A stretch of DNA of 64,000 bases, from assembly GCA_951812755.1 (NCBI GenBank), contig OX638329.1, positions 3,914,522 through 3,978,521 on the forward strand, written 5' to 3'. Made by a program: the position numbers and the translations under genes. Below, one piece after another: positions 1-64,000 of this stretch (its first letter is position 1; each line of letters starts with the position of its first letter). The DNA comes from an uncultured Latescibacterota bacterium. GTDB taxonomy: Bacteria > Latescibacterota > UBA2968. The notes below the pieces were generated by a model. The model saw only the letters and a program-made list of their open reading frames with translations. It made no database searches and was not told the DNA's origin.

Positions 1-1
1 C

Positions 2-142
2 AGATCCAGCATTTCAGAAGATATGGACATAAAAGACGCGCTCCACGCATACTTACAAAATCACCCCGACCTCAAAAACATCGAAAAAGACCTTCAGAAT
101 TACGGCGCGCAACTCGAAGCCGAGCTCAGAGGTAGCGAATGA
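2..142 (+). CDS. Probable exonuclease SbcD, C-terminal end (partial)
   Basis: An open frame enters from the left edge and ends at the TGA at 140-142, giving 46 residues that finish in a charged helical tail. The stop overlaps the sbcC start codon (ATGA). In most bacteria sbcD, the Mre11-type nuclease subunit, lies directly upstream of sbcC and is translationally coupled to it. The identification therefore rests on position and coupling only; no catalytic motif lies inside the window. Confidence 0.5.
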   Translation, partial: RSSISEDMDIKDALHAYLQNHPDLKNIEKDLQNYGAQLEAELRGSE

Positions 143-3100
143 TTCCCATAAGCCTTTCCCTCCAGAACTTCCTCAGCTATGGCGAAAACGTGCCCCCCCT
201 CGACTTTTCGAGCTTTCACGTCGCCTGCATATCTGGCCGCAATGGGCACGGCAAATCTGCCTTGCTCGACGCCATCACCTGGGCACTGTGGGGAGAAGCC
301 CGCAAATCCGGTAGTGACCGTCGTCCCAACGACGGTCTGTTGCGCATTGGCACCACTGAAATGCGGGTCGATTTTGAATTTTTTCTCGAAAATGACCGCT
401 ATCGCATCAGCCGCAGCTTTCGCAAAACTGGCAAAAGCGCGACCACTCGTCTCGAATTTCAAATTTACTCCCCAGAAACGAACGCATACAAAACCCTCTC
501 GGAAGAAAGTGCCATACGCCAAACACAGGCCAGTATCGACACCCTGTTGCGAATGACTTATGAGACCTTTATCAACTCGGCCTTTTTGCTTCAGGGGCGC
601 GCAGATGAATTTACGCGCTGCAAAGCGAGCCAGCGAAAAGCCCTTCTCTCAGACATTCTCGGCTTATCGCATTACGACGACCTGGCTTCTCTTGCGCGAG
701 AGCACGCGCGCAAAGGAGATATAGAACTTGCAACAGCTCGCGCAAAAAGAGATGACATCGCGGAAACCATAGAAAAACGCGATGAATTTGTATCACAGCG
801 CGACAGCGTCAACGCACAACTCCAGGCCTGCAATAGCGAATTGGAAAACGCGGAAAATCGCCGCGAAGCACTGCGAAAAATACGCACCCAACGCGAACGC
901 CATGAAGCCGAGAGAGAGGCTCTCCAAAAAGACATATCGCGCACCGAATCGGACATGGGGGAACAACAAAATGCGTGTAAAAAAGCGCGGCAAGATGTGG
1001 CAGCCTATCGCGAAATCCTCGACAGAAGCGCCGAAATCACAAACGCCGCCGAAAAATATCGGACACTCCAAAAAGAAGACACAGACCTGCAGACAAAACT
1101 ACACGTCTTGAGACCACTTGAAAAACGCGCAGGAGAACTCGATCAAAAAATCGCCGACCAGCGTCACGAAGTGGAACGCCGCCTCGGCGAATGGCAAATA
1201 CGCATTGGAGATGCTGAACGCGCATTGCGAGAAACAGAGACACTTCTATCCGACCGCCAAACCATTCAAACACAGATCGAAGCATTGCACAAAGCCAGGC
1301 AACAGGACCGCGAATGGGAAGACATACGTGAAAACCGAGAGCGCGTTGAGCGCAATATTCGAGATCTCGAGCGACAAATAGATAGTACTGTTGAAAATAT
1401 AAAAGTAGATATCAACACCCGCACACATCAACTTCAGCAGACCGATGTGCTGGTAGCCGAGATTGAAGTGCGCAGAAAAACGCGGCAATCTCTCCGTGCA
1501 CAAGTAGAGGAAATCCAATCCATCGAGACCGAACGCGATGAGATTCGCAACAAAGGCAGTGCTCTCAAAATTCAGATCGAAAATGCCGGGGAACGCCTCG
1601 ACACCCTGCGCCAAAACCACAAAGACATCGCCCAACAGCAGCAAATTTTGCAAAATGTTCAGGATGCTTCGTGTCCCTTGTGCGGCAGCGAACTCGACCA
1701 GCACCACCGCGAAGAAGTAACAGCCAAACTCTCGAAGCAGTTGCGAGAACAACAGACGCAGATCACACAGTTGGAATCGGATAATCAAAAAGCCGAATCA
1801 GAACGCGAACAGCACAGACATCGCTATCAAGAGATTAAAAACCAACTCGCACAGCGTGAAGGCATCGCCCAACGCCTCGCTGAAGCCGAAGCCGCAATAA
1901 AAGAAGCCGAAAATGCCGTGCAAACCCGCGAGACATTGGCGGCTGAAATCAACGCACTAAAAATCCAATTGCGCGAACAAACCCAGAGCAGCCCGGATGC
2001 GCGCGCCCTATCCCAGGCCCGCAGTGCGCTTGATAACCTGACCTATAACCAAGCCGAACACCGCACCCTGCGCGAAAAACTCAAAGAACTCGACTCTGTT
2101 GAGGCACAAAATGCCCAACTTAAACTCGCCGAAGAACGAAAAGAAAAAATCCTCGCGGAATTGCCCTCATTTCGCAAAAAACGCGACCTCGCACAACAAT
2201 GGCTGGACGAAGCCAAATACGCGCTCAACGAACAAGCAGAACGCGAGCAAGTGCGCCATCGTATCCACACCCTGAATTACGATGCCAAACACCACCAGCG
2301 CATCTCCCAGCAACTCGCCTCCCTGCGAGATGTTCCAGCGCAATACGAACGCCTTCAAGTGGCCGAACGCGACCTCGAAAATGCACAAACGCAACTCAAA
2401 ACCGCAGAAAAACGCCTGACAGAACTCACAGAGCGCAACGAACAAGCGCAAAAACGCCTGACAGAAATCGCCGCAGCCATCAACCGCGCCGAATCTACCC
2501 TTGAAGAAGCCAATACTCTGGAAAAAAATATTGCACAGATGCGCGCCCAACGCGACAGCCTGCTCCAGCAAAATGCCGCTCTGCAATCTCAAATTGAGCA
2601 CTGCGATGCACTCAGTGCAGAACAAAACGCAGTTAAAGAAAAAATCAAATCATGCGAACGCGATATCCGCATCTATCGCGAACTGACCACCGCATTTGGC
2701 AAAGACGGTATTCAGGCACTCATCATCGAACAAGCCATTCCAGAAATCGAAGAAGAAGCCAATCGCATTCTCGCGCGCCTGACAGACAACCGCACCCAAA
2801 TTGCCCTGGAATCTCTGCGAGACCTCAAAACCGGGGGAACGCGCGAAACCCTCGATATTAAAATTAGCGATGAACTCGGCGAACGCAGCTACGAACTCTA
2901 TTCTGGCGGAGAAGCTTTTCGCATTGACTTTTCTATCCGCATTGCCCTGTCCAAACTCCTTGCCCGCCGCACGGGCACGCGCCTGCGAACCCTGGTCATC
3001 GACGAGGGCTTTGGCACCCAGGATGCCGAAGGACTCGACCACCTCGTGGAAGCCATACAGGCCATCAGCGGGGATTTTGAAAAAATTTTGATCATTACCC

Positions 3101-3189
3101 ACGTTGAATCGCTCAAACAGGCATTTCCCGTACGCATCGAAGTCACCAAATATCCCGATCTGGGATCGCGCTTTGAGGTACTCTACTAA
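139..3189 (+). CDS. sbcC: SbcC, ATPase subunit of the SbcCD nuclease
   Basis: Rad50-family ABC/SMC ATPase of 1016 residues. With SbcD it opens DNA hairpins and processes double-strand breaks and stalled forks. The Walker A motif (GRNGHGKS, about residues 34-41) sits at the N-terminus. A very long Glu/Gln/Arg-rich coiled coil is broken in the middle by the zinc hook CPLCG (first Cys at residue 512), through which dimers join. The ABC signature YSGGE (about 920-925) and Walker B LVIDEGFG (about 952-960) are at the C-terminus. Length and order match the family. It overlaps the preceding frame by 4 nt and touches the alr start codon, so the three genes probably form one transcript. Confidence 0.93.
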   Translation: MIPISLSLQNFLSYGENVPPLDFSSFHVACISGRNGHGKSALLDAITWALWGEARKSGSDRRPNDGLLRIGTTEMRVDFEFFLENDRYRISRSFRKTGKSATTRLEFQIYSPETNAYKTLSEESAIRQTQASIDTLLRMTYETFINSAFLLQGRADEFTRCKASQRKALLSDILGLSHYDDLASLAREHARKGDIELATARAKRDDIAETIEKRDEFVSQRDSVNAQLQACNSELENAENRREALRKIRTQRERHEAEREALQKDISRTESDMGEQQNACKKARQDVAAYREILDRSAEITNAAEKYRTLQKEDTDLQTKLHVLRPLEKRAGELDQKIADQRHEVERRLGEWQIRIGDAERALRETETLLSDRQTIQTQIEALHKARQQDREWEDIRENRERVERNIRDLERQIDSTVENIKVDINTRTHQLQQTDVLVAEIEVRRKTRQSLRAQVEEIQSIETERDEIRNKGSALKIQIENAGERLDTLRQNHKDIAQQQQILQNVQDASCPLCGSELDQHHREEVTAKLSKQLREQQTQITQLESDNQKAESEREQHRHRYQEIKNQLAQREGIAQRLAEAEAAIKEAENAVQTRETLAAEINALKIQLREQTQSSPDARALSQARSALDNLTYNQAEHRTLREKLKELDSVEAQNAQLKLAEERKEKILAELPSFRKKRDLAQQWLDEAKYALNEQAEREQVRHRIHTLNYDAKHHQRISQQLASLRDVPAQYERLQVAERDLENAQTQLKTAEKRLTELTERNEQAQKRLTEIAAAINRAESTLEEANTLEKNIAQMRAQRDSLLQQNAALQSQIEHCDALSAEQNAVKEKIKSCERDIRIYRELTTAFGKDGIQALIIEQAIPEIEEEANRILARLTDNRTQIALESLRDLKTGGTRETLDIKISDELGERSYELYSGGEAFRIDFSIRIALSKLLARRTGTRLRTLVIDEGFGTQDAEGLDHLVEAIQAISGDFEKILIITHVESLKQAFPVRIEVTKYPDLGSRFEVLY

Positions 3190-4305
3190 ATGCCCCAACC
3201 CGACCGACCCGCATGGCTCGAAGTAAATCTATCGGCCATTGCCAACAATATTTCTGCAGTCCGTCAGTTCGTCTCGCCAACAACACAGGTCATGGCCATT
3301 GTCAAAGCCAATGCCTATGGCCATGGCCTCATACCCGCTGCTAAAGCAGCCATAAAAGGCGGCGCATCTGCACTCGGCGTTGCCCTGCTGCAAGAAGGCG
3401 TTGCCCTTCGCAGTGCGGGCATCACAGCACCAGTTGTCGTGCTCGCCCCCACCATGCCCGAACAGGCCGACAGCATTGTTGCCCACAACCTGTCTCAAAC
3501 CATCGGTCATCCCGCCGCGATATCACCGATAGAAGCCGCGGCCAGGCGCCACAATACACACACCCGCATACATCTCAAAGTCGATACCGGCATGGGCCGC
3601 CTTGGCCTATTATCCGATGAGGTCCCCGCCTTTGTAAAAAAAATCGCCGCAAATCCCTACTTATTCCTCGAGGGTATCGCAACACATGTGGCATGGGAAC
3701 GCGCAGAGGACATGGACAAGGCGCGCCATCAAATCAAAACATTTGCCTCATGCCTGTCCAAACTCACAGACATTTCGGTTCCCTGGCGCCACGCCGCCAA
3801 CAGCGTCATGACCGTTCACATGCCCGAATCGCATTTTGACCTCGTGCGCGTGGGATTGCTCACCTATGGCATTCCCCCCACGCAAGGTGCAGGCACGCTC
3901 CCACTTTCTCCCGCGCTAACCATCAAAGCGAGGATCGCGCAAGTGCGAAATTTTTCTACCGGCCAAACCCTCAGTTACGGCGGCACATACACACTCACGC
4001 GCCCCTCTCGCATCGCCCTCGCGCCCCTGGGATATGCCGATGGCTACAACCTCCGCATGTCCAATAAATCCCACGTCCTCATCTGCGGAAAACCCTGTCC
4101 GGTTGTCGGCGCAATCTGCATGGACGTCATCATGATCGATATCACCGATATACCGCCCGTTTCCGTCGGTGAAGAAGTCGTCCTCCTCGGACAACAGGGC
4201 GACCGCAAAATCACCGTGAATGACCTCGCCCAATGGGGAAATTATATTTCACACGAAGTCGTTTCCCTGCTCGGTGCGCGTCTTCCCCGGCACTATATTT
4301 CGTAA
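3190..4305 (+). CDS. alr: Alanine racemase
   Basis: PLP-dependent enzyme of 371 residues converting L-alanine to D-alanine for peptidoglycan. The N-terminal TIM barrel has the PLP-binding lysine in VKANAYGHG (Lys39). The C-terminal beta domain carries the second catalytic residue, a tyrosine, in LSYGGTY (Tyr263). The start ATG follows the sbcC stop codon with no gap, which points to translational coupling. Length is typical (350-380). The protein is cytoplasmic. No second wall-precursor gene is nearby, so the pairing with sbcC is probably incidental. Confidence 0.94.
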   Translation: MPQPDRPAWLEVNLSAIANNISAVRQFVSPTTQVMAIVKANAYGHGLIPAAKAAIKGGASALGVALLQEGVALRSAGITAPVVVLAPTMPEQADSIVAHNLSQTIGHPAAISPIEAAARRHNTHTRIHLKVDTGMGRLGLLSDEVPAFVKKIAANPYLFLEGIATHVAWERAEDMDKARHQIKTFASCLSKLTDISVPWRHAANSVMTVHMPESHFDLVRVGLLTYGIPPTQGAGTLPLSPALTIKARIAQVRNFSTGQTLSYGGTYTLTRPSRIALAPLGYADGYNLRMSNKSHVLICGKPCPVVGAICMDVIMIDITDIPPVSVGEEVVLLGQQGDRKITVNDLAQWGNYISHEVVSLLGARLPRHYIS

Positions 4306-4384
4306 AAATTGAACATTGTTTCTGTTTCCAAATCCTGTTATCTTTATTTTTTGTTATACCCAACCACCTTTTCACGACATTATT

Positions 4385-5398
4385 ATGCGCATTTTTCCAT
4401 TTTTTCTGCTCTTGTGCATCGGATGTGGCGACCACTTGCCCGAATCCCTCGGTCCTGCTCGCAAAATCATCGTATTGGCCGATTCCACCGATTGGCAAAT
4501 CCTGGAAGACCCCCTCCGCGACATTTTTGAAACCGTTATCTATACGCCCCAGGCCGAACGCGTTTACGAAATTGAATGGGGCGATGTCAATTTCCTCAGC
4601 GCGCACAAACACGACCAGCGCAAAAGCCTCATGGTTATCGCGCCCCTCAATGCCAATCACCCCACCGCGCAATTCGTCAAAGAGATACTCAGCCCCGAAG
4701 TGCAACAAACCATTTTGGACGGTCGCGCAGGTGTAACCTGGAAAAAAGATGTGTGGGCCAAAGATCAAACCCTCTATATCGTATCGGGAAAAGATATAGA
4801 GACCACCGTTGAAAACCTCTATGTAGAATCTGATCGTTTGTATAGCACTCTGGAAAATGCCGTTGATCACAGTGTGCGAGAAAATGTTTACAGCTTTGGC
4901 GAACGCAAAGATGTCACCCAGGAACTCGTAGAGACCTATGGTTGGAATGTGCGTGTGCCCTTTGGCTATCGCATCCTCGAAACCTATCCCAACTTTGTCG
5001 TACTCGCCAGAGATAATCCCAACCGCTGGCTTTCCGTTTATTGGGAAGACGATGTACACCCCGATCAACTCACCGAAGACTGGGTTATTCAAAAGCGCGA
5101 CGACATCATGGGGCAGTGGTTTGGCGGCGACCGCATTGTCCTGGGCGAAGTTACTGTTCGGCAGGTCGAATTTGCGGGCAAACTCGCCGTAGTACTTCAG
5201 GGCCTTTGGGAAAACGAGGCCGAGTGGAAAGGTGGTCCCTTTAAAAGCTATGCTTTTGTCGATGTCGATCTCAACCGACTTTTTTTTATCGATATAGGAC
5301 TCTACGCGCCCAATAAAAAAAAGGCTCCCATCTTGAGAAGGGTAGATCTCGTAGCCAAATCTTTTACAATCAACCGCGCGTTTTTTCAAGACAAATGA
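4385..5398 (+). CDS. DUF4837-family lipoprotein
   Basis: The start at 4385 gives a short hydrophobic signal ending in CIGC with a possible lipidated Cys14; the upstream in-frame ATG at 4316 would bury this signal. The 337-residue product has the DUF4837 pattern: an early motif on preserving a time or state variable (VLADSTDW), then alternating strands and helices, and a Trp-rich middle with an NPNRWLSVYW segment. The family is mostly known from Bacteroidota and relatives and has no defined function. It probably faces the periplasm on the inner or outer membrane. It stands alone between alr and a sulfatase. Confidence 0.68.
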   Translation: MRIFPFFLLLCIGCGDHLPESLGPARKIIVLADSTDWQILEDPLRDIFETVIYTPQAERVYEIEWGDVNFLSAHKHDQRKSLMVIAPLNANHPTAQFVKEILSPEVQQTILDGRAGVTWKKDVWAKDQTLYIVSGKDIETTVENLYVESDRLYSTLENAVDHSVRENVYSFGERKDVTQELVETYGWNVRVPFGYRILETYPNFVVLARDNPNRWLSVYWEDDVHPDQLTEDWVIQKRDDIMGQWFGGDRIVLGEVTVRQVEFAGKLAVVLQGLWENEAEWKGGPFKSYAFVDVDLNRLFFIDIGLYAPNKKKAPILRRVDLVAKSFTINRAFFQDK

Positions 5399-5414
5399 TA
5401 TTTCTGGAGAGGAT

Positions 5415-7103
5415 ATGAACAAACCCAATGTGATTTTTGTTCTCACCGATGACCAGGGCTATGGCGACCTCTCTTGCCATGGAAATCCGATTATTAAAAC
5501 ACCAAATCTGGACGCGTTGCACGACGAGAGCATCCGGTTCACAGATTTCCACGTCGCGCCCATGTGTACGCCAACGCGCGGCGAATTGTTGACAGGCCAG
5601 GACGCGCTCCGCAATGGTGCTACATTTGTGTGCATGGGGCGATCTTTGATAAATCCCGAATTGCCGACCATGGCGGATATTTTCGCCATGAATGGATACA
5701 GCACGGGTCATTTTGGCAAATGGCACCTCGGCGACAATTATCCCTACCGCCCACAGGATCGGGGATTTCACGAAACGATTCACCATCCCGCCTGGGGAAT
5801 TACATCCGCCGCTGATTATTTTGGGAATGATTATTTCGACGACCACTATCGACACAATGGGACAATTGAGGCCTTTGAAGGATATTGCACAGATGTGTGG
5901 TTTGACGAAGCTATGGACTGGATCGAAGAACAGGGCGACGCGCCGTTTTTTGCTTACATCGCCACCAACGCACCCCATACCCCGCTTTGGGTCCCCGACA
6001 AATACCGCCAGCCCTATCTCGAGCATGTCGCATATAATGTCGCCAGCTTTTACGGAATGATTGCCAATATCGACGAAAACATGGGCAAACTCGACGACCT
6101 TCTCCGCAAAACCGGACTGCGCGACAATACCATTTTGATTTTTATGACCGATAATGGAACGGCAAACGGAGAAACGGTGTACAATGCCGGCATGCGCGGA
6201 AAAAAGACCACGCTATATGAAGGTGGTCACCGCGTTCCATTTTTTATTCGCTGGCCCAAAGGACAGTTGGGAGACCCCCGCGATATACCCGATTCCACGC
6301 ACGGCACAGACGTGTTGCCAACCCTGATCTCTCTCTGCGATCTCAATGAACCAAAAGGAACAGCCTATGATGGCGTTTCTCTAACCAGTCTCTTGCGCGA
6401 ACGCGAAGAATTGAAAGATCGGGTGCTCGTCGTACAATACGGCCACAATGTCCCAAAGGGGAATCGAACCACGCGCAAAGGCAATGCCGCAGTTTTGTGG
6501 AATCGATGGCGTCTCGTGGATTATACCGAACTGTATCACCTCGACAGCGATCCCGCACAAGAACACAACATCGCCGACCAACATCCCAATGTCGTGCAAA
6601 AGATGCGAGCGCATTACGATGCGTGGTGGGATGCGCTCGGAAAAAATCTCGATATTTACTTCCCCATTTCCATCGGGACAGACGAAGAAAAGTCCTCGCG
6701 ATTATCCAGTTGCGATTGGATGGGGGTTTATTGCGATAATCCCGGGGGCGTGCGCGGATGTGTGATGGACAGTGGTATCTGGCAACTCGCGGTTGCACAA
6801 TCCGGAAAATACGACATCACCTTGCGGCGCTGGCCCCGAGAATCGAATCTCGCAATTACAGCGCCAGCTCCCGTGATGGAAGGTGTTGACGGCACATTGA
6901 TGGCAGGAAAAGCACTCCCCGCAGACCGGGCGTGGATGCAGATCGGCGGCTCTGAACATGAAATGGGCGTGCGCCCCGATGACCTGTCCGTAACATTTAC
7001 AGTGGATTTGTCGAGTGGTCCTGCAACTTTACAAACGTGGTGGATAGACGCGGATGGCAATCGCCTCGCCGGCGCGTATTACGTGACAGTAGAGAGCGTA
7101 TAA
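5415..7103 (+). CDS. Sulfatase (alkaline-phosphatase superfamily)
   Basis: Type I sulfatase of 562 residues that hydrolyses sulfate esters. The N-terminal metal site (TDDQGYGD, about 11-18) precedes the CTPTRGELLTG signature, whose Cys51 would become formylglycine. A second metal motif (FMTDNGTANG) lies near residues 237-246. The last 130 or so residues form an extra beta-rich domain beyond the catalytic fold. No signal peptide is visible, so the protein may be cytoplasmic, unlike most secreted polysaccharide sulfatases. GGAGAGG precedes the ATG by 5 nt. Substrate cannot be read from sequence. Confidence 0.9.
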   Translation: MNKPNVIFVLTDDQGYGDLSCHGNPIIKTPNLDALHDESIRFTDFHVAPMCTPTRGELLTGQDALRNGATFVCMGRSLINPELPTMADIFAMNGYSTGHFGKWHLGDNYPYRPQDRGFHETIHHPAWGITSAADYFGNDYFDDHYRHNGTIEAFEGYCTDVWFDEAMDWIEEQGDAPFFAYIATNAPHTPLWVPDKYRQPYLEHVAYNVASFYGMIANIDENMGKLDDLLRKTGLRDNTILIFMTDNGTANGETVYNAGMRGKKTTLYEGGHRVPFFIRWPKGQLGDPRDIPDSTHGTDVLPTLISLCDLNEPKGTAYDGVSLTSLLREREELKDRVLVVQYGHNVPKGNRTTRKGNAAVLWNRWRLVDYTELYHLDSDPAQEHNIADQHPNVVQKMRAHYDAWWDALGKNLDIYFPISIGTDEEKSSRLSSCDWMGVYCDNPGGVRGCVMDSGIWQLAVAQSGKYDITLRRWPRESNLAITAPAPVMEGVDGTLMAGKALPADRAWMQIGGSEHEMGVRPDDLSVTFTVDLSSGPATLQTWWIDADGNRLAGAYYVTVESV

Positions 7104-7107
7104 AAAT

Positions 7108-8796
7108 ATGAACTATAACCCCGAAAATCCCCTCATCATCCAGAGCGACCTCACAGTTCTCGTCGAAGTCAATTCGCCCAAATACGAAGCGGCGCGAGAT
7201 CGACTCGTGCGCTTTGCCGAGTTGGAAAAAAGTCCCGAGCACATACACACGTACCGCGTCAATCCCCTCTCGCTCTGGAATGCAGCCGCAGCCGGCATCA
7301 CCACCGAAGAAATCATCACCACCCTCGAAACCTACGGCAAATACGACATCCCTCAGAATGTGGGCGTCGAAATCCGCGAGGCCATGAGCCGCTATGGCAA
7401 AGTCTATCTCGACAAAGAAGACGACGCGCTCATCCTGTCTTCTGAAGACCCACTGATCATCCTTGAAATCTGTCGCCAAAAAACCGTCCAGCCCTATATC
7501 GAAAAGCGACTCGACGCTCACCGCATCAGCGTTTTGCCCCTCTATCGGGGGCACCTCAAACAGGCTCTTACGCGCATCGGATTCCCGGTCAAAGATCGCG
7601 CTGGATATCTCAAAGGCAGAACACTCAAATTTCGACATCGCCAGATTGCCTTATCGGGGAATTCCTTTGCATTGCGCGATTATCAGCGCGAAGCCGTCGA
7701 TATATTTCATGCGGGCGGAGGCCCCGATGGCGGGAGCGGCACAGTAGTTTTGCCCTGCGGCGCGGGCAAGACCATTGTGGGCATGGCCGCGATGGATATC
7801 CTCCAGTGCGAAACCCTGATCCTGACCACCAACATCACGGCGTCGCGCCAGTGGAAAGCAGAACTCATCGACAAAACGAGCCTCACCGACGGCCAGATAG
7901 GCGAATATTCCGGCGAGCGCAAAGAAATTCGGCCCATTACCATTGCCACGTACAATATCTTGACCTATCGCAGAAGCCGGGAGGAAGACTTTCCCCACTT
8001 CGGTATTTTTAATCAGGGCAATTGGGGCCTCATTATTTACGACGAAGTTCACCTGCTTCCCGCGCCTGTATTTCGCTTTACCGCCGAATTGCAATCCCGG
8101 CGTCGTCTGGGCCTCACAGCTACCCTTGTGCGCGAAGATGGTCTCGAAACCGATGTCTTTTCACTCATCGGACCAAAACGCTACGACGTGCCCTGGCGGG
8201 AGCTTGAATCCAGCGGCTGGATAGCAACCGCAGAATGCTGCGAAATTCGCCTGCCATTGCCACAGGACAAGCGGCTCAGCTATGCCATAGCAGATAGACG
8301 CGCCAAATTCCGCATCGCATCGGAAAATGCCGACAAAATCCACCTGGTCAAACACCTGCTAAAAAAACATAAAGGCGATCAAATCCTCGTCATTGGGCAA
8401 TACATCCGTCAGGTCGAATATATGGCACGAGAACTCGACGCCCCGTTAATAATGGGCAAAACCCCCACCGAAGACCGCGACCACCTCTACGAAGCATTTC
8501 GAAAGGGCAAAATCAAGATCCTCGTCGTGTCCAAAGTCGCCAATTTTGCCGTCGATCTGCCCGACGCCAGTGTCGCCATTCAGCTTTCCGGCACTTATGG
8601 CTCGCGCCAGGAAGAAGCCCAACGCCTCGGGCGCATTTTGCGTCCCAAATCCGACGGCAGCCTCGCCCACTTTTACACCCTGGTCACACGCGATACCCGC
8701 GAACAAGAATTTGCCCGAAACCGCCAGACCTTCCTCACCGAACAGGGCTACCGCTACACCATTCGAGACGCAGATGATGTCTTTGAAGAAGCCTGA
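7108..8796 (+). CDS. XPB-type DNA helicase (SF2)
   Basis: Bacterial XPB-like helicase of 562 residues, probably acting in nucleotide-excision-type repair or transcription-linked unwinding. The N-terminal 190 residues match the XPB/Ssl2 damage-recognition and lead region. Walker A is PCGAGKT (216-222), Walker B is DEVH (312-315), and the XPB hallmark RED motif occurs in ATLVRED. The C-terminal helicase half ends with QEEAQRLGRILRPK, the arginine-finger motif VI. The start follows the sulfatase stop by 4 nt without a strong Shine-Dalgarno sequence. The XPB-associated protein at 14113-16140 may be its partner; no nuclease such as Bax1 is adjacent. Confidence 0.88.
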   Translation: MNYNPENPLIIQSDLTVLVEVNSPKYEAARDRLVRFAELEKSPEHIHTYRVNPLSLWNAAAAGITTEEIITTLETYGKYDIPQNVGVEIREAMSRYGKVYLDKEDDALILSSEDPLIILEICRQKTVQPYIEKRLDAHRISVLPLYRGHLKQALTRIGFPVKDRAGYLKGRTLKFRHRQIALSGNSFALRDYQREAVDIFHAGGGPDGGSGTVVLPCGAGKTIVGMAAMDILQCETLILTTNITASRQWKAELIDKTSLTDGQIGEYSGERKEIRPITIATYNILTYRRSREEDFPHFGIFNQGNWGLIIYDEVHLLPAPVFRFTAELQSRRRLGLTATLVREDGLETDVFSLIGPKRYDVPWRELESSGWIATAECCEIRLPLPQDKRLSYAIADRRAKFRIASENADKIHLVKHLLKKHKGDQILVIGQYIRQVEYMARELDAPLIMGKTPTEDRDHLYEAFRKGKIKILVVSKVANFAVDLPDASVAIQLSGTYGSRQEEAQRLGRILRPKSDGSLAHFYTLVTRDTREQEFARNRQTFLTEQGYRYTIRDADDVFEEA

Positions 8797-8801
8797 AAAA
8801 T

Positions 8802-9629
8802 ATGCCCTTCCGCAAGACCAGATTTTACGCCGCGATTGAACTGCCTCGCCCTGTCAACTGTCTCATAACCTTTGCCTCGGTACTCCTCGGCGGTTGGCTG
8901 GGGATTCACAGGATCACCGAACCCCTGCTTTTTGCCGCGCTGTCTGCCGCCCTTATCACCGCAGGGGGCAACGCACTCAATGACCTGTGTGGCATCACCG
9001 AAGACCGCATAAACAAACCGCACCGCCCACTCCCTTCGGGGCGTTTATCCCCCGGCATCGCTCGCATAGAAATGGGTATTTTCCTCCTCGCAAGCATTCT
9101 CCTTGCCCTCCCTTTGCCAACGCCTGCCCTCACCATTGCTCTCATTGCCATTGCAAGCCTGATCCTTTACAACATCTATCTCAAACGCGTACCTCTCATC
9201 GGCAATCTCATAATAAGTGCGCTCGGCGGCCTGGCATTTCTCTATGGCGGCGCAGCCGTCAAAGTCATATCTGCCCCCTATCTCATTGCGGGCTTTGCCT
9301 TTCTGTTTCACCTGGGGCGCGAACTCCTCAAAGACCTCGAAGACAGTGCTGGTGACCGCCAGTTATCCGGCAGCACGGTACCTATCTCCTGGGGCGAAAA
9401 CAGCGCGCGCATCCTGATCACCGGTATCTTTGCAATCCTCATCATCGCAACCCCCGTACCCGCGCTCCTGGGCATTTACAGTTCGATTTATCTCAGCCTG
9501 ATTATCCTCCTCAATTTCCTGCTCATCTTCGTCCTCATCCGCCTCTGGCAAAAAGACGCCCTCGGATACCTGAACAAACTCCTCAAAGCGGGCATGCTAT
9601 TGGGACTCGCAGCTTTTCTTTTTACTTAA
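8802..9629 (+). CDS. UbiA-family prenyltransferase
   Basis: Integral membrane protein of 275 residues with about eight or nine hydrophobic segments. UbiA enzymes move an isoprenoid diphosphate onto an acceptor such as glycerol phosphate, a quinone head group or haem. The first Mg-binding motif is N-D-(6)-D followed by RINKPHRPLPSG (60-80); the middle Asp of the usual NDxxDxxxD is Gly64. The second motif is GRELLKDLEDSAGDR (about 170-184). This arrangement resembles the geranylgeranylglyceryl-phosphate type, but the acceptor is uncertain. It starts 5 nt after the XPB gene and is probably co-transcribed with it. Confidence 0.83.
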   Translation: MPFRKTRFYAAIELPRPVNCLITFASVLLGGWLGIHRITEPLLFAALSAALITAGGNALNDLCGITEDRINKPHRPLPSGRLSPGIARIEMGIFLLASILLALPLPTPALTIALIAIASLILYNIYLKRVPLIGNLIISALGGLAFLYGGAAVKVISAPYLIAGFAFLFHLGRELLKDLEDSAGDRQLSGSTVPISWGENSARILITGIFAILIIATPVPALLGIYSSIYLSLIILLNFLLIFVLIRLWQKDALGYLNKLLKAGMLLGLAAFLFT

Positions 9630-9630
9630 C

Positions 9631-9670
9631 TTGACATACACTGGACTTCTTCATAATCTTAAAATTATGA
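9631..9670 (+). promoter_or_regulatory. Candidate promoter with overlapping dyad operator for the ATPase/Toprim cassette
   Basis: TTGACA at 9631-9636 is followed after 17 nt by TAATCT (9654-9659); CATAAT (9652-9657) is an alternative -10 with 15 nt spacing. A perfect inverted repeat TCATAAT-6-ATTATGA (9651-9670) covers the -10 and the likely start point. The layout is that of a repressor or autoregulatory operator. It sits in the only sizeable gap (118 nt) before the two-gene cassette, so the cassette appears to have its own controlled promoter. The binding protein is unknown. Confidence 0.42.
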
Positions 9671-9747
9671 CCACAGCATTGAATCACAGTGGATTCCAGG
9701 AGTTGCTAAACATAGGACCGGCGAGGTGGCCGAGATGGAGATAGCTG

Positions 9748-11007
9748 ATGATTACGCTGATTGAAGCCCTGAACTACCGCTGTTTACAGTATGTGCAGAG
9801 ACCTTTGAAACCGTTTCATGTCCTGGTCGGTCCGAATGCGTCGGGTAAGACAACCTTTTTGGACGTCCTCGGTTTTCTGAGTGATCTGGTATCTGAGGGA
9901 TTGGAAGTTGCCCTGTCGGAGCGCACCTCGAATCCCGCAGAACTCCTCTTTCGACGGAAAGGCGATAGGTTAGAATTGGCGATTGAGGCACGGATTCCCG
10001 ATAATCTGCGCGAATTGACGGCAAAACCGGATTTGGATACGGTAAGATACGAAGTGGCTGTCGGTCTTGATGAAACACAACACCGGTTCGAACTCAAGGC
10101 TGAGACACTCTTATTAAAAAATGCCGAGGTTTTGAAACCAGTGCAGCGTTCATTATTCCCCATATCTCCCGCAGTGCCAGATTCATTGCTAAGCAAGGTT
10201 CACCAGCGAGATAATAAGATCGTGCTCAACAAAGTATCGGGTGGAAATGACAATTTCTACAGCGAAACCTATGCTCGTTCAGGCAAAGGCTGGGCACCTT
10301 CGATCAAACTTGGGCCGCAAAGATCGGCTCTTGGTCACCTTCTGATAGACGAAAGCTCTTTTCCTGTGGCTATATGGTTTCAAAAATACCTGACCAGCGA
10401 AGTTCAGAAATTCATACTCAATAGCCTTGAGATTAAGCGCCCAAGTCCGCCAACGCGGGCTACGGGTTTCTTGCCAGATGGATCAAATCTTCCCTGGGTT
10501 GTTGATCGTCTGCGTGAAAAAAATCAAAAACAACATCGCGCATGGATCTCTCACCTGAGAACGGCTCTCCCCGACCTGGTGGACATTACAACCTCTATAC
10601 GTGAGGATGATAGGCATTGTTATATGATCTACGAGTATGAGGATGGACTAAAAGTGCCTTCGTGGCTGGTCTCCGATGGCACGCTCAGGCTTACAGCACT
10701 CACCTTGCCAGCTTATTTGCCCGACCTTCAGGGTATCTACCTGATAGAAGAGCCTGAGAACGGAATTCATCCGAGAGCTATGGCAACCGCTTATGATTCC
10801 CTTTCCTCAATGTATGAAGCCCAAGTGCTATTGGCGACCCATTCGCCAGTGGTACTAAGCACAGCCAGTCTAGGCGATGTGCTTTGCTTTGCCAAGAATA
10901 GCAACGGTTCAACCGACATCGTTCTTGGCTCAGAACATCCCTTGCTTAAAGAGTGGCAAGGCGAGGCTGATCTCGGCACATTGCTCGCATCGGGAGTTTT
11001 GGGATGA
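9748..11007 (+). CDS. ABC-type AAA family ATPase (AAA_21/OLD-like), component A of a two-gene cassette
   Basis: Protein of 419 residues with Walker A GPNASGKTT (28-36), a long helical insertion, and Walker B LIEEPENGIHP (332-342) followed by a His-switch ATHSP. This is the architecture of SMC/ABC-like ATPases of the OLD, RloC and PARIS AriA class. They usually sense phage or DNA states and control an effector. Its stop overlaps the next start codon (ATGA), so the two proteins are probably made in fixed ratio. Arg and Leu codon choice is looser than in the flanking ubiA and ligA genes, which suggests acquisition. The family is sure; a defence role is inference. Confidence 0.82.
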   Translation: MITLIEALNYRCLQYVQRPLKPFHVLVGPNASGKTTFLDVLGFLSDLVSEGLEVALSERTSNPAELLFRRKGDRLELAIEARIPDNLRELTAKPDLDTVRYEVAVGLDETQHRFELKAETLLLKNAEVLKPVQRSLFPISPAVPDSLLSKVHQRDNKIVLNKVSGGNDNFYSETYARSGKGWAPSIKLGPQRSALGHLLIDESSFPVAIWFQKYLTSEVQKFILNSLEIKRPSPPTRATGFLPDGSNLPWVVDRLREKNQKQHRAWISHLRTALPDLVDITTSIREDDRHCYMIYEYEDGLKVPSWLVSDGTLRLTALTLPAYLPDLQGIYLIEEPENGIHPRAMATAYDSLSSMYEAQVLLATHSPVVLSTASLGDVLCFAKNSNGSTDIVLGSEHPLLKEWQGEADLGTLLASGVLG

Positions 11008-11636
11008 ATCGGAAAGATCTCATCGTTCTCGCTGCTGACAAAAATATCGAATACGCACTGAAGGGATTATTTACAAGGCCGCAAGCACTGGATATCCGAC
11101 CAATTGAAGCGGACATTTTTATTCATCCTCAACATGACCCTGGCTGTACACAGCACGGCGTTTCATTTCTATCCAACTTCTCAAAAAACTATCACTATGG
11201 TCTGATCATGTTCGACTACGAAGGCAGCGGAAGAGAACACAGGCAGCAGCCAGGGGAATTGCAAGCGACTCTCAACAGAGGATTTGCCAGTTCAGCGTGG
11301 GGTAATCGGGCCAGAGCAATTGTTTTGTCGCCGGAACTTGAGGCGTGGGTATGGAGCGGTTCTCCCCATGTTGACGATGTGGCAGGATGGAAGAACCGGC
11401 GACCTTCGCTTAAGCAATGGCTGACCGAGCAAGGTTGGCTTCAGAACGGGGAGGTCAAGCTCAATAGACCCAAAGAGGCGTTTCAAGCAGCTTTGCGCGA
11501 GGCACGTATCCAACGCAGTTCGTCCCTATATCAGCAAATTGCACAAAAGGTTTCCTTGCGCCGATGCGCGGATAGTTCGTTCCAAGAATTTCAAAACATT
11601 CTGCGTGATTGGTTTCCTCGGGACAGCCAGCAGTAA
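11004..11636 (+). CDS. Toprim/DUF4276-like effector, component B of the ATPase cassette
   Basis: Protein of 210 residues, not confidently recognised. The N-terminus (LIVLAADKNIE, residues 6-16) and FDYEGSG (70-76) are spaced like the acidic loops of the Toprim nuclease fold seen in DUF4276, RloB and DUF4435 proteins. The central WKNRRPSLKQWL and the basic C-terminus would suit nucleic-acid contact. It overlaps the ATPase gene by 4 nt and has no other partner. By analogy with PARIS AriB and OLD nucleases it may be a nuclease released or activated by the ATPase. Alternatives are a housekeeping DNA-processing factor or an inactive Toprim. Confidence 0.6.
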   Translation: MNRKDLIVLAADKNIEYALKGLFTRPQALDIRPIEADIFIHPQHDPGCTQHGVSFLSNFSKNYHYGLIMFDYEGSGREHRQQPGELQATLNRGFASSAWGNRARAIVLSPELEAWVWSGSPHVDDVAGWKNRRPSLKQWLTEQGWLQNGEVKLNRPKEAFQAALREARIQRSSSLYQQIAQKVSLRRCADSSFQEFQNILRDWFPRDSQQ

Positions 11637-11704
11637 GAAATGGTGGCCCCTGCGGTGGATTATCTATAAACCAGGATAACTCAAAAAGAGATGTTAAATA
11701 TTGA

Positions 11705-13804
<2,100 letters not shown>

Positions 13805-13851
13805 TCTCTAAGCGATATACCACAGTACACTCATATCCTCAATAAAAGCAC

Positions 13852-13935
13852 AGAATTTAATCCGTGTAATCCTTTAAGCGGTGTACAACTGGCCGTTCCC
13901 CAGGCCAGTTCATCCGTAAAATCCGTGATCGGCTT
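13852..13935. repeat. Dispersed minirepeat with hairpin downstream of ligA
   Basis: This stretch contains ATCCGTG-type words (TTTAATCCGTGTAATCC, then CATCCGTAAAATCCGTGATC) that recur near 38160 and 45190 with variations. In the middle lies a perfect 8-bp inverted repeat, AACTGGCC-8-GGCCAGTT (13887-13910). The hairpin lacks a T tract, so it is a poor intrinsic terminator and fits a repeat-type palindrome better. Confidence 0.45.
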
Positions 13936-13940
13936 TTTGC

Positions 13941-13969
13941 TTGACAGACCCACCCCATTTTGTTACCCT
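13941..13969 (+). promoter_or_regulatory. Candidate promoter of tRNA-Ala
   Basis: A perfect -35 TTGACA (13941-13946) is followed after 17 nt by TACCCT (13964-13969), a weak -10. The expected start lies about 10 nt upstream of the mature tRNA 5' end at 13987. The position and the consensus -35 make it the likely tRNA promoter. Confidence 0.45.
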
Positions 13970-13986
13970 TGAATGCGTATAGATGT

Positions 13987-14059
13987 GGGGCCGTAGCTCA
14001 ACTGGGAGAGCGTTTGACTGGCAGTCAAAAGGTCGGCGGTTCGATCCCGCTCGGCTCCA
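13987..14059 (+). tRNA. tRNA-Ala (anticodon GGC)
   Basis: A complete 73-nt cloverleaf. The 7-bp acceptor stem includes the G3-U70 pair that identifies alanine tRNA. The D arm is GCTC-AACTGGGA-GAGC. The anticodon stem TTTGA/TCAAA holds loop CTGGCAG with anticodon GGC, reading GCC and GCU. The T stem GGCGG/CCGCT has loop TTCGATC. The discriminator base is A59 of this strand's 14059; CCA is not encoded. Confidence 0.97.
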
Positions 14060-14069
14060 CTTTTTTTTA

Positions 14070-14100
14070 GGCACTTGCGTTTGTAAGTGTCTTAATTTTT
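14070..14100 (+). terminator. Intrinsic terminator after tRNA-Ala
   Basis: A 9-bp stem (GGCACTTGC / GTAAGTGTC, two G-U pairs) with a 4-nt loop spans 14070-14091 and is followed by TTAATTTTT. Eight further T residues separate it from the tRNA 3' end. It would end the tRNA transcript before the next gene at 14113. Confidence 0.65.
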
Positions 14101-14112
14101 ACTGTGTCCATC

Positions 14113-16140
14113 ATGAAACTACGCACAGCACTCACACAATATCCCTTCAGCACGCTCTGTCAACTCGCCCGCGACGTGGGTATTGATCCCGGTGGTAGCA
14201 ACAAAACCTTCCTCGCCGACGCGCTCTGCCGCATACTCCCCGATCCCGAGCGCATAGCAAAACGCCTCAGTGCCCTATCGCCTGAACAGCGCGCAATGGT
14301 ACAGACCCTTGCTGCCGAAGGGGGCGATCTTTTAGAAACCGAAGCCGTTGAAAAATTTGCCAACGGATTTCTTCCCCGTCTCCATGCACAACTCAGTGAC
14401 CTGACCGGTCTCGTATTTCGAGACGTACATACATTGGGTGATTCAGACGTTCTAATCGGCATTCCCGAATCGCTGCTCAAATCCATTCCCATTCCCGACG
14501 CAGATCAGGGCCGACTGCTCGTCATCTTGAAACCCATCTCTGTGGGTTTGCTCCGAGCTTTTGCAGATCAGATTGGCCTGCGCCTCTCAGACACGCGCAA
14601 ACTCATCGTCTCCAACGCCATAAGAGATGCCCTGCTCGACATTAAAACACTGCACGCCTACCTCGAAACACTCAGCGAGGATCGCCGCGCCATTCTCGAC
14701 TTGTTCCTCCCAACCAACGCACTCACACGTCGCGAAATCGCCGACAAATTGGGGGAATCCGCAGTCCGTGAATTGGAAGACATGCTCTGGAAAATGCCGA
14801 TCTTTTATGCGCCGAACCGGAATCTTCACGCCCCTGACGCAGCGATATGTCTCGCTTCAGACCTTTGCGCTGCCCTATCCAAAATCGCCCAATCCCAGGG
14901 CGGACAACTCGAAAGCAGCCTCGACACCCTCCTCGAAACTTCCACCACTCCCACTGCGATACGCGAAAATACCGCCTTTCTCATTCGGGATCTGACCACA
15001 TTGCTCGGCATTATTACTCAACGCTTGCCCCGCAGACTCAAACACGGCGGCATATCCAAAACCGATTTGCGCGACACGAATAAATACTGCCATATCCAGG
15101 ACGATCCGGGCTATATTGAATTTCTCACGCTCTTTGCCGAAACAACGGGACTGATAAAACCCCATGATACAGTCTGGCATACCGCCTCGGATGCCGGCAT
15201 CCGGACAGGACAAATTATCGACATACGCAAGGCGTGCTTTGAATTCTGGTTTCACAGCAAGCGATGGAATGAGTGGTCTTCTGACCGCACAAAAGCCACC
15301 AGTGCCCGAATGCAAGTACTCAAGAATATTCGCAGTGAAATCGTGCAGAGCCTTCGGCATTGCCCCGCCGATACATGGATGACATATCCGTCGTATTATC
15401 AATTTCTGACGCGCCTTTCAGAGCCTTTTCGGCATTTTGCCAAAGACCCATCCTATACGGGAACCACCGCCGATGAATTGCTGCGTCGCACCATCACAGG
15501 TGCGCTCACCTGGATGGGCGTTGTTCGCGTGGGCAACTTCCCCAATTTCTCCACACCATTGCAACACAGCAAACAGGCGGTCTTTCAGATCACCCCTGCG
15601 GGCTACGCCCTATTGCACGACACACAGGATGATGCACTAACCGAACAAATACCCCTGCAAAACTCAGATGCAAAATTTGTTGTACAGCCCAATTTTGAAG
15701 TTCTATCCCCGCCAGACCTTCCCAGCGTTCACTATCTCAGACTGTGCGTTCTCGGCGACATCAAAACACAGGATATAATGGCGTGTTTCCATCTTTCTCG
15801 CGACTCGATTCACCGCGCATTCGCACGCGGTTTATCGGGAGACGAAATACGCACATTTTTGACGCGGCACAGCGCAAGTGGGTTACCCGACATGGTCGAT
15901 ACTTTGATTGCCGAATGTGACGAAAAATACGGCGAGATCAAAATCATTCCCTCCATCGGACGTATCAAAACCACCACGCGCGAATTACTCGATGAACTCT
16001 ACGCCCAACCCCGCATTGCCCAGGCATTGGACGACCGCATTTCTCCAACCACTGCAACCCTCCACAATGAGGCAAATCCCAAATCACTAATTCAAATACT
16101 CCAACAACAAGGCTACTTACCGCACCTCTCGCGAGAGTGA
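14113..16140 (+). CDS. XPB/Ssl2-like helicase-associated protein
   Basis: Protein of 675 residues from the ATG at 14113; a GTG at 14104 in the same frame is possible. It has no Walker motifs. The C-terminal third (about 500-660) matches the helicase-associated XPB N-terminal-like domain: FVVQPNFEVLSPPDL, YLRLCVLGDI, the winged-helix-like segment around SRDSIHRAFARGLSGDEI, and a terminal GEIKIIPSIGRIKT. The N-terminal half is helical and repetitive. Such proteins are encoded separately from XPB helicases in several bacterial phyla and may supply the damage-recognition part. The XPB gene lies 5.3 kb upstream on the same strand. Confidence 0.72.
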   Translation: MKLRTALTQYPFSTLCQLARDVGIDPGGSNKTFLADALCRILPDPERIAKRLSALSPEQRAMVQTLAAEGGDLLETEAVEKFANGFLPRLHAQLSDLTGLVFRDVHTLGDSDVLIGIPESLLKSIPIPDADQGRLLVILKPISVGLLRAFADQIGLRLSDTRKLIVSNAIRDALLDIKTLHAYLETLSEDRRAILDLFLPTNALTRREIADKLGESAVRELEDMLWKMPIFYAPNRNLHAPDAAICLASDLCAALSKIAQSQGGQLESSLDTLLETSTTPTAIRENTAFLIRDLTTLLGIITQRLPRRLKHGGISKTDLRDTNKYCHIQDDPGYIEFLTLFAETTGLIKPHDTVWHTASDAGIRTGQIIDIRKACFEFWFHSKRWNEWSSDRTKATSARMQVLKNIRSEIVQSLRHCPADTWMTYPSYYQFLTRLSEPFRHFAKDPSYTGTTADELLRRTITGALTWMGVVRVGNFPNFSTPLQHSKQAVFQITPAGYALLHDTQDDALTEQIPLQNSDAKFVVQPNFEVLSPPDLPSVHYLRLCVLGDIKTQDIMACFHLSRDSIHRAFARGLSGDEIRTFLTRHSASGLPDMVDTLIAECDEKYGEIKIIPSIGRIKTTTRELLDELYAQPRIAQALDDRISPTTATLHNEANPKSLIQILQQQGYLPHLSRE

Positions 16141-18123
16141 CTAATACCCGTGGATATAATGCCCACCTTCTGGAAACCAGATCAAATCAATTAAAAAAGA
16201 ACATCCCACGGCAAATACATACCCCACAATCAACCCATAGCAACACGGCTTAATCCTTCGGTAAAGTGAAATGCCACCAAAACTGAGAACCAGCAATTTA
16301 CTCAGCCACACCAAAAAAATATCCAGCACATAGAGCCGAACATAACCGCTCGACATCAGCATCACACCCAGCGGATGAAACGGCCACCAGGAAAACCGGC
16401 TCTGCATCACCTGAATAACACCCGCGGTCACGCCACCCAGAACCCACACCCCAATTTTCCCCGGATCAGTTACGGTGCGGTCTGTCTCTGCAACCGCCTT
16501 TGCAATACCCTCGTACATCCCCACTGGCGCACCTACCAGAGACCATGTGCGAAAGGTACTCCCCCCCGATTCATAGCAGATGGAAACCGTGTAAATAATG
16601 GCCGATAGCATCCCCAGAATCAGACTCCCAACCACGACCCATCCAACCCGCTTTTCCGGCCTCACCAAGCGTTCTACATGGGGCAATGCTGCCGGCAAAC
16701 GCCAGCCGGCCAGCAAACGCCAATTCACCAGCCGAATCCCCACCTGCGTGGCGTCTTGCATCTGGCTGGCCCCCACCGTCATATCCAGAATCGACGTACC
16801 AAAACTCGGAAACAAATACGCAAACCCACTCGCCGCCAAAAACTTCATCACCACCAGAATACTCGCCCAGAAAAGCAACAGCCAGGCCAGCCCAATCCCC
16901 GCGCTATAACCTGCGCTGTACAGCCAGAAAACCATATAAATACCACCGCCTAAAATCCCAAACACGGCCAATCGGGGAGACAAAATCGCCGTTTCCGTCT
17001 CCCCGCCTACAGGTGGGCGTAATACCTGCCGAAAAACCTTTCTCAGATGACCGCGAGCAACCCAAATCGCCCAGATCGCCAGTCCCATGCTCACGCCATG
17101 GGTAAACAGGCCCAGAATCGCAGTCGGCTTCGCCTCTTGCCCTGCCAGCCCCACAGAAAATCCAACTCTGGACATCCCGTAAAGACCCGCCTGCCCCGCC
17201 AGCCACAAAGACCAGATGCTGAACAGAATATTCAGATCACACAAAAATGTGAACCCCAACACAGGGGGCAAAATCCGATAAGAGAACGGCCGCAAATAAC
17301 GCGATAATTCAGCACCTCTGGGACCTCTGGGACCATAATAAGGATCAAAAATCGCCAGCCTGGGAAAACCCGGCGTCCAGTATTCGATCAGATTCCACAA
17401 CAAAGGGAGAGCAGCTACGATAAACCCCACCCAGAACAGCCAATTCCGCATAAATAGGGGCCAGCCGCGCTTGCCGTCAAACCCCTCCGTCAAATCGAGG
17501 GGAACCTGTGCCAGTGGATACGTCAGACGTTCGTGCCGAACCCACTGCTTCTGGAACACCGCCGTCAAACCCAGTCCAATAGCCGTCATCGCCAACCCGG
17601 CAGACATCGCCCAAAAAATCGGAGCTATCCACGCCCCCCACGGCACTGCCACACCTTCCTCCAGTCCCAAAAAAAATCCCTCTGTCACCCCGGGAAAATT
17701 CGAAGGGAACATCCACCAGGGCAAATAGTCAAAAATCAACTCCTGCCACCGGTTCTCGGGCGACGCATAATACCTCGGCGCAGCCATCGCGCCCACCCAC
17801 TGCGTAATCCAGTTATACCCCGCGAACGACCCGCCTACCCAGAGCATGCTCAACACCATCCGCAACTCTGCAGAAGTCATAGACAGGCGGGACATGAACC
17901 GCTTCAAAAAAGCATTCACCAAAAGCCATGCCACAAAAGGCAATAACACCGCCAGAGGCAGGTTCGCCATTGCCATATGTGCAGAACGAGATTTGAACTC
18001 CAAAAACGTTGCGGCAATACAGGCAAAAACCAATGTGGCCGAGGAAAGCACCACGACGGTCCAGCGCAAGCTATCCTCGGCCAACTCAGATGATGGGAAG
18101 AGCTTTCTTTTAATTTCAGCCAT
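16141..18123 (-). CDS. DUF6785-family polytopic membrane protein
   Basis: Protein of 660 residues with about 12-14 hydrophobic segments and a cytoplasmic N-terminus (MAEIKRKLF). Trp- and Gly-rich loops such as NWITQWVGAMAAPRYY and WWMFPSNFPGVTEGFF are characteristic of the DUF6785/DUF6784 group, remotely related to OPT-type oligopeptide transporters and frequent in Planctomycetota and Poribacteria-like genomes. Function is not established; a transporter is most likely. Its start is 8 nt after the aldo/keto reductase stop, so the two genes share an operon. Confidence 0.7.
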   Translation of the reverse strand: MAEIKRKLFPSSELAEDSLRWTVVVLSSATLVFACIAATFLEFKSRSAHMAMANLPLAVLLPFVAWLLVNAFLKRFMSRLSMTSAELRMVLSMLWVGGSFAGYNWITQWVGAMAAPRYYASPENRWQELIFDYLPWWMFPSNFPGVTEGFFLGLEEGVAVPWGAWIAPIFWAMSAGLAMTAIGLGLTAVFQKQWVRHERLTYPLAQVPLDLTEGFDGKRGWPLFMRNWLFWVGFIVAALPLLWNLIEYWTPGFPRLAIFDPYYGPRGPRGAELSRYLRPFSYRILPPVLGFTFLCDLNILFSIWSLWLAGQAGLYGMSRVGFSVGLAGQEAKPTAILGLFTHGVSMGLAIWAIWVARGHLRKVFRQVLRPPVGGETETAILSPRLAVFGILGGGIYMVFWLYSAGYSAGIGLAWLLLFWASILVVMKFLAASGFAYLFPSFGTSILDMTVGASQMQDATQVGIRLVNWRLLAGWRLPAALPHVERLVRPEKRVGWVVVGSLILGMLSAIIYTVSICYESGGSTFRTWSLVGAPVGMYEGIAKAVAETDRTVTDPGKIGVWVLGGVTAGVIQVMQSRFSWWPFHPLGVMLMSSGYVRLYVLDIFLVWLSKLLVLSFGGISLYRRIKPCCYGLIVGYVFAVGCSFLIDLIWFPEGGHYIHGY

Positions 18124-18131
18124 TTTTTATG

Positions 18132-19034
18132 TTACTCCACTGCGCCGTAATGCGGTCCCCATTCCGCCGCGACCTCTCGCCCAAGCTCCTCAAGAGCAAT
18201 ACCATCCGCTGCATTAAGCGGTGTAAATCGCCTCGCCCACTCCAGGTTCTGTACAAGCTCTGCCTCCGAAAACATGCCGATCACGGCTGTGCAAACCCCG
18301 GGCAATCCCAACGCGTAACGCAGTGCTGCCTCGTGGTCGTGTGGCCCATGTGCAGCCAGAGCCGAAATAGCGGGTTTTTGGTATGTCATTCCCTGCGCCC
18401 CGCCGTAAACCTTCATTGCCGCCACGCCCACATTCCGCTCATACGCCAGAGGCAACACCTCATTCTCAAAATTATAAGTATAGCGATCCGCGAGATTTAC
18501 GGCGAGCATCACCACATCTATATCCGCCTCCTGCAACACCCGGGCGGTTCTCCAGGGTGCATTGTGCGCGGTAACCCCTACAAATCGCGTCCATCCTCGA
18601 CGTTGGGCTTCCCGCAACCCTGCCAGCGCACCATCGGATCCCAGCACCTGATCTACATCTCTATGACCCATCGAATGCACATAAACCAGATCCACGTGAT
18701 CCGTCTGCAAATCCTTTAGCGCCTTCTCCAATATCTTCAGTGCTTGTTCCGCTTCATCCGCGGCTGTCTTGGTCACCAAAAACACCTCATCTCGCCGCTC
18801 TGCCATCACCTGCCCCAGTTGAACATGCGCCCGACCATATCCGGGCGCCGTATCGATATACGTCACCCCCAGATCAATCACCTTATGACAAAGCGCAATG
18901 GCGTCCTCATCTGAAAGTCCCATCCCACCCGGGGCAGATCCATACCCCAAAATGGGCACCTCCTCTCCAGTCTTGCCCAGAACTCTATGGGGAACCGTAC
19001 TCGTCGTGACCTCTCGTAAAGTATCCTGCGCCAT
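18132..19034 (-). CDS. Aldo/keto reductase
   Basis: NAD(P)H-dependent (beta/alpha)8 oxidoreductase of 300 residues. The ATG at 19034 is chosen because AGGAGG lies 6 nt upstream; the frame stays open 43 codons further but without a ribosome-binding site. Tetrad residues appear in YIDTAPGYG (Asp, Tyr), FLVTKT (Lys) and YVHSMGH (His). The fold's phosphate-binding end is present near the C-terminus. It precedes the DUF6785 membrane protein and may modify a compound that protein moves. Substrate unknown. Confidence 0.87.
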   Translation of the reverse strand: MAQDTLREVTTSTVPHRVLGKTGEEVPILGYGSAPGGMGLSDEDAIALCHKVIDLGVTYIDTAPGYGRAHVQLGQVMAERRDEVFLVTKTAADEAEQALKILEKALKDLQTDHVDLVYVHSMGHRDVDQVLGSDGALAGLREAQRRGWTRFVGVTAHNAPWRTARVLQEADIDVVMLAVNLADRYTYNFENEVLPLAYERNVGVAAMKVYGGAQGMTYQKPAISALAAHGPHDHEAALRYALGLPGVCTAVIGMFSEAELVQNLEWARRFTPLNAADGIALEELGREVAAEWGPHYGAVE

Positions 19035-19069
19035 GATATCCTCCTTGTTTGGCCTAACCACCTGCCCGT

Positions 19070-19099
19070 AATATGGCATCACAGAACTCGTCTTGTCAA
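19070..19099 (-). promoter_or_regulatory. Candidate promoter for the aldo/keto reductase operon
   Basis: Read on the minus strand, TTGACA (19094-19099) is followed after 18 nt by CATATT (19070-19075). The start point would fall about 30 nt upstream of the start codon at 19034. The -35 is perfect, the -10 matches 4 of 6. Confidence 0.38.
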
Positions 19100-19336
19100 C
19101 CTTTGATATATTGTGTGGCTTGATTTTTATCTCCAGGCCCCTATATTGCAGGGCCAGTGCCATTAATTACACTAATTAGAATAGTGACTGGGCAACTTTC
19201 GTCGGCTATCTAATCCAAATTAAATGATCATTTTCTTTCAATGGTCCAATTGGTTTGTATTCGCAGTCTCTTCTTCTTATCTTGCATATAGGATCTAAGG
19301 TACACACCAAATCGAGTCAAACTTTAAGAGGCTATA
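19100..19336. other. Divergent intergenic region, AT-rich
   Basis: The gap between the divergent starts at 19034 and 19337 is 302 nt. Beyond the minus-strand promoter this part is AT-rich and includes an imperfect CACTA...TAGTG dyad near 19170-19186 and CCAATTGG near 19248. I found no convincing plus-strand promoter, RNA gene or terminator in it. Confidence 0.4.
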
Positions 19337-21739
19337 ATGCTGCGTAATTATCTGGTTATAGCGGTTCGGAATCTGTTGAAGAATAAAATCTTGTCAATGA
19401 TCAACGTTTTGGGACTAGGAGCAAGTCTGTCGATCTGCCTGTTGATCATCTTGTTTGTGTCATACCAAAAAACGTCTGATGCATGGCACAAGAAGGCAGA
19501 TCGTATCTATCTCACCATCAGCGACTACCGTTCGCCCGCCCACCCTGATCGTGTTCGCTCCTTCGCAACGACACCTGTGAGTCTTGCTTCGCTTCTTCAA
19601 GATGTCTGCCCAGATGTAGAAGTGACGACACGGGTACGCAGATTCCGTGGTTCCATGGGCTTTCCCGGCAGTCAAAGTCAAATTAAAGTGTCTGGCCTTT
19701 ATGCCGAGCCGTCGTTTTTCGAGGTATTCGATTTCGCTCTTGTGGAGGGGAATCCCGCTACCGCGCTTTCCGAACCCAATTCCATCGTGTTTTCGCAGAA
19801 CCAGTCGGTTGCACTCTTTGGAGATTCCAGCCCACTGAATCAGACTGTGATGATCGGACAGACGCCATACAAGGTAACGGGCGTCCTGGCGGATCAGCCA
19901 GGGGCTAGCTATGTACGGTTTCAGATCTTGGTGTCGTTTGAGACCTTGAAATTTGCGCCACCCCGCGGCATTCCTCAGTGGAGCGATGGCATGAATGACA
20001 CATACACATTCTTGGTCTTACGAGAAGGTACCCACCCAACGGTCCTGGAAAGATACTTCACACAGATCATTCAAGACCACTACCAGCCTGGTACAGATCA
20101 ACAGATAGAGAGGGCAAGTGTCCAATTACTGACCGACCTCAACCTGAGCGTCATGAGAGTTAACCAACTTAGTTGGATGGTTCCTGGCATGGTTGTTTAT
20201 TTTGTTAGTGTTCTGGCCGCTATAATACTGATAGGGGCGTGCTACAATTATACCAACTTAATTGTGGCCAGAGCAATGGCCAGAGCCCACGAGGTGGCAA
20301 TTCGGAAAGTCGTAGGTGCATATCGCAGACAGATCATTGGCCAAATCTTGATGGAGTCGATTCTAACAGTATTGCTGGCGACGTTTTTTGCCATGTGGCT
20401 GTTGGTATGGTTAATTCCTGCTTTCAACGAGATGTACTTTACTTCACTTTTTCCCTTGGCCCGCATCAAGCTCGACGTTCTCAAAGATCTGACGGTCTAT
20501 CTCACTGTCCTTGGCTTCAGCGTAGGCGTAGGCATTCTTGCGGGCACCTACCCCGCACTTTATCTTTCCCGATTCGTCCCAGTCTTGATCTTGAAGGGAG
20601 GAAGTTTTACAAAGGATCGAGCCAAGTCATTCAATCGGATGTTTGTGGTGGGGCAGTTTGGAATGTCGTTATTCTTCGTCCTCTCGACCCTGTTCGTGTA
20701 CCAGCAGTTTCGATATCTGGTATCGTCCGACTATGGATTTGATCATGAAAATATAGTGAACGTACGGCTTCAGGGAGTGGGCTACGACGTGTTCCGGCAG
20801 GCGATGGAGCAATCGCCCTCAGTGGAGCTCATTTCTGGTTCCTCACAGCTTCTGATGCAGGGTGAGCGATCAGAACGTTCGGTGACGATTGGGAGAGGTG
20901 ATCGTAAGCAAGTTTCCGAATTAAGCGTGGACTACAATTTTGTTTCGAACCTGAAACTCAAGCTACTTGCAGGCCGTTACTTCAATCGCCCGTCGGATAT
21001 TCACAGGAGTGTGCTGCTCAATAGGACCGCTACTCGGCTGCTAGGTCTGGAAAACGAAGAGCAAGCGATAGGTCAAATCTTGAACGTGTCAGGGAAGAAC
21101 ACGAAACCTACCATTGTGGGGATTCTGGAAGACTTTCAGACACAGGGCATAGGCATGGATATTGATCCTGTCATACTGTTCTGTGAGCCAGCGCGTTTAC
21201 AGTGGGCAAACGTGCGCGTGTTACCCGGCCATATGCCTGAGGCGGTTGCGCACCTCGAACAGGTCTGGGCTGAGTTAGGAAGTCCTTGGAAAGTGGAGTA
21301 CGATCTGTTTACGACGCAAATCCAAAAAGGAATGCTCGCTGGAGTCTATTCCGATGTTTTGCATATCATTGCTCTGATTAGCACTTTCGGGGTGCTTTTG
21401 GCCTTACTTGGCATGTTGGGAATAGCTATGCATGTCACGGAAATGCAGGTCAAGGCAGTTGCAATACGTAAGGTTCTGGGAGCGAGTTCTTGGCAGATCG
21501 CTGTGCTCTTGTCAAAGGATTTTCTCTTGATGCTTGTTGTGGCGGTTCTACTTGCAGCTCCTGCTGCGTGGTTTGCAAACCACCTCTGGTTAAACCAGTT
21601 CCCCCTCCGAACCACAATGAGTCCGTGGCTGTTCGGTGGTGTTGTTGCCGTGATGGTAGCAGTTGTTCTCACAGTAGTTGGGTCGCAGACGCTTCGTGCA
21701 GCGAATTCCGACCCAGTAAAGGCACTCAGACGTTTATAG
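19337..21739 (+). CDS. MacB/FtsX-type ABC transporter permease (orphan)
   Basis: Protein of 800 residues: an N-terminal membrane segment (about 20-45), a large periplasmic MacB-core domain (about 50-280), three segments (about 285-430), a second periplasmic domain (about 455-665) and three final segments. ARAHEVAIRKVVGAYR and MQVKAVAIRKVLGAS are the paired FtsX coupling motifs, so the protein is a tandem FtsX permease. This is the long form common in Bacteroidota and Acidobacteriota. No ATPase gene is adjacent; it may use a partner elsewhere. Codon use is visibly looser than in neighbouring genes, suggesting transfer. Confidence 0.85.
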   Translation: MLRNYLVIAVRNLLKNKILSMINVLGLGASLSICLLIILFVSYQKTSDAWHKKADRIYLTISDYRSPAHPDRVRSFATTPVSLASLLQDVCPDVEVTTRVRRFRGSMGFPGSQSQIKVSGLYAEPSFFEVFDFALVEGNPATALSEPNSIVFSQNQSVALFGDSSPLNQTVMIGQTPYKVTGVLADQPGASYVRFQILVSFETLKFAPPRGIPQWSDGMNDTYTFLVLREGTHPTVLERYFTQIIQDHYQPGTDQQIERASVQLLTDLNLSVMRVNQLSWMVPGMVVYFVSVLAAIILIGACYNYTNLIVARAMARAHEVAIRKVVGAYRRQIIGQILMESILTVLLATFFAMWLLVWLIPAFNEMYFTSLFPLARIKLDVLKDLTVYLTVLGFSVGVGILAGTYPALYLSRFVPVLILKGGSFTKDRAKSFNRMFVVGQFGMSLFFVLSTLFVYQQFRYLVSSDYGFDHENIVNVRLQGVGYDVFRQAMEQSPSVELISGSSQLLMQGERSERSVTIGRGDRKQVSELSVDYNFVSNLKLKLLAGRYFNRPSDIHRSVLLNRTATRLLGLENEEQAIGQILNVSGKNTKPTIVGILEDFQTQGIGMDIDPVILFCEPARLQWANVRVLPGHMPEAVAHLEQVWAELGSPWKVEYDLFTTQIQKGMLAGVYSDVLHIIALISTFGVLLALLGMLGIAMHVTEMQVKAVAIRKVLGASSWQIAVLLSKDFLLMLVVAVLLAAPAAWFANHLWLNQFPLRTTMSPWLFGGVVAVMVAVVLTVVGSQTLRAANSDPVKALRRL

Positions 21740-21777
21740 AGCTGACCCTATATTGCCCTACGCAAGCTCTACATAAA

Positions 21778-21804
21778 CGCCCAACTCCTAATTTTTAATT
21801 CTCA
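21778..21804 (+). repeat. CCTAATT-type dispersed repeat, copy 1
   Basis: This 27-nt sequence starts CGCCCAACTCCTAATT and runs to TTTAATTCTCA. The same words, with an extra CCTAATT heptamer, recur at 53959-54000. Here it ends directly at the ribosome-binding site of the sulfatase that follows. Confidence 0.6.
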
Positions 21805-21814
21805 GGGAGGAACT

Positions 21815-23197
21815 GTGAACAAAATGAATGTGTTATTCATCGCCGTGGATGACCTCCGCCCGCAACTCGGTTGCTACGGTCAGAATTTCGTACAGTCGCC
21901 GAACATCGATCAATTAGCCGCAGGGGGCGTCCTCTTCGAGCGGGCTTACTGCCAGCAAGCCGTGTGCGCGCCTTCTCGGGCGAGTGTTTTAAGTGGCTGC
22001 CGTCCAGATACGACGACAATTTACGATCTACAGACCCCCTTGCGGTCCGTGATGCCCGATATCCTCTCGCTGCCACAGCACTTCAAGCAGCACGGCTACG
22101 AGACGCGATCCATCGGAAAAATCTATCACCATCGAAACGATGATCTGCAAGGATGGACGACCGAACCACACGTCTCAACAGGAGATTGGAAGGGACGGGG
22201 CTACCTGACGGATGAAGCGATGGAAGTGATCGAGCGCACAGATGCCCTATTGACCGCCGAAGGCTCCACACGACGGGGTCTGGGACCGGCTTTTGAAGCC
22301 GCGGACGTTCCAGATGATGCCTATCACGACGGCAAGGACGCCGATCAGGCGATCAAGACCCTCAACGAATTGCGCGATCAACCCTTCTTCCTCGCCGTGG
22401 GCTTTCACAAACCTCATTTGCCGTTCAATGCCCCCAAGCATCACTGGGACCGTTACGACCGGGAAGCATTGCCACTCGCCCTGAATACCAGCGCGCCAGA
22501 GAACGTCACCGAGTATTCTTTAACTGAATTCGGTGAGCTTCGCGGTTACTTTGGAATGCCCAGGGAGGGACCGATACCAGAGGACCTATCGCGCACATTG
22601 GTCCACGGCTACTGCGCGTGTGTCTCGTATATGGACGCGCAGGTCGGTCGCGTACTCGACGAAGTCGAACGGCTCGGCCTCAAAGAGAACACCGTTGTAA
22701 TCCTGTGGGGAGATCACGGTTGGAAACTCGGCGAACACGGCAGCTGGTGCAAGCACACGAACTTCGACATCGATACACATGCCCCAATGATCATCCGTTC
22801 GCCAGAACGCGGCAAGCAGGGCGCAAAGGCATCCGGGCTTACGGAGTTCGTCGATATGTACCCATCGCTGTGTGACCTGTGCGATCTGCCACTGCCCGAT
22901 CATCTCGAGGGCCAGAGCTTTGTTCCCTTGATGGAGGATCCCGATAGAACATGGAAACAGGCGGCTTTCAGCCAGTATCCGCGCACGGGCGTGATGGGCT
23001 ATACCATCAAGACCGATGACTTCCGCTACACAGAATGGCAATCAAGAGATACAGGAGACGTAAAAGCACGAGAGCTTTACGATCATCGGGAAGATGCGGC
23101 GGAAAATGTCAATGCCGCGGAAGATGTTCGCTATGCCGAAACAATAAGCGAACTTGAGAAAGTGCTGAAAAAAGGTTGGGAAGCCGCGAGAGCATAG
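21815..23197 (+). CDS. Sulfatase, iduronate-2-sulfatase-like
   Basis: Type I sulfatase of 460 residues. VDDLRPQLG supplies the first metal ligands; CAPSRASVLSG is the signature with Cys51 as formylglycine precursor; WGDHGWKLGEHG (about 287-298) is typical of the iduronate-2-sulfatase-like branch. The start is a GTG with GGGAGG 4 nt upstream; an internal ATG (residue 4) is less well placed. No signal peptide is seen. Acidic uronate 2-sulfates are possible substrates, by family only. A REPIN-like element follows. Confidence 0.88.
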   Translation: MNKMNVLFIAVDDLRPQLGCYGQNFVQSPNIDQLAAGGVLFERAYCQQAVCAPSRASVLSGCRPDTTTIYDLQTPLRSVMPDILSLPQHFKQHGYETRSIGKIYHHRNDDLQGWTTEPHVSTGDWKGRGYLTDEAMEVIERTDALLTAEGSTRRGLGPAFEAADVPDDAYHDGKDADQAIKTLNELRDQPFFLAVGFHKPHLPFNAPKHHWDRYDREALPLALNTSAPENVTEYSLTEFGELRGYFGMPREGPIPEDLSRTLVHGYCACVSYMDAQVGRVLDEVERLGLKENTVVILWGDHGWKLGEHGSWCKHTNFDIDTHAPMIIRSPERGKQGAKASGLTEFVDMYPSLCDLCDLPLPDHLEGQSFVPLMEDPDRTWKQAAFSQYPRTGVMGYTIKTDDFRYTEWQSRDTGDVKARELYDHREDAAENVNAAEDVRYAETISELEKVLKKGWEAARA

Positions 23198-23313
23198 CCG
23201 TCCTGACCTTGCCTTTTATCCACAAGACGGTATATTGTCTGTATGCGTTTCTATAAATTCCCACGGAACTAATTGGTATTTCAAAAAAATTTGCTAATAT
23301 ATTTTTTTGATAG

Positions 23314-23385
23314 ACTGGATTGCGGCTTAAAGCATGCCGCAATGACAACCGCCGTTCGTCACTCCGGCGTAGGCCGGAGTCCAGT
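23314..23385. repeat. REPIN-like pair of inverted hairpins
   Basis: Two hairpins face each other. The left one is ATTGCGGC-9-GCCGCAAT (23319-23343); the right one is ACTCCGGC-4-GCCGGAGT (23361-23380). Both begin, from their outer ends, with ACTGGA and close with a TGAC word, so the right unit is a diverged inverted copy of the left. Two inverted REP units with a short spacer is the REPIN layout. The element fills much of the gap between two genes and touches neither. Confidence 0.6.
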
Positions 23386-23423
23386 GAGTTTAGGCATGAA
23401 ACTTATTTGAAAGAGTACTAATT

Positions 23424-24236
23424 ATGACCATCAAATATTCTCTTCGTGAACCCATGGCTCCTGGCAATACCCTCATGGAGAAATTCCAGGTGCTCAAAGA
23501 ACTCGGCTTTTCCGGTATTGAAATCACCAATAGCAGCACATCAGATTTTGCAGATGAGATCAAAGCAGCGGCAGACGCGACGGGTATTGTGCCCAATATT
23601 TTCTCTGCCCGAGGCGGCAATCGCCTGCTCGACGCGCGTCCCCAGGAACGCAACACAGCCATACAATCCATCAACGACGCCCTGACCCTGTGTGCTGAAA
23701 TCGGCGGTGTAGGTGTGATATTTCCACCGCTTATCGGCATCAAAATGGGGGGTGGCGAGCGCATTCCAAACCTCTCACCCCTGTACAGCACATCTGCACT
23801 TGAAAAAGATCTCCTCATCGAAATACTCAAGCGAGACATCGCGCCGCATGCTGAAGCGTGTGACAGTCTTCTGATTCTCGAACCCTTGAACCGCTACGAA
23901 CAGTGGTGGCCCTGCACAGTAGCCCAGGGCGTTGAAATCTGCGAAGCCGTGGGCAGTCCATCTATCGCCACCATGGCCGATCTTTTTCACATGAGTATCG
24001 AGGAAGCCGACCTCGCCGAAGCCATCCGCGCTGGGGGTAAACACATCGCCAATGTGCATCTGGCCGACAGCAATCGTATCCTCCCCGGCTATGGTCACAC
24101 GGATTTTGGTCCCCCCCTCAAAGCACTATCCGACATCGGCTATGAGTACTACTGCGGCTTCGAATGCAGCATCCCTTCGGGTGATGCCAGAGCAGAACTC
24201 CGAAAATCTATAGATTATCTCAACAGCCAGTTGTAG
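23424..24236 (+). CDS. Sugar phosphate isomerase/epimerase (xylose-isomerase-like TIM barrel)
   Basis: TIM-barrel protein of 270 residues in the AP-endonuclease-2/tagatose-epimerase superfamily. The four metal ligands are in expected places: Glu153 (ILEPLNRYE), Asp186 (MADLFHM), His212 (NVHLADS) and Glu247 (GFECSI). The family interconverts ketoses, inosoles or hydroxy-acids. No signal peptide; cytoplasmic. It begins a plus-strand run with a FTR-like protein, phosphoesterase and two PhyH proteins, which suggests catabolism of one polyol or sugar-derived compound. Confidence 0.84.
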   Translation: MTIKYSLREPMAPGNTLMEKFQVLKELGFSGIEITNSSTSDFADEIKAAADATGIVPNIFSARGGNRLLDARPQERNTAIQSINDALTLCAEIGGVGVIFPPLIGIKMGGGERIPNLSPLYSTSALEKDLLIEILKRDIAPHAEACDSLLILEPLNRYEQWWPCTVAQGVEICEAVGSPSIATMADLFHMSIEEADLAEAIRAGGKHIANVHLADSNRILPGYGHTDFGPPLKALSDIGYEYYCGFECSIPSGDARAELRKSIDYLNSQL

Positions 24237-24271
24237 CCCAAACACAAGATCCCAAAACTGGAGGTATAGCC

Positions 24272-24700
24272 ATGTCGTCTGAACCCACAGAAAAAAGCCT
24301 CAAAAGAATGCAGATATACACAGAAAAGTACTGGGAAAAAACCGGGACATCGCCGCATCCAACCCGGGAAGTCGCCGATACGGTCATCAACGGCCTTGCA
24401 GAAAACATCGATGAACTGGGCCGCCCGCTTTGCCCCTGCAACTTTTATCCCGACAAAAAGGCCGAACTCGAACGCAGCCGCGAATGGGTCTGTGCCTGTG
24501 ACGAAATGAAAATTTTCAAATACTGTCACTGCCTGCTCTTTGTCACTCCCGAAGGCATGCCCATTACGGAATACTTACCCGAAGACCACGAAGGCCGCCA
24601 GGTCTATGGCCTCATCGAAGACCCTACCCCGGACAAGGGCCGCGAACTGCGTCGCAAAGCCGATGAAAAAATCGCCGAATGGAAAGCGGAAAAAGAATGA
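24272..24700 (+). CDS. Ferredoxin-thioredoxin reductase catalytic-subunit-like protein
   Basis: Protein of 142 residues with the six cysteines of the FTR beta chain in family spacing: CPC (54-56), CAC (74-76) and CHC (85-87). They bind a 4Fe-4S cluster next to a redox-active disulfide. The second motif is CAC in place of the usual CPC. FTR passes electrons from ferredoxin to thioredoxins. No FTR variable chain, ferredoxin or thioredoxin gene is nearby, which matches stand-alone FTR-like proteins of non-phototrophs. The acidic C-terminal 35 residues are extra. Confidence 0.86.
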   Translation: MSSEPTEKSLKRMQIYTEKYWEKTGTSPHPTREVADTVINGLAENIDELGRPLCPCNFYPDKKAELERSREWVCACDEMKIFKYCHCLLFVTPEGMPITEYLPEDHEGRQVYGLIEDPTPDKGRELRRKADEKIAEWKAEKE

Positions 24701-24778
24701 GCTATCAGCTTTTAGCATTCAGCCCCATCCCATCCGCCCTAAGACGACATAGCTACTTGACTTGTTTTGTTGATAGCT
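24700..24778. repeat. AGCTATCA inverted repeat
   Basis: AGCTATCA (24700-24707) and TGATAGCT (24771-24778) form a perfect 8-bp inverted pair around 63 nt of low-complexity text with GCTTTTAGC-like words. It begins at the stop codon of the FTR-like gene and ends just before the phosphoesterase start. Such sequences are usually small non-autonomous palindromes; no terminator T tract is seen. Confidence 0.4.
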
Positions 24779-24789
24779 GACCGCTCTCA

Positions 24790-26793
24790 ATGTTTGACAA
24801 AACCCACCTCCCCCCCGCTCAATTTGAATGCGCGATCATCGCCGACACGCATTACATGATTGACGTTGGCGACCGCCCCCTCGAATTTGAATCGCGCCGC
24901 GTGCAAACCCAACGCGCCGGCATTGCCCTGCAACAAGTCGCAGCTATTGAGGCCGATTTTGTCATCCACATGGGCGACCTCGTCCAGGAATATCCCGAAA
25001 CGCCCGACTTCAAACGTGCGATGCTCGAAGCGCGCGATCAGATACGCGCCTGCAATATTGATCCACACTATGTCGCTGGCAATCACGATATCGGCGACAA
25101 AACCGATCCCACCATGCCCACCCATGAGGCAACCGCGGAATCCCTCGCGTTCTTCCACGATCTCTTTGGCCCCTCCTGGTACAGTTTTGACCGCGATCTG
25201 TGTCACTTTATCGTGCTCAATTCCCAGATCCTCAACTCAAAAATATCCGAAGCAGACGACCAGTGGGAATGGCTTGAATCCGATCTTGAGAAACACAAAA
25301 ACCAGCGGCTTTTCCTCTTTTTTCACCTCCCCCTTTATCTTTCGGAAAAAAATGAACCTGGACTGGGACACTACGACAACATCAGCCCGCCAGACCGAGA
25401 CCGCCTCCTCGCATTGATTCAAAAATACGGAATCGAACTCCTCTTCGCGGCACACGTACACTATCCTTTTTACGACAAAATTGGCAAAACGCGCTATTTC
25501 ATCGTCCCTTCCACATCGTTTACACGTCCGGGATTCGGTCATCTCTACGCCAGTGCGCCGCCACCTGAACAGGGGCGAGACGACACTGGCAAGCTGGGAT
25601 TTTATCTCCTCCGCATACGCGCCGATCACACCGACATCCACTTCATCCGCACAAAAGGCAAAATAAAACGCCCTGCCCGCGGCCACCTCATCACCTGCAC
25701 ATCCGCCGATCTGTCTTCCCCTATTGGACTCACCCTCCACCACCCCATCACGCCCATCGCAGAACTCCCAATCGCCTATCCCTCTGTCGTGCGTCAAAAA
25801 GTGCGCAATGACCAGCATCTTTTGGCCTGCATAGAACTCGGTGCCAAATTTGCGCGCTTTCCCTGGCGCGACCTGCGCGACCCCTTTCAGCGCACACGCC
25901 TCGAAATGCTCTGTTCCGAAGGTATAATGCCCATTGCCACATTCCTCGAACCACGCATCACCTCATTGCCCGAGCATATTGAAGCCAACCTCGATTTTGT
26001 ACAGAATTGGGAAATCCAAATATTTGATCCCGCGCAATTATCCGATGAAGTTTGCGAGATACTCAACCGATGTAAAGAACTTGCAGAACTCTCGCTCTGT
26101 CCCATCATCCCCAACGAACGCGTACACGGCAAACAACACCTGCGAACCCGAATGGGTTATCATCTCGAAGAACTCGAAAACCTGAACGCGACCCTTCAAA
26201 ACGCCGATATTCACCTTCAGCGCGTCATCTGTCGCGTACCGCCCAACGAATCGCCGTGGACTTATATCCAATCCCTGAGCGAACGCAAATACTCGAATAT
26301 CGGTCACATCGACTTCTCACTCGAATTAGACGCGCAGAACGACAGTACCAATGCCCACCGAATTGCCGAAGCCACATTTGCCATTGTCCGCCTATTAGGC
26401 GCGCGCCTCTTTGTCGATCCACTCACCGACTTTGACCGCACAATGGATGTCACACATGGATTGCTCGACACCCTCTGCAACCCCCGCGCACCTTTTCACG
26501 CGCTGCGTTGTCTCAACACGCTTCTCAACAGCCCCGTTCACGATACCACTTTTACAGATCCCCACGAACAAACATGGGAAAACAACCGCATCCTGTATCT
26601 CAACAACACCTATCGCAGACTCGCTCTGGTGCTACCAGCTCAAGATATTTTTGATCTCAACACCCTTGAATTTTCACTCGACACCAGCCCTGTTCGCATC
26701 TATCATCTATGCACGGGAGAAACCGAAACAGTATCTCGCAACGCACAGATCAAAATACAGGATGGTTCGCCCATCCTGGTGATTGGACACTGA
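24790..26793 (+). CDS. Metallophosphoesterase with an unrecognised C-terminal domain
   Basis: Protein of 667 residues. The N-terminal 280 residues are a calcineurin-type phosphoesterase: D-T-H (19-21), GD (62-63), GNHD (97-100), FHLP and AHVH, the last being GHxH with Ala in place of Gly. The C-terminal half (about 330-660) has alternating strands and helices (AKFARFPWRDLRDPF, LVLPAQDIFDL) and looks like a TIM-barrel domain, but I do not recognise it. The fusion is unusual: most phosphoesterases of this class end near 300 residues. It lies 16 nt before the first PhyH gene. Cytoplasmic, no signal. Confidence 0.75.
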   Translation: MFDKTHLPPAQFECAIIADTHYMIDVGDRPLEFESRRVQTQRAGIALQQVAAIEADFVIHMGDLVQEYPETPDFKRAMLEARDQIRACNIDPHYVAGNHDIGDKTDPTMPTHEATAESLAFFHDLFGPSWYSFDRDLCHFIVLNSQILNSKISEADDQWEWLESDLEKHKNQRLFLFFHLPLYLSEKNEPGLGHYDNISPPDRDRLLALIQKYGIELLFAAHVHYPFYDKIGKTRYFIVPSTSFTRPGFGHLYASAPPPEQGRDDTGKLGFYLLRIRADHTDIHFIRTKGKIKRPARGHLITCTSADLSSPIGLTLHHPITPIAELPIAYPSVVRQKVRNDQHLLACIELGAKFARFPWRDLRDPFQRTRLEMLCSEGIMPIATFLEPRITSLPEHIEANLDFVQNWEIQIFDPAQLSDEVCEILNRCKELAELSLCPIIPNERVHGKQHLRTRMGYHLEELENLNATLQNADIHLQRVICRVPPNESPWTYIQSLSERKYSNIGHIDFSLELDAQNDSTNAHRIAEATFAIVRLLGARLFVDPLTDFDRTMDVTHGLLDTLCNPRAPFHALRCLNTLLNSPVHDTTFTDPHEQTWENNRILYLNNTYRRLALVLPAQDIFDLNTLEFSLDTSPVRIYHLCTGETETVSRNAQIKIQDGSPILVIGH

Positions 26794-26808
26794 CCGATAG
26801 AGGCCATT

Positions 26809-27642
26809 ATGAAACCACAAAATCAGCGCTTTGAATCCAACTATCCGCTCGATACAGATCAAGTTTCCGAATGGGTAGAACAATTTCATCGAGACGGATT
26901 TCTATTTCTCGAAGATGTCTTAAAAGAAGAACACATCGCACAACTCAAAACGGACCTCGACTGGTCTCTCGCGCATTTTACCAGCCGAGACAAAGACCCC
27001 AATGGCAAGCTCAGCCCACAAAGCGGCAAATCCAGCCACCGCCTGTGCCATCGCATGTTCGAGCACAGCCAGGCCAACCTCAACCTGTTCGACCTCGAAC
27101 CCATCGTCAGCTTTGCCGAAGCCCTCGTTGCCACAAATTGTCACGTTATACACAACAACTCCTTCATCACGCCACCCGGCGGCGGCCTCACGACCTGGCA
27201 TCAGGACGATTCCCCGCATTATGTTGTCACAGATGGCAAGCCTCCCACAAATATCCACCTGCCCGTACTCGTATTCACCTGCAATTATTATCTCACCGAT
27301 GTGACGAAAATCGAACATGGCGGCACAGAAGTCATACCAGGCTCACATCTCATTGGAGAAAGCCCACGCGAGGTTGCATGGGAAAAATGGCAGAACAAAA
27401 TCCATTACAACCTCGGCAAAGCCGGTAGCGTCATCATGTTCAACAATCAGGTCTGGCACAGAGGGGGACCAAATCAGAGCAATCGCAGCCGCTACATCAC
27501 CCAAATCACCTATGGTCGGCGGCTCATCGGCCACAAATACTATCCGTTTATGAACTACACCCTGCCAGAACATGTCTATCGCAATGCAAATGAAAGACTC
27601 AGACGCCTCGTCGGATTCTTAGACCATGGAGCCTATGGATGA
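26809..27642 (+). CDS. Phytanoyl-CoA dioxygenase family protein (canonical Fe triad)
   Basis: Fe(II)/2-oxoglutarate oxygenase of 277 residues. The facial triad is HQD (His131, Asp133) and His217 in VWHRGG, with Arg228 (SRY) placed to bind 2-oxoglutarate. The GGTEVIPGSH motif is typical of PhyH proteins. Its substrate is unknown; in this type of genome PhyH proteins commonly hydroxylate small natural products or sugars. It lies between the phosphoesterase and a second PhyH-type gene 19 nt downstream. Confidence 0.88.
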   Translation: MKPQNQRFESNYPLDTDQVSEWVEQFHRDGFLFLEDVLKEEHIAQLKTDLDWSLAHFTSRDKDPNGKLSPQSGKSSHRLCHRMFEHSQANLNLFDLEPIVSFAEALVATNCHVIHNNSFITPPGGGLTTWHQDDSPHYVVTDGKPPTNIHLPVLVFTCNYYLTDVTKIEHGGTEVIPGSHLIGESPREVAWEKWQNKIHYNLGKAGSVIMFNNQVWHRGGPNQSNRSRYITQITYGRRLIGHKYYPFMNYTLPEHVYRNANERLRRLVGFLDHGAYG

Positions 27643-27661
27643 CAAAAGACAGGAGGCCATT

Positions 27662-28480
27662 ATGATGACAGATGCGCAGCGCTATTTATTTGATATGATG
27701 GGATATTTGCATCTGGAACAAGCACTTAAACGAACAGAACTGAAAGCTGCACAACAGGCTATAGATCGGTACGTAAATGCCTCAGAGGATGAACTACCCG
27801 AAGGATTTGGGCGTTCAACCTCATTATTTGACAAAAATCGGACACAGTTCAAATACGCTTTTGCTTTTGACAAAGTACTGGAAGCACTGGTCTTTCACCG
27901 TTCATTCTGGCCCATTGTGCTGGAAGTATCTGGGCGGCGACCGCGGCTAAACAGCGGAGATGTGCGGATCAATACGGCTAAAGACCCCGTTCATCGATTG
28001 CATTGTTCGCGCGAGAGTTTTGGTCCCTATAGCTGCCGATATAGCTGCGACGATGGGAAAATTTATTGCGACGACCTGGTGGTATTTATCTATCTCACAG
28101 ATGTCTTGCCCGGAGATGGTGGATTGCTGCTCGTGCCGGGGTCACACAAAAGCGATTTTAAGCGCCCACCCGATGTGTTCAACGACGGATGGATCGAAAA
28201 AGACTTACCCCTCGGTGTGGCGAATATCACAGCCCGAGCCGGCGATATTGTCATAACCACAGAATTGATGACACACGGGGCAATGGCATGGCAACCCAAA
28301 AATCGGGACCGCCGTTTCTTTATTCTCAGATACCGCCCGCAATATCACCGACAAATCCACGAATTTCCCGATCCAGTACTGGCACGGCTTTCACCCGAAA
28401 CGCGAGAGCTTATCGAGACGCAGTCCTATACGTATGAAAAAGAAATAGTTAAAAAGGATTTCGTGACATTGACGATTTAA
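27662..28480 (+). CDS. PhyH-like oxygenase with a non-canonical metal triad
   Basis: Protein of 272 residues. The start at 27662 is chosen because AGGAGG lies 5 nt upstream; the frame is open to 27626 inside the previous gene. It has the PhyH fold marks (LTDVLPGDGGLLLVPGSHKS, MTHGAMAW with His205), but the first iron motif reads H-C-S (114-116) rather than HxD. A second His (111) is close. In Fe/2-oxoglutarate enzymes, loss of this carboxylate opens a metal site, as in halogenases with HxA or HxG. Whether this protein binds iron and halide, or is inactive, cannot be told from sequence. Confidence 0.82.
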   Translation: MMTDAQRYLFDMMGYLHLEQALKRTELKAAQQAIDRYVNASEDELPEGFGRSTSLFDKNRTQFKYAFAFDKVLEALVFHRSFWPIVLEVSGRRPRLNSGDVRINTAKDPVHRLHCSRESFGPYSCRYSCDDGKIYCDDLVVFIYLTDVLPGDGGLLLVPGSHKSDFKRPPDVFNDGWIEKDLPLGVANITARAGDIVITTELMTHGAMAWQPKNRDRRFFILRYRPQYHRQIHEFPDPVLARLSPETRELIETQSYTYEKEIVKKDFVTLTI

Positions 28481-28505
28481 GGGACGGATATAATCTGAAC
28501 ACAAT

Positions 28506-28540
28506 AAAGCGCCCGCCAGAACAATCTGACGGGCGCTTTT
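28506..28540. terminator. Bidirectional intrinsic terminator
   Basis: A 10-bp perfect stem (AAAGCGCCCG / CGGGCGCTTT) with three further pairs (CAG/CTG) after one mismatch and a 6-nt loop is flanked by A's on the left and T's on the right. It lies between the convergent ends of the PhyH gene (+) and rhaA (-), so it can end both transcripts. Confidence 0.85.
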
Positions 28541-28561
28541 GCATCTGGATTATTTATAGGC

Positions 28562-29851
28562 TCAATCGCGTTGCGACAACACATCGCGCTCATAAGTCTC
28601 TATCTCATCAAGCCAGGAAGCACCAATAGGCACATTGGCTTTGAGGCAGCACATATCCCACACAGCGGAAAACGGCATTGTCTTCATATCTTCCATCAGC
28701 GCAAGTTTTTGCGCGAGCTTGCCTTCGGCTTCGAGTTGGCGCAGGCGATCAGTCGGATCAACGAGGCCATAGAGGAGGGCTTTGCGCGTGGCGCGCGTAC
28801 CAATAACATAAGCCGCGATGCGATTGATGCTCGCATCGAAGAAATCGAGCGCGAGATACATGCGATCAATCGCATTGTGACGGGCGAGTTCCAGAAAAAC
28901 ATAGCGCACATCATCGCTAAAGAGAACGACGTGATCCGAGTCCCAGCGAATGGGACGGCTCGTGTGAATGAGCAACTTCTCGTGAAATGCAAAATGCGCC
29001 GAGAGCTTGTCGGCAATAGATTCAGTCGGATGAAAATGCCCCATATCGAGACAGAGGAGTTTGTCCCGGGTCAACGCATAATTGGCGTAAAAATCATTGG
29101 ATCCTACCGTATAATCCTCCATACCCAGGCCAAAGAGCTTGCCTTCAACCGCATCAACGCATTCGGGACCTATGCCCAGACCATCGTCAAAAACAGTATC
29201 CAATGCTTCCACCAGACGCTCGCGGGGCGTCCACCGATCAGCGGGATGGTCCTTGGCACCATCGGGAATCCAGTGATTGTTGACTACCTCATCCCCCAGC
29301 GCTTTCCCAATGGCTTCAGAGATGCGGCGGCTCGCAATACCGTGTTGAATCCAAAAATCGCGAATACCTTTATCGGGATGGCTCAGGGTAAAGCCATCGT
29401 TCGCTTTGGAATGTGCAAAATAAGTGGGATTAAAATCAATACCGATATCATGCGCCTTTGCCCAATCAACCCAACTCGTAAAGTGCTCTGGTTCCAGGGC
29501 GTCGCGATCGACGACTTCGCCGCCCGTATCGCCATAAGAAGCGTGGATATTCGCCCTGTGTGGCCCGGGCAAAAGATCAACCACTTTCTTCAAGTCTCGG
29601 CGAAGCTCATCCCCATTGCGCGCGCGACCGGGATAATTGCCCGTAGCCATAATGCCGCCACCTTCAACAGCCTCATCTTTAACTTCAAAACCCGCCACAT
29701 CGTCACCCTGCCAGCAGTGCAGCGAAATCGGCACTTCGAGTGCCCTATCCACAGCCCGTTCAATATCCACGCCAAAAGCGGCGTACTGTTCGGCAGCGTG
29801 CTTAAAATTGGCTTCAATCTGAACATCGGTAATCGGTGTTTTATAATGCAT
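28562..29851 (-). CDS. rhaA: L-rhamnose isomerase
   Basis: Enzyme of 429 residues converting L-rhamnose to L-rhamnulose. It reads like E. coli RhaA from end to end: ISLHCWQGDDVAGFE and IMATGNYPGRARN near the N-terminus, HFTSWVDWAKAHDIGIDFNP, then the metal-site segments AVEGKLFG, CLDMGHFHPTE and RWDSDHVV, and DFFDASINRIAAYVIGTR. GGAGAG precedes the ATG by 6 nt. No rhamnulokinase or aldolase is in the window. It faces a sulfatase gene across a MITE-bearing gap. Cytoplasmic. Confidence 0.95.
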   Translation of the reverse strand: MHYKTPITDVQIEANFKHAAEQYAAFGVDIERAVDRALEVPISLHCWQGDDVAGFEVKDEAVEGGGIMATGNYPGRARNGDELRRDLKKVVDLLPGPHRANIHASYGDTGGEVVDRDALEPEHFTSWVDWAKAHDIGIDFNPTYFAHSKANDGFTLSHPDKGIRDFWIQHGIASRRISEAIGKALGDEVVNNHWIPDGAKDHPADRWTPRERLVEALDTVFDDGLGIGPECVDAVEGKLFGLGMEDYTVGSNDFYANYALTRDKLLCLDMGHFHPTESIADKLSAHFAFHEKLLIHTSRPIRWDSDHVVLFSDDVRYVFLELARHNAIDRMYLALDFFDASINRIAAYVIGTRATRKALLYGLVDPTDRLRQLEAEGKLAQKLALMEDMKTMPFSAVWDMCCLKANVPIGASWLDEIETYERDVLSQRD

Positions 29852-29989
29852 TGCACTCTCCTGTAATCAAAAATAAAAGTCTGTCAAAGTCGCATCAAAA
29901 AAGGTGAAATAGGGCGATGTGTCAAGGGAAAAGCAGTGGATTTTAGCGGTAAATTTGGGTATTATGGACGACCTGATTACAAATTACTT
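29852..29989. other. Upstream region of rhaA
   Basis: This is the rhaA-side part of a 316-nt gap between divergent genes. On the minus strand it carries two TTGACA hexamers (around 29882 and 29919), either of which could be a -35, but no good -10 is correctly spaced. The rest of the gap is the MITE-like element and a short leader to the sulfatase gene. Confidence 0.4.
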
Positions 29990-30147
29990 AACTGATGTTA
30001 CGCACCTGCATAATGTCATGGGCCTGTCATTTTGAGCGCAGCGCAGCGGAGTCGAAAAATCTACTACCAACGCAGGTGGAACAGATGCTTCGGCTCCGTT
30101 CCACTCCGCTCAGCATGACAAAACCACAGATCTGCGTAACGTCAGTT
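29990..30147. mobile_element. MITE-like element with 15-bp terminal inverted repeats
   Basis: AACTGATGTTACGCA (29990-30004) and TGCGTAACGTCAGTT (30133-30147) are inverted copies with one mismatch. ACTT flanks both sides (29986-29989 and 30148-30151) as a possible target duplication. Inside lies another inverted pair, TGTCATTTTGAGCG (30025-30038) and CGCTCAGCATGACA (30107-30120), 12 of 14 matching. No coding frame is present, so a non-autonomous element is likely. It ends 20 nt before the sulfatase start and could alter its promoter. Confidence 0.65.
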
Positions 30148-30167
30148 ACTTAAAAGAAAGGAACAGC

Positions 30168-31568
30168 ATGAAACGACCGAATATATTACTGATTTACACC
30201 GACCAACAGCGGTGGGATGCCATGAGGGTGAATGGGAACACCGATATTCAAACGCCGAACCTGGATCGCCTATCAAACAAGGGTATAAACTTCGACCACT
30301 ACTTTGTTCAGAATCCCGTGTGTATGCCCAGTCGGGTGAGTTTTTTAACCGGACAATATCCCTCCACACTCGGCATTACACACATGGGTGTACCCGTGCC
30401 CAAAGACTTTGTAACAATGCCCAAATTGCTACACAATTCGGGATATCATTCCGCAAATATCGGCAAATTGCACTTTCTGCCACACGCCAATCGGGACCAC
30501 CGCGAAGTACATCCCGATTATGGATTTGACCTTATGGAAATCAGCGACGAACCCGGGTGTTACGAAGATGCGTATCGCGCCTGGGTACGCATGGAAGCAC
30601 CGGACCAACTCGATCATTTGAGCCTCGGATTGCCGCCATTGGCAGATCATTGGCACCAGATGATGGGCGTAAAAGACGGCGTGCATCACCCCGACGAACG
30701 ATTTCCCAAACACCCCATTGCCTTTAGCGGAAAAGATGAATACACACACACGGCGTGGGTGGCGAGCCGATCAATTCAATACATGGCGGAACGCGCAAAC
30801 GAAGGCAACCCGTTTTTGTGCATCGCGGGAATTTACTCCCCGCATTCGCCCTGGGTTGCACCACAGCGTTTTCTGGACCTGTACGACCCCGATCAAATTA
30901 CCCTGCCATCCTTCCCGCCAGAAGCCGATGAAAAACGCAATGAAAATCACTATGGAGATCGCGAGCTTCGCCTGGCGCGACAGGGATATTACGGCATGGT
31001 CAGCGAAGTCGATCACCATGTGGGCCGCATGTTAGACGCGCTGGATGAATTGGGCATTGCAGATGAAACAATCGTGGTCTTCACATCTGACCACGGCGAA
31101 TGGCTGGGTGAACATTTGCGCTATGGCAAAAGCTATCCGGGACACGACTGTGTGAGCCGCGTACCCCTGCTAATGCACATCCCCGGAAAAGAAGGCGGGC
31201 GTCGCGTATCAAGCATCGTCGAAGGCGTGGATGTACTCCCCACCCTGCTCGAAGCCTGCGGGGTACCCCTCCCACCCCATTTACAGGGCCAATCGCTATA
31301 TCCCGCTTTCTGCGGGGGGGAAACCCCGGACAAATCAGTCGCATTGATGGAGGCCACGGGCTGGAAAATGATACGGTCTGAGAACTATCGCTATATCGCG
31401 CATGACGATGGACGAGAATTTCTCTATGACCTGAACGCCGAATGGGGTGAATACCGCGATGTATCCGAGCATCCAGACCATACAACCTCGCTGATAGAAC
31501 ATCGGCATCTATTGATCAAACGGCTGATCGAAATGGAACGCCCCAGAAAGCGGATTTGGGGATATTAA
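30168..31568 (+). CDS. Sulfatase (alkaline-phosphatase superfamily)
   Basis: Type I sulfatase of 466 residues. YTDQQRWD gives the first metal ligands, CMPSRVSFLTG the signature (Cys52, formylglycine precursor), and FTSDHGEWLGEH (about 305-316) the second metal pair. No signal peptide. It is preceded by AAAGGAA and followed by a dehydratase and a lyase on the same strand, so it probably removes sulfate from an oligosaccharide released by the lyase. The neighbouring rhaA suggests sulfated rhamnose as one candidate; that is inference. Confidence 0.9.
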   Translation: MKRPNILLIYTDQQRWDAMRVNGNTDIQTPNLDRLSNKGINFDHYFVQNPVCMPSRVSFLTGQYPSTLGITHMGVPVPKDFVTMPKLLHNSGYHSANIGKLHFLPHANRDHREVHPDYGFDLMEISDEPGCYEDAYRAWVRMEAPDQLDHLSLGLPPLADHWHQMMGVKDGVHHPDERFPKHPIAFSGKDEYTHTAWVASRSIQYMAERANEGNPFLCIAGIYSPHSPWVAPQRFLDLYDPDQITLPSFPPEADEKRNENHYGDRELRLARQGYYGMVSEVDHHVGRMLDALDELGIADETIVVFTSDHGEWLGEHLRYGKSYPGHDCVSRVPLLMHIPGKEGGRRVSSIVEGVDVLPTLLEACGVPLPPHLQGQSLYPAFCGGETPDKSVALMEATGWKMIRSENYRYIAHDDGREFLYDLNAEWGEYRDVSEHPDHTTSLIEHRHLLIKRLIEMERPRKRIWGY

Positions 31569-31573
31569 AAGCT

Positions 31574-31635
31574 CCTCTCACATCTTGTACCTTCGTGTCT
31601 TTGTGTCTTTGTGTGAGGCCCTCTCACATCTTGTA
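31574..31635 (+). repeat. Direct repeat CCTCTCACATCTTGTA (two copies)
   Basis: The 16-mer occurs at 31574-31589 and 31620-31635. Between the copies is TCTTTGTGTCTTTGTG, itself a tandem of TCTTTGTG. The block lies in the gap before the dehydratase gene and ends 16 nt before its ribosome-binding site. It looks like a dispersed minirepeat rather than an operator. Confidence 0.6.
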
Positions 31636-31657
31636 TCTCACCTTAACAGGAGGTAAC

Positions 31658-32818
31658 ATGAAAATCGTAGATATACAAAAAACACTCTCTCTGGGTGCTG
31701 CATGCCGACACTGGTCATTATTGAAAATCATCACAGACGAAGGCATTGAAGGACTGGGTGAATGGCGCGGAGGGCAATCGGTTGATCAATTGAAGTCGAT
31801 ACTAATTGGACAAGACCCGACCAACGTGAACAAATTGCATCAAGATCACCTGTGGCGTATGCAGGGCGCGGGCGCAGGCGTGGAAATCGCGCTTTGGGAT
31901 ATTGCCGGCAAAGCTTATGGCGTACCGATGTGCGATCTCCTGGGCGGAAAGTTACGCGACAAGGTGCGGATGTATTGCGATTGCCATTCGGGTGCGTACT
32001 GGACACCAGAAGACTATAATCGACGCTGGGATGAAGTCCGGGCATCGGGTGAATTAGACCCCGTATATGAAACATCGAGCTATGTAGCGCGGGCAAAAGA
32101 GCGCGTTGCCGAGGGATTTACAGCCTTAAAATTTGATCTGGACGTTCCCAACCCCTGGAAAATGGATGTGTACGACCGGTCTGTCGGACGGCGGCAACAC
32201 GAACATATCGTAACGACAATTGAAGCATTGCGCGATGCAATTGGACCGTATATCGATTTGTCGATTGACCTGCACGGATCCTTTAACGCCATTGATGGCT
32301 TGCGAATATGCAAAGACGTGGAGCATCTCGACTTATTGTGGTTGGAAGACCCCATTCGGTGGGAATGGGGTAACGTAGATGCCCTGGCAAAAATTTGTAT
32401 GCAAACAGAAACGCCGATTTGCACAGGCGAAATCTTTTACGGTGCAAAGCTCTTTCGAGAACTCATGGAAAAGGGCGCGTGCGACTTGCTCGAACCCGAC
32501 ATACCGCGCAGTGGTGGCGCCATAGAAACGCGGCGCATCGCAGAACTGGCCGAAATGTATCACATGTCGATCGCGCCGCATTATATGGCGAGCACAGTAG
32601 CAGGCATAGCCGCCGTACACATCTGTTCCACCATACCCAACTTTCTGGCTCTGGAATATCACTCGACCAATATCCCGCTGTGGTCAACGATGTTGAATAT
32701 CAAAAATCCTATTCAAAATGGATATATCACCGTGCCAGAGGGTCCCGGACTGGGCATTGAATTAGACGAAGAAGAAATATTAAAACACCTGCCCGATGGC
32801 ACGGAATTGTGGTCTTAG
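31658..32818 (+). CDS. Enolase-superfamily sugar-acid dehydratase (mandelate racemase/muconate lactonizing type)
   Basis: Protein of 386 residues. The ATG at 31658 follows AGGAGG by 5 nt; the open frame upstream is repeat sequence. The metal and catalytic residues follow the galactonate/mannonate dehydratase pattern: Asp with His two residues on (IDLHGS), Glu in WLEDP, Glu in TGEIF, His in APHY and Glu in LEYHS. The reaction would be Mg-dependent loss of water from an aldonic or uronic-derived acid. It lies between a sulfatase and a heparinase-like lyase; the acid made from lyase products is a plausible substrate. Confidence 0.87.
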   Translation: MKIVDIQKTLSLGAACRHWSLLKIITDEGIEGLGEWRGGQSVDQLKSILIGQDPTNVNKLHQDHLWRMQGAGAGVEIALWDIAGKAYGVPMCDLLGGKLRDKVRMYCDCHSGAYWTPEDYNRRWDEVRASGELDPVYETSSYVARAKERVAEGFTALKFDLDVPNPWKMDVYDRSVGRRQHEHIVTTIEALRDAIGPYIDLSIDLHGSFNAIDGLRICKDVEHLDLLWLEDPIRWEWGNVDALAKICMQTETPICTGEIFYGAKLFRELMEKGACDLLEPDIPRSGGAIETRRIAELAEMYHMSIAPHYMASTVAGIAAVHICSTIPNFLALEYHSTNIPLWSTMLNIKNPIQNGYITVPEGPGLGIELDEEEILKHLPDGTELWS

Positions 32819-32838
32819 AAACTGAAAGGACACCAAAT

Positions 32839-35106
32839 ATGAAATTTCCATCGATTCGTCCGCCGCGCGCCAATTATATTCATCCGCTTAACGGTGAAGT
32901 GCTCACACTCTCACCCCCCGGCTTTAGCTGGTGGCGGGCTGCTGATCGGGATGCATGTCAATATCGCGTAATTGTCGCACGCGAAGAAAAACCTTATTAC
33001 GAATCCCCCCTGCTCTCCGACCCTATACACCATCCAGACCGCGTTTTTGCCCCCGGAACTTACGACTGGCATGTGCAAGCCGTTGTAAATGGTGCGGTTC
33101 GAGCGCGATCGGAAAGCCGATCTTTTGAGATTACCGATTGCGCTGCCAAACAACCCCACCCAGACGCCGCTTCACTGCTGGCGAACGTTCCAAAAGAACG
33201 CCCGCGGCTCTTTTTTCTGGCGTCCGACATGGAAGATGTGCGACGCTCGCTAACATCCACCCGAGCAGAAGCTTATGAAGCCCTGAAAAAAGACGCTGAC
33301 CACGCACTCACACTCGAACTACCGCCAGAGCCGACCTACGATCAAATTGAAAACCCTGCCGAACGCAGGCTGGCTTATGTTGAATGTTTTGGCACCATGC
33401 GAAAATATCACGATGGGGGCATGCGAAGTCTTGCCCTATTTTACTTACTCACTGGAGAAAAGCGATATGGCGAGGCAGCACGGCGCTTTATTGTTGACGC
33501 CGCGCAGTGGGATGTGGAGGGCATATCCTCTATTCTCGCGCCTTATGGCGACGAAGTCGGCCTTGGATTGCTCAGAGCGGGCGCAGAAGTCTATGACTGG
33601 ATCTACGATATTTTCACCAAAGACGAACGCGAACTCGTCGCTCGCATGCTCGGCGCGCGGACAGACCAGATGATCCGCAGACTGGAGAAAAGCGATTATA
33701 CATACACGCCCGAAGAAAGTCACAACGGTCGCCTACCCGGCTTTTTGCTCGAACACGCCATTGCATGCGCTGAAGATGAACGCGCGCCTTCATGGGCGGA
33801 ATACGCACTAAAACTTATTGCGACAAATTTTCCCCATTGGGCCGGGCATGAAGGGGGCTGGGCGCAAGGTGTTCCCTACGGCTTGTCTTACAACTCGCGG
33901 GACGCAATGCCCTTTCACTCCTGGACATTGGCGACCGGGCACGATATATGGCTCAAACCCTATTATCAGAACATGCCGTGGTTCTTTTATTACGTCGTTT
34001 CCCCAATTGGCGAGCTTATGCCATTTGGCGATACCGAAGATCAACCCGTTCGCGCCTCGCAGGCCAGAACCTTTCTCCAGTTTCACGGTCTCAGATTGAA
34101 AAATCACCGGCTATGCGCCTGGGCAGATCAGGTGCGCGATCCCGATGGGCAGCCCGCAGAGATCGACCCCTTCCCCGGCATTCTCCTCGAAGATAAGCCC
34201 ATCCCGTCAAAAGGAGATTCAGTGCCACAAGATCGTGCCTTTCGAGGCGTTGGCTGGGGCGCATTGCACAGCGATATCGAACATCCAGATAGTGATTTTA
34301 TGGTACTCTTCCGTTCATCGCCCTTTGGCGGCGTAAGCCACGGCCATGCGAGCCAAAATGATTTTGCAGTAATGAAAGGCGGACGCGCTTTGATCTGCGC
34401 TGGTGGCCTTCGCTATCCGCATCACGGCACGCCATTTCACAACGAATACGCACAGCACTCAATTTCACACAACTGCGTTCTCGTCAATGGCAAAGGGGCG
34501 ATCAACCGGGATGGCAACCGCGGCGGCGAAATTATCGATTTTAAGACCACAGATCCGTTTGGCTATATCTGCGGCGAAGCAGAGAACGCTTACGGAGATC
34601 GGTTGAACCGATACAGGCGACATCTCGTGATGATCCGCCCATCGATCACAATTCTCGTCGATGAATTGGAAGCCCCCGAAGCATCGACATTCCAGTGGTT
34701 GCTACACGCATTCGAAAAATTTGATCTCGACCTGACGACCGTCACCTCCAACCGCAAGGGCGCATCATTAAAGGGTCAGCTTTTTGGCTCAACAGACCTT
34801 CGCCTCAGCCAGACAGATGAATGGCCCGTACCACCAGATAAAGGCTATCCCACACTCGATAAGGAATTGCCGGAAAAACGATGGCATTTTACAGCCGAGA
34901 CAGAGCGCGTAAAACGCTGTCGAATTGCCGCGATTTTCTCTGTCCGAGGTCCCGGCGAGAGCGATCCCGACTTTTCGATAACTGTATCAGAAAATCAAAT
35001 CGCGCTTTCGGCGGGAAACACAACGACAAAAATAAACCTGTGCCCCGATGAAAGCACCGTTCTTTCTCTATCATCTGGATCAGAAGATTTGACCATTCAG
35101 ACCTGA
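32839..35106 (+). CDS. Heparinase II/III-like polysaccharide lyase (DUF4962 N-terminal domain)
   Basis: Protein of 755 residues from the ATG at 32839 (AAAGGA 8 nt upstream). An N-terminal DUF4962/Fn3-like domain (about 1-105; PGFSWWRAAD, YDWHVQAV) is followed by an alpha/alpha toroid (about 115-470) and a C-terminal Hepar_II_III beta domain with the conserved SHGHASQNDF (about 505-515) and HSISHNCVLVNG. Lyases of this type cleave uronate-containing glycans such as heparin, alginate or ulvan-like polymers. No obvious signal peptide is visible, which is unusual. Its end overlaps the TRAP permease gene by 10 nt, tail to tail. Confidence 0.86.
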   Translation: MKFPSIRPPRANYIHPLNGEVLTLSPPGFSWWRAADRDACQYRVIVAREEKPYYESPLLSDPIHHPDRVFAPGTYDWHVQAVVNGAVRARSESRSFEITDCAAKQPHPDAASLLANVPKERPRLFFLASDMEDVRRSLTSTRAEAYEALKKDADHALTLELPPEPTYDQIENPAERRLAYVECFGTMRKYHDGGMRSLALFYLLTGEKRYGEAARRFIVDAAQWDVEGISSILAPYGDEVGLGLLRAGAEVYDWIYDIFTKDERELVARMLGARTDQMIRRLEKSDYTYTPEESHNGRLPGFLLEHAIACAEDERAPSWAEYALKLIATNFPHWAGHEGGWAQGVPYGLSYNSRDAMPFHSWTLATGHDIWLKPYYQNMPWFFYYVVSPIGELMPFGDTEDQPVRASQARTFLQFHGLRLKNHRLCAWADQVRDPDGQPAEIDPFPGILLEDKPIPSKGDSVPQDRAFRGVGWGALHSDIEHPDSDFMVLFRSSPFGGVSHGHASQNDFAVMKGGRALICAGGLRYPHHGTPFHNEYAQHSISHNCVLVNGKGAINRDGNRGGEIIDFKTTDPFGYICGEAENAYGDRLNRYRRHLVMIRPSITILVDELEAPEASTFQWLLHAFEKFDLDLTTVTSNRKGASLKGQLFGSTDLRLSQTDEWPVPPDKGYPTLDKELPEKRWHFTAETERVKRCRIAAIFSVRGPGESDPDFSITVSENQIALSAGNTTTKINLCPDESTVLSLSSGSEDLTIQT

Positions 35107-36980
35107 GCAGATCGATAGTTTGAGACCGCGATGACACCGGCGGTGATTAGCGCGATACCCTGCAAATAAAGGCGGGTATCTCCCGATGGCGTGAGGAATA
35201 AGAGAAGTGCTGCGGCGAGTAAAAGGCCGCGCTGGTAAGTGGGCAACGGGGCAAAAGCATGCCCGGCAGCAGCGGCTGATAGGGGAAAAATACCGATCAG
35301 GACGACGAGGATATTGGCGATTATAGCAGTCAAATCAGAAGACAAGAGCAAAATTTCTGGATGCAGCACAAAGGCATAGGGCAAAGCGAAGCCCACAAGG
35401 GCAAAGCGGAAAGCCGTGACACCAGTTTGCATAATACTCGCCTTTGCAATCGCGGCAGCCGTGTACGCAGCCAGCGCGACCGGAGGCGTAACCATAGACA
35501 TCATGCCAAAATAAAAAATAAACAGATGCGCTCCCAATGGCACAATGCCGAGGTCGCTCAGAACAGGTCCCACCAGAGTTGCCATAAGCAGATAACACAC
35601 GGCCGAAGGCAAACCCATGCCCAGGATAATGGTGGAGATCATCAGGAGAATTAACGCCAGAATAATATTGTTTTGCGCCAGTGGCAACAAAGTGCTCGGA
35701 AGTTTGGTACCAATACCCGTGAGCGTCACAACGCCGATAATAATACCCACGCATGAAGCCGCTGCAATAAGCGAGACACCGCCGTGCGCGGCCCTTTCCA
35801 ATGCGCGGATCATAGCGCGGGGACCAACGCGCGTTGTGGAGTTGAACGCACCGACAATCAGGACAAAGAGCAGGGCGATACTCACAGCGCGAAAAGGCGT
35901 GTACCCCAAAATGAGAAATACAATAAGTGTTATGAAAGCGACGAGAAACACCAGGCCCCGGGGTCTGGGAGGACGTTCCTGAACATCTCCATCGCCTTCA
36001 GACGCACCAATGCGTTTGGCGTGAAAATGGACAATCAGCAAAAGAGCCGCGTAATAGAGGATCGCAGGGACCAGAGCGGCTTTAATAATTTCCAAATACG
36101 TGACAGCGGGTTCGACAATTTCGAGCATCATATACGCGCCCGCACCCATAATCGGCGGAACGAGCGCACCGCCCGAACTCGCTGCGGCTTCAATGCCGCC
36201 AGCCACAGTTGGACGAAATCCCGTTGATCGCATCAGCGGAATGGTAAACGTGCCAGTAGTCGCCGTATTAGCCACGGCACTGCCCGAAAGCGACCCCATC
36301 ATACCCGAAGAAATAACAGCCACTTTGGCTGGACCACCGGTGCTATGGCGAAAAATGCGGCGAGCCGTATTCAGAATATATCCCGTGGCGCCGGTCTCTT
36401 CGAGCACAGTGCCAAAAAGCACAAAAAGAAAAACGTAGGTAAACATCACTTTCAATGCGATGCCAAAAACGCCCTGGGAGTGGAGATAGGTCTGAGAGAC
36501 AATGCGTTCCCAGTTATATCCTCGGTGGGGAAAGAGCCAATCGGGCAGGATATATCCATAAGCTGCATAAATCAGAAAGGTGAGTGCGAGTAGGGGCAGG
36601 GTGAGACCAATGGCGCGACGAGTGGCTTCCAGAACCAGAATGAGGCCGATGAGACCGACAACGTGATCGAGCGCGTGTTCGAGTCCCGCGCGATTGCCCA
36701 GAGATTGACCATTGAGCCAGTAAACTTGAAAGAAGGATTCCGTTTGGGTCAGGACATAACCAAAACAGAAAACAACAGCCAGAACCAAAAAGAGATCGAG
36801 AATCTGGAGAGATTTGTTGGAGTGAATCGGATATTTGAGAAATACAAGACACAAGCCCAGCAGGGCAAAAACCGATAGCTGGGCTTGTGGTGAGAGTTGT
36901 GGATGATTGACTTCAACCAGAATAAAAAGACCGAGTAGCGCGGAGAGAATGCGAAACAGGTGGGAATAGAGGCGCGTCAT
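35097..36980 (-). CDS. TRAP transporter permease, DctQ-DctM fused (TAXI type)
   Basis: Protein of 627 residues with about 18 hydrophobic segments: small-subunit-like segments first, then the large DctM-like domain with SGSAVANTATTGTF, PPIMGAGAYMM and GMGLPSAVCYLL. The fused form is typical of TAXI-TRAP systems, which use Na+ or H+ gradients. The start at 36980 is preferred; an ATG 7 codons earlier lies inside a dispersed repeat. No clear Shine-Dalgarno is visible because the repeat abuts the start. The binding protein gene follows in the upstream position on the same strand. Confidence 0.9.
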   Translation of the reverse strand: MTRLYSHLFRILSALLGLFILVEVNHPQLSPQAQLSVFALLGLCLVFLKYPIHSNKSLQILDLFLVLAVVFCFGYVLTQTESFFQVYWLNGQSLGNRAGLEHALDHVVGLIGLILVLEATRRAIGLTLPLLALTFLIYAAYGYILPDWLFPHRGYNWERIVSQTYLHSQGVFGIALKVMFTYVFLFVLFGTVLEETGATGYILNTARRIFRHSTGGPAKVAVISSGMMGSLSGSAVANTATTGTFTIPLMRSTGFRPTVAGGIEAAASSGGALVPPIMGAGAYMMLEIVEPAVTYLEIIKAALVPAILYYAALLLIVHFHAKRIGASEGDGDVQERPPRPRGLVFLVAFITLIVFLILGYTPFRAVSIALLFVLIVGAFNSTTRVGPRAMIRALERAAHGGVSLIAAASCVGIIIGVVTLTGIGTKLPSTLLPLAQNNIILALILLMISTIILGMGLPSAVCYLLMATLVGPVLSDLGIVPLGAHLFIFYFGMMSMVTPPVALAAYTAAAIAKASIMQTGVTAFRFALVGFALPYAFVLHPEILLLSSDLTAIIANILVVLIGIFPLSAAAAGHAFAPLPTYQRGLLLAAALLLFLTPSGDTRLYLQGIALITAGVIAVSNYRSAQV

Positions 36981-36985
36981 GTTGA

Positions 36986-37100
36986 AACCACAGATGAACA
37001 CGGATAAACACAGATGGTAACATCATTGTTATTCCGAACCTGGACGCTCATTGTCGCACGATGCGCCTTTATCAGTGTCCATCTGTGTCTATCTGTGGTT
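36986..37100. repeat. ACCACAGATGAACAC-type repeat pair
   Basis: AACCACAGATGAACACGG... (36986-37017) and an inverted partial copy ending CTATCTGTGGTT (37079-37100) bracket 61 nt between the TRAP permease and binding-protein genes. The same words recur at 56424-56456 (27 of 32 positions). The pair could form a long hairpin and may influence expression of the permease gene downstream. Confidence 0.6.
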
Positions 37101-37106
37101 GCTTTT

Positions 37107-38057
37107 TTAATCCTGCCAGATACCAATTTCTTTGAAGTATTTTATCGCACCCGGATGAAAAGGCGTACCCGTGTCCCGAACGATATTATTGGGATTTATA
37201 GCCTTGCCTGCCGGGTGTTTTTTAACGACTTCCGCGCGGTGCTCATACAGGGTCTTGGTAAAATTGTAAACCGTATCTTCGCTCAAACTCGCCCGCGTGA
37301 TGAGATGCATAGAACCGACATTCATCCCGGCAAAATCTTCTGTTTGTCCCCGGTAGGTACCGGCGGGAATCGTTGCGGCAAAAAAGAAGGGATAGGTCTC
37401 AAAAAGGCTTTGTTTAGCCGATTCATCGTAGGGAATAAAATAAATATCCTGAGACGCGCTGGCCTGGGTGATCGAGGCCGTGGGTACTGCACCCCCTAAA
37501 AAAGCCGCAGCAGCCGAACCATCGGCGAGCATGTCAACAGTTCCCGCCTGCGTATTGTAAAGCGGTGTGAAATCGTCATAAGTGACCCCGTGTGCGTTCA
37601 GGATGGGTTTTAAGAAATATTCAAATCCCGCGCCCGCTGGCCCAACGACAACGCGATTGCCCATGAGATCGCTCAAGCTATTGACGCCCGCGTTTTGTGG
37701 CGCAATAAAAAGCGCGACATTAGGCGCCAATGTCATAACTGCATTGATATTCTGTTTCTCTCCCCACGCGCCTTCTCCGCGCACGGCAAAATAGGAAATG
37801 GCAGCATTGGCCAGCGCAAAATCCAATTCTCCACTCGAAAGGCGGCGAATATTCTCCTGCGTACCTTTGGTAGCCTCGGCAGAAACCTCCCAGGGCATGT
37901 GATCGTTGACAACCTGGGCAATTGCGCCCCCCACGACAAAAAATGCACCGCCGGGCGGCGCCGTGCCCACGCTGAGAAATTTACCCTCTCGATCCTGAGG
38001 CGCGCCACACCCCATGAACATGGCTACCGCGAAGATGAGTAACACTTTGTACTGCAT
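37107..38057 (-). CDS. TAXI-family TRAP solute-binding lipoprotein
   Basis: Protein of 316 residues with a lipoprotein signal ending FMGC (Cys17). The mature part has TAPPGGAFFVVGGAIAQVV (the TAXI start motif), GTQENIRRLSSGELDFALANAA, and VGPAGAGFEYFLKPIL, all typical of TAXI periplasmic receptors. GAAAGGACT precedes the ATG by 5 nt. It delivers a substrate, usually an organic acid or sugar acid, to the fused permease encoded next on the strand. Confidence 0.93.
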   Translation of the reverse strand: MQYKVLLIFAVAMFMGCGAPQDREGKFLSVGTAPPGGAFFVVGGAIAQVVNDHMPWEVSAEATKGTQENIRRLSSGELDFALANAAISYFAVRGEGAWGEKQNINAVMTLAPNVALFIAPQNAGVNSLSDLMGNRVVVGPAGAGFEYFLKPILNAHGVTYDDFTPLYNTQAGTVDMLADGSAAAAFLGGAVPTASITQASASQDIYFIPYDESAKQSLFETYPFFFAATIPAGTYRGQTEDFAGMNVGSMHLITRASLSEDTVYNFTKTLYEHRAEVVKKHPAGKAINPNNIVRDTGTPFHPGAIKYFKEIGIWQD

Positions 38058-38150
38058 ACCAGTCCTTTCAAGTTTATAAATCCACCCTTCAACGCCCTCA
38101 ATTTTTGACCAAATACTGATTCAATCCCCTTACTTCCAAAATAACAATGA

Positions 38151-38197
38151 CGCAGATTTAATCCGTGAAATCTGCGCCATCCCTTTCATCCGCGATC
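38151..38197. repeat. ATCCGTG-type repeat with perfect 9-bp hairpin
   Basis: CGCAGATTT (38151-38159) and AAATCTGCG (38168-38176) make a perfect hairpin with loop AATCCGTG. The following CCATCCCTTTCATCCGCGATC is nearly the same as sequence at 45208-45228. The block ends at the stop codon of the propeller gene on the minus strand. Confidence 0.55.
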
Positions 38198-39509
38198 AAT
38201 TCGCCGCAATACAATACAGGTGCTCAGTGCCGCGCAAATACAACTCGTCGCCCGCGATAATGGGAGATGCGCCAGTGCCTTCGTCGAGTTTATTTTTTCC
38301 GAGCACTTCAAATTCGCCACCGTTCTTGATCACAAATGTCACGCCGTCCAGACCGGCGAGGTAAATGCGGTCACCTGTGCCAACCAGCGGAGAGTATATT
38401 TTTCCCAATCCCTGGAGTCGTGTGGGGCCGAAAACTGTTTCGCCTGTTTTGGCATTGAAACAGAACAAAATGTTAGAAGTTTTTCTCATGCAGTAGATAT
38501 TGTTTCCGGAAAGAAGAGGCGAGGAAACATAAGGGGTGTAGTTGCCAGTAACAGTCCAAAGCACGGCATCTGTACCCGTGATATCGCCTTTAGCTTTGTC
38601 CAGTGAAATCGCCAGCATGGCAGGGTCTCTATGGCCACTTGTAACATAGACGATGCCATCGGCATATAGGGGTGTTGGAATGACATTTGACCCCAGTCCC
38701 GCGCATTCCCACAAGACATCGCCAGTTTTGAGATCGTAACTTCGGGTCTTCCTGCTCGCGCTCACAATAATCTGTTGCGTACCATTGTGTTCGACAACGA
38801 TGGGCGTGACCCACGTCGTTCGTTCCGGTCGCGCCGTGCGCCAGATTTCCTCACCCGTGCGTTTATCCAGCGCAACAATAAACGAATCGCCCTGGTGATC
38901 CCAGTTGATAATCAGCGTATTGCCGTGAATAGTCGGCGATGTACCTTCTCCAAAAGTACCTGCGATTCTCTGATCGCCAAGGTCCTTATCCCATTTCAAA
39001 TTGCCGTCGAAATCAAAGCAATACAAGCCCCATGAACCGTAAAATGCGTACAGGTGTTCGCCATCCGTAACACCCGATGTAGCAGCATAATTAGCCGTTT
39101 TATGGGTGCCTTCGTGGGGCAGCGCCTCCTTCACGGTCTTTTCCCACACCACATCGCCACTTTTGCGATCCAGTGCAAGGAGCTTAAATTGATAGATATG
39201 AGTGGGTAAAGGTTTTCTGCCTTTCTGAGCGACTTCTACGGTTTTGTCGGTCTTAACCGCTGTCTGGACAAAAATTTTATCGCCCCATACAATGGGCGTG
39301 GCGTAGCCCGTACCCGGAATTTTTGCTTTCCAGCGGATATTGGTATCTTCGCTCCACTCCACAGGGGGATTGCCCGTATCCACGAGTCCATTTGCATTCG
39401 GTCCCCGCAGATGGGGCCAGTTGTGTTTCTCCTGCGCCGCATGGTGTTTTGCCTGAACCAGAATTGGAATCAAACAGAACCCCATCAAAATCAAAAGCCA
39501 TTTCTTCAT
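38196..39509 (-). CDS. Secreted PQQ-type beta-propeller protein
   Basis: Protein of 437 residues with a signal peptide (hydrophobic 4-18, cleavage after VQA). It consists of repeated PQQ blades such as LLALDRKSGDVVWE, IVALDKRTGEEIWR and LFCFNAKTGETVFG. The mature start HNWPHLRGPNANGLV is the form common in planctomycete-like outer-membrane assembly-B (BamB) relatives. No quinoprotein catalytic residues stand out, so a binding or scaffold role in the periplasm is as likely as dehydrogenase activity. AAGGAGT is 8 nt before the ATG. Confidence 0.85.
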   Translation of the reverse strand: MKKWLLILMGFCLIPILVQAKHHAAQEKHNWPHLRGPNANGLVDTGNPPVEWSEDTNIRWKAKIPGTGYATPIVWGDKIFVQTAVKTDKTVEVAQKGRKPLPTHIYQFKLLALDRKSGDVVWEKTVKEALPHEGTHKTANYAATSGVTDGEHLYAFYGSWGLYCFDFDGNLKWDKDLGDQRIAGTFGEGTSPTIHGNTLIINWDHQGDSFIVALDKRTGEEIWRTARPERTTWVTPIVVEHNGTQQIIVSASRKTRSYDLKTGDVLWECAGLGSNVIPTPLYADGIVYVTSGHRDPAMLAISLDKAKGDITGTDAVLWTVTGNYTPYVSSPLLSGNNIYCMRKTSNILFCFNAKTGETVFGPTRLQGLGKIYSPLVGTGDRIYLAGLDGVTFVIKNGGEFEVLGKNKLDEGTGASPIIAGDELYLRGTEHLYCIAAN

Positions 39510-39655
39510 CTCAAACTCCTTTCTGTGATGTGATATTTTGCAATTCAGAGATTCAAAATATCCGTTTAATGAAGGGTTGTCAAACCTTTATTTTTTGTTT
39601 ACGTTGGGGATGAAGGTCGATGAACTAACCACAGACCACTAAAAAAAGGAATTTT

Positions 39656-41182
39656 ATGCCTGCTCCTCTTTATCCCAAACCCATTCGCTGGTGGCCCGCG
39701 ATCGCGGTCGGTGTGCTAATAATCATTGTATTATCGGCGATCTGGATTCCCGACAGACCAGACCGTCAGATGCAGGTTATGCCGACAATATTGGTCTGCT
39801 CAATCGGCTCTCTTTTGCTCTGTCTCTGGTTTTTTGCTTTTTCTCGAACGAGTCGGACAATTCGCCTACGGGGTCTAAGTATTCTTATACTCCTGATCAT
39901 CCTGACGGTTTCATTATTCCAAATTCGCGGTTTTACAGGCGATTTGGCTCCCAAGATAGAGTGGCGCTGGTCTTCTGTTACATCTATATCTATGGCGGAA
40001 CAGTCTTCAGATGGTCCCGATACAGACTATCCTCAATTTTTGGGTCCACACCGCAACGCCATCCTCGAAAGAATAAAACTGGAATCCGATTGGAGCCAGC
40101 ATCCCCCCAAATTACTCTGGCGCGTACCCGTTGGTGAAGCCTATTCTGCCTTTGCCGTTGTTGGACGCTCTGCCGTGACTCAAGAGCAAAAAGGCGAAGA
40201 CGAAACCGTGGCTTGTTACGATCTCTTGACCGGAAAAGAGAAATGGCGTCACAGCGCGCGCGCGCGATATGGAACCGCGATTGCCGGAATTGGTCCGCGA
40301 GCCACGCCCACCATATCGGGCAACCGCGTTTATTCTTTTGGCGCAACCGGCATCCTCACCTGTCTCGATTTGGAAACCGGTCGAGAAATCTGGTCGCGCG
40401 ACACCGTAAAAGAAACCGGTGCGCGCGTTAAAGAATGGGGCATAAGCGGTTCGCCCCTCGTTTTAGACGACAAAGTGATCGTAAGTCCGGGCGGACAAAA
40501 CGAGCAATCGCTGATGGCATACCACCGCGAAACCGGTGATATTATTTGGGGTGGTGGTCGTGTAAGAGCGGGTCATAGCTCCCCCAGCCTGATCTCCATA
40601 GCTGAAATGAATCAAGTACTCATTTTTAACAGGGGGCAAGTCGCGGGTCACGATCCAAATTCCGGCAAATTGCTATGGGAATATCCCTGGAATGAGATGA
40701 CGCAACACGTTGCCCAACCCATTCCACTACCCGATGACCGCATATTTGTATCAACAGGTTATGGCATTGGTAGTGAATTGATTCAAATTTCAAAAAATAG
40801 TCGGGATGAATTTACTGCCGAACGAATATGGAAAAGCCCTCGTCTCAAAGCCAAATTTGCCAATATGGTCTATAAAGACGGATATATTTACGGACTGGAC
40901 GACGGTGTCCTCGTGTGTTTGGATCTCGCAGACGGACAGCGCAAATGGAAACGAGGGCGCTATGGCCACGGGCAACTCATTCTGGTAGATGACCTTTTGC
41001 TCATCCAGACCGAATCGGGCGATGTCGTCCTCGTCGATGCCTCGCCAATTGAACACAACGAACGCGCGCGCTTCCCCGCTTTGGGCAGCCATACCTGGAA
41101 TGCTCCCACACTTGCCGCACCCTATCTCCTCGTGCGAAATGATCGAGAAGCAGCATGCTATGAACTTTCACTTAAAAAATAA
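39656..41182 (+). CDS. Membrane-anchored PQQ-type beta-propeller protein
   Basis: Protein of 508 residues. Three hydrophobic segments (about 13-31, 42-62, 72-90) precede a periplasmic propeller of seven or eight blades (VACYDLLTGKEKWR, LTCLDLETGREIWS, LVCLDLADGQRKWK). The propeller starts YPQFLGPHRNAI, the same type of start as in the three other propeller genes here. Membrane anchoring sets it apart. It converges with the ABC permease gene 11 nt on. Role unknown. Confidence 0.83.
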   Translation: MPAPLYPKPIRWWPAIAVGVLIIIVLSAIWIPDRPDRQMQVMPTILVCSIGSLLLCLWFFAFSRTSRTIRLRGLSILILLIILTVSLFQIRGFTGDLAPKIEWRWSSVTSISMAEQSSDGPDTDYPQFLGPHRNAILERIKLESDWSQHPPKLLWRVPVGEAYSAFAVVGRSAVTQEQKGEDETVACYDLLTGKEKWRHSARARYGTAIAGIGPRATPTISGNRVYSFGATGILTCLDLETGREIWSRDTVKETGARVKEWGISGSPLVLDDKVIVSPGGQNEQSLMAYHRETGDIIWGGGRVRAGHSSPSLISIAEMNQVLIFNRGQVAGHDPNSGKLLWEYPWNEMTQHVAQPIPLPDDRIFVSTGYGIGSELIQISKNSRDEFTAERIWKSPRLKAKFANMVYKDGYIYGLDDGVLVCLDLADGQRKWKRGRYGHGQLILVDDLLLIQTESGDVVLVDASPIEHNERARFPALGSHTWNAPTLAAPYLLVRNDREAACYELSLKK

Positions 41183-41193
41183 ATTAACGCGCC

Positions 41194-44100
41194 TCATATC
41201 TCCTGTTTCAACGCGGGCAATAGTGGTGCTCGCAGGGCGAAGAAAACAGCTATCACACTTGCTATGAGACCCGCGCCATATATGATGACAAGTGTGAGAG
41301 CCAGCGATCCCCATGGAATTAACGCACCATAGCTCATGACATGGGGAGCTACAGCAATAAGCGCAGATATGCTACCGATTGCCAGACCCACGAACATTAA
41401 AAAACCATTCTCCGCGAGCAACATGCGCGACAGCACAGCGCGGCGAAATCCAAAGGCGCGCAGAACCGCCAATTCACCGCGTCTTTCAATAACATTTCTC
41501 AACAAGACGATTCCCAATCCGAGCGTACCCAACAGCAGGCCCAATCCCCCCAGTGTCTGAAAGGTGGAGAGATAGGTATTTTCGACCTCCTGAAAATGCG
41601 CGAGTTTTTGCGCTGTGGATACGGCGTCTAACCCAATATCTTTTAATCGGTTTTCCAAAAGCGCAGTAAGCTGAACGGGTTGTTGCGTTTCAACGAGAAA
41701 AGCATCATATCCACTCTGATCGGGAAAGTGCCGCAAAAAATTGTCTTCGGAAATCAGCAATTCACTTTGAAAAATACTCGTCTTTAACAAGCCCACCAAT
41801 CTCAGCCTGACAGTTTCCCCTATTTCATTCTGCAACACAATATCATCGCCCAATTGCTTGTGCAAGATCCACATAGCCGAATTGTAATCCCCAATTGCCG
41901 GGATCACATCCGCGCCCAGATCCCCGGATAATAGAGTCCAGGGATTTTCCACTTCGGTACTCATTTGCTGAAATGTAAAACCACCTCGCTGACGTAGAGC
42001 TTCGGGAACGCCCAAAACGCGCGGGCTTTCGGGCTGATAAAGATTGAGACAACTCGCATCTTCCCCGGGCAAAATGCGCAGCGGGATAAACCGCGCCTGA
42101 TTTAAGAGTTCTGTATCTGCTTGCGAAAATCCGAGTTCAAATTGCCCGTCTTTTGAATTGAAATCCCAATAAATCGGCACATCAACTTCGGCAATGAGAG
42201 CAAAGCCGCCCGTACCAGAGGCTTTGTCCTGCGCGATATTTTGAGTCAGGTCAGTTCGCCTATTCGCGCCTACTGCAACAATGACAAAACACGCACAACC
42301 GATGAGTGAGGCACACAGCAAACTGCGCGTGGGCTGCCGTTTGCTATTTTGTACCCCCATCCCAATAATACCCTCCTTTATAGCGCGATGCCCGCGTCTA
42401 AACCAGAGCGAGAGAAAGCATAACCCCGAAACCATCCACAGCGCGCCACTAACAAAAAACAAACCTGTACCCGTTGATGGACCCACCGCTGCCGCTCCCC
42501 CGAGACTGAGGGCGGCGAGGATGAGGCTACCCAGAGCGTACCATTTTGTACGCGGCTTTGCACGCACCACTTCCGTAATACCCGATAATAATGCGCGAAC
42601 AGAAATATTGCCCAAACGGCGGAGCGTGAGCCAGATTGCCAGCAGGATCACGATTAGTGAAATGGCATATCCCAATAAAAGACTTGATGCGTGGATGTGA
42701 AGCGAGAGATCAGATGTGCCAACCGCGCCCACCCAATAAGTACGCAATCCCACCATAATCAGATAGGCATAGAAAACACCGCCTACCAACCCTGTGATGC
42801 CACCCACACCGGCCAGCACAAGGCCCTCACGGCTAAAGAGTCTGCGAATTTTTTTTCCCGTATATCCCGACACCATCCGCATCCCGACTTCTCTGCCCCG
42901 CTGCTCCACACTCAGGCGAAATAATAACCCAACCAGAAGAGCTGCAGAAATAATCAGGAATTGACTGAATGCAATAAACAGCCCGCTAAAGTCCGTTGCC
43001 CCCGCAGAAGCGGCCAGGCCCTGCTGTTTGACGGGCTGAAATGTCAGGCCAACCGATTCGGGCGCGATGTTTTTGCGCAAGCTATCCTCAAATAGCTTTG
43101 TCGTCGTTTCAATATCTCGCCCCGCAATAGCCCCAATGCGTACAGCGGTTAATACGCCAAATCGACTTTGCCACAATCGCTGTCCAGTCGCGGCAGACAC
43201 AAAGGCTTTTGGCGCATCGCGATAAGTATCCCAATAATCTTCATCTTTCGGACGAACACGACTCAGGTCTATGGGAAAAGGGGCCTCCCAATCAGCCATA
43301 TTATTCGCATCGCCCAGGCCCGGATAATCGGGAGACAACTTTTCATCCGCCCCCAATCCCGTCATTGCCACAATACCCTTGAGTTGGAATGTCGCCCAAC
43401 GGGTCAGGAGTTTTTCCCCCAGCGCGACTTCGTAATAGGCAATTTTTACTTCATCCCCAACCCGCGCGTTCAAATCCTCAGCCGCCCAGGTATTCAGCAA
43501 AATACCATCTTCCCCGAGTTGCAGTGATCCATCTACAATCTGAAAGGTCCCCAGATTTCCAACATCTAACGCAGAAATTGTAGAATAGGGCAATTCTCTT
43601 TTCCCCACCTGTGTGGTATTCGCCAGATAGGTGAGAATGGACATGTGAGGCGCGTTTAATTCGGCAGATACTTTTTGAATAGTTTCCGTGATATGGGATT
43701 TGAGAATAAACTGCGTGCTCTCAATAGCGAAATAATCGGTCTCTCGGCGGATGACAATGCCGAGATCATCGGGCGTTGCAACGCGGGAAAGTGCTTCCTG
43801 AATGTCTGTATCAGGATCACCCGACACCAGCAATGTATTCACGCGGCCTCTTTGACCCAATGCTTTTTGTAAAACCGGCAACGACAGATACGCATTAAAA
43901 GGAACTGTCTGGCGGGCGAACAGGCCAAAGCGCCCCATTCCCCTATCGGGAAGCACGCCTGCGAGCGTCAGTCGAATTGTTTGAACTGCATCATCACCAC
44001 GTCCAAATAGCGATTCGCGGTGAATATCATCTGATTGCTCAAAAGACAGCAGAATGGCATCGCCAATCTGTGCATTGAGTTCTTTTTGGAGGGATTCATT

Positions 44101-44493
44101 GACGACAACCGATGGAAATATGCCCTCGCTCGTCAACTCGGGCAATATTTGATCAAACAGATTTGCAAAGCGATTATCAATACCCTGAATCTGCACGCGA
44201 GAAGCCCGCGTATTCGATCCCGCATGAACAGCTGTTCCGCTCAGGCTAATGGCCGATACGACATCTTGAGTATCGAGTTCACGCTCGAGATCGCGTTCCA
44301 GATTCGCGCGGAAAAATCGCTCGGATACCAGGGCGTGATCAATTTTGCCCAGGCGACTCAGCGACAAATCCCGCAAGCTGCCGCGCACGGAATCGCCCAC
44401 GATCAAAGCACCCGTCAGCACAGCCGTCGCCACTGCCACACCGAGCACAACAGCCAGATTAATCCGCCAGAAATAAATCAGACTTCGACGCAC
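41194..44493 (-). CDS. ABC exporter permease, FtsX/LolE type (large)
   Basis: Protein of 1099 residues with an N-terminal membrane segment (about 12-34), a large periplasmic domain, a central group of segments (about 500-650, RGREVGMRMVSGYTGKKI being the FtsX coupling helix), and a C-terminal group (about 980-1090, RRGELAVLRAFGFRRAV). Tandem FtsX permeases of this size resemble YbbP rather than LolC/E. The start overlaps the ATPase stop by 16 nt, so both are made together. Substrate is unknown; lipids, lipoproteins or hydrophobic small molecules are typical. Confidence 0.88.
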   Translation of the reverse strand: MRRSLIYFWRINLAVVLGVAVATAVLTGALIVGDSVRGSLRDLSLSRLGKIDHALVSERFFRANLERDLERELDTQDVVSAISLSGTAVHAGSNTRASRVQIQGIDNRFANLFDQILPELTSEGIFPSVVVNESLQKELNAQIGDAILLSFEQSDDIHRESLFGRGDDAVQTIRLTLAGVLPDRGMGRFGLFARQTVPFNAYLSLPVLQKALGQRGRVNTLLVSGDPDTDIQEALSRVATPDDLGIVIRRETDYFAIESTQFILKSHITETIQKVSAELNAPHMSILTYLANTTQVGKRELPYSTISALDVGNLGTFQIVDGSLQLGEDGILLNTWAAEDLNARVGDEVKIAYYEVALGEKLLTRWATFQLKGIVAMTGLGADEKLSPDYPGLGDANNMADWEAPFPIDLSRVRPKDEDYWDTYRDAPKAFVSAATGQRLWQSRFGVLTAVRIGAIAGRDIETTTKLFEDSLRKNIAPESVGLTFQPVKQQGLAASAGATDFSGLFIAFSQFLIISAALLVGLLFRLSVEQRGREVGMRMVSGYTGKKIRRLFSREGLVLAGVGGITGLVGGVFYAYLIMVGLRTYWVGAVGTSDLSLHIHASSLLLGYAISLIVILLAIWLTLRRLGNISVRALLSGITEVVRAKPRTKWYALGSLILAALSLGGAAAVGPSTGTGLFFVSGALWMVSGLCFLSLWFRRGHRAIKEGIIGMGVQNSKRQPTRSLLCASLIGCACFVIVAVGANRRTDLTQNIAQDKASGTGGFALIAEVDVPIYWDFNSKDGQFELGFSQADTELLNQARFIPLRILPGEDASCLNLYQPESPRVLGVPEALRQRGGFTFQQMSTEVENPWTLLSGDLGADVIPAIGDYNSAMWILHKQLGDDIVLQNEIGETVRLRLVGLLKTSIFQSELLISEDNFLRHFPDQSGYDAFLVETQQPVQLTALLENRLKDIGLDAVSTAQKLAHFQEVENTYLSTFQTLGGLGLLLGTLGLGIVLLRNVIERRGELAVLRAFGFRRAVLSRMLLAENGFLMFVGLAIGSISALIAVAPHVMSYGALIPWGSLALTLVIIYGAGLIASVIAVFFALRAPLLPALKQEI

Positions 44494-45131
44494 ATCCCCT
44501 CCTGCAGATCAAACCGCCGCTCAAAGCGATGAGCCAGTGCCGAGCTGTGCGTCGCGCAGATTAGAATATTATTTTCGCGCTTGTGCAATTCAAATAGCAG
44601 ATCGGCTATTTCTTCTGCTCGCGCCCCATCCAGGCTACCCGTTGGTTCATCGCACAAGAGCAATGCCGGGGAATTGATGAGCGCACGCGCAACAGCTGTG
44701 CGCTGTCGCTCGCCGCCAGATAATTCAGCGGGCCTGTGATCAATGCGATGCGACAAACCCACGCGATCAATAATCTCTCGGGCGCGATCTCGCGCATCGC
44801 CTTTTCTAAATGCCAGCGTTGGGATCAAAACATTTTCCAGAACCGAATATTGCGGCAAAAGATGGTGCTCTTGAAACACAAATCCAATACCCTGATTTCT
44901 AAACCGCGCGAGTTCGATTTCCGACAATGCTAAGGGATCCTGGCCTTCAATTTCAAGGCTTCCCTCAGATGGTTGATCCAGCGTACCCAGCACATGCAAT
45001 AAGGTACTCTTTCCCGACCCCGAAGGTCCCATAACACTCAGCGATTGCCCTGCCGCCATCTCAAAAGATATATCATGCAGAACATTTACATCGCCGAAGT
45101 GTTTAGAAAGATGTTCAACTTTTAGTGCCAT
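44478..45131 (-). CDS. ABC transporter ATP-binding protein, LolD/MacB type
   Basis: ATPase of 217 residues. Walker A GPSGSGKS, the Q-loop in FVFQEHHLLPQ, signature LSGGERQRTAVARAL, Walker B LLCDEPTGSLD and the switch His are all present. The ATG at 45131 is used (GAGGT 6 nt upstream); a longer frame starts 10 codons earlier. It pairs with the FtsX-type permease encoded next, whose start it overlaps. This subfamily powers exporters of lipoproteins or amphiphiles. Confidence 0.93.
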   Translation of the reverse strand: MALKVEHLSKHFGDVNVLHDISFEMAAGQSLSVMGPSGSGKSTLLHVLGTLDQPSEGSLEIEGQDPLALSEIELARFRNQGIGFVFQEHHLLPQYSVLENVLIPTLAFRKGDARDRAREIIDRVGLSHRIDHRPAELSGGERQRTAVARALINSPALLLCDEPTGSLDGARAEEIADLLFELHKRENNILICATHSSALAHRFERRFDLQEGMCVEV

Positions 45132-45150
45132 TCTGGACCTCTTAAATATT

Positions 45151-45230
45151 CGGGCGGGCACAGGGGCCGCGCCCCTACATTCTCGATCTTAATCCGCGTC
45201 TATCTGCGCCATCTGCTTCATCCGCGATCT
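45151..45230. repeat. Mixed dispersed repeats (GCCCCTACA and ATCTGCG types)
   Basis: AGGGGC-CGC-GCCCCT (45162-45176) is a hairpin within a GGGC...CCCCTACAT unit that recurs, diverged, at 56537-56563. It is followed by ATCTGCGCCATCTGCTTCATCCGCGATC, whose counterpart is near 38175. The second part encodes the C-terminus of the thioesterase gene. Confidence 0.55.
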
Positions 45231-45627
45231 GATCCGCAATAAAATCTGGAATCGGTATGGACCTGATTTTTTCGCCGGGATTGCATATACAACATACCAC
45301 ACTCAACTCTCCGCGGGCAATAGCCGTCTCCTCGCAAAAAAAATCAAATCGATAGGTCAGGGATTTTGTGCCTTTGCGTATCACCTTCAGATGAATATCC
45401 AGCACATCTTCAAATACGACCGGACTGAGATATGTACACGTCGCCTCCAACCTCGGCCATCCAATTTTATTTCCATCCCATTCTGTTGAAACACTCGTCT
45501 CCAACGCGCGCAAGAAAGCGTGCTCGGCCGCTTCCATAAAGACAAAAAACCGGGAAAAGTGTACAATCCCGGCCATGTCCGTATCGGAAAATTCTACCCT
45601 GCGAGTGGTGTGAAATTCACTGTACAT
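45175..45627 (-). CDS. Hotdog-fold thioesterase (4HBT/YbgC type)
   Basis: Protein of 150 residues from the ATG at 45627; a TTG at 45642 is the alternative. VEFSDTDMAGIVHFSRFF holds the 4-hydroxybenzoyl-CoA thioesterase-type active site (Asp and His/Phe pattern), followed by the central helix and sheet. It would hydrolyse an aryl- or acyl-CoA. It sits next to a transporter, a glycosyltransferase, a halogenase-like flavoenzyme and a PaaK-like CoA ligase, so it may release a product of that ligase. The last 20 or so residues (DEADGADRRG...) are encoded by a dispersed repeat and are probably not part of the fold. Confidence 0.82.
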   Translation of the reverse strand: MYSEFHTTRRVEFSDTDMAGIVHFSRFFVFMEAAEHAFLRALETSVSTEWDGNKIGWPRLEATCTYLSPVVFEDVLDIHLKVIRKGTKSLTYRFDFFCEETAIARGELSVVCCICNPGEKIRSIPIPDFIADQIADEADGADRRGLRSRM

Positions 45628-45638
45628 AATTTTTTCTG

Positions 45639-46130
45639 TCAAGACGAAGGTTTAAATAAGGTCACCAGACAACCTCCCAGCGCGGCCAATATAATACCCA
45701 ACACAAATTGCCAGTTCAAACCGCCCCATCCACCTGCTGGCGGATGCATAATGAGAGAGACGATAGCATTGACCATAGGCGCGCCGGCAAAAACAATGGA
45801 CATAACCACGGGCGGCGTCCCCTTTGCGCCAAAGGCGAGGAGCACACCAAACGCGCCAATAGCACCCACAGTACCAGCCAACAATGACCATGTTAGCCCC
45901 TTTGTCGGAAATGACCAGTCCGATCCGTTGATCGCCAGCACGATGAGAGATCCAATAACAGCCGTCACAAGATAGGCAATACCCACAAACAGAAACGCCT
46001 TGTAGCGTCCATTTTCGGGATCGCCCATAGCGATCTGACCAGTGTGCAAAAAAATCCCGTATAAACCCCACGATCCCACAGTCAACAACGCAAAAATCAA
46101 CCACGTAAGTCCAGAAGATGAAGTCGGCAT
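45639..46130 (-). CDS. Half-size EamA/DMT-type membrane transporter
   Basis: Protein of 163 residues with five hydrophobic segments. GSWGLYGIFLHTGQ and the second half (TWSLLAGTVGAIGAFGVLLAFGAKG, PMVNAIVSLI) match one EamA repeat of drug/metabolite transporters. Full transporters have ten segments, so this half-size protein should form a dimer, as SMR and short DMT proteins do. It is packed between the glycosyltransferase and thioesterase genes and could export a small product or sugar. Confidence 0.78.
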   Translation of the reverse strand: MPTSSSGLTWLIFALLTVGSWGLYGIFLHTGQIAMGDPENGRYKAFLFVGIAYLVTAVIGSLIVLAINGSDWSFPTKGLTWSLLAGTVGAIGAFGVLLAFGAKGTPPVVMSIVFAGAPMVNAIVSLIMHPPAGGWGGLNWQFVLGIILAALGGCLVTLFKPSS

Positions 46131-46151
46131 TTGCCCCCCTGTGTTAAGTTC

Positions 46152-47444
46152 TTAATCCGTCACATACCGACGATATACCGCCAGTGTTGCTTCCGCCATA
46201 TCGTCGTCACTAAAATTTTGATGTACTGCTTCTTTACCTTTTTGCCCCATCGCCTCTCGCCCTTCTGCGTCATTCATCATCCGCAGCAACCCTGCCGCCA
46301 ATGCCTCTAAAGAATCTGGCTCTACCAAAATTCCCCCACCCGTTTTTTCAATCCATTCTGGAAAAATACCGTGTCGAGGCTGAACAACGGGAACGCCATT
46401 GGCCATAGCTTCGAGAAGCGATAGCCCCTTGGGTTCTTGATAAGGCGTTGGCACGGACAAGATATGGATACTATTCAAGAATGCAATTTTTTCTTCTCGA
46501 TTGACTTCCCCGCAATACTCAAAAACATCGGAAAGTCCCCGGGATGCGATCTGTTCGCATACGCGCTGAAAATACGGCGCGTCTCTTTGCCCAAGATAAC
46601 CGGCAACACGGAGTCTTACATTTTCCACACCGACTTGTTCAGCCAATTGATGAAACGCATCAACCAGCACATGCAAACCCTTCTCAGGACATATTCGGGC
46701 AAGATAACCAATCGCAAAGGGCAATGGGTCTGGCTTTACATCGCTTTCCCCATGCCCATCTAATTTGATACCCAAAGGCGCGATGTGCATTCGATTGCGC
46801 GGCACATCGAGATAATCGGCCATAAAATCGGCATAATAGTCACAAGTCGCGACAAATCCATCGACATCCTTTGCCCGATCTTGTAAGCACTGCCGCGCGT
46901 CCGATTTGTAGGGTTCTATCAATCCTTCGAGGAAAATATCTTCGCCTTGCAGAGAACACAAAACGGGAATACCGAGTTCTCGTTTCATTTCTCTGGCCAT
47001 GCCCAAAAACATGGAATTGGTCAATTGCACGAGATCGGGCTGGAAATCCTCTTTCAACCAGCGCACCAGCTTTGCGAGTTCTTTTTTTTGCAGGCCTTCT
47101 TCCCCTTCTAAAACCGATACCGTAAGCGCGCCGAGGTCCTCAGCGCGCGTCGATCCACTGAAACGGGCGAGACTATTGAGCAGTATTCGGCTATTCAATA
47201 ACCGATCAATAAAAAAGGGCGTGTGCCGAAAAATACCCATTTTCTGCTGGAGATAAACATTGATGCCGCCATAAAAAACCCGATCGATACTCGCGCCCTG
47301 TTCATCGGTACGCAAGGGCGTGTACGTCGGAATGAGCGCGAAGTCTATCCCCTTGCGCTGAAGCGCAGAGGCCAGCGCATTGTCGTGAATGCAACTGCCA
47401 CAATACATGCCCGCGGCACCAGCGGCAATATAAGCAATTCGCAT
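46152..47444 (-). CDS. GT4-family glycosyltransferase
   Basis: Retaining GT-B glycosyltransferase of 430 residues from the ATG at 47444; a TTG 3 codons earlier is possible. The N-terminal domain has YIAAGAAGMYCGSCIHDN, an unusual Cys-rich glycine loop. The C-terminal domain has the nucleotide-sugar site GYLARICPEKGLHVL (about 245-259) and the family motif PYQEPKGLSLLEAMANGVPVV. It may glycosylate the product of the neighbouring flavoenzyme/ligase genes or a cell-surface glycan. The acceptor cannot be read from sequence. Confidence 0.88.
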   Translation of the reverse strand: MRIAYIAAGAAGMYCGSCIHDNALASALQRKGIDFALIPTYTPLRTDEQGASIDRVFYGGINVYLQQKMGIFRHTPFFIDRLLNSRILLNSLARFSGSTRAEDLGALTVSVLEGEEGLQKKELAKLVRWLKEDFQPDLVQLTNSMFLGMAREMKRELGIPVLCSLQGEDIFLEGLIEPYKSDARQCLQDRAKDVDGFVATCDYYADFMADYLDVPRNRMHIAPLGIKLDGHGESDVKPDPLPFAIGYLARICPEKGLHVLVDAFHQLAEQVGVENVRLRVAGYLGQRDAPYFQRVCEQIASRGLSDVFEYCGEVNREEKIAFLNSIHILSVPTPYQEPKGLSLLEAMANGVPVVQPRHGIFPEWIEKTGGGILVEPDSLEALAAGLLRMMNDAEGREAMGQKGKEAVHQNFSDDDMAEATLAVYRRYVTD

Positions 47445-47459
47445 ATACAGCAATCCCGT

Positions 47460-48719
47460 TTAAGCAGATATCTCAGAGTAGTGATCTGCTGTTTCGGGCA
47501 GATCGCACATTTGCCCCATAGGCTCAAAAATAGGGGTGACATCCTCGCGATAGACATTGCCTTTTAAGATATTGATAACGCCATCTATACATTCGGGATG
47601 CGATTTTAAAAATTTGGCAAAACTGAAATCTTTGGTATAAAAAGCATAGACCAATTTGCGAATCGCCTCCATGCCCGGTAGAAATTCTGGTCCCCATCTG
47701 CCGAGTTGCTCGGCAGAGAAATCGCGCTTTTCGATGGCCTCGTGGATCGCATCGGCGGCCATCTCACCCGATTTGAGTGCGAGGAACACGCCCGAGGAAT
47801 AAACGGGATCGATAAAACCAAAAGCATCGCCCACCAGCACCCAACCCTCGCCCGCGACAGTGTTGGACCGGTATGAAAAGTCCTGCGTGACTTTCATGGG
47901 AAACAACTGCTCGGCTCCCGCGAGCCGTTCTTCCATGCGGATGCACTTTGCCAACTCTTCTTCAAAAATTTCCTGGGGGCTTCTCTTGCGGTTCTGCAGC
48001 AGATAATCCAATCCCCCGACAACGCCCACGCTGACCACATCTTCTGGCAGTGGGATGTACCAGAACCAGGAATCCTTATCTCGCGTATGTAAAATCAGCG
48101 TTGCACCTTCGTCAATACCCTCATCGCGGAACGCGCCTTTGTAGTGCGTGAAAATAGACGCCTTTTTGAGCTTTGGTTCAATCGTCTTGATCTTTAGCCT
48201 TCTCGAAATAAGCGCGCTTCGTCCCGTCGCATCTACAATAACACTGGCAGACACATCTTTGATCTGTCCATCGCGGTATTTTACCTGAACACCCGTTGCC
48301 CTATCCCCGCTAAAATGCACCTGATGCACACTCACCCCCTGCTCAACTTCGGCGCCTTTTTCTCGGGCGTTATCCATCATCATAAGATCAAATTCGCTGC
48401 GCAACACCTGATATGTGATAGAACTCTCGTGGGGATCGTGTAAGTGAAAATAAAATGGCGCAGAGCCTTTTCCCGATCCGCTAAAAAATTGAACACTGTA
48501 TTTTTTTACAAAAGCACTTTTTTTCAGCTTGTCCAGCAGCCCCAGTCGTTTGAATGACCAGTACGTACCCGGCATCAAAGATTCGCCAATCTGAAATCTG
48601 GGAAACTCCTCCCGCTCCAGAAGCAACACGCGGTGACCGTATTCAGCGACCAGCGCAGCTGTCGTGCTTCCCGCAGGTCCTCCACCAATGACAATGACAT
48701 CGTATTGATCTGAGATCAT
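47460..48719 (-). CDS. FAD-dependent halogenase-like oxidoreductase
   Basis: Flavoprotein of 419 residues. The FAD motif is GGGPAGS (12-18). The motif WFWYIP (217-222) matches WxWxIP of flavin-dependent halogenases, and FIDPVYSSG (301-309) matches FxxPxxSxG, which separates halogenases from monooxygenases. Lysines 71 and 72 (FVKKYSVQF) lie where carrier- or phenol-type halogenases carry their catalytic Lys. GDAFGF (296-301) closes the FAD site. Geranylgeranyl-reductase-type reductases are relatives and cannot be excluded. It lies 10 nt from the antitoxin-like gene and 15 nt from the glycosyltransferase, in a tight minus-strand run. Confidence 0.75.
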   Translation of the reverse strand: MISDQYDVIVIGGGPAGSTTAALVAEYGHRVLLLEREEFPRFQIGESLMPGTYWSFKRLGLLDKLKKSAFVKKYSVQFFSGSGKGSAPFYFHLHDPHESSITYQVLRSEFDLMMMDNAREKGAEVEQGVSVHQVHFSGDRATGVQVKYRDGQIKDVSASVIVDATGRSALISRRLKIKTIEPKLKKASIFTHYKGAFRDEGIDEGATLILHTRDKDSWFWYIPLPEDVVSVGVVGGLDYLLQNRKRSPQEIFEEELAKCIRMEERLAGAEQLFPMKVTQDFSYRSNTVAGEGWVLVGDAFGFIDPVYSSGVFLALKSGEMAADAIHEAIEKRDFSAEQLGRWGPEFLPGMEAIRKLVYAFYTKDFSFAKFLKSHPECIDGVINILKGNVYREDVTPIFEPMGQMCDLPETADHYSEISA

Positions 48720-48729
48720 AAAATAAATC

Positions 48730-49236
48730 CTAAAAGTTTTTCAGTTGTTCTGTACGCCCCGCTCTATATTCCTCTCTGGCCTTCTCTGCGAGTGCTGCAA
48801 GTACATCGGGAGATTTTGCCAGCGTTTCATCCCATCGGATCTCTGTCTCTATATCTTTTATCAATTGCTCGGCAAGTGTATCCCTTGACTCTTCGGGAAG
48901 TTTTTGAACTTCCTCAAAGGCACTGGTCAGAAGGTCAGGCAGGCTGCTATCTCCTTTATAATCGGGATTCAGTTCCAGCACTTTGGTATAGTCTTCAATG
49001 GCGGCGTCATACTCCTTTTGTGAGTGATAAACCAGGTCTCGCAACAAATAAACTTGCAGAACGAGTTCACTCCGCCCCCTCTGCGCTTCGATAATGCTTT
49101 GGAGTGCTAACAGGAGGGCTAAAGTATCCCCGTCCTTCTGATATTCTTCTATGGAGGTTTGGAGATAGGCAATCGCCTCTTCGCGGTCAGAAAGTTTTTC
49201 GATCAGATAATCGCGATATTTTATCATTTTTCTCAT
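48730..49236 (-). CDS. Antitoxin-like/TPR chimeric protein
   Basis: Protein of 168 residues; the ATG at 49236 is chosen, with an ATG at 49227 and a TTG at 49245 possible. The N-terminus (YRDYLIEKLSD, then EAIAYLQTSIEE, LLLALQSIIEAQRG) resembles the first half of HI1420/HigA-type addiction antidotes without their HTH. The middle has one TPR-like helix pair (EYDAAIEDYTKVLELNP). The C-terminus (LAEQLIKDIETEIRWDETLA and AREEYRAGRTEQL) resembles small type II antitoxins with the ELrWDExFA pattern. No toxin gene is adjacent. Function unknown; the resemblance is from memory of these families. Confidence 0.6.
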   Translation of the reverse strand: MRKMIKYRDYLIEKLSDREEAIAYLQTSIEEYQKDGDTLALLLALQSIIEAQRGRSELVLQVYLLRDLVYHSQKEYDAAIEDYTKVLELNPDYKGDSSLPDLLTSAFEEVQKLPEESRDTLAEQLIKDIETEIRWDETLAKSPDVLAALAEKAREEYRAGRTEQLKNF

Positions 49237-49241
49237 TATTT

Positions 49242-50510
49242 TCAACGATGATCTGTAAACCGTCTCGCTTTAAGCTCGAACCGCGGTAAAGTATTGGACG
49301 GCACGGTTTGAACGCCGGCGCGAATACCCAGAATATGTCTCACCTCTCTACCTATCGCATTGGAAATCGGACCCGACTCTCCACCATTTAATTCGATGCG
49401 AATTTGCATATCATCCATTTCACCTTGTCGGTAAATATCCACCGCAAACTCGGTCACTTCGGGAAATTCCCGCACAATATTTTCAATCGCGCTGGGATAA
49501 AAATTGACGCCGCGGATGATCAACGCATCGTCGATACGTCCAATCACGCCCCCTTCAAGACGCGAGAAACTCGAACCGCAATCACATATCCCTGTATGCA
49601 GCTTCACGCGATCTCCCGTGCGATAGCGAATAACGGGCATGCCAGCGCGTCCCAAATTGGTAAGCACCAACTCCCCCTCTCTCGCTTGTTCGCCTGTATC
49701 GGGATCGATCACTTCGCAAATAAATTCGGCTTCATTGATATGCATGCCATCTCGAAACGCACATTCAAACCCCCACGCACCCACCTCAGTCGCCCCTGCG
49801 TGATCGTAACAACGCGCGCCCCATGCCCGCTCAATGCGCTGTCTGGTCGCAGGCAATCCTGCGCCGGGTTCGCCCGCGTGAATCGTGGTCTGAACACTCC
49901 CGCCTGCAATATCTATACCTTCTGCCTCTGCCACCTCTGCCAGATGCAGGGCATACGTCGGCGTACAGACAAGAACAGTAGCCCCATGATCCCGAATCGC
50001 TTGCAAGCGCTGAATTGAGGACATAGCTCCCCCGGGGATGGCCATTGTCCCCATTAAACGCGCACCCTCATGCCCGCTCCAGAATCCAATAAAAGGACCA
50101 AAAGAAAAGGCAAAAAACAATCTGTCATTTGCCGTCACGCCCGCTCCGCGATACACATAAGTCCAGCAACGCGCAAACCAATCCCAACTCTCTACCGTAT
50201 CCAACCAGTTCAAAGGATCTCCCGTAGTCCCCGATGTTTGATGGACGCGAATATAGTGATCTGGCGGAAAAGTCACGTTGCTGCCATAAGGGGGATACGC
50301 CATCTGATCAGCTGATAATTCCTCTTTAGTCGTGAAGGACAACAACCTGTAATCATCGCGCGTCTGAACATCCTCGGGTCGATAAATCCCCACCCGGTTC
50401 AACTTATTGCGATAAAAATCATTGCCATTCAGCACTGGAGACAGCATACCTCGCAACCGCTTCAACTGCCGCTGCCAAAGCGCGTTTCGGTCTGTAGTAA
50501 AGTCAGGCAT
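49242..50510 (-). CDS. Phenylacetate-CoA ligase (PaaK)-like adenylate-forming enzyme
   Basis: Protein of 422 residues. TSGTTGDP (about 91-98) is the ATP loop, YDHAGATEVG the AMP site, and YRTGDRVK and LPRFELKAR (catalytic Lys) end the enzyme. Order and length are those of the PaaK group, which makes aryl- or arylacetyl-CoA or adenylates. The N-terminal start MPDFTTDRNALW is unlike phenylacetate ligases proper, so the substrate is likely different. It lies 3 nt before the TonB receptor gene and 5 nt from the antitoxin-like gene, in the same operon as the halogenase-like protein. Confidence 0.87.
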   Translation of the reverse strand: MPDFTTDRNALWQRQLKRLRGMLSPVLNGNDFYRNKLNRVGIYRPEDVQTRDDYRLLSFTTKEELSADQMAYPPYGSNVTFPPDHYIRVHQTSGTTGDPLNWLDTVESWDWFARCWTYVYRGAGVTANDRLFFAFSFGPFIGFWSGHEGARLMGTMAIPGGAMSSIQRLQAIRDHGATVLVCTPTYALHLAEVAEAEGIDIAGGSVQTTIHAGEPGAGLPATRQRIERAWGARCYDHAGATEVGAWGFECAFRDGMHINEAEFICEVIDPDTGEQAREGELVLTNLGRAGMPVIRYRTGDRVKLHTGICDCGSSFSRLEGGVIGRIDDALIIRGVNFYPSAIENIVREFPEVTEFAVDIYRQGEMDDMQIRIELNGGESGPISNAIGREVRHILGIRAGVQTVPSNTLPRFELKARRFTDHR

Positions 50511-50513
50511 AGT

Positions 50514-52634
50514 TCAAATATTGATTTCAAAAGCGCAATACAGGCCAAATGGATTGGCCGGAATAATTGAGGCGGAACCAAAGCCCCGCGTTTCGTATTC
50601 CTGATTGGTCAAATTTTTGGCGTTAATGCGAAATTTTAGCAGCCTGTACGCATAAGACACCGAGGCATCCAGCGTCAGCACATCTCTAATTTGAAATTGA
50701 TTGTCCTCGGCAATAAACTGGCTGGCAACATAGCGCGCACCAATCCCAAATTCCAACCCGTTGTCAAATCCTCTCGCCGTCCACACATTAAAAATATGGC
50801 GCGGCGAAAAAGCCGCCCTATTTCCCGAACGATCTGCAAGCTGGTATGTAATACCCGTTTGCGTGAACACGGGAACAAACTCGGCAAAGCGGGTGAGTGT
50901 CGCATCGGAAAATGCATAGGACAAAAATGTGTGCCAATTTCTCACGGGGCGCACCATCACTTCAAGCTCAACACCGCGAGACCGCTGATCGCCATCTTGC
51001 TGTGTGACACCCGTCGCATCGGGGATTCCGATATTGTTTTTTGTCAAATGATAAACAGCGAGACTCGCGTGCAGACGGTTATCCAATAAATATTTTTTCG
51101 CGCCCACTTCCATCTGAAAACTCTCTTCCGTTTCTCGCGGACCCGCTACCTGACTGGAGGGAGGTGCAAAGGCTCTGCCGACATTGGCATAAAACGAGAG
51201 ATCCTCCTTAAGCGAAAACACCATACCTGCCATAGGACTCAGTTTGTTGTACTTGCGAAACGTGGAAGTCAGGGGATCATCGTAATCAATGCGGTCATAT
51301 CGCACACCTACATATGCCTCATAGCATGGACAAAAGACAATGCGATCTACGATATAGGGCGCGACAACGCGGCTTTTTGAATCCGCCCCCTGCGATTGCC
51401 CTGGAATAATAAAATAAGGTTGGCTCGCGGTTTCCACGGGATTGAACACATCCATATTGGGCAAAGCAGCCACATCCAAGGTAAATTTGTCTTTCCACTG
51501 CATCAGTTCCAATCCGGTGAGCAAGGTGTGTTCGACGTGGCCCGTGCGGAATGTAGAAAGCAGTTCAAACTGATTGCCCAACACTTTCTGACGGTCGTCC
51601 AATAGAACAAGTGAGCGCAGAATATCCAGGCTCCCCTGGGCATTGGGAAAAATGCCGCTGAACAATGTGCCCTGAGACACCCATGAAAAATCGGTATAAT
51701 AGAGCTTGTTGCGAAGTGTGACCCGAGGCGATAAGCGCGACTGAAGATCGACGCGCGCCCGATAAATATCTTGATCTGACGCATCAAAAGGCGATTGATA
51801 CGATTGTGTGCGCGGCACATCTGCGACCGCCCCATTGATAATGGGCAGGCCCGAATCCGATTTGTACCTGCTGGTGACATATTCAAAATTGGCGGTCACA
51901 GTGGTTTTGTCATTGGGCCGCCAGGTCGCCGCGGGATTCACGGCCCACAAGCCGCTGTCTTTATCGTCTCGATAACTATCAGACACCTGCCGTAGTGCAT
52001 TGACGCGCAAGGCAATACCCTGACCGACATCCGCCCAATTTGCATCCACAGTTCCGCGCCCCGTCTTATAGGGACCGTAAGACCCCCCGACCTGGAACGC
52101 ATTTGTAAAGATCGGTTGTTTGCGACTCAGATTCACCGATCCAGAAAGCGGATTGCCGCCGTATAAAAATGCGCCCGGTCCTTTGAGCACCTCCACGCGC
52201 TCCAGATTGTAAAGATTGTAAAATGTGGCTTCTGGCTCCGATGCGCCATCGGTGAGCACCAGCCCACTGGACAGTGAATCGAACCCGCGAATGACGAAGA
52301 AATCCGTAACGCCAAATACGGTTTGAATATTGACCCCGCTCACATTTCGCAGTGCATCCCCCAAAACCACGCCGCTTTGATGTTGAAACAACCCGTGATT
52401 GACAACCCCGATACTCGCCGGAGTCAAGCGGATTGGAATGGGAACCTTAGTTGCGATAGTACTCACGGTAGGCACTTTTTCCTTGCTCTCCGTCACCACA
52501 ATCTCTTCCCCTGCATAAACGGGCAGTTCTTCTTCCTCCTTCTGCTCCTCCTCTTCTGTATTCTCAGCGAAAATGGAACTGTCAATCATGCTAAAAACAC
52601 AGACAAAAATTAAAAGCTGTCGAAAATAACGCAT
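50514..52634 (-). CDS. TonB-dependent receptor (siderophore-receptor type)
   Basis: Outer-membrane receptor of 706 residues with a signal peptide (residues 1-23) and a Glu-rich stretch (ENTEEEEQKEEEE) before the TonB-box-like EEIVVTESK. The plug (about 65-180) has LRNVSGVNIQT, VIRGFDSL and VEVLKGPGAFLYG; the barrel ends in the C-terminal aromatic pattern (FGLYCAFEINI). It would import an iron complex or similar using TonB energy. Its location beside a HemN-like radical SAM gene and a ligase operon suggests uptake of a chelate or haem-type compound, but this is inference. Confidence 0.9.
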   Translation of the reverse strand: MRYFRQLLIFVCVFSMIDSSIFAENTEEEEQKEEEELPVYAGEEIVVTESKEKVPTVSTIATKVPIPIRLTPASIGVVNHGLFQHQSGVVLGDALRNVSGVNIQTVFGVTDFFVIRGFDSLSSGLVLTDGASEPEATFYNLYNLERVEVLKGPGAFLYGGNPLSGSVNLSRKQPIFTNAFQVGGSYGPYKTGRGTVDANWADVGQGIALRVNALRQVSDSYRDDKDSGLWAVNPAATWRPNDKTTVTANFEYVTSRYKSDSGLPIINGAVADVPRTQSYQSPFDASDQDIYRARVDLQSRLSPRVTLRNKLYYTDFSWVSQGTLFSGIFPNAQGSLDILRSLVLLDDRQKVLGNQFELLSTFRTGHVEHTLLTGLELMQWKDKFTLDVAALPNMDVFNPVETASQPYFIIPGQSQGADSKSRVVAPYIVDRIVFCPCYEAYVGVRYDRIDYDDPLTSTFRKYNKLSPMAGMVFSLKEDLSFYANVGRAFAPPSSQVAGPRETEESFQMEVGAKKYLLDNRLHASLAVYHLTKNNIGIPDATGVTQQDGDQRSRGVELEVMVRPVRNWHTFLSYAFSDATLTRFAEFVPVFTQTGITYQLADRSGNRAAFSPRHIFNVWTARGFDNGLEFGIGARYVASQFIAEDNQFQIRDVLTLDASVSYAYRLLKFRINAKNLTNQEYETRGFGSASIIPANPFGLYCAFEINI

Positions 52635-52683
52635 AGCGGCTTCTCCTGTTGTCAGATATCAGTCCCCCGGCCTCTTCCGACTA

Positions 52684-53925
52684 TTACTCGCTCTCTTCGG
52701 GCATCGATTCTGCCCGTGCGTCCGATACATCCATGCATACAATCTTGTGCATATCGCGCACAAAAATTTTACCATTGGCAAGTGTTGGTGGTGTCCAGCA
52801 TTTGCCCGAAAGTACCTGTGCGCTGACTTTTTCTCGAAAACCCGTAGGCGATGCATCTGCCAATGCGAGTTTGCCTTTATCACTCAAAATGATCAACCGT
52901 CCATCGGCATAAATAAGCGACCCTTTGCCATACCCCCGGCGTTTCCACTGTTCTTTGCCAGTCTTTGCTTCAATACATTTCAAGATCGCATTGTCAAAAC
53001 CGTAGATATAATCGCCGATCAGAAGCGATGTTCCAAAATGGTTTTTCATGCCGCGGTTTTCCCACACTTTTTTAACGCTCAGACCATCTCCCTGCTGTGC
53101 GATTTGCAACAGGGCTGCCCCATGATCATACCCCGAAGAGATAAATATATAATCCGGAGGCACAAAAATTGGCGTAGCAACATTCAGATCATAAGATGTG
53201 GACCAGGGAAATCGCCAGTAAAGCGAGCCATCGGTGGGAGAAAGCCCAACCGCGGCTTCGCCCGAAACAAAAACCACCTGACGAATACCCGCAATATCTA
53301 CGGCAATAGGCGATGAGTAAGACACTATATCTCGTTGAGACGCCCACTTGACAGCGCCATTGGTCTTATCCAAAGCGATAAACGTCCCTTGCCGTGTGCC
53401 CACCTCTAAAAGCAACAAATCGTTTTCGACCAGCGGCGACGTCGAAAAACCAAATTTTGGCACGCGACTGCCCAACCCATCGTAGAGATCGACCAGCCAC
53501 AGTTTCTTCCCATCTTTTGCATTGAGCGCGTACAACCAGCCTTCGGCGCTGAGCACAAAAACCCGATCGCCATCTACAGTAGGCTGCGAACGGGGACCGT
53601 TCCCACCCTGCCGCTCATAAAATTTGGCACCGGTCCTAAAACGCCAGATTTCCTCACCCGTTTTTTCTTCCAGACAAATGACAAATTCATCTTCACCAGC
53701 AGAGAACATAGTATAGACCCGTCCATCCGCGACCGAAATGCCGGAAAACCCCTCACCGAGTTCTTTTTCCCACACAACCGCTGGTCCATCTTTTGCCCAG
53801 GTTGTCAACAGTCCCGTTTCAGATGAGATACCCGTCCGGTTGGGGCCCAGCCATTGGGGCCAATCCGCGTGTGCGGAAGAAAAGCACAGCACAACAGCGA
53901 TGAACAAATAATACCTGTATGTCAT
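52684..53925 (-). CDS. Secreted PQQ-type beta-propeller protein
   Basis: Protein of 413 residues with a signal peptide (about 1-19, ending SSAHA). The mature chain starts DWPQWLGPNRTGISS, then seven or eight blades (YALNAKDGKKLWL, FIALDKTNGAVKWA, LKCIEAKTGKEQWK). No Asp/Glu site of quinoprotein dehydrogenases is apparent. It is the most similar in its opening sequence to the propeller at 39656. It lies upstream of the TonB receptor gene on the same strand and may be an accessory binding protein. Confidence 0.85.
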   Translation of the reverse strand: MTYRYYLFIAVVLCFSSAHADWPQWLGPNRTGISSETGLLTTWAKDGPAVVWEKELGEGFSGISVADGRVYTMFSAGEDEFVICLEEKTGEEIWRFRTGAKFYERQGGNGPRSQPTVDGDRVFVLSAEGWLYALNAKDGKKLWLVDLYDGLGSRVPKFGFSTSPLVENDLLLLEVGTRQGTFIALDKTNGAVKWASQRDIVSYSSPIAVDIAGIRQVVFVSGEAAVGLSPTDGSLYWRFPWSTSYDLNVATPIFVPPDYIFISSGYDHGAALLQIAQQGDGLSVKKVWENRGMKNHFGTSLLIGDYIYGFDNAILKCIEAKTGKEQWKRRGYGKGSLIYADGRLIILSDKGKLALADASPTGFREKVSAQVLSGKCWTPPTLANGKIFVRDMHKIVCMDVSDARAESMPEESE

Positions 53926-53958
53926 AAATCCTCCATAGTTGATGGTTAGCAGTCAGTT

Positions 53959-54000
53959 CGCCCAACTCCTAATTCCTAATTTTTAATTCTCAATTCCTAA
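53959..54000 (+). repeat. CCTAATT-type dispersed repeat, copy 2
   Basis: CGCCCAACTCCTAATTCCTAA... is the second copy of the unit at 21778, with one extra CCTAATT heptamer, and continues into further near-copies (CAATTCCTAATTC). It fills the gap between the propeller and the radical SAM gene, ending just before the latter's stop. Confidence 0.6.
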
Positions 54001-54004
54001 TTCT

Positions 54005-55351
54005 TCATGTATAACGCGAATTGCGATATTTTTCGTGGTAAAATTCGGGTAGCAATTGATCTACCCGCAACAGTCCCTCTCTACTCAGAGTGATACTTTG
54101 CGAATCGAAATCCAGCATCTCGTAATCCCTGAGTTTTTGATAGGCATCATCAAATTGGTGCAGGATATCGACGCCAAATTTATTCTGGAAATAAGCGGTT
54201 TCAATCCGTCCCAGCTTGAGTTGCAAAATCATCTCCCTTATCAGCCGCTCTTCTTTTGACGGCACAAAAGACCGATTAATAGGAAGCTGTCCTTTGCCAA
54301 CAGTTTCGATATAGGGATCCCAATGCGTCTGGTTTTGAAAATGCATGCCACCCACATGAGAAAAAGAAGCCACACCCGTACCGATGAGATCCGCGCTGCG
54401 CCACAGGGCATCTCGATAGACGAATTTATTCAGACGACCTTTTTTCACCAGCGTATAAGCACTCGATGTTTCATAACCCGCTTTAGCAAACTCTTCAATC
54501 GCGTAATTGTGCCAGGCCCGCTTGGTAGCCCAATCGGCGACAGGCAAACCTCCCCCATCGCGTATCGCTTTTGAATACGTCGTATTAAACGGCAATTCCA
54601 TCTGATATATAGTAACGCTATCCGCATCGAGATCAATGGTGCCCTGTACTGTATCTCGCCACGTCTCCCACGTCTCCCCGACCATACCGGAGATTAAATC
54701 TACATTGACCTGTGCAAATTCCTGCGCCTTGACCCAGGGCATAACCCTGTAAATTTCTTTGCTGACGTGTGCGCGACCATTCTCCCGCAAAATATCGTCG
54801 TTTAAGTTCTCCAGTCCCAGGCTCAAGCGCGTGACGCCAATCTCTCGAATAGCCTCAACTTTGGACTGTGAAAGCGTACCCGGCTCGCACTCAAATGCCA
54901 CCTCTTCCGCATCATCCCACGGCATCACAGCCTTGACCCGGTCAACCAATACCTTTAAGTGCTTGACGCTAATATAAGACGGTGTACCACCGCCAAAATA
55001 AACAAAGTTCAATTTTCGACCTGCAATACGCGGCAAGGTACTATACGTTTCCACCTCTTTTGCCAGGGTGTCCAAATATGTCTGAATTTCAGTGCTATTG
55101 CGATCTGTATAAACCCGAAAATAACAGAACTTGCACCGTTTTCGGCAAAATGGGATATGCATGTAAAGGCCCAGAGGTGTATCTCTATCCCCCGAATCAG
55201 ATGTGTGCAACATCTCTTCAATCCGTGCCGTATTTTCATCGCGCCAGAAAGAGTAAGGCGGATAATTGGAAACAAACACGCTCCCAACATCTGTCTCCTT
55301 CCACATTTTGCGGGTCGTCGCTGGCTCAGGAATCTGAATTTGCTCGCTCAT
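54005..55351 (-). CDS. HemN-like radical SAM protein
   Basis: Radical SAM enzyme of 448 residues from the ATG at 55351 (GGCGGAAG upstream), overlapping the propeller stop by 4 nt (ATGA). The 4Fe-4S site is CRKRCKFC (Cys69, 73, 76). FVYFGGGTPSYIS, LSLGLENLND and the HemN_C-like C-terminus place it in the coproporphyrinogen-III-oxidase family. Members include true HemN, HemW and haem-degrading HutW/ChuW proteins. The nearby TonB receptor makes a haem-use role possible, but the product may also be something else. Sequence alone does not decide. Confidence 0.85.
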   Translation of the reverse strand: MSEQIQIPEPATTRKMWKETDVGSVFVSNYPPYSFWRDENTARIEEMLHTSDSGDRDTPLGLYMHIPFCRKRCKFCYFRVYTDRNSTEIQTYLDTLAKEVETYSTLPRIAGRKLNFVYFGGGTPSYISVKHLKVLVDRVKAVMPWDDAEEVAFECEPGTLSQSKVEAIREIGVTRLSLGLENLNDDILRENGRAHVSKEIYRVMPWVKAQEFAQVNVDLISGMVGETWETWRDTVQGTIDLDADSVTIYQMELPFNTTYSKAIRDGGGLPVADWATKRAWHNYAIEEFAKAGYETSSAYTLVKKGRLNKFVYRDALWRSADLIGTGVASFSHVGGMHFQNQTHWDPYIETVGKGQLPINRSFVPSKEERLIREMILQLKLGRIETAYFQNKFGVDILHQFDDAYQKLRDYEMLDFDSQSITLSREGLLRVDQLLPEFYHEKYRNSRYT

Positions 55352-56493
55352 TCTTCCGCCTTTCCAAAACAATATAACGTGCCATCTGTTGTGCCAATAA
55401 TCAGCCGCTTGCGCGCCACACTGGGCGAGGCGATAAATTCCGATCCGGTCACAAATTCCCAACCGAGTTCACCGGTATCGAGATCTATCGCCACAATTTT
55501 TCCATCCATTGTCCCCACAAAAACGCGATTTCCCACCACAACCGGAGATGCTTCAAATCGAGAGCGGGATGTGTAGGTCCACAAAACATCGCCCGTATCG
55601 GGATCGAGCGCGTGAACCATCTTGTCGCGCCCTGCAACAATAACCCGCTCAGGGGTTGCGGATGGCGATGCAAAATAGGGAAATTTTCGCTGTGGATGTT
55701 CGTATCGCCAGGCAATTTCTTCTGTCTTTAAGTCAATGCTCAAAACCTGGCTTTCATAAGTCCCCACATAAGCCCGCGCCTGATGAACGGCTGCACTGGC
55801 ACCCACATAAGCACCGAGTTCAATTTGCGATTGCTCTTGTCCACTGGCAATATCGATAACGCGCAAAATGCCGTCACAGCCCGCGATGAGTGTGTGCATT
55901 TGTGCAATAGCCGGCATGCCGTGAACATAACCATCCGTCTCTATCTTCCACAACAAAGAGCCGCTATCCGGCGCGAGGCAATATAAGAACTGATCATAAG
56001 ACCCAAACAGGACGCGCCCCCCGGTTGCATTTGCCGACGAGACAATCTCCCCATCTGTTTGAAACGTCCAAAGTGCGTTACCTGTTTGTGCATCAACAGC
56101 GTGAAAGACGCCATTGCCATCGCCGAAAAACACGGTTTTTTCAAAAACCAATGGCGACGATTTGATCTCACCTGTAGCCAAATACGTCCACTTGATCACA
56201 CCGCTATCAAAATCAAAAGCGTACAACTTTTCATCCAACCCGCCCACATACACCGCGTCTTGCCAAATTGCGGCGGTGGATTCAATCCCTATTTCGATCT
56301 GTGCAGTCCACAACACATCCAGTTCAGCAGGCAAGCTACTATTTGCAACGCCCGTAGATTGTGCATCCCCGCGAAATCGGCTCCATTCTTCTGCATGGAC
56401 AGAAACACAAAAAAGAAAAATACAACCACCGATGAACACAGATAAACACGGATAAATGCAGCGGATCGCGTTGTTGCTCATTTTATCAGGCAT
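55348..56493 (-). CDS. Secreted PQQ-type beta-propeller protein with repeat-encoded signal region
   Basis: Protein of 381 residues from the ATG at 56493 (GAGG 9 nt upstream); an ATG at 56511 is the alternative. Seven blades follow (LYAFDFDSGVIKWT, FHAVDAQTGNALWT, VHALDPDTGDVLWT). The signal region (IYPCLSVFIGG, then CIFLFCVSVHA) includes about 11 residues encoded by a dispersed ATGAACACAG-type repeat at 56424-56456. It overlaps the radical SAM start by 4 nt, so the two products are probably made together, in the periplasm and cytoplasm respectively. Confidence 0.82.
   Translation of the reverse strand: MPDKMSNNAIRCIYPCLSVFIGGCIFLFCVSVHAEEWSRFRGDAQSTGVANSSLPAELDVLWTAQIEIGIESTAAIWQDAVYVGGLDEKLYAFDFDSGVIKWTYLATGEIKSSPLVFEKTVFFGDGNGVFHAVDAQTGNALWTFQTDGEIVSSANATGGRVLFGSYDQFLYCLAPDSGSLLWKIETDGYVHGMPAIAQMHTLIAGCDGILRVIDIASGQEQSQIELGAYVGASAAVHQARAYVGTYESQVLSIDLKTEEIAWRYEHPQRKFPYFASPSATPERVIVAGRDKMVHALDPDTGDVLWTYTSRSRFEASPVVVGNRVFVGTMDGKIVAIDLDTGELGWEFVTGSEFIASPSVARKRLIIGTTDGTLYCFGKAEE
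56424..56456. repeat. ACCACCGATGAACAC-type repeat inside a coding region
   Basis: AACCACCGATGAACACAG... matches 27 of 32 positions of the repeat at 36986-37017. It lies within the signal-peptide codons of the propeller gene on the opposite strand, so the repeat has become coding sequence. Confidence 0.65.
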
Positions 56494-56504
56494 ATAAAAA
56501 AGCC

Positions 56505-56606
56505 TCTTCATCTGCCTTCATCTGCCTTCATCTGACGGGCAGACACGAGGCACTGCCCCTACATTTCATCTGCATTCATCTGCGCCCATCTGCGCCCATC
56601 TGCGGA
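56505..56606. repeat. Tandem CTTCATCTGC-type repeats and GCCCCTACA unit
   Basis: Four or more copies of an ATCTGC-rich word (CTTCATCTGC, CATTCATCTGC, CCATCTGCG) surround a GGGC...CTGCCCCTACAT unit that resembles 45153-45180. The block separates the alcohol dehydrogenase stop from the propeller start. There are no spaced unique segments, so it is not a CRISPR array. Confidence 0.65.
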
Positions 56607-57722
56607 TCAATACACCGATTCGTAAAGGGTGAGAAAATCATTCTCGCCAACTGGTCTCGGATTAAAAGTACCCGTCCATTGTTCAGTTGCATCTCTTGCC
56701 AGCATTGGGAGACTATCACGCGCTACACCGAGGTCGCGCAGCCGAAAAGGCAGATTTGCACATTCTTTTAAAAAAGCGACCTTCTCGATGAGTTCCTCAA
56801 CATCGGATCCAAGTCCGCGATAGCGCGTGCCTTCAGTTTCTCCATTGAATTGGACGACAGCGAGCAGCATAAGTGCCACAGCAACGCCATGTTTAATACC
56901 AAAATGCGCGGTCAATGGATTGGCACACGCATGGGCTGCACCCAACATGGCATTCTCAATAGCCGCGCCAGCAAAGTGTGCGCCCAAAAGCATTTTGCTT
57001 CTCGCTTCGCTATCGGAAGCATCCTTCAGCACGCTTTCAAAACTCGATGAAAGCAATTGCCACGCCTTTTGCGCGAACATCATAGAAACCGCATTGCGGC
57101 GCGTGCAAACATAACTTTCAATAGCGTGTGCAATGGCGTCTATACCCGCTGCTGCAGCGACATTTTTTGGCACACTTTCGATTAGTGAAGGATCGAGAAT
57201 AACACTCCGAAATCGCGCCTTCAGATCGCCACAGGCCATCTTGACATGCGTTTTGGCATCGGAAATAAGCGCGTAGGACTGCGCTTCGCTCCCCGTGCCC
57301 GCAGTCGTTGGTATCCCGATAGAGGGCAACATGGGTTTTGTCGCACGCCCCATACCCCAATAATCTTCCATCTGCCCGCCGTTAGTCAGGATAAAATTGA
57401 TCCCCTTGGCACAATCCATCGCGCTACCCCCGCCCATACCGACGATCAGATCAATATTTCCACGCGCTTTTGCAAACGCGACACCGGCCTCTATATGCGC
57501 GGTCGTGGGATTTTCACCCACACTATCAAACACAAAAAAATCCAGGGAAGTGCGTTGAAGCACCGCAATCGCACGGCCTGCAAGCCCGGCACTTACAATC
57601 CCTGGATCGGTTACAAAAAGAATACGACTACCGCCCAATTCTTCTGAGAGTTTCCCCAATTGCGCGAGTGTGCCCTCCCCAAACACCACACGCGCAGTGG
57701 GATAAAAATCAAATGCTTTCAT
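56607..57722 (-). CDS. Iron-containing alcohol dehydrogenase
   Basis: Type III alcohol dehydrogenase of 371 residues. GMGGGSAMDCAKGI (about 96-109) binds NAD(P); PTTAGTGSEAQ is conserved; AGIDAIAHAIE and AHACANPLTAHFGIKHG carry the metal ligands (Asp, three His). It would interconvert an aldehyde and alcohol. It starts 3 nt after the aldehyde dehydrogenase stop, so the two act as a pair. No microcompartment genes are present. Cytoplasmic. Confidence 0.93.
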   Translation of the reverse strand: MKAFDFYPTARVVFGEGTLAQLGKLSEELGGSRILFVTDPGIVSAGLAGRAIAVLQRTSLDFFVFDSVGENPTTAHIEAGVAFAKARGNIDLIVGMGGGSAMDCAKGINFILTNGGQMEDYWGMGRATKPMLPSIGIPTTAGTGSEAQSYALISDAKTHVKMACGDLKARFRSVILDPSLIESVPKNVAAAAGIDAIAHAIESYVCTRRNAVSMMFAQKAWQLLSSSFESVLKDASDSEARSKMLLGAHFAGAAIENAMLGAAHACANPLTAHFGIKHGVAVALMLLAVVQFNGETEGTRYRGLGSDVEELIEKVAFLKECANLPFRLRDLGVARDSLPMLARDATEQWTGTFNPRPVGENDFLTLYESVY

Positions 57723-57725
57723 CTC

Positions 57726-59150
57726 CTATGCCTGTTTCGCCCATTGCAGCGCGCGTTGCCGATACAGGTGTTCAAACAAATTGCCCTCGTGTGGTTGATC
57801 CCATGAGATCTGATGCGTGGGAATCGCGCCCACATTGAGGCGTTCTACATGGGGAGAATTGAGCAATTCATCAATAAATGCACGGTCTTCTGTTATTGCG
57901 GTCACCACGAGACTCGGTCCAATCCTGTCCAGAATTTCTGACTGCGAAACTTCGACTACGCTCGCATAAGGAAACAGATATTCAGTATTTGCGAGAGGAT
58001 GTTCAAAATCATCACACCAGACAACCGTGGGATTTAAGAACTTCAGTCCATCGATCTCGACCAGCCGATCACCGCGCATTTTTTCGGTCAGGTCTTCCGC
58101 TCCTGGGGTTTTGAGATGAATGTCTATCGTTGTCGAAATTTGATCGGCGAATGTGGGGTTGGTAAATGCCGCGATCTGCGCTTCTGGATCATCCAGAGGC
58201 CTCCCGACAATATTTGCCACTCGCTCGGCGAGTGCTTCGGCAATTTCTCTGCCATGCGCGGGAACCCACACACCCGACGCATTGATGCAGGAACGACCGC
58301 CATTCGCAGTAATTGAGGCAACCGCGATGTCGAGACAGTCTTCCCAGCGGTCTATCATATCTTCGCCAATAATGACCTTACTCTGCCCCGGCCCGTGAAT
58401 TTCCACGCGGGGATCGCTCAGCCAGGGCGCAACCGTCGCCCCGCCCCCAAAGAGCATGGAGCGACCACAACGAAGTAAAATTTCAGTGGCACCACCGTGA
58501 TCCGTAGGATAGAATCCAAACGCTTCTGGCGGGCACCCCGCTTCGATAAACGCCTGTGCAATGCGGAAAGGCGTCCATGGCTCTTCGCGCCCGGGTTTTA
58601 GAACGAGAGGCACTTTGAGCGGTATGGACGGAACCCACAGGGCGTGTACCCCCGGCGAATTGCTCGGCAAAATGGCCCCGAGCGCATCGGCCTGACAAAT
58701 ATAGCTGAGAGAGCGACCATCCTGATCGTACCACCCCTCATCGAGCACAGCGAGGTCTAACCCGCGCGTAAGGCCCCCTAATATAGCTTCGATTTCCGTG
58801 CATACGAGCTGAATTTTTTTCATATTCGCGCGGCAGAGAGCTTCGGGCATACCCGTTGTGCCAGACACCTGTTTGACATAGTCATCGGGCGTCTGGATAT
58901 GGTCGCCAATGGGCAAATCGGCTTCTGCAAATAAGCGCGCTGCTTCGCGGGTTATGCCCACGAGTTCGGATACACTCAGTCTGTCGAGCACCCGTTTGTT
59001 CGCCGCGGCTGCATTTAAGTCTTTCGCGACCAATCCCCGGTTTGCCTGACTGACCTGAACGAGCGGCTCGCCAGTTTGAATATGCGAGACTTCCTGAACA
59101 CTCAAGCTCGTGTACGGTTTCCCCGCACGTAGAATGGGTAAGTGAATCAT
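57726..59150 (-). CDS. Aldehyde dehydrogenase family protein
   Basis: Protein of 474 residues from the ATG at 59150 (GAGG 5 nt upstream). The catalytic Cys288 is in GGRSCINASG. The nucleotide region (VPLVLKPGREEPWTP, ILLRCGRSMLFGGG) and the C-terminal Phe/Tyr region (LANTEYLFPYASVV) are clear. The usual catalytic Glu motif (ELGG) is not in its normal form; GPGQSKVII stands there, as in CoA-acylating or related branches. It is probably translated as the first gene of the long minus-strand tract. With the alcohol dehydrogenase it may make or remove an acyl group. Confidence 0.86.
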   Translation of the reverse strand: MIHLPILRAGKPYTSLSVQEVSHIQTGEPLVQVSQANRGLVAKDLNAAAANKRVLDRLSVSELVGITREAARLFAEADLPIGDHIQTPDDYVKQVSGTTGMPEALCRANMKKIQLVCTEIEAILGGLTRGLDLAVLDEGWYDQDGRSLSYICQADALGAILPSNSPGVHALWVPSIPLKVPLVLKPGREEPWTPFRIAQAFIEAGCPPEAFGFYPTDHGGATEILLRCGRSMLFGGGATVAPWLSDPRVEIHGPGQSKVIIGEDMIDRWEDCLDIAVASITANGGRSCINASGVWVPAHGREIAEALAERVANIVGRPLDDPEAQIAAFTNPTFADQISTTIDIHLKTPGAEDLTEKMRGDRLVEIDGLKFLNPTVVWCDDFEHPLANTEYLFPYASVVEVSQSEILDRIGPSLVVTAITEDRAFIDELLNSPHVERLNVGAIPTHQISWDQPHEGNLFEHLYRQRALQWAKQA

Positions 59151-59182
59151 TTTTTGCCTCTGTAAAAGACTCGCACCAACCA

Positions 59183-59211
59183 ATTATCGCCTACTCGCAA
59201 CATTTTGGGAA
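59183..59211 (-). promoter_or_regulatory. Candidate promoter for the aldehyde/alcohol dehydrogenase operon
   Basis: Read on the minus strand, TTCCCA (59206-59211) is followed after exactly 17 nt by GATAAT (59183-59188; 5 of 6). The start codon at 59150 is about 25 nt beyond the expected start point. It could drive the whole minus-strand tract. Confidence 0.45.
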
Positions 59212-59323
59212 GAGATTTATAACTATTAATCCACAAATGTGATTTTAAATCGCGTTCAGCATAAAAAAGTAGCACTTCGTCTCATTAAAAGCAAGCACAA
59301 TGAAATACATGAGTATTTTCATA

Positions 59324-59376
59324 TTGACTCTAAAATACTCACGAGTATATTAAGGTTTAGTCTAAAATACTCACGA
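59324..59376 (+). promoter_or_regulatory. Promoter with direct-repeat operator for the DUF4143 ATPase
   Basis: TTGACT (59324-59329) and TATATT (59346-59351) are separated by 16 nt. The 16-mer TCTAAAATACTCACGA occupies the spacer (59329-59344) and recurs at 59361-59376, 32 nt later; an inverted partial copy (GAGTATTTTC) is at 59311-59320. Three copies around a promoter suggest a repressor operator, possibly autoregulatory. The 215-nt gap holds no gene. Confidence 0.5.
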
Positions 59377-59398
59377 CCTGCGAGAAAGGTGATGAAGT

Positions 59399-60538
59399 AT
59401 GGAACCTCGCTACATCATGGATCAGATTGAAACAGATATCGCAGACAGGATGATATTCATCGGCGGTCCTCGACAGGTTGGAAAAACAACACTCGCAATC
59501 TCCCTGCTGGGGCAAGGCCAGAATGAGTCGTCACCTGCCTACCTGAATTGGGATGTACTCGCCGATCGCGAGGATATTCTGGCGGGAAGACTCCCTTCTG
59601 GACAAACCCGCATTATTTTCGACGAAATTCACAAGTACGCGCAATGGCGAAATTTAATGAAGGGATTATTCGACAAAAACAAGACATCTGTTTCTTTTAT
59701 CGTTACCGGCTCGGCACGGCTGGACTACTATCGCAAAGGCGGCGACTCTTTGCAGGGGCGATATCACTATTACCGTCTTCATCCCTTCACGCTGATGGAA
59801 TGCGGACGGGAGTCAGATAACGCGCTCGTGGCGCAATTGCTCAGATTTGGCGGTTTCCCCGAGCCTTTTCTCAGGGGAGAGACGCGATTTCACCGCAGGT
59901 GGCTACGCGAGCATTCCGCAAGAGTCATCTATGAAGACCTCCGCGATTTGGAAAATGTGCGAGAGGTATCCATGCTGGACCTGCTACTGTCTCACCTGCC
60001 CGCCTGCGTGGGATCTCCGCTTTCGGTCAACAGCCTCAGCAAACTCTTACAAGTGGCTTACGAAACCGTCGAACGCTGGCTCGCGATCTTTGAAAGGCTG
60101 TACCTGTGCTATCGCATTCCTCCATTTGGTGCGAAGAGGATAAGAGCTGTACGCAAGGAAAAGAAGCTGTATTTCTGGGACTGGTCGCGCGTAACAGATC
60201 GCGGTGCCCGATTTGAGAACATGGTAGCAGGACACTTGCTGAAGTACTGCCACTATGTCGAAGATACAGAAGGATATGACATGGAATTGCGCTTTATCCG
60301 CGATACTGACAAGCGCGAGGTAGATTTTGTCGTTCTTCGCGATGGGTATGCTGAATTTGCCGTCGAGTGCAAAACCGGCGAGCGCAGCACTTCTCCCACC
60401 TGTCGATACTTCAGAGAGCGAACAGATATTCCGCGATTTTACCAGGTACATCTGGGCACAAAGGATTTTGGCAATGCAACAACCAACACCCGCGTTCTAC
60501 CGTTTTCTACCTTCTGTCGTGAGTTAGTACTACCATAG
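59399..60538 (+). CDS. AAA ATPase with DUF4143 domain
   Basis: Protein of 379 residues. Walker A GGPRQVGKTT (22-31), Walker B IIFDEIHKY, and sensor VTGSARLD form the AAA_14 part. The C-terminal DUF4143 part has the winged-helix segment (SVNSLSKLLQVAYETVERWL) and a PD-(D/E)XK-like core, R-x-VDFVVLRDG...FAVECKTG. Such proteins are common, mobile and of unknown role; a nuclease-type activity is proposed from the fold. It is a single gene with its own controlled promoter, as is usual for this family. Confidence 0.86.
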   Translation: MEPRYIMDQIETDIADRMIFIGGPRQVGKTTLAISLLGQGQNESSPAYLNWDVLADREDILAGRLPSGQTRIIFDEIHKYAQWRNLMKGLFDKNKTSVSFIVTGSARLDYYRKGGDSLQGRYHYYRLHPFTLMECGRESDNALVAQLLRFGGFPEPFLRGETRFHRRWLREHSARVIYEDLRDLENVREVSMLDLLLSHLPACVGSPLSVNSLSKLLQVAYETVERWLAIFERLYLCYRIPPFGAKRIRAVRKEKKLYFWDWSRVTDRGARFENMVAGHLLKYCHYVEDTEGYDMELRFIRDTDKREVDFVVLRDGYAEFAVECKTGERSTSPTCRYFRERTDIPRFYQVHLGTKDFGNATTNTRVLPFSTFCRELVLP

Positions 60539-60577
60539 CGACATTTCCCATTGTGTCTATGAACTGCTATTGTATCC

Positions 60578-62461
60578 CTATTCATCTCTTTTTTTAGCCA
60601 CAAAAACATAAGGGATTTGATCGTTTTTCACAATATTCTTCATAAAAGCCACATAGGTCTCATAATCTGACCGCGGTATTTGTTTTTCATCCAGTCTGAA
60701 TATTCGGGTATAGTGCAATGCGCCATCCGAAAAATGACTGGTGGTTTTGAAAAAGCCGAATGGCGTTGTAATTTCCACTGGATCGGGGACAGTTTCCAGC
60801 ACATAACCTTCTGGTATATCAACAGATAGAGAATCAATATACGTATATGGATAGGAATGGTACACCGAGAATTGCCGTTTCTTAGCTCTCGGCACACTCC
60901 CTGGCCTGGCGCGGTTCACTATGTTGGGATTCACAAATAGTCTCTTCGCACTTCGAGAACCAAATTTTTTGGACGTACCGCTAACGCGCACCTCAAGCGG
61001 TTGATCAAAGTTCTGGTGCAGATGATCAATCTCATAAGTTGCCAGATCCAGCACGGGTAAATACCTGCCCAATCTTCCGCCTAAATAGCGCTTGCGGTCT
61101 TCTCCCTTGTTATCCCGCAGACTGTGTCTCAATCGCGTTGCAATATTACCTGTGCCCGACAGCTGCCCCGAAAACGCGAGTTCGCCGGATGCTGTGAGAT
61201 GGCCTTTTATGGTGCTAATCTGGCAGTTATCCCTACTCTTACTCTGCGGCGTACGGACGATTTCTCCGGCGTTCTCCTTAACCACGAGCACATCGCATCC
61301 CTCATCTGCGGATGGCAACTCCCCCGCAGCTATAAGGTCGGCCGTGCATTCCAACCAGAGCGTATCGCGTTGTAAGGGGACAAATGTGATACAGTGATTG
61401 AACTGATTGGAAGGAAATTCCCGAATCAACATGCCGCGGTCGCGCGTGCCAATCAAAGTGGGATACGCCGAGATACCACAGGCTTTGAGCATCGCAACCA
61501 TGAATGTAGATAGATCCTTGCAGTCGCCGTACTTATTCTTAAAAACCCATTCTGCCGAATACGGTTGCCACGCACCAATGCCCAGTTCAATAGCCACATA
61601 TCGCGTGTGATCCTGGAGATAGCGATAGAGAATCTCCACTTTCTGCCGGTCACTGCTGGCTTCAGATACCAGCTCTCGCACTTTCTCTACGGCAGCCTGC
61701 GGCAGATCATATCGACCATCAGCCAGTACCCCGTACCATTTTGCCACAGCGTCCCATGAGGCGAACGATCCTGGAGATTTCCCAATTTCGAAGACAACAG
61801 GCGCAAAAAAGAGCCCCATCTGGATTCTGTCTTCAGGAGGCATAGACCGCTCTTTAGTCCTGGGTTTAATATGCTTCAACTCCCACTTGCGTTCAGATGC
61901 CTTCACCTGCACAGGAGGTTCTGGCAACCCAACGGCATGGGTTCGATAATCAATTTTGTCATGTCCCACAACAGTATAGGTTGACTGCAGAACGGGAACA
62001 TCCATCTGTGGTAACCACGAAGGCCAGAAGAACAGGCTTTTGTATTCCTTTTCATAGGTATATTCCACCAGATATGGAAACGCGCTGTCCTTCAGTTCAA
62101 ATGCCTGATATTTGGTATCCTGATACAGGACGTACTCGGGAAAGTACGGGTTTTTCCGAATCTCGCCTTTGCCCAATTTTCGAATCAACTTGCCGTCTGC
62201 ATCCAAAATTTTTCCAGAGATGTGGGTACACTTGATGTATCTATTTTCGCCCACCACCACCTGTCCGTATTTCCTTCCCGCTTCAGTGTTAATTTTCACA
62301 ATCCGATGTTTGCGGTATATCGCTTTGTTTTTCCCTTTTATGATAAATTCGTTCTCATCCAGCACAACAACCGCATCAGCGTCCTCCTCAATACAGTCCG
62401 CGCCTGCTGGCACATAGGCAGCAATCAGCAAGACCACAAGTATAAAAAACCTGGTGCTCAT
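60578..62461 (-). CDS. DUF3857/transglutaminase-like secreted protein
   Basis: Protein of 627 residues with a signal peptide (about 1-21). The DUF3857 N-terminal domain (about 30-230; IVKINTEAGRKYGQV, VEYTYEKEY) is followed by a transglutaminase/protease-like domain with catalytic-type Cys314 (YGDCKDLS) and His356 (FNHCITF). The third residue of the triad should lie in WLECTAD. The C-terminal domain is a beta sandwich. These proteins are periplasmic or outer-membrane, mostly in Bacteroidota and relatives, with no fixed substrate. The next gene upstream is a paralogue. Confidence 0.85.
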   Translation of the reverse strand: MSTRFFILVVLLIAAYVPAGADCIEEDADAVVVLDENEFIIKGKNKAIYRKHRIVKINTEAGRKYGQVVVGENRYIKCTHISGKILDADGKLIRKLGKGEIRKNPYFPEYVLYQDTKYQAFELKDSAFPYLVEYTYEKEYKSLFFWPSWLPQMDVPVLQSTYTVVGHDKIDYRTHAVGLPEPPVQVKASERKWELKHIKPRTKERSMPPEDRIQMGLFFAPVVFEIGKSPGSFASWDAVAKWYGVLADGRYDLPQAAVEKVRELVSEASSDRQKVEILYRYLQDHTRYVAIELGIGAWQPYSAEWVFKNKYGDCKDLSTFMVAMLKACGISAYPTLIGTRDRGMLIREFPSNQFNHCITFVPLQRDTLWLECTADLIAAGELPSADEGCDVLVVKENAGEIVRTPQSKSRDNCQISTIKGHLTASGELAFSGQLSGTGNIATRLRHSLRDNKGEDRKRYLGGRLGRYLPVLDLATYEIDHLHQNFDQPLEVRVSGTSKKFGSRSAKRLFVNPNIVNRARPGSVPRAKKRQFSVYHSYPYTYIDSLSVDIPEGYVLETVPDPVEITTPFGFFKTTSHFSDGALHYTRIFRLDEKQIPRSDYETYVAFMKNIVKNDQIPYVFVAKKRDE

Positions 62462-62476
62462 ATCTCCACCCCCGTC

Positions 62477-64000
62477 TTATTCTTCCGTTTCCGATGGTTT
62501 TCGGCGCAAGACAATCTGCCCCTGATCGGCACTTACAATCTTTGTGTAAGCGTTTCGCAGCCGGGAATATTGCGCCGGTGTGTAATAAACGCGGTTCACA
62601 GAAAACGTCCGCTGGAGACGCACGCGATTGCTGTCTGCCTGACATTCAGACTGAAACCGAACCCCGAGGGATGTAACCTTTTGTACTTCGGGTATTTCGA
62701 CAACATCGAACCCCTCCGGCAGAGTTAGATCTACTATTTCTTCAGATGCAAAGCCGTAGTTGAACTCGACGGGAAAAAGCCTTTTTTCGTTCTTAAAGGG
62801 ATTGGACTGACGCCGATGGATCAAACTCGAAGGACAATAAACCATATCGCCAGCCACCTGGGCGTAATTTTGAACCCGATAGTCGATCTTAACTTCCAAG
62901 GGCATATCGACATCTTTGTCCTGAGCGATCTGAAATGTATCGATTGTCACATCTCCAAAACGGTTTTCCAGAATCTCTTTGACGTATTTCCCCGGTTTAT
63001 CTTCGTCCAGATCCTTTCGTTCTGAAATCCCGCGATACCCTTCAAATTGCAGTGTTGTTTGGCACAGGAGATCGCCGTTTTCGGTCAGCTTCGCCTGTGT
63101 ATTTGCTCTACTTGTGCTCGCATCTTTAGGCATGGGAATTTCGACAATTTTACCTTCTTCCTCCCCAATCAAAAACCCTTTTCCAGACAAGAACCTGGGT
63201 GGTAGCAGTACAAACGGACACTGACTGTCATTTGTATCCAAAAAATAAATTTCATCGTCTATGGACAGGTGTGCAATCGTGTAGTTGAATTGCTGCAATT
63301 GAGGCCAGTTTTCTTGCAAACGCCCATTGGTGCGGGTGGAGATACGCAGCGGATTGGCTTCGAAACCAGCGGCTTTCAGCATCGCGATTAACAACATGTT
63401 TTTCTCGGACGAACTGCCCTTTTTTCTTTTTAGTACATCGTTGGGTTTTTTGCGACTTCCACTCGACGCAGATGTTTCAATCGAGTCCCTCACATAGCTG
63501 TAAATAGCCTCTGCCCGGGTGCGACCATCCTGCGTCTCGGGTGCAAGAGCAAGCGTCCGTCTTTCTAAGGTCCTGTTTCTTCTGAAGAGTGGATTGTAAC
63601 TCTTTTGCAAGGTTTCCGCCAGGTCGTCCCAGGTTTTAATGAATATGACAGGATCGGCCATTGTATCTTTGGGATTTCGATAAGACACGATCTGAAAAAA
63701 TAACGTTGCCCAATAATCTTTGAGCGTCGTAATATAAGGTTCCCGTTTAAGAGCTGGCAAATTTTCTGTACGCCATACAAATCTGCCTACAAAAGAAGTG
63801 CCCAACTGAGGATCGGCAATTTGAAAAGATTCTCTCTGTGGATCGGGAACGTAGGCATTGCTGGCAAAGGCCCGATAATCGAAACCTTCTGGAATAATCA
63901 AGATCAACTCACTCAGTCTGGTAAATATTCCATGCTGGAACTGCCAGGGGGCGAGAAATGTCAGTCGTCTACTGGTAATTTCATAGGCGTATTCAATAAC
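62477..64000 (-). CDS. DUF3857/transglutaminase-like protein, active-site Cys replaced (5' end beyond window)
   Basis: The frame stays open to the right edge, so the N-terminus is outside the window; the 507 visible residues begin inside the DUF3857 domain (VIEYAYEITS). The transglutaminase core is recognisable (EAIYSYVRDSIE, MLLIAMLKAAGFEANPL), but the GDC motif is replaced by GSSS, and the His motif FNH reads FNY. It should be catalytically dead if the neighbour is active. It ends 15 nt before the start of that neighbour and is co-transcribed with it. Confidence 0.85.
   Translation of the reverse strand, partial: VIEYAYEITSRRLTFLAPWQFQHGIFTRLSELILIIPEGFDYRAFASNAYVPDPQRESFQIADPQLGTSFVGRFVWRTENLPALKREPYITTLKDYWATLFFQIVSYRNPKDTMADPVIFIKTWDDLAETLQKSYNPLFRRNRTLERRTLALAPETQDGRTRAEAIYSYVRDSIETSASSGSRKKPNDVLKRKKGSSSEKNMLLIAMLKAAGFEANPLRISTRTNGRLQENWPQLQQFNYTIAHLSIDDEIYFLDTNDSQCPFVLLPPRFLSGKGFLIGEEEGKIVEIPMPKDASTSRANTQAKLTENGDLLCQTTLQFEGYRGISERKDLDEDKPGKYVKEILENRFGDVTIDTFQIAQDKDVDMPLEVKIDYRVQNYAQVAGDMVYCPSSLIHRRQSNPFKNEKRLFPVEFNYGFASEEIVDLTLPEGFDVVEIPEVQKVTSLGVRFQSECQADSNRVRLQRTFSVNRVYYTPAQYSRLRNAYTKIVSADQGQIVLRRKPSETEE

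Follow-up and report, generated by a model that had tools for sequence, protein, structure and literature searches.

Do an L-rhamnose isomerase, a sulfatase, an enolase-superfamily enzyme, a lyase and a TRAP-TAXI importer that are encoded side by side form one catabolic pathway? The genes in question lie at positions 28562 to 38057 of the window, a 64,000-nucleotide stretch of DNA from an uncultured Latescibacterota bacterium, and had been predicted to serve a single pathway for a sulfated, rhamnose-containing uronate polysaccharide, with uptake by TRAP. Profile matches placed all five gene types where the original prediction had them. The layout, with rhaA on the minus strand, the sulfatase gene sulfB, the enolase-superfamily gene and the lyase gene on the plus strand, and the convergent TRAP and TAXI genes on the minus strand, indicates three transcription units by gene arrangement; promoter-like sites were uninformative (9 observed against 12.0 expected). 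We consider it fairly probable that three independent units meet in the interval, in place of one pathway, a reading built on gene identities, layout, conserved catalytic residues and synteny, from which we infer the substrates and fluxes.

The first unit is rhaA (28562..29851, minus strand), which is probably monocistronic and is followed by a terminator-like hairpin of 15 pairs (28539-28506, a pattern match only). RhaA matched PF06134 with 608 bits and passed both NCBIfam RhaA cut-offs (635.5 bits against 572 for NF002203, and 591.9 against 585 for the other model). It would isomerise L-rhamnose to L-rhamnulose, and judging from homology the pathway would then most likely proceed via a rhamnulokinase encoded far away and via a class II aldolase belonging to a PVM-like microcompartment. 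The genes listed as missing by the original prediction are indeed absent from the interval, but a genome search found a rhamnulokinase-like gene 2.0 Mb away and a class II aldolase gene 0.8 Mb away, in a PVM-like microcompartment locus, yet each scored under its curated family cut-off. The best family for the RhaB-like kinase is TIGR02627 rhamnulokinase (459.7 bits against 527.95); the aldolase, the sole PF00596 match in the genome, falls below the cut-offs of all its best NCBIfam families and reached 60.2 against 170 with the rhamnulose-1-phosphate aldolase model. RhaA occurs in 22 of 60 genomes, a count that leaves out a match in G048 (E 8.8e-4), and nine of the 22 have no lyase ortholog. 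All 22 contain RhaB (E<=1.2e-65) and 21 contain the microcompartment aldolase; since both are also present in genomes without RhaA, neither is tied exclusively to it. Our literature search found no paper joining Latescibacter with rhamnose isomerase, and neither rhamnose nor sulfatases appear in main-text portions of two papers on Latescibacterota from sponges, PMC12993501 and PMC8163846.

Comparison with relatives, in an adjacency table compiled by hand from gene positions in 15 genomes (G000-G014), argues against the single pathway. In G008, a congener assembled as a single 5.66-Mb contig, the cluster is divided: rhaA, a phosphoesterase gene and sulfB lie at 5.37 Mb, and the enolase-superfamily, lyase, TRAP and TAXI genes lie with the propeller gene PQQ1 at 0.07 Mb, 366 kb away around the circle if the contig is circular. 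No pair of module genes was seen together in the four other genera of the family (G014, with its short contigs, being only partly assessable); the lyase gene is 158 kb from TRAP in G012, and in G013 the lyase, enolase-superfamily and TRAP genes occupy three contigs whose sequenced neighbourhoods lack one another. Counting against three units is the linkage within the genus, which would be expected from a real functional link too: lyase and TRAP are together in all nine genus genomes where this is visible, G008 included, and sulfB and the enolase-superfamily gene in 10 of 11. In G005 the lyase gene runs across two contigs, C93 and C150, and was scored as adjacent on both sides. The table enters lyase and TRAP of G010 as apart solely because both genes run to contig ends, so that G010 is uninformative on this pair. 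Nor are the counts independent, since these proteins share 90-97% identity across most of the genomes.

The one pair that stays together throughout the 11 genus genomes, G008 and G009 included, is rhaA with sulfB (30168..31568, plus strand; PF00884, 169 bits). S1 formylglycine sulfatases carry the motif C/S-x-P-x-R, and SulfB has its Cys-x-Pro-x-Arg form as CMPSR at residue 52; no signal peptide was apparent by eye, which is how all signal peptides and the TAXI lipoprotein N-terminus described below were judged. The universal adjacency would fit a functional pair: SulfB, in the cytosol, would strip the sulfate from L-rhamnose sulfate taken up by the cell, or alternatively from a rhamnose-sulfate disaccharide, and pass its product to RhaA; the lyase, enolase-superfamily and TRAP genes would be later neighbours. 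We regard this as possible but rather unlikely: the two genes are divergent across a 316-bp gap (29852..30167) that holds a phosphoesterase gene in several relatives, and the sulfB ortholog (54-59%) lies away from rhaA in G011 and G012 (contigs of G014 being short). Sulfatases are, moreover, very common in the genome, with at least 106 matches (a lower bound, as 63 of the 229 candidates from a first look were scored), and there are 78 enolase-superfamily matches; the co-occurrence of the two in the interval is therefore unsurprising, the chance of finding one in a random 9.5-kb stretch being ~0.14-0.28 for a sulfatase and ~0.11 for an enolase-superfamily gene. In sulfatase-rich genomes such genes will often adjoin rhamnose or lyase genes, which calls for caution with polysaccharide loci, and comparison with relatives sorts out which genes belong together. 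A cytosolic sulfatase feeding rhamnose catabolism is nevertheless the most interesting reading, because only the rhaA-sulfB adjacency is universal in the genus. In its fullest form, which strikes us as very improbable, rhaA and sulfB would effect a cytosolic rhamnose-sulfate salvage that feeds the distant microcompartment methyl-pentose pathway and has been joined in this genus to a PL15-like lyase operon; one intracellular unit would then treat the rhamnose and the uronate half of a sulfated oligosaccharide alike.

In the favored three-unit reading, sulfB instead opens the second unit, in which the sulfatase, dehydratase and lyase genes follow one another on the same strand with gaps of 89 and 20 bp. 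The enolase-superfamily, acid-sugar dehydratase-like enzyme (31658..32818, plus strand; PF13378, 185 bits) likely starts at ATG 31658, preceded by AGGAGG, in preference to TTG 31556, and its best solved relative is 2qq6 (E 5e-72). The earlier description as galactonate-dehydratase-like holds as a resemblance, but the best NCBIfam match, NF010624 (DgoD), gave 199.6 bits where the cut-off is 311. A route through L-rhamnonate was rejected, the L-rhamnonate dehydratase model scoring 72 bits against 393.

The lyase (32839..35106, plus strand), likely starting at ATG 32839 and without a signal peptide by eye, contains PF16332 DUF4962 (82.2 bits, cut-off 28.7) followed by PF07940 Hepar_II_III_C (56.6 bits, cut-off 24). 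Residues H295, Y347 and H501 are the same in all 10 aligned relatives and align with H311, Y365 and H531 of Atu3025 and with H337, Y390 and H555 of BIexoHep. By sequence, the best solved relatives are the oligoalginate lyase 3a0o (3.5e-45) and the exoHep 6lja (8e-31). These two again came first in a Foldseek search, which serves as mere support for the sequence result because confidence in the AlphaFold model is low (pLDDT 64.6, pTM 0.48) and TM-scores reached only ~0.35. On its domains, catalytic His/Tyr/His and closest solved relatives, the lyase is PL15-like, PL15 comprising oligoalginate and exolytic heparin lyases. An alginate-typical lyase family, or a rhaA independent of the remaining genes, had been named as evidence against the single pathway, and this is largely what the comparison yields. 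The second unit is probably a cytosolic operon that would desulfate short uronate oligosaccharides and cleave them by beta-elimination, with the dehydratase acting on an aldonate or a uronate-derived acid; the substrate may be alginate- or glycosaminoglycan-like rather than ulvan.

The third unit encodes the importer. The fused TRAP permease (35097..37001, minus strand; TIGR02123, 543 bits over 320.65) is convergent with the lyase gene, the 3' ends overlapping by 10 bp, and is accompanied by a TAXI substrate-binding protein (37107..38057, minus strand; TIGR02122, 266 bits over 84) with a lipoprotein-like N-terminus (MGC). A PQQ/BamB-like propeller gene, a conserved TAXI-TRAP partner, lies within the unit or just upstream of it (38196..39509, minus strand; PF13360, 111 bits), and MacB-like permease, ABC ATPase and glycosyltransferase genes (41194..47453, minus strand) correspond to the rest of the TAXI-TRAP block of another family. 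In that family (f2; G016 and G017) the order is GT-ABC-MacB-PQQ1-TAXI-TRAP, and neither genome has a lyase ortholog. Both this and the ligands described for TAXI proteins, glutamate-like small acids in the sections of PMC11574862 that treat them, speak against TRAP as the importer of the predicted pathway. The third unit would import a small organic acid through TAXI-TRAP with its PQQ propeller, as part of a conserved PQQ/MacB/ABC block separate from the second unit, which suggests that the TAXI-TRAP importer in Latescibacterota is better read in another context than the lyase cluster.

We also weighed a genus-specific uronate or aldonate module of the second unit and TRAP-TAXI, with rhaA unrelated, in which TRAP would import a sugar acid, the enolase-superfamily enzyme would dehydrate it and the lyase would supply or trim it. 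Linkage of the enolase-superfamily, lyase, TRAP, TAXI and PQQ1 genes in G008 and close relatives is consistent with this, as is G009, which lacks the lyase, yet keeps the enolase-superfamily gene and TRAP adjacent. We nonetheless think it unlikely, given that TRAP orthologs are more widely spread than the lyase, stand beside MacB, ABC and PQQ genes in family f2, and here lie on the convergent strand.

The single-pathway reading, with an ulvan-like sulfated rhamnose-uronate polymer as substrate and TRAP-TAXI as importer, seems quite unlikely. In its favor are the adjacency of all gene types, in an order maintained in the closest genomes where contigs permit, the rhamnulokinase-like and aldolase genes elsewhere in the genome, and the second-best solved relative of SulfB, 6hhm, which we take to be an ulvan sulfatase. 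The division in G008, the dispersal in other genera and the retention of TRAP without the lyase stand against it, as does the PL15-type lyase, ulvan lyases belonging to PL24/25/28/40 as listed in part of PMC8511951. The same part describes ulvan routes via GH88/GH105 or a GH3 enzyme; our genome check covered GH88/GH105, and in this 99.6%-complete genome the best PF07470 score was 24.2 bits against a cut-off of 26.6 (13 of 13 candidates scored), with no match in G008. An ulvan system would be expected to have an endo-lyase of PL24, PL25, PL28, PL37 or PL40. Ulvan is accordingly disfavored, and rejected as the best reading, because of the family to which the lyase belongs, the missing GH88/GH105 and the broken linkage. 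A P29-type ulvan oligosaccharide dehydratase was considered and stays a candidate; the literature description consulted mentions no heparinase domain for it.

Among known systems, the ulvan utilization loci of Formosa agariphila (PMC8511951, in part) share the theme of lyase, sulfatase and rhamnose and differ in the points of lyase type and genome-wide GH88/GH105 just given; unlike them, the interval contains no SusCD. The importer resembles VcGluP TAXI-TRAP in combining a TAXI substrate-binding protein with an adjoining fused permease. The VcGluP glutamate residues Y45 and Q93 are replaced by F and N when aligned through TtGluBP, leaving glutamate unsupported as the ligand; the ligand is therefore likely different from that of VcGluP.

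The lyase shares DUF4962 and heparinase II/III-like domains and a catalytic His, Tyr and His with the exolytic PL15 enzymes Atu3025, an oligoalginate lyase of PL15_1, and BIexoHep, of PL15_2 and acting on heparin (as covered in parts of PMC7904915 and PMC11921355). Its identity to them, ~20%, is too low for subfamily placement, and unlike them it has no apparent signal peptide and its gene adjoins sulfatase and enolase-superfamily genes. A lyase 42% identical over 735 residues is encoded in a uronan locus of Gilvimarinus sp. 2_MG-2023, together with a TonB receptor, a PF14592 (PL6-type) lyase and GntR/FCD and FecR regulators; unlike ours it has a signal peptide by eye, and no sulfatase or rhamnose gene was recognized among the ORFs scanned within ~8 kb. 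The scanned neighbors of further relatives in a member of the Verrucomicrobiia (L114) and one of the Opitutaceae (L115) gave no substrate hint.

PVM-type microcompartments with rhamnose catabolism are described for Planctomycetes and Verrucomicrobia, and a microcompartment has likewise been reported from Latescibacteria (PMC4207490 and PMC4454575, in part). Like these systems, the genome encodes RhaA, a RhaB-like kinase, the class II aldolase and the microcompartment components PduL, aldehyde dehydrogenase, acetate kinase, two BMC-H and three BMC-P; unlike them, rhaA, rhaB and the microcompartment locus are separated by 0.8-2.9 Mb. This suggests that rhamnose catabolism in Latescibacterota is spread over the chromosome, and it probably runs through the microcompartment.

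All genes named in the original prediction for positions 28562-38057 were recovered. The rhaA gene (28562-29851, minus strand), which passed both curated RhaA models, is separated by a divergent gap of 316 bp from an S1-type sulfatase gene containing a CMPSR motif (sulfB, 30168-31568, plus strand). An enolase-superfamily gene follows on the plus strand after 89 bp, its likeliest start being ATG 31658, closely preceded by AGGAGG, rather than TTG 31556, and 20 bp further on lies the plus-strand gene for a DUF4962/heparinase-II/III-like lyase (likeliest start ATG 32839, end 35106). The lyase gene overlaps tail-to-tail by 10 bp with the TRAP permease gene (35097-37001), which, together with that for the TAXI substrate-binding protein (37107-38057; lipoprotein-like MGC by eye), occupies the opposite, minus strand. 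The gaps and strand arrangement from rhaA to TRAP therefore indicate three units rather than one operon. No signal peptide was seen by eye in the sulfatase, enolase-superfamily protein or lyase. GTG-rich repeats such as TTCGTGTCTTTGTGTCTTTGTG were also observed at 31592-31613, 36988-37015 and 56426-56453, mostly intergenic, and the second of these motifs was found at two places in the window (with 0 and 3 mismatches), compared to none expected from shuffles.

Searches for the lyase and RhaA covered 60 genomes and those for the enolase, TRAP and sulfatase 26, each set including the window's own; neighbourhoods were then inspected. Across the 15 family genomes examined, rhaA and sulfB are adjacent in 11 of the 14 with both genes, sulfB and enolase in 10/12, enolase and lyase in 10/12, and lyase and TRAP in 9/13 (G010 was not assessable for this pair). 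Every adjacent case falls in the window's genus, and because 10 of its 11 genomes are near-identical (about 90-98% protein identity), these counts are not independent. In the most distant congener (G008, single contig, lyase 79%), the cluster is split into rhaA-phosphoesterase-sulfB at 5.37 Mb and enolase-lyase-TRAP-TAXI-PQQ1 (PQQ1 being a PQQ/BamB-like propeller gene) at 0.07 Mb, 366 kb apart if the chromosome is circular. In the congener G009, otherwise 92-98% alike, enolase and TRAP adjoin with no lyase ortholog between them (L063, 7401-7450), as if by clean deletion. Among other genera, lyase and TRAP lie 158 kb apart in G012, whose enolase-superfamily ortholog is interrupted by stop codons (L093, G012:C14, 9409-10229) while the lyase is intact elsewhere, and in G013 the parts are spread over three contigs.

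The proposal that TRAP serves as the uptake route was not supported. TRAP orthologs (61-81%) occur throughout this family and the next, including without a lyase ortholog (G011, G015-G020, G025). In G016 and G017, from another family of the order, the gene order is GT-ABC-MacB-PQQ1-TAXI-TRAP, matching 37107-47453 of the window, where a second PQQ gene is inserted (39656-41182); the predicted right boundary therefore cuts through this block, and the TAXI-TRAP importer is most likely part of it. Characterised TAXI proteins described in PMC11574862 have glutamate-like acids as ligands. Alignment revealed two key residues that differ in the window's protein (F in place of Y, N in place of Q), so its ligand may differ as well, and nothing points towards an oligosaccharide. 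A minus-strand run at 46152-59183, encoding a glycosyltransferase, halogenase-like FAD enzyme, AMP-binding enzyme, TonB receptor, PQQ propellers, radical SAM/HemN-like protein, Fe-alcohol dehydrogenase and aldehyde dehydrogenase, is possibly a biosynthetic cluster.

Rhamnulokinase and aldolase, reported as missing, are indeed absent from the interval, but a rhamnulokinase-like gene and a class II aldolase gene occur elsewhere in the genome (one contig, 6.53 Mb, 99.6% complete). The kinase, at 5.986 Mb, has rhamnulokinase as its best family (459.7 bits, under the curated cut-off of 527.95), and the sole class II aldolase match, at 3.120 Mb, lies in a PVM-like bacterial microcompartment locus (L073, G000:C1:3110000-3129999) with PduL, two BMC-H and three BMC-P shell proteins, aldehyde dehydrogenase, a sulfatase, an MFS transporter, acetate kinase and another enolase-superfamily gene. 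This is consistent with the fucose- and rhamnose-degrading microcompartment of Planctomycetes/Verrucomicrobia described in PMC4207490 and with that reported for Latescibacteria in PMC4454575. RhaB was found in 22/22 genomes with RhaA and the aldolase in 21/22, both also occurring in genomes without RhaA. Given this co-occurrence, and that 9 of the 22 RhaA genomes lack a lyase ortholog, the most probable role of RhaA is in rhamnose use at large, with no tie to the lyase, within a pathway dispersed over the genome.

Sulfatases and enolase-superfamily genes are common here, with at least 106 matches (63 of 229 candidates scored) and 78 matches, respectively; the chance of encountering one in a random 9.5-kb stretch of this genome is 0.14-0.28 and 0.11. 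The 64-kb window holds two more sulfatases (5415-7103 and 21815-23197), the former directly followed by an XPB/RAD25-like helicase gene (7108-8796). What remains of interest is the adjacency of rhaA and sulfB throughout the genus (11/11), on account of which a cytosolic rhamnose-sulfate route via this pair is conceivable.

The sulfatase, dehydratase and PL15-like lyase most likely form a cytosolic operon that would act on uronate oligosaccharides. The closest lyases are 63-93% identical, and the top solved relatives by sequence are the Atu3025 oligoalginate lyase (3a0o, E 3.5e-45) and BIexoHep (6lja, 8e-31), a ranking reproduced by Foldseek on a modest structure model (3.4e-35 and 6.7e-31). 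The His, Tyr and His of the window's lyase align with the catalytic positions H311, Y365 and H531 of Atu3025 and H337, Y390 and H555 of BIexoHep (PMC11921355, PMC7904915; H531 from the title of structure 3afl), and are unchanged in 10/10 relatives, including a Gilvimarinus lyase (42%). In contrast, the ulvan lyase families given in PMC8511951 are PL24, PL25, PL28 and PL40. For GH88/GH105, the best score in the window's genome was 24.2 against a cut-off of 26.6 (13/13 candidates scored) and G008 gave no match, while the family occurs in Gilvimarinus and in three of the 14 control genomes. Together with the split cluster in G008 and the separated parts in other genera, these results argue against a single ulvan-type pathway. 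In Gilvimarinus sp. 2_MG-2023 (L116), no sulfatase or rhamnose genes were recognised among the ORFs scanned within about 8 kb; the neighbours of its PL15-like lyase, which unlike the window's has a signal peptide by eye, are a TonB receptor, a lyase of PF14592, and regulators of the GntR/FCD and FecR types, making this a probable uronan locus.
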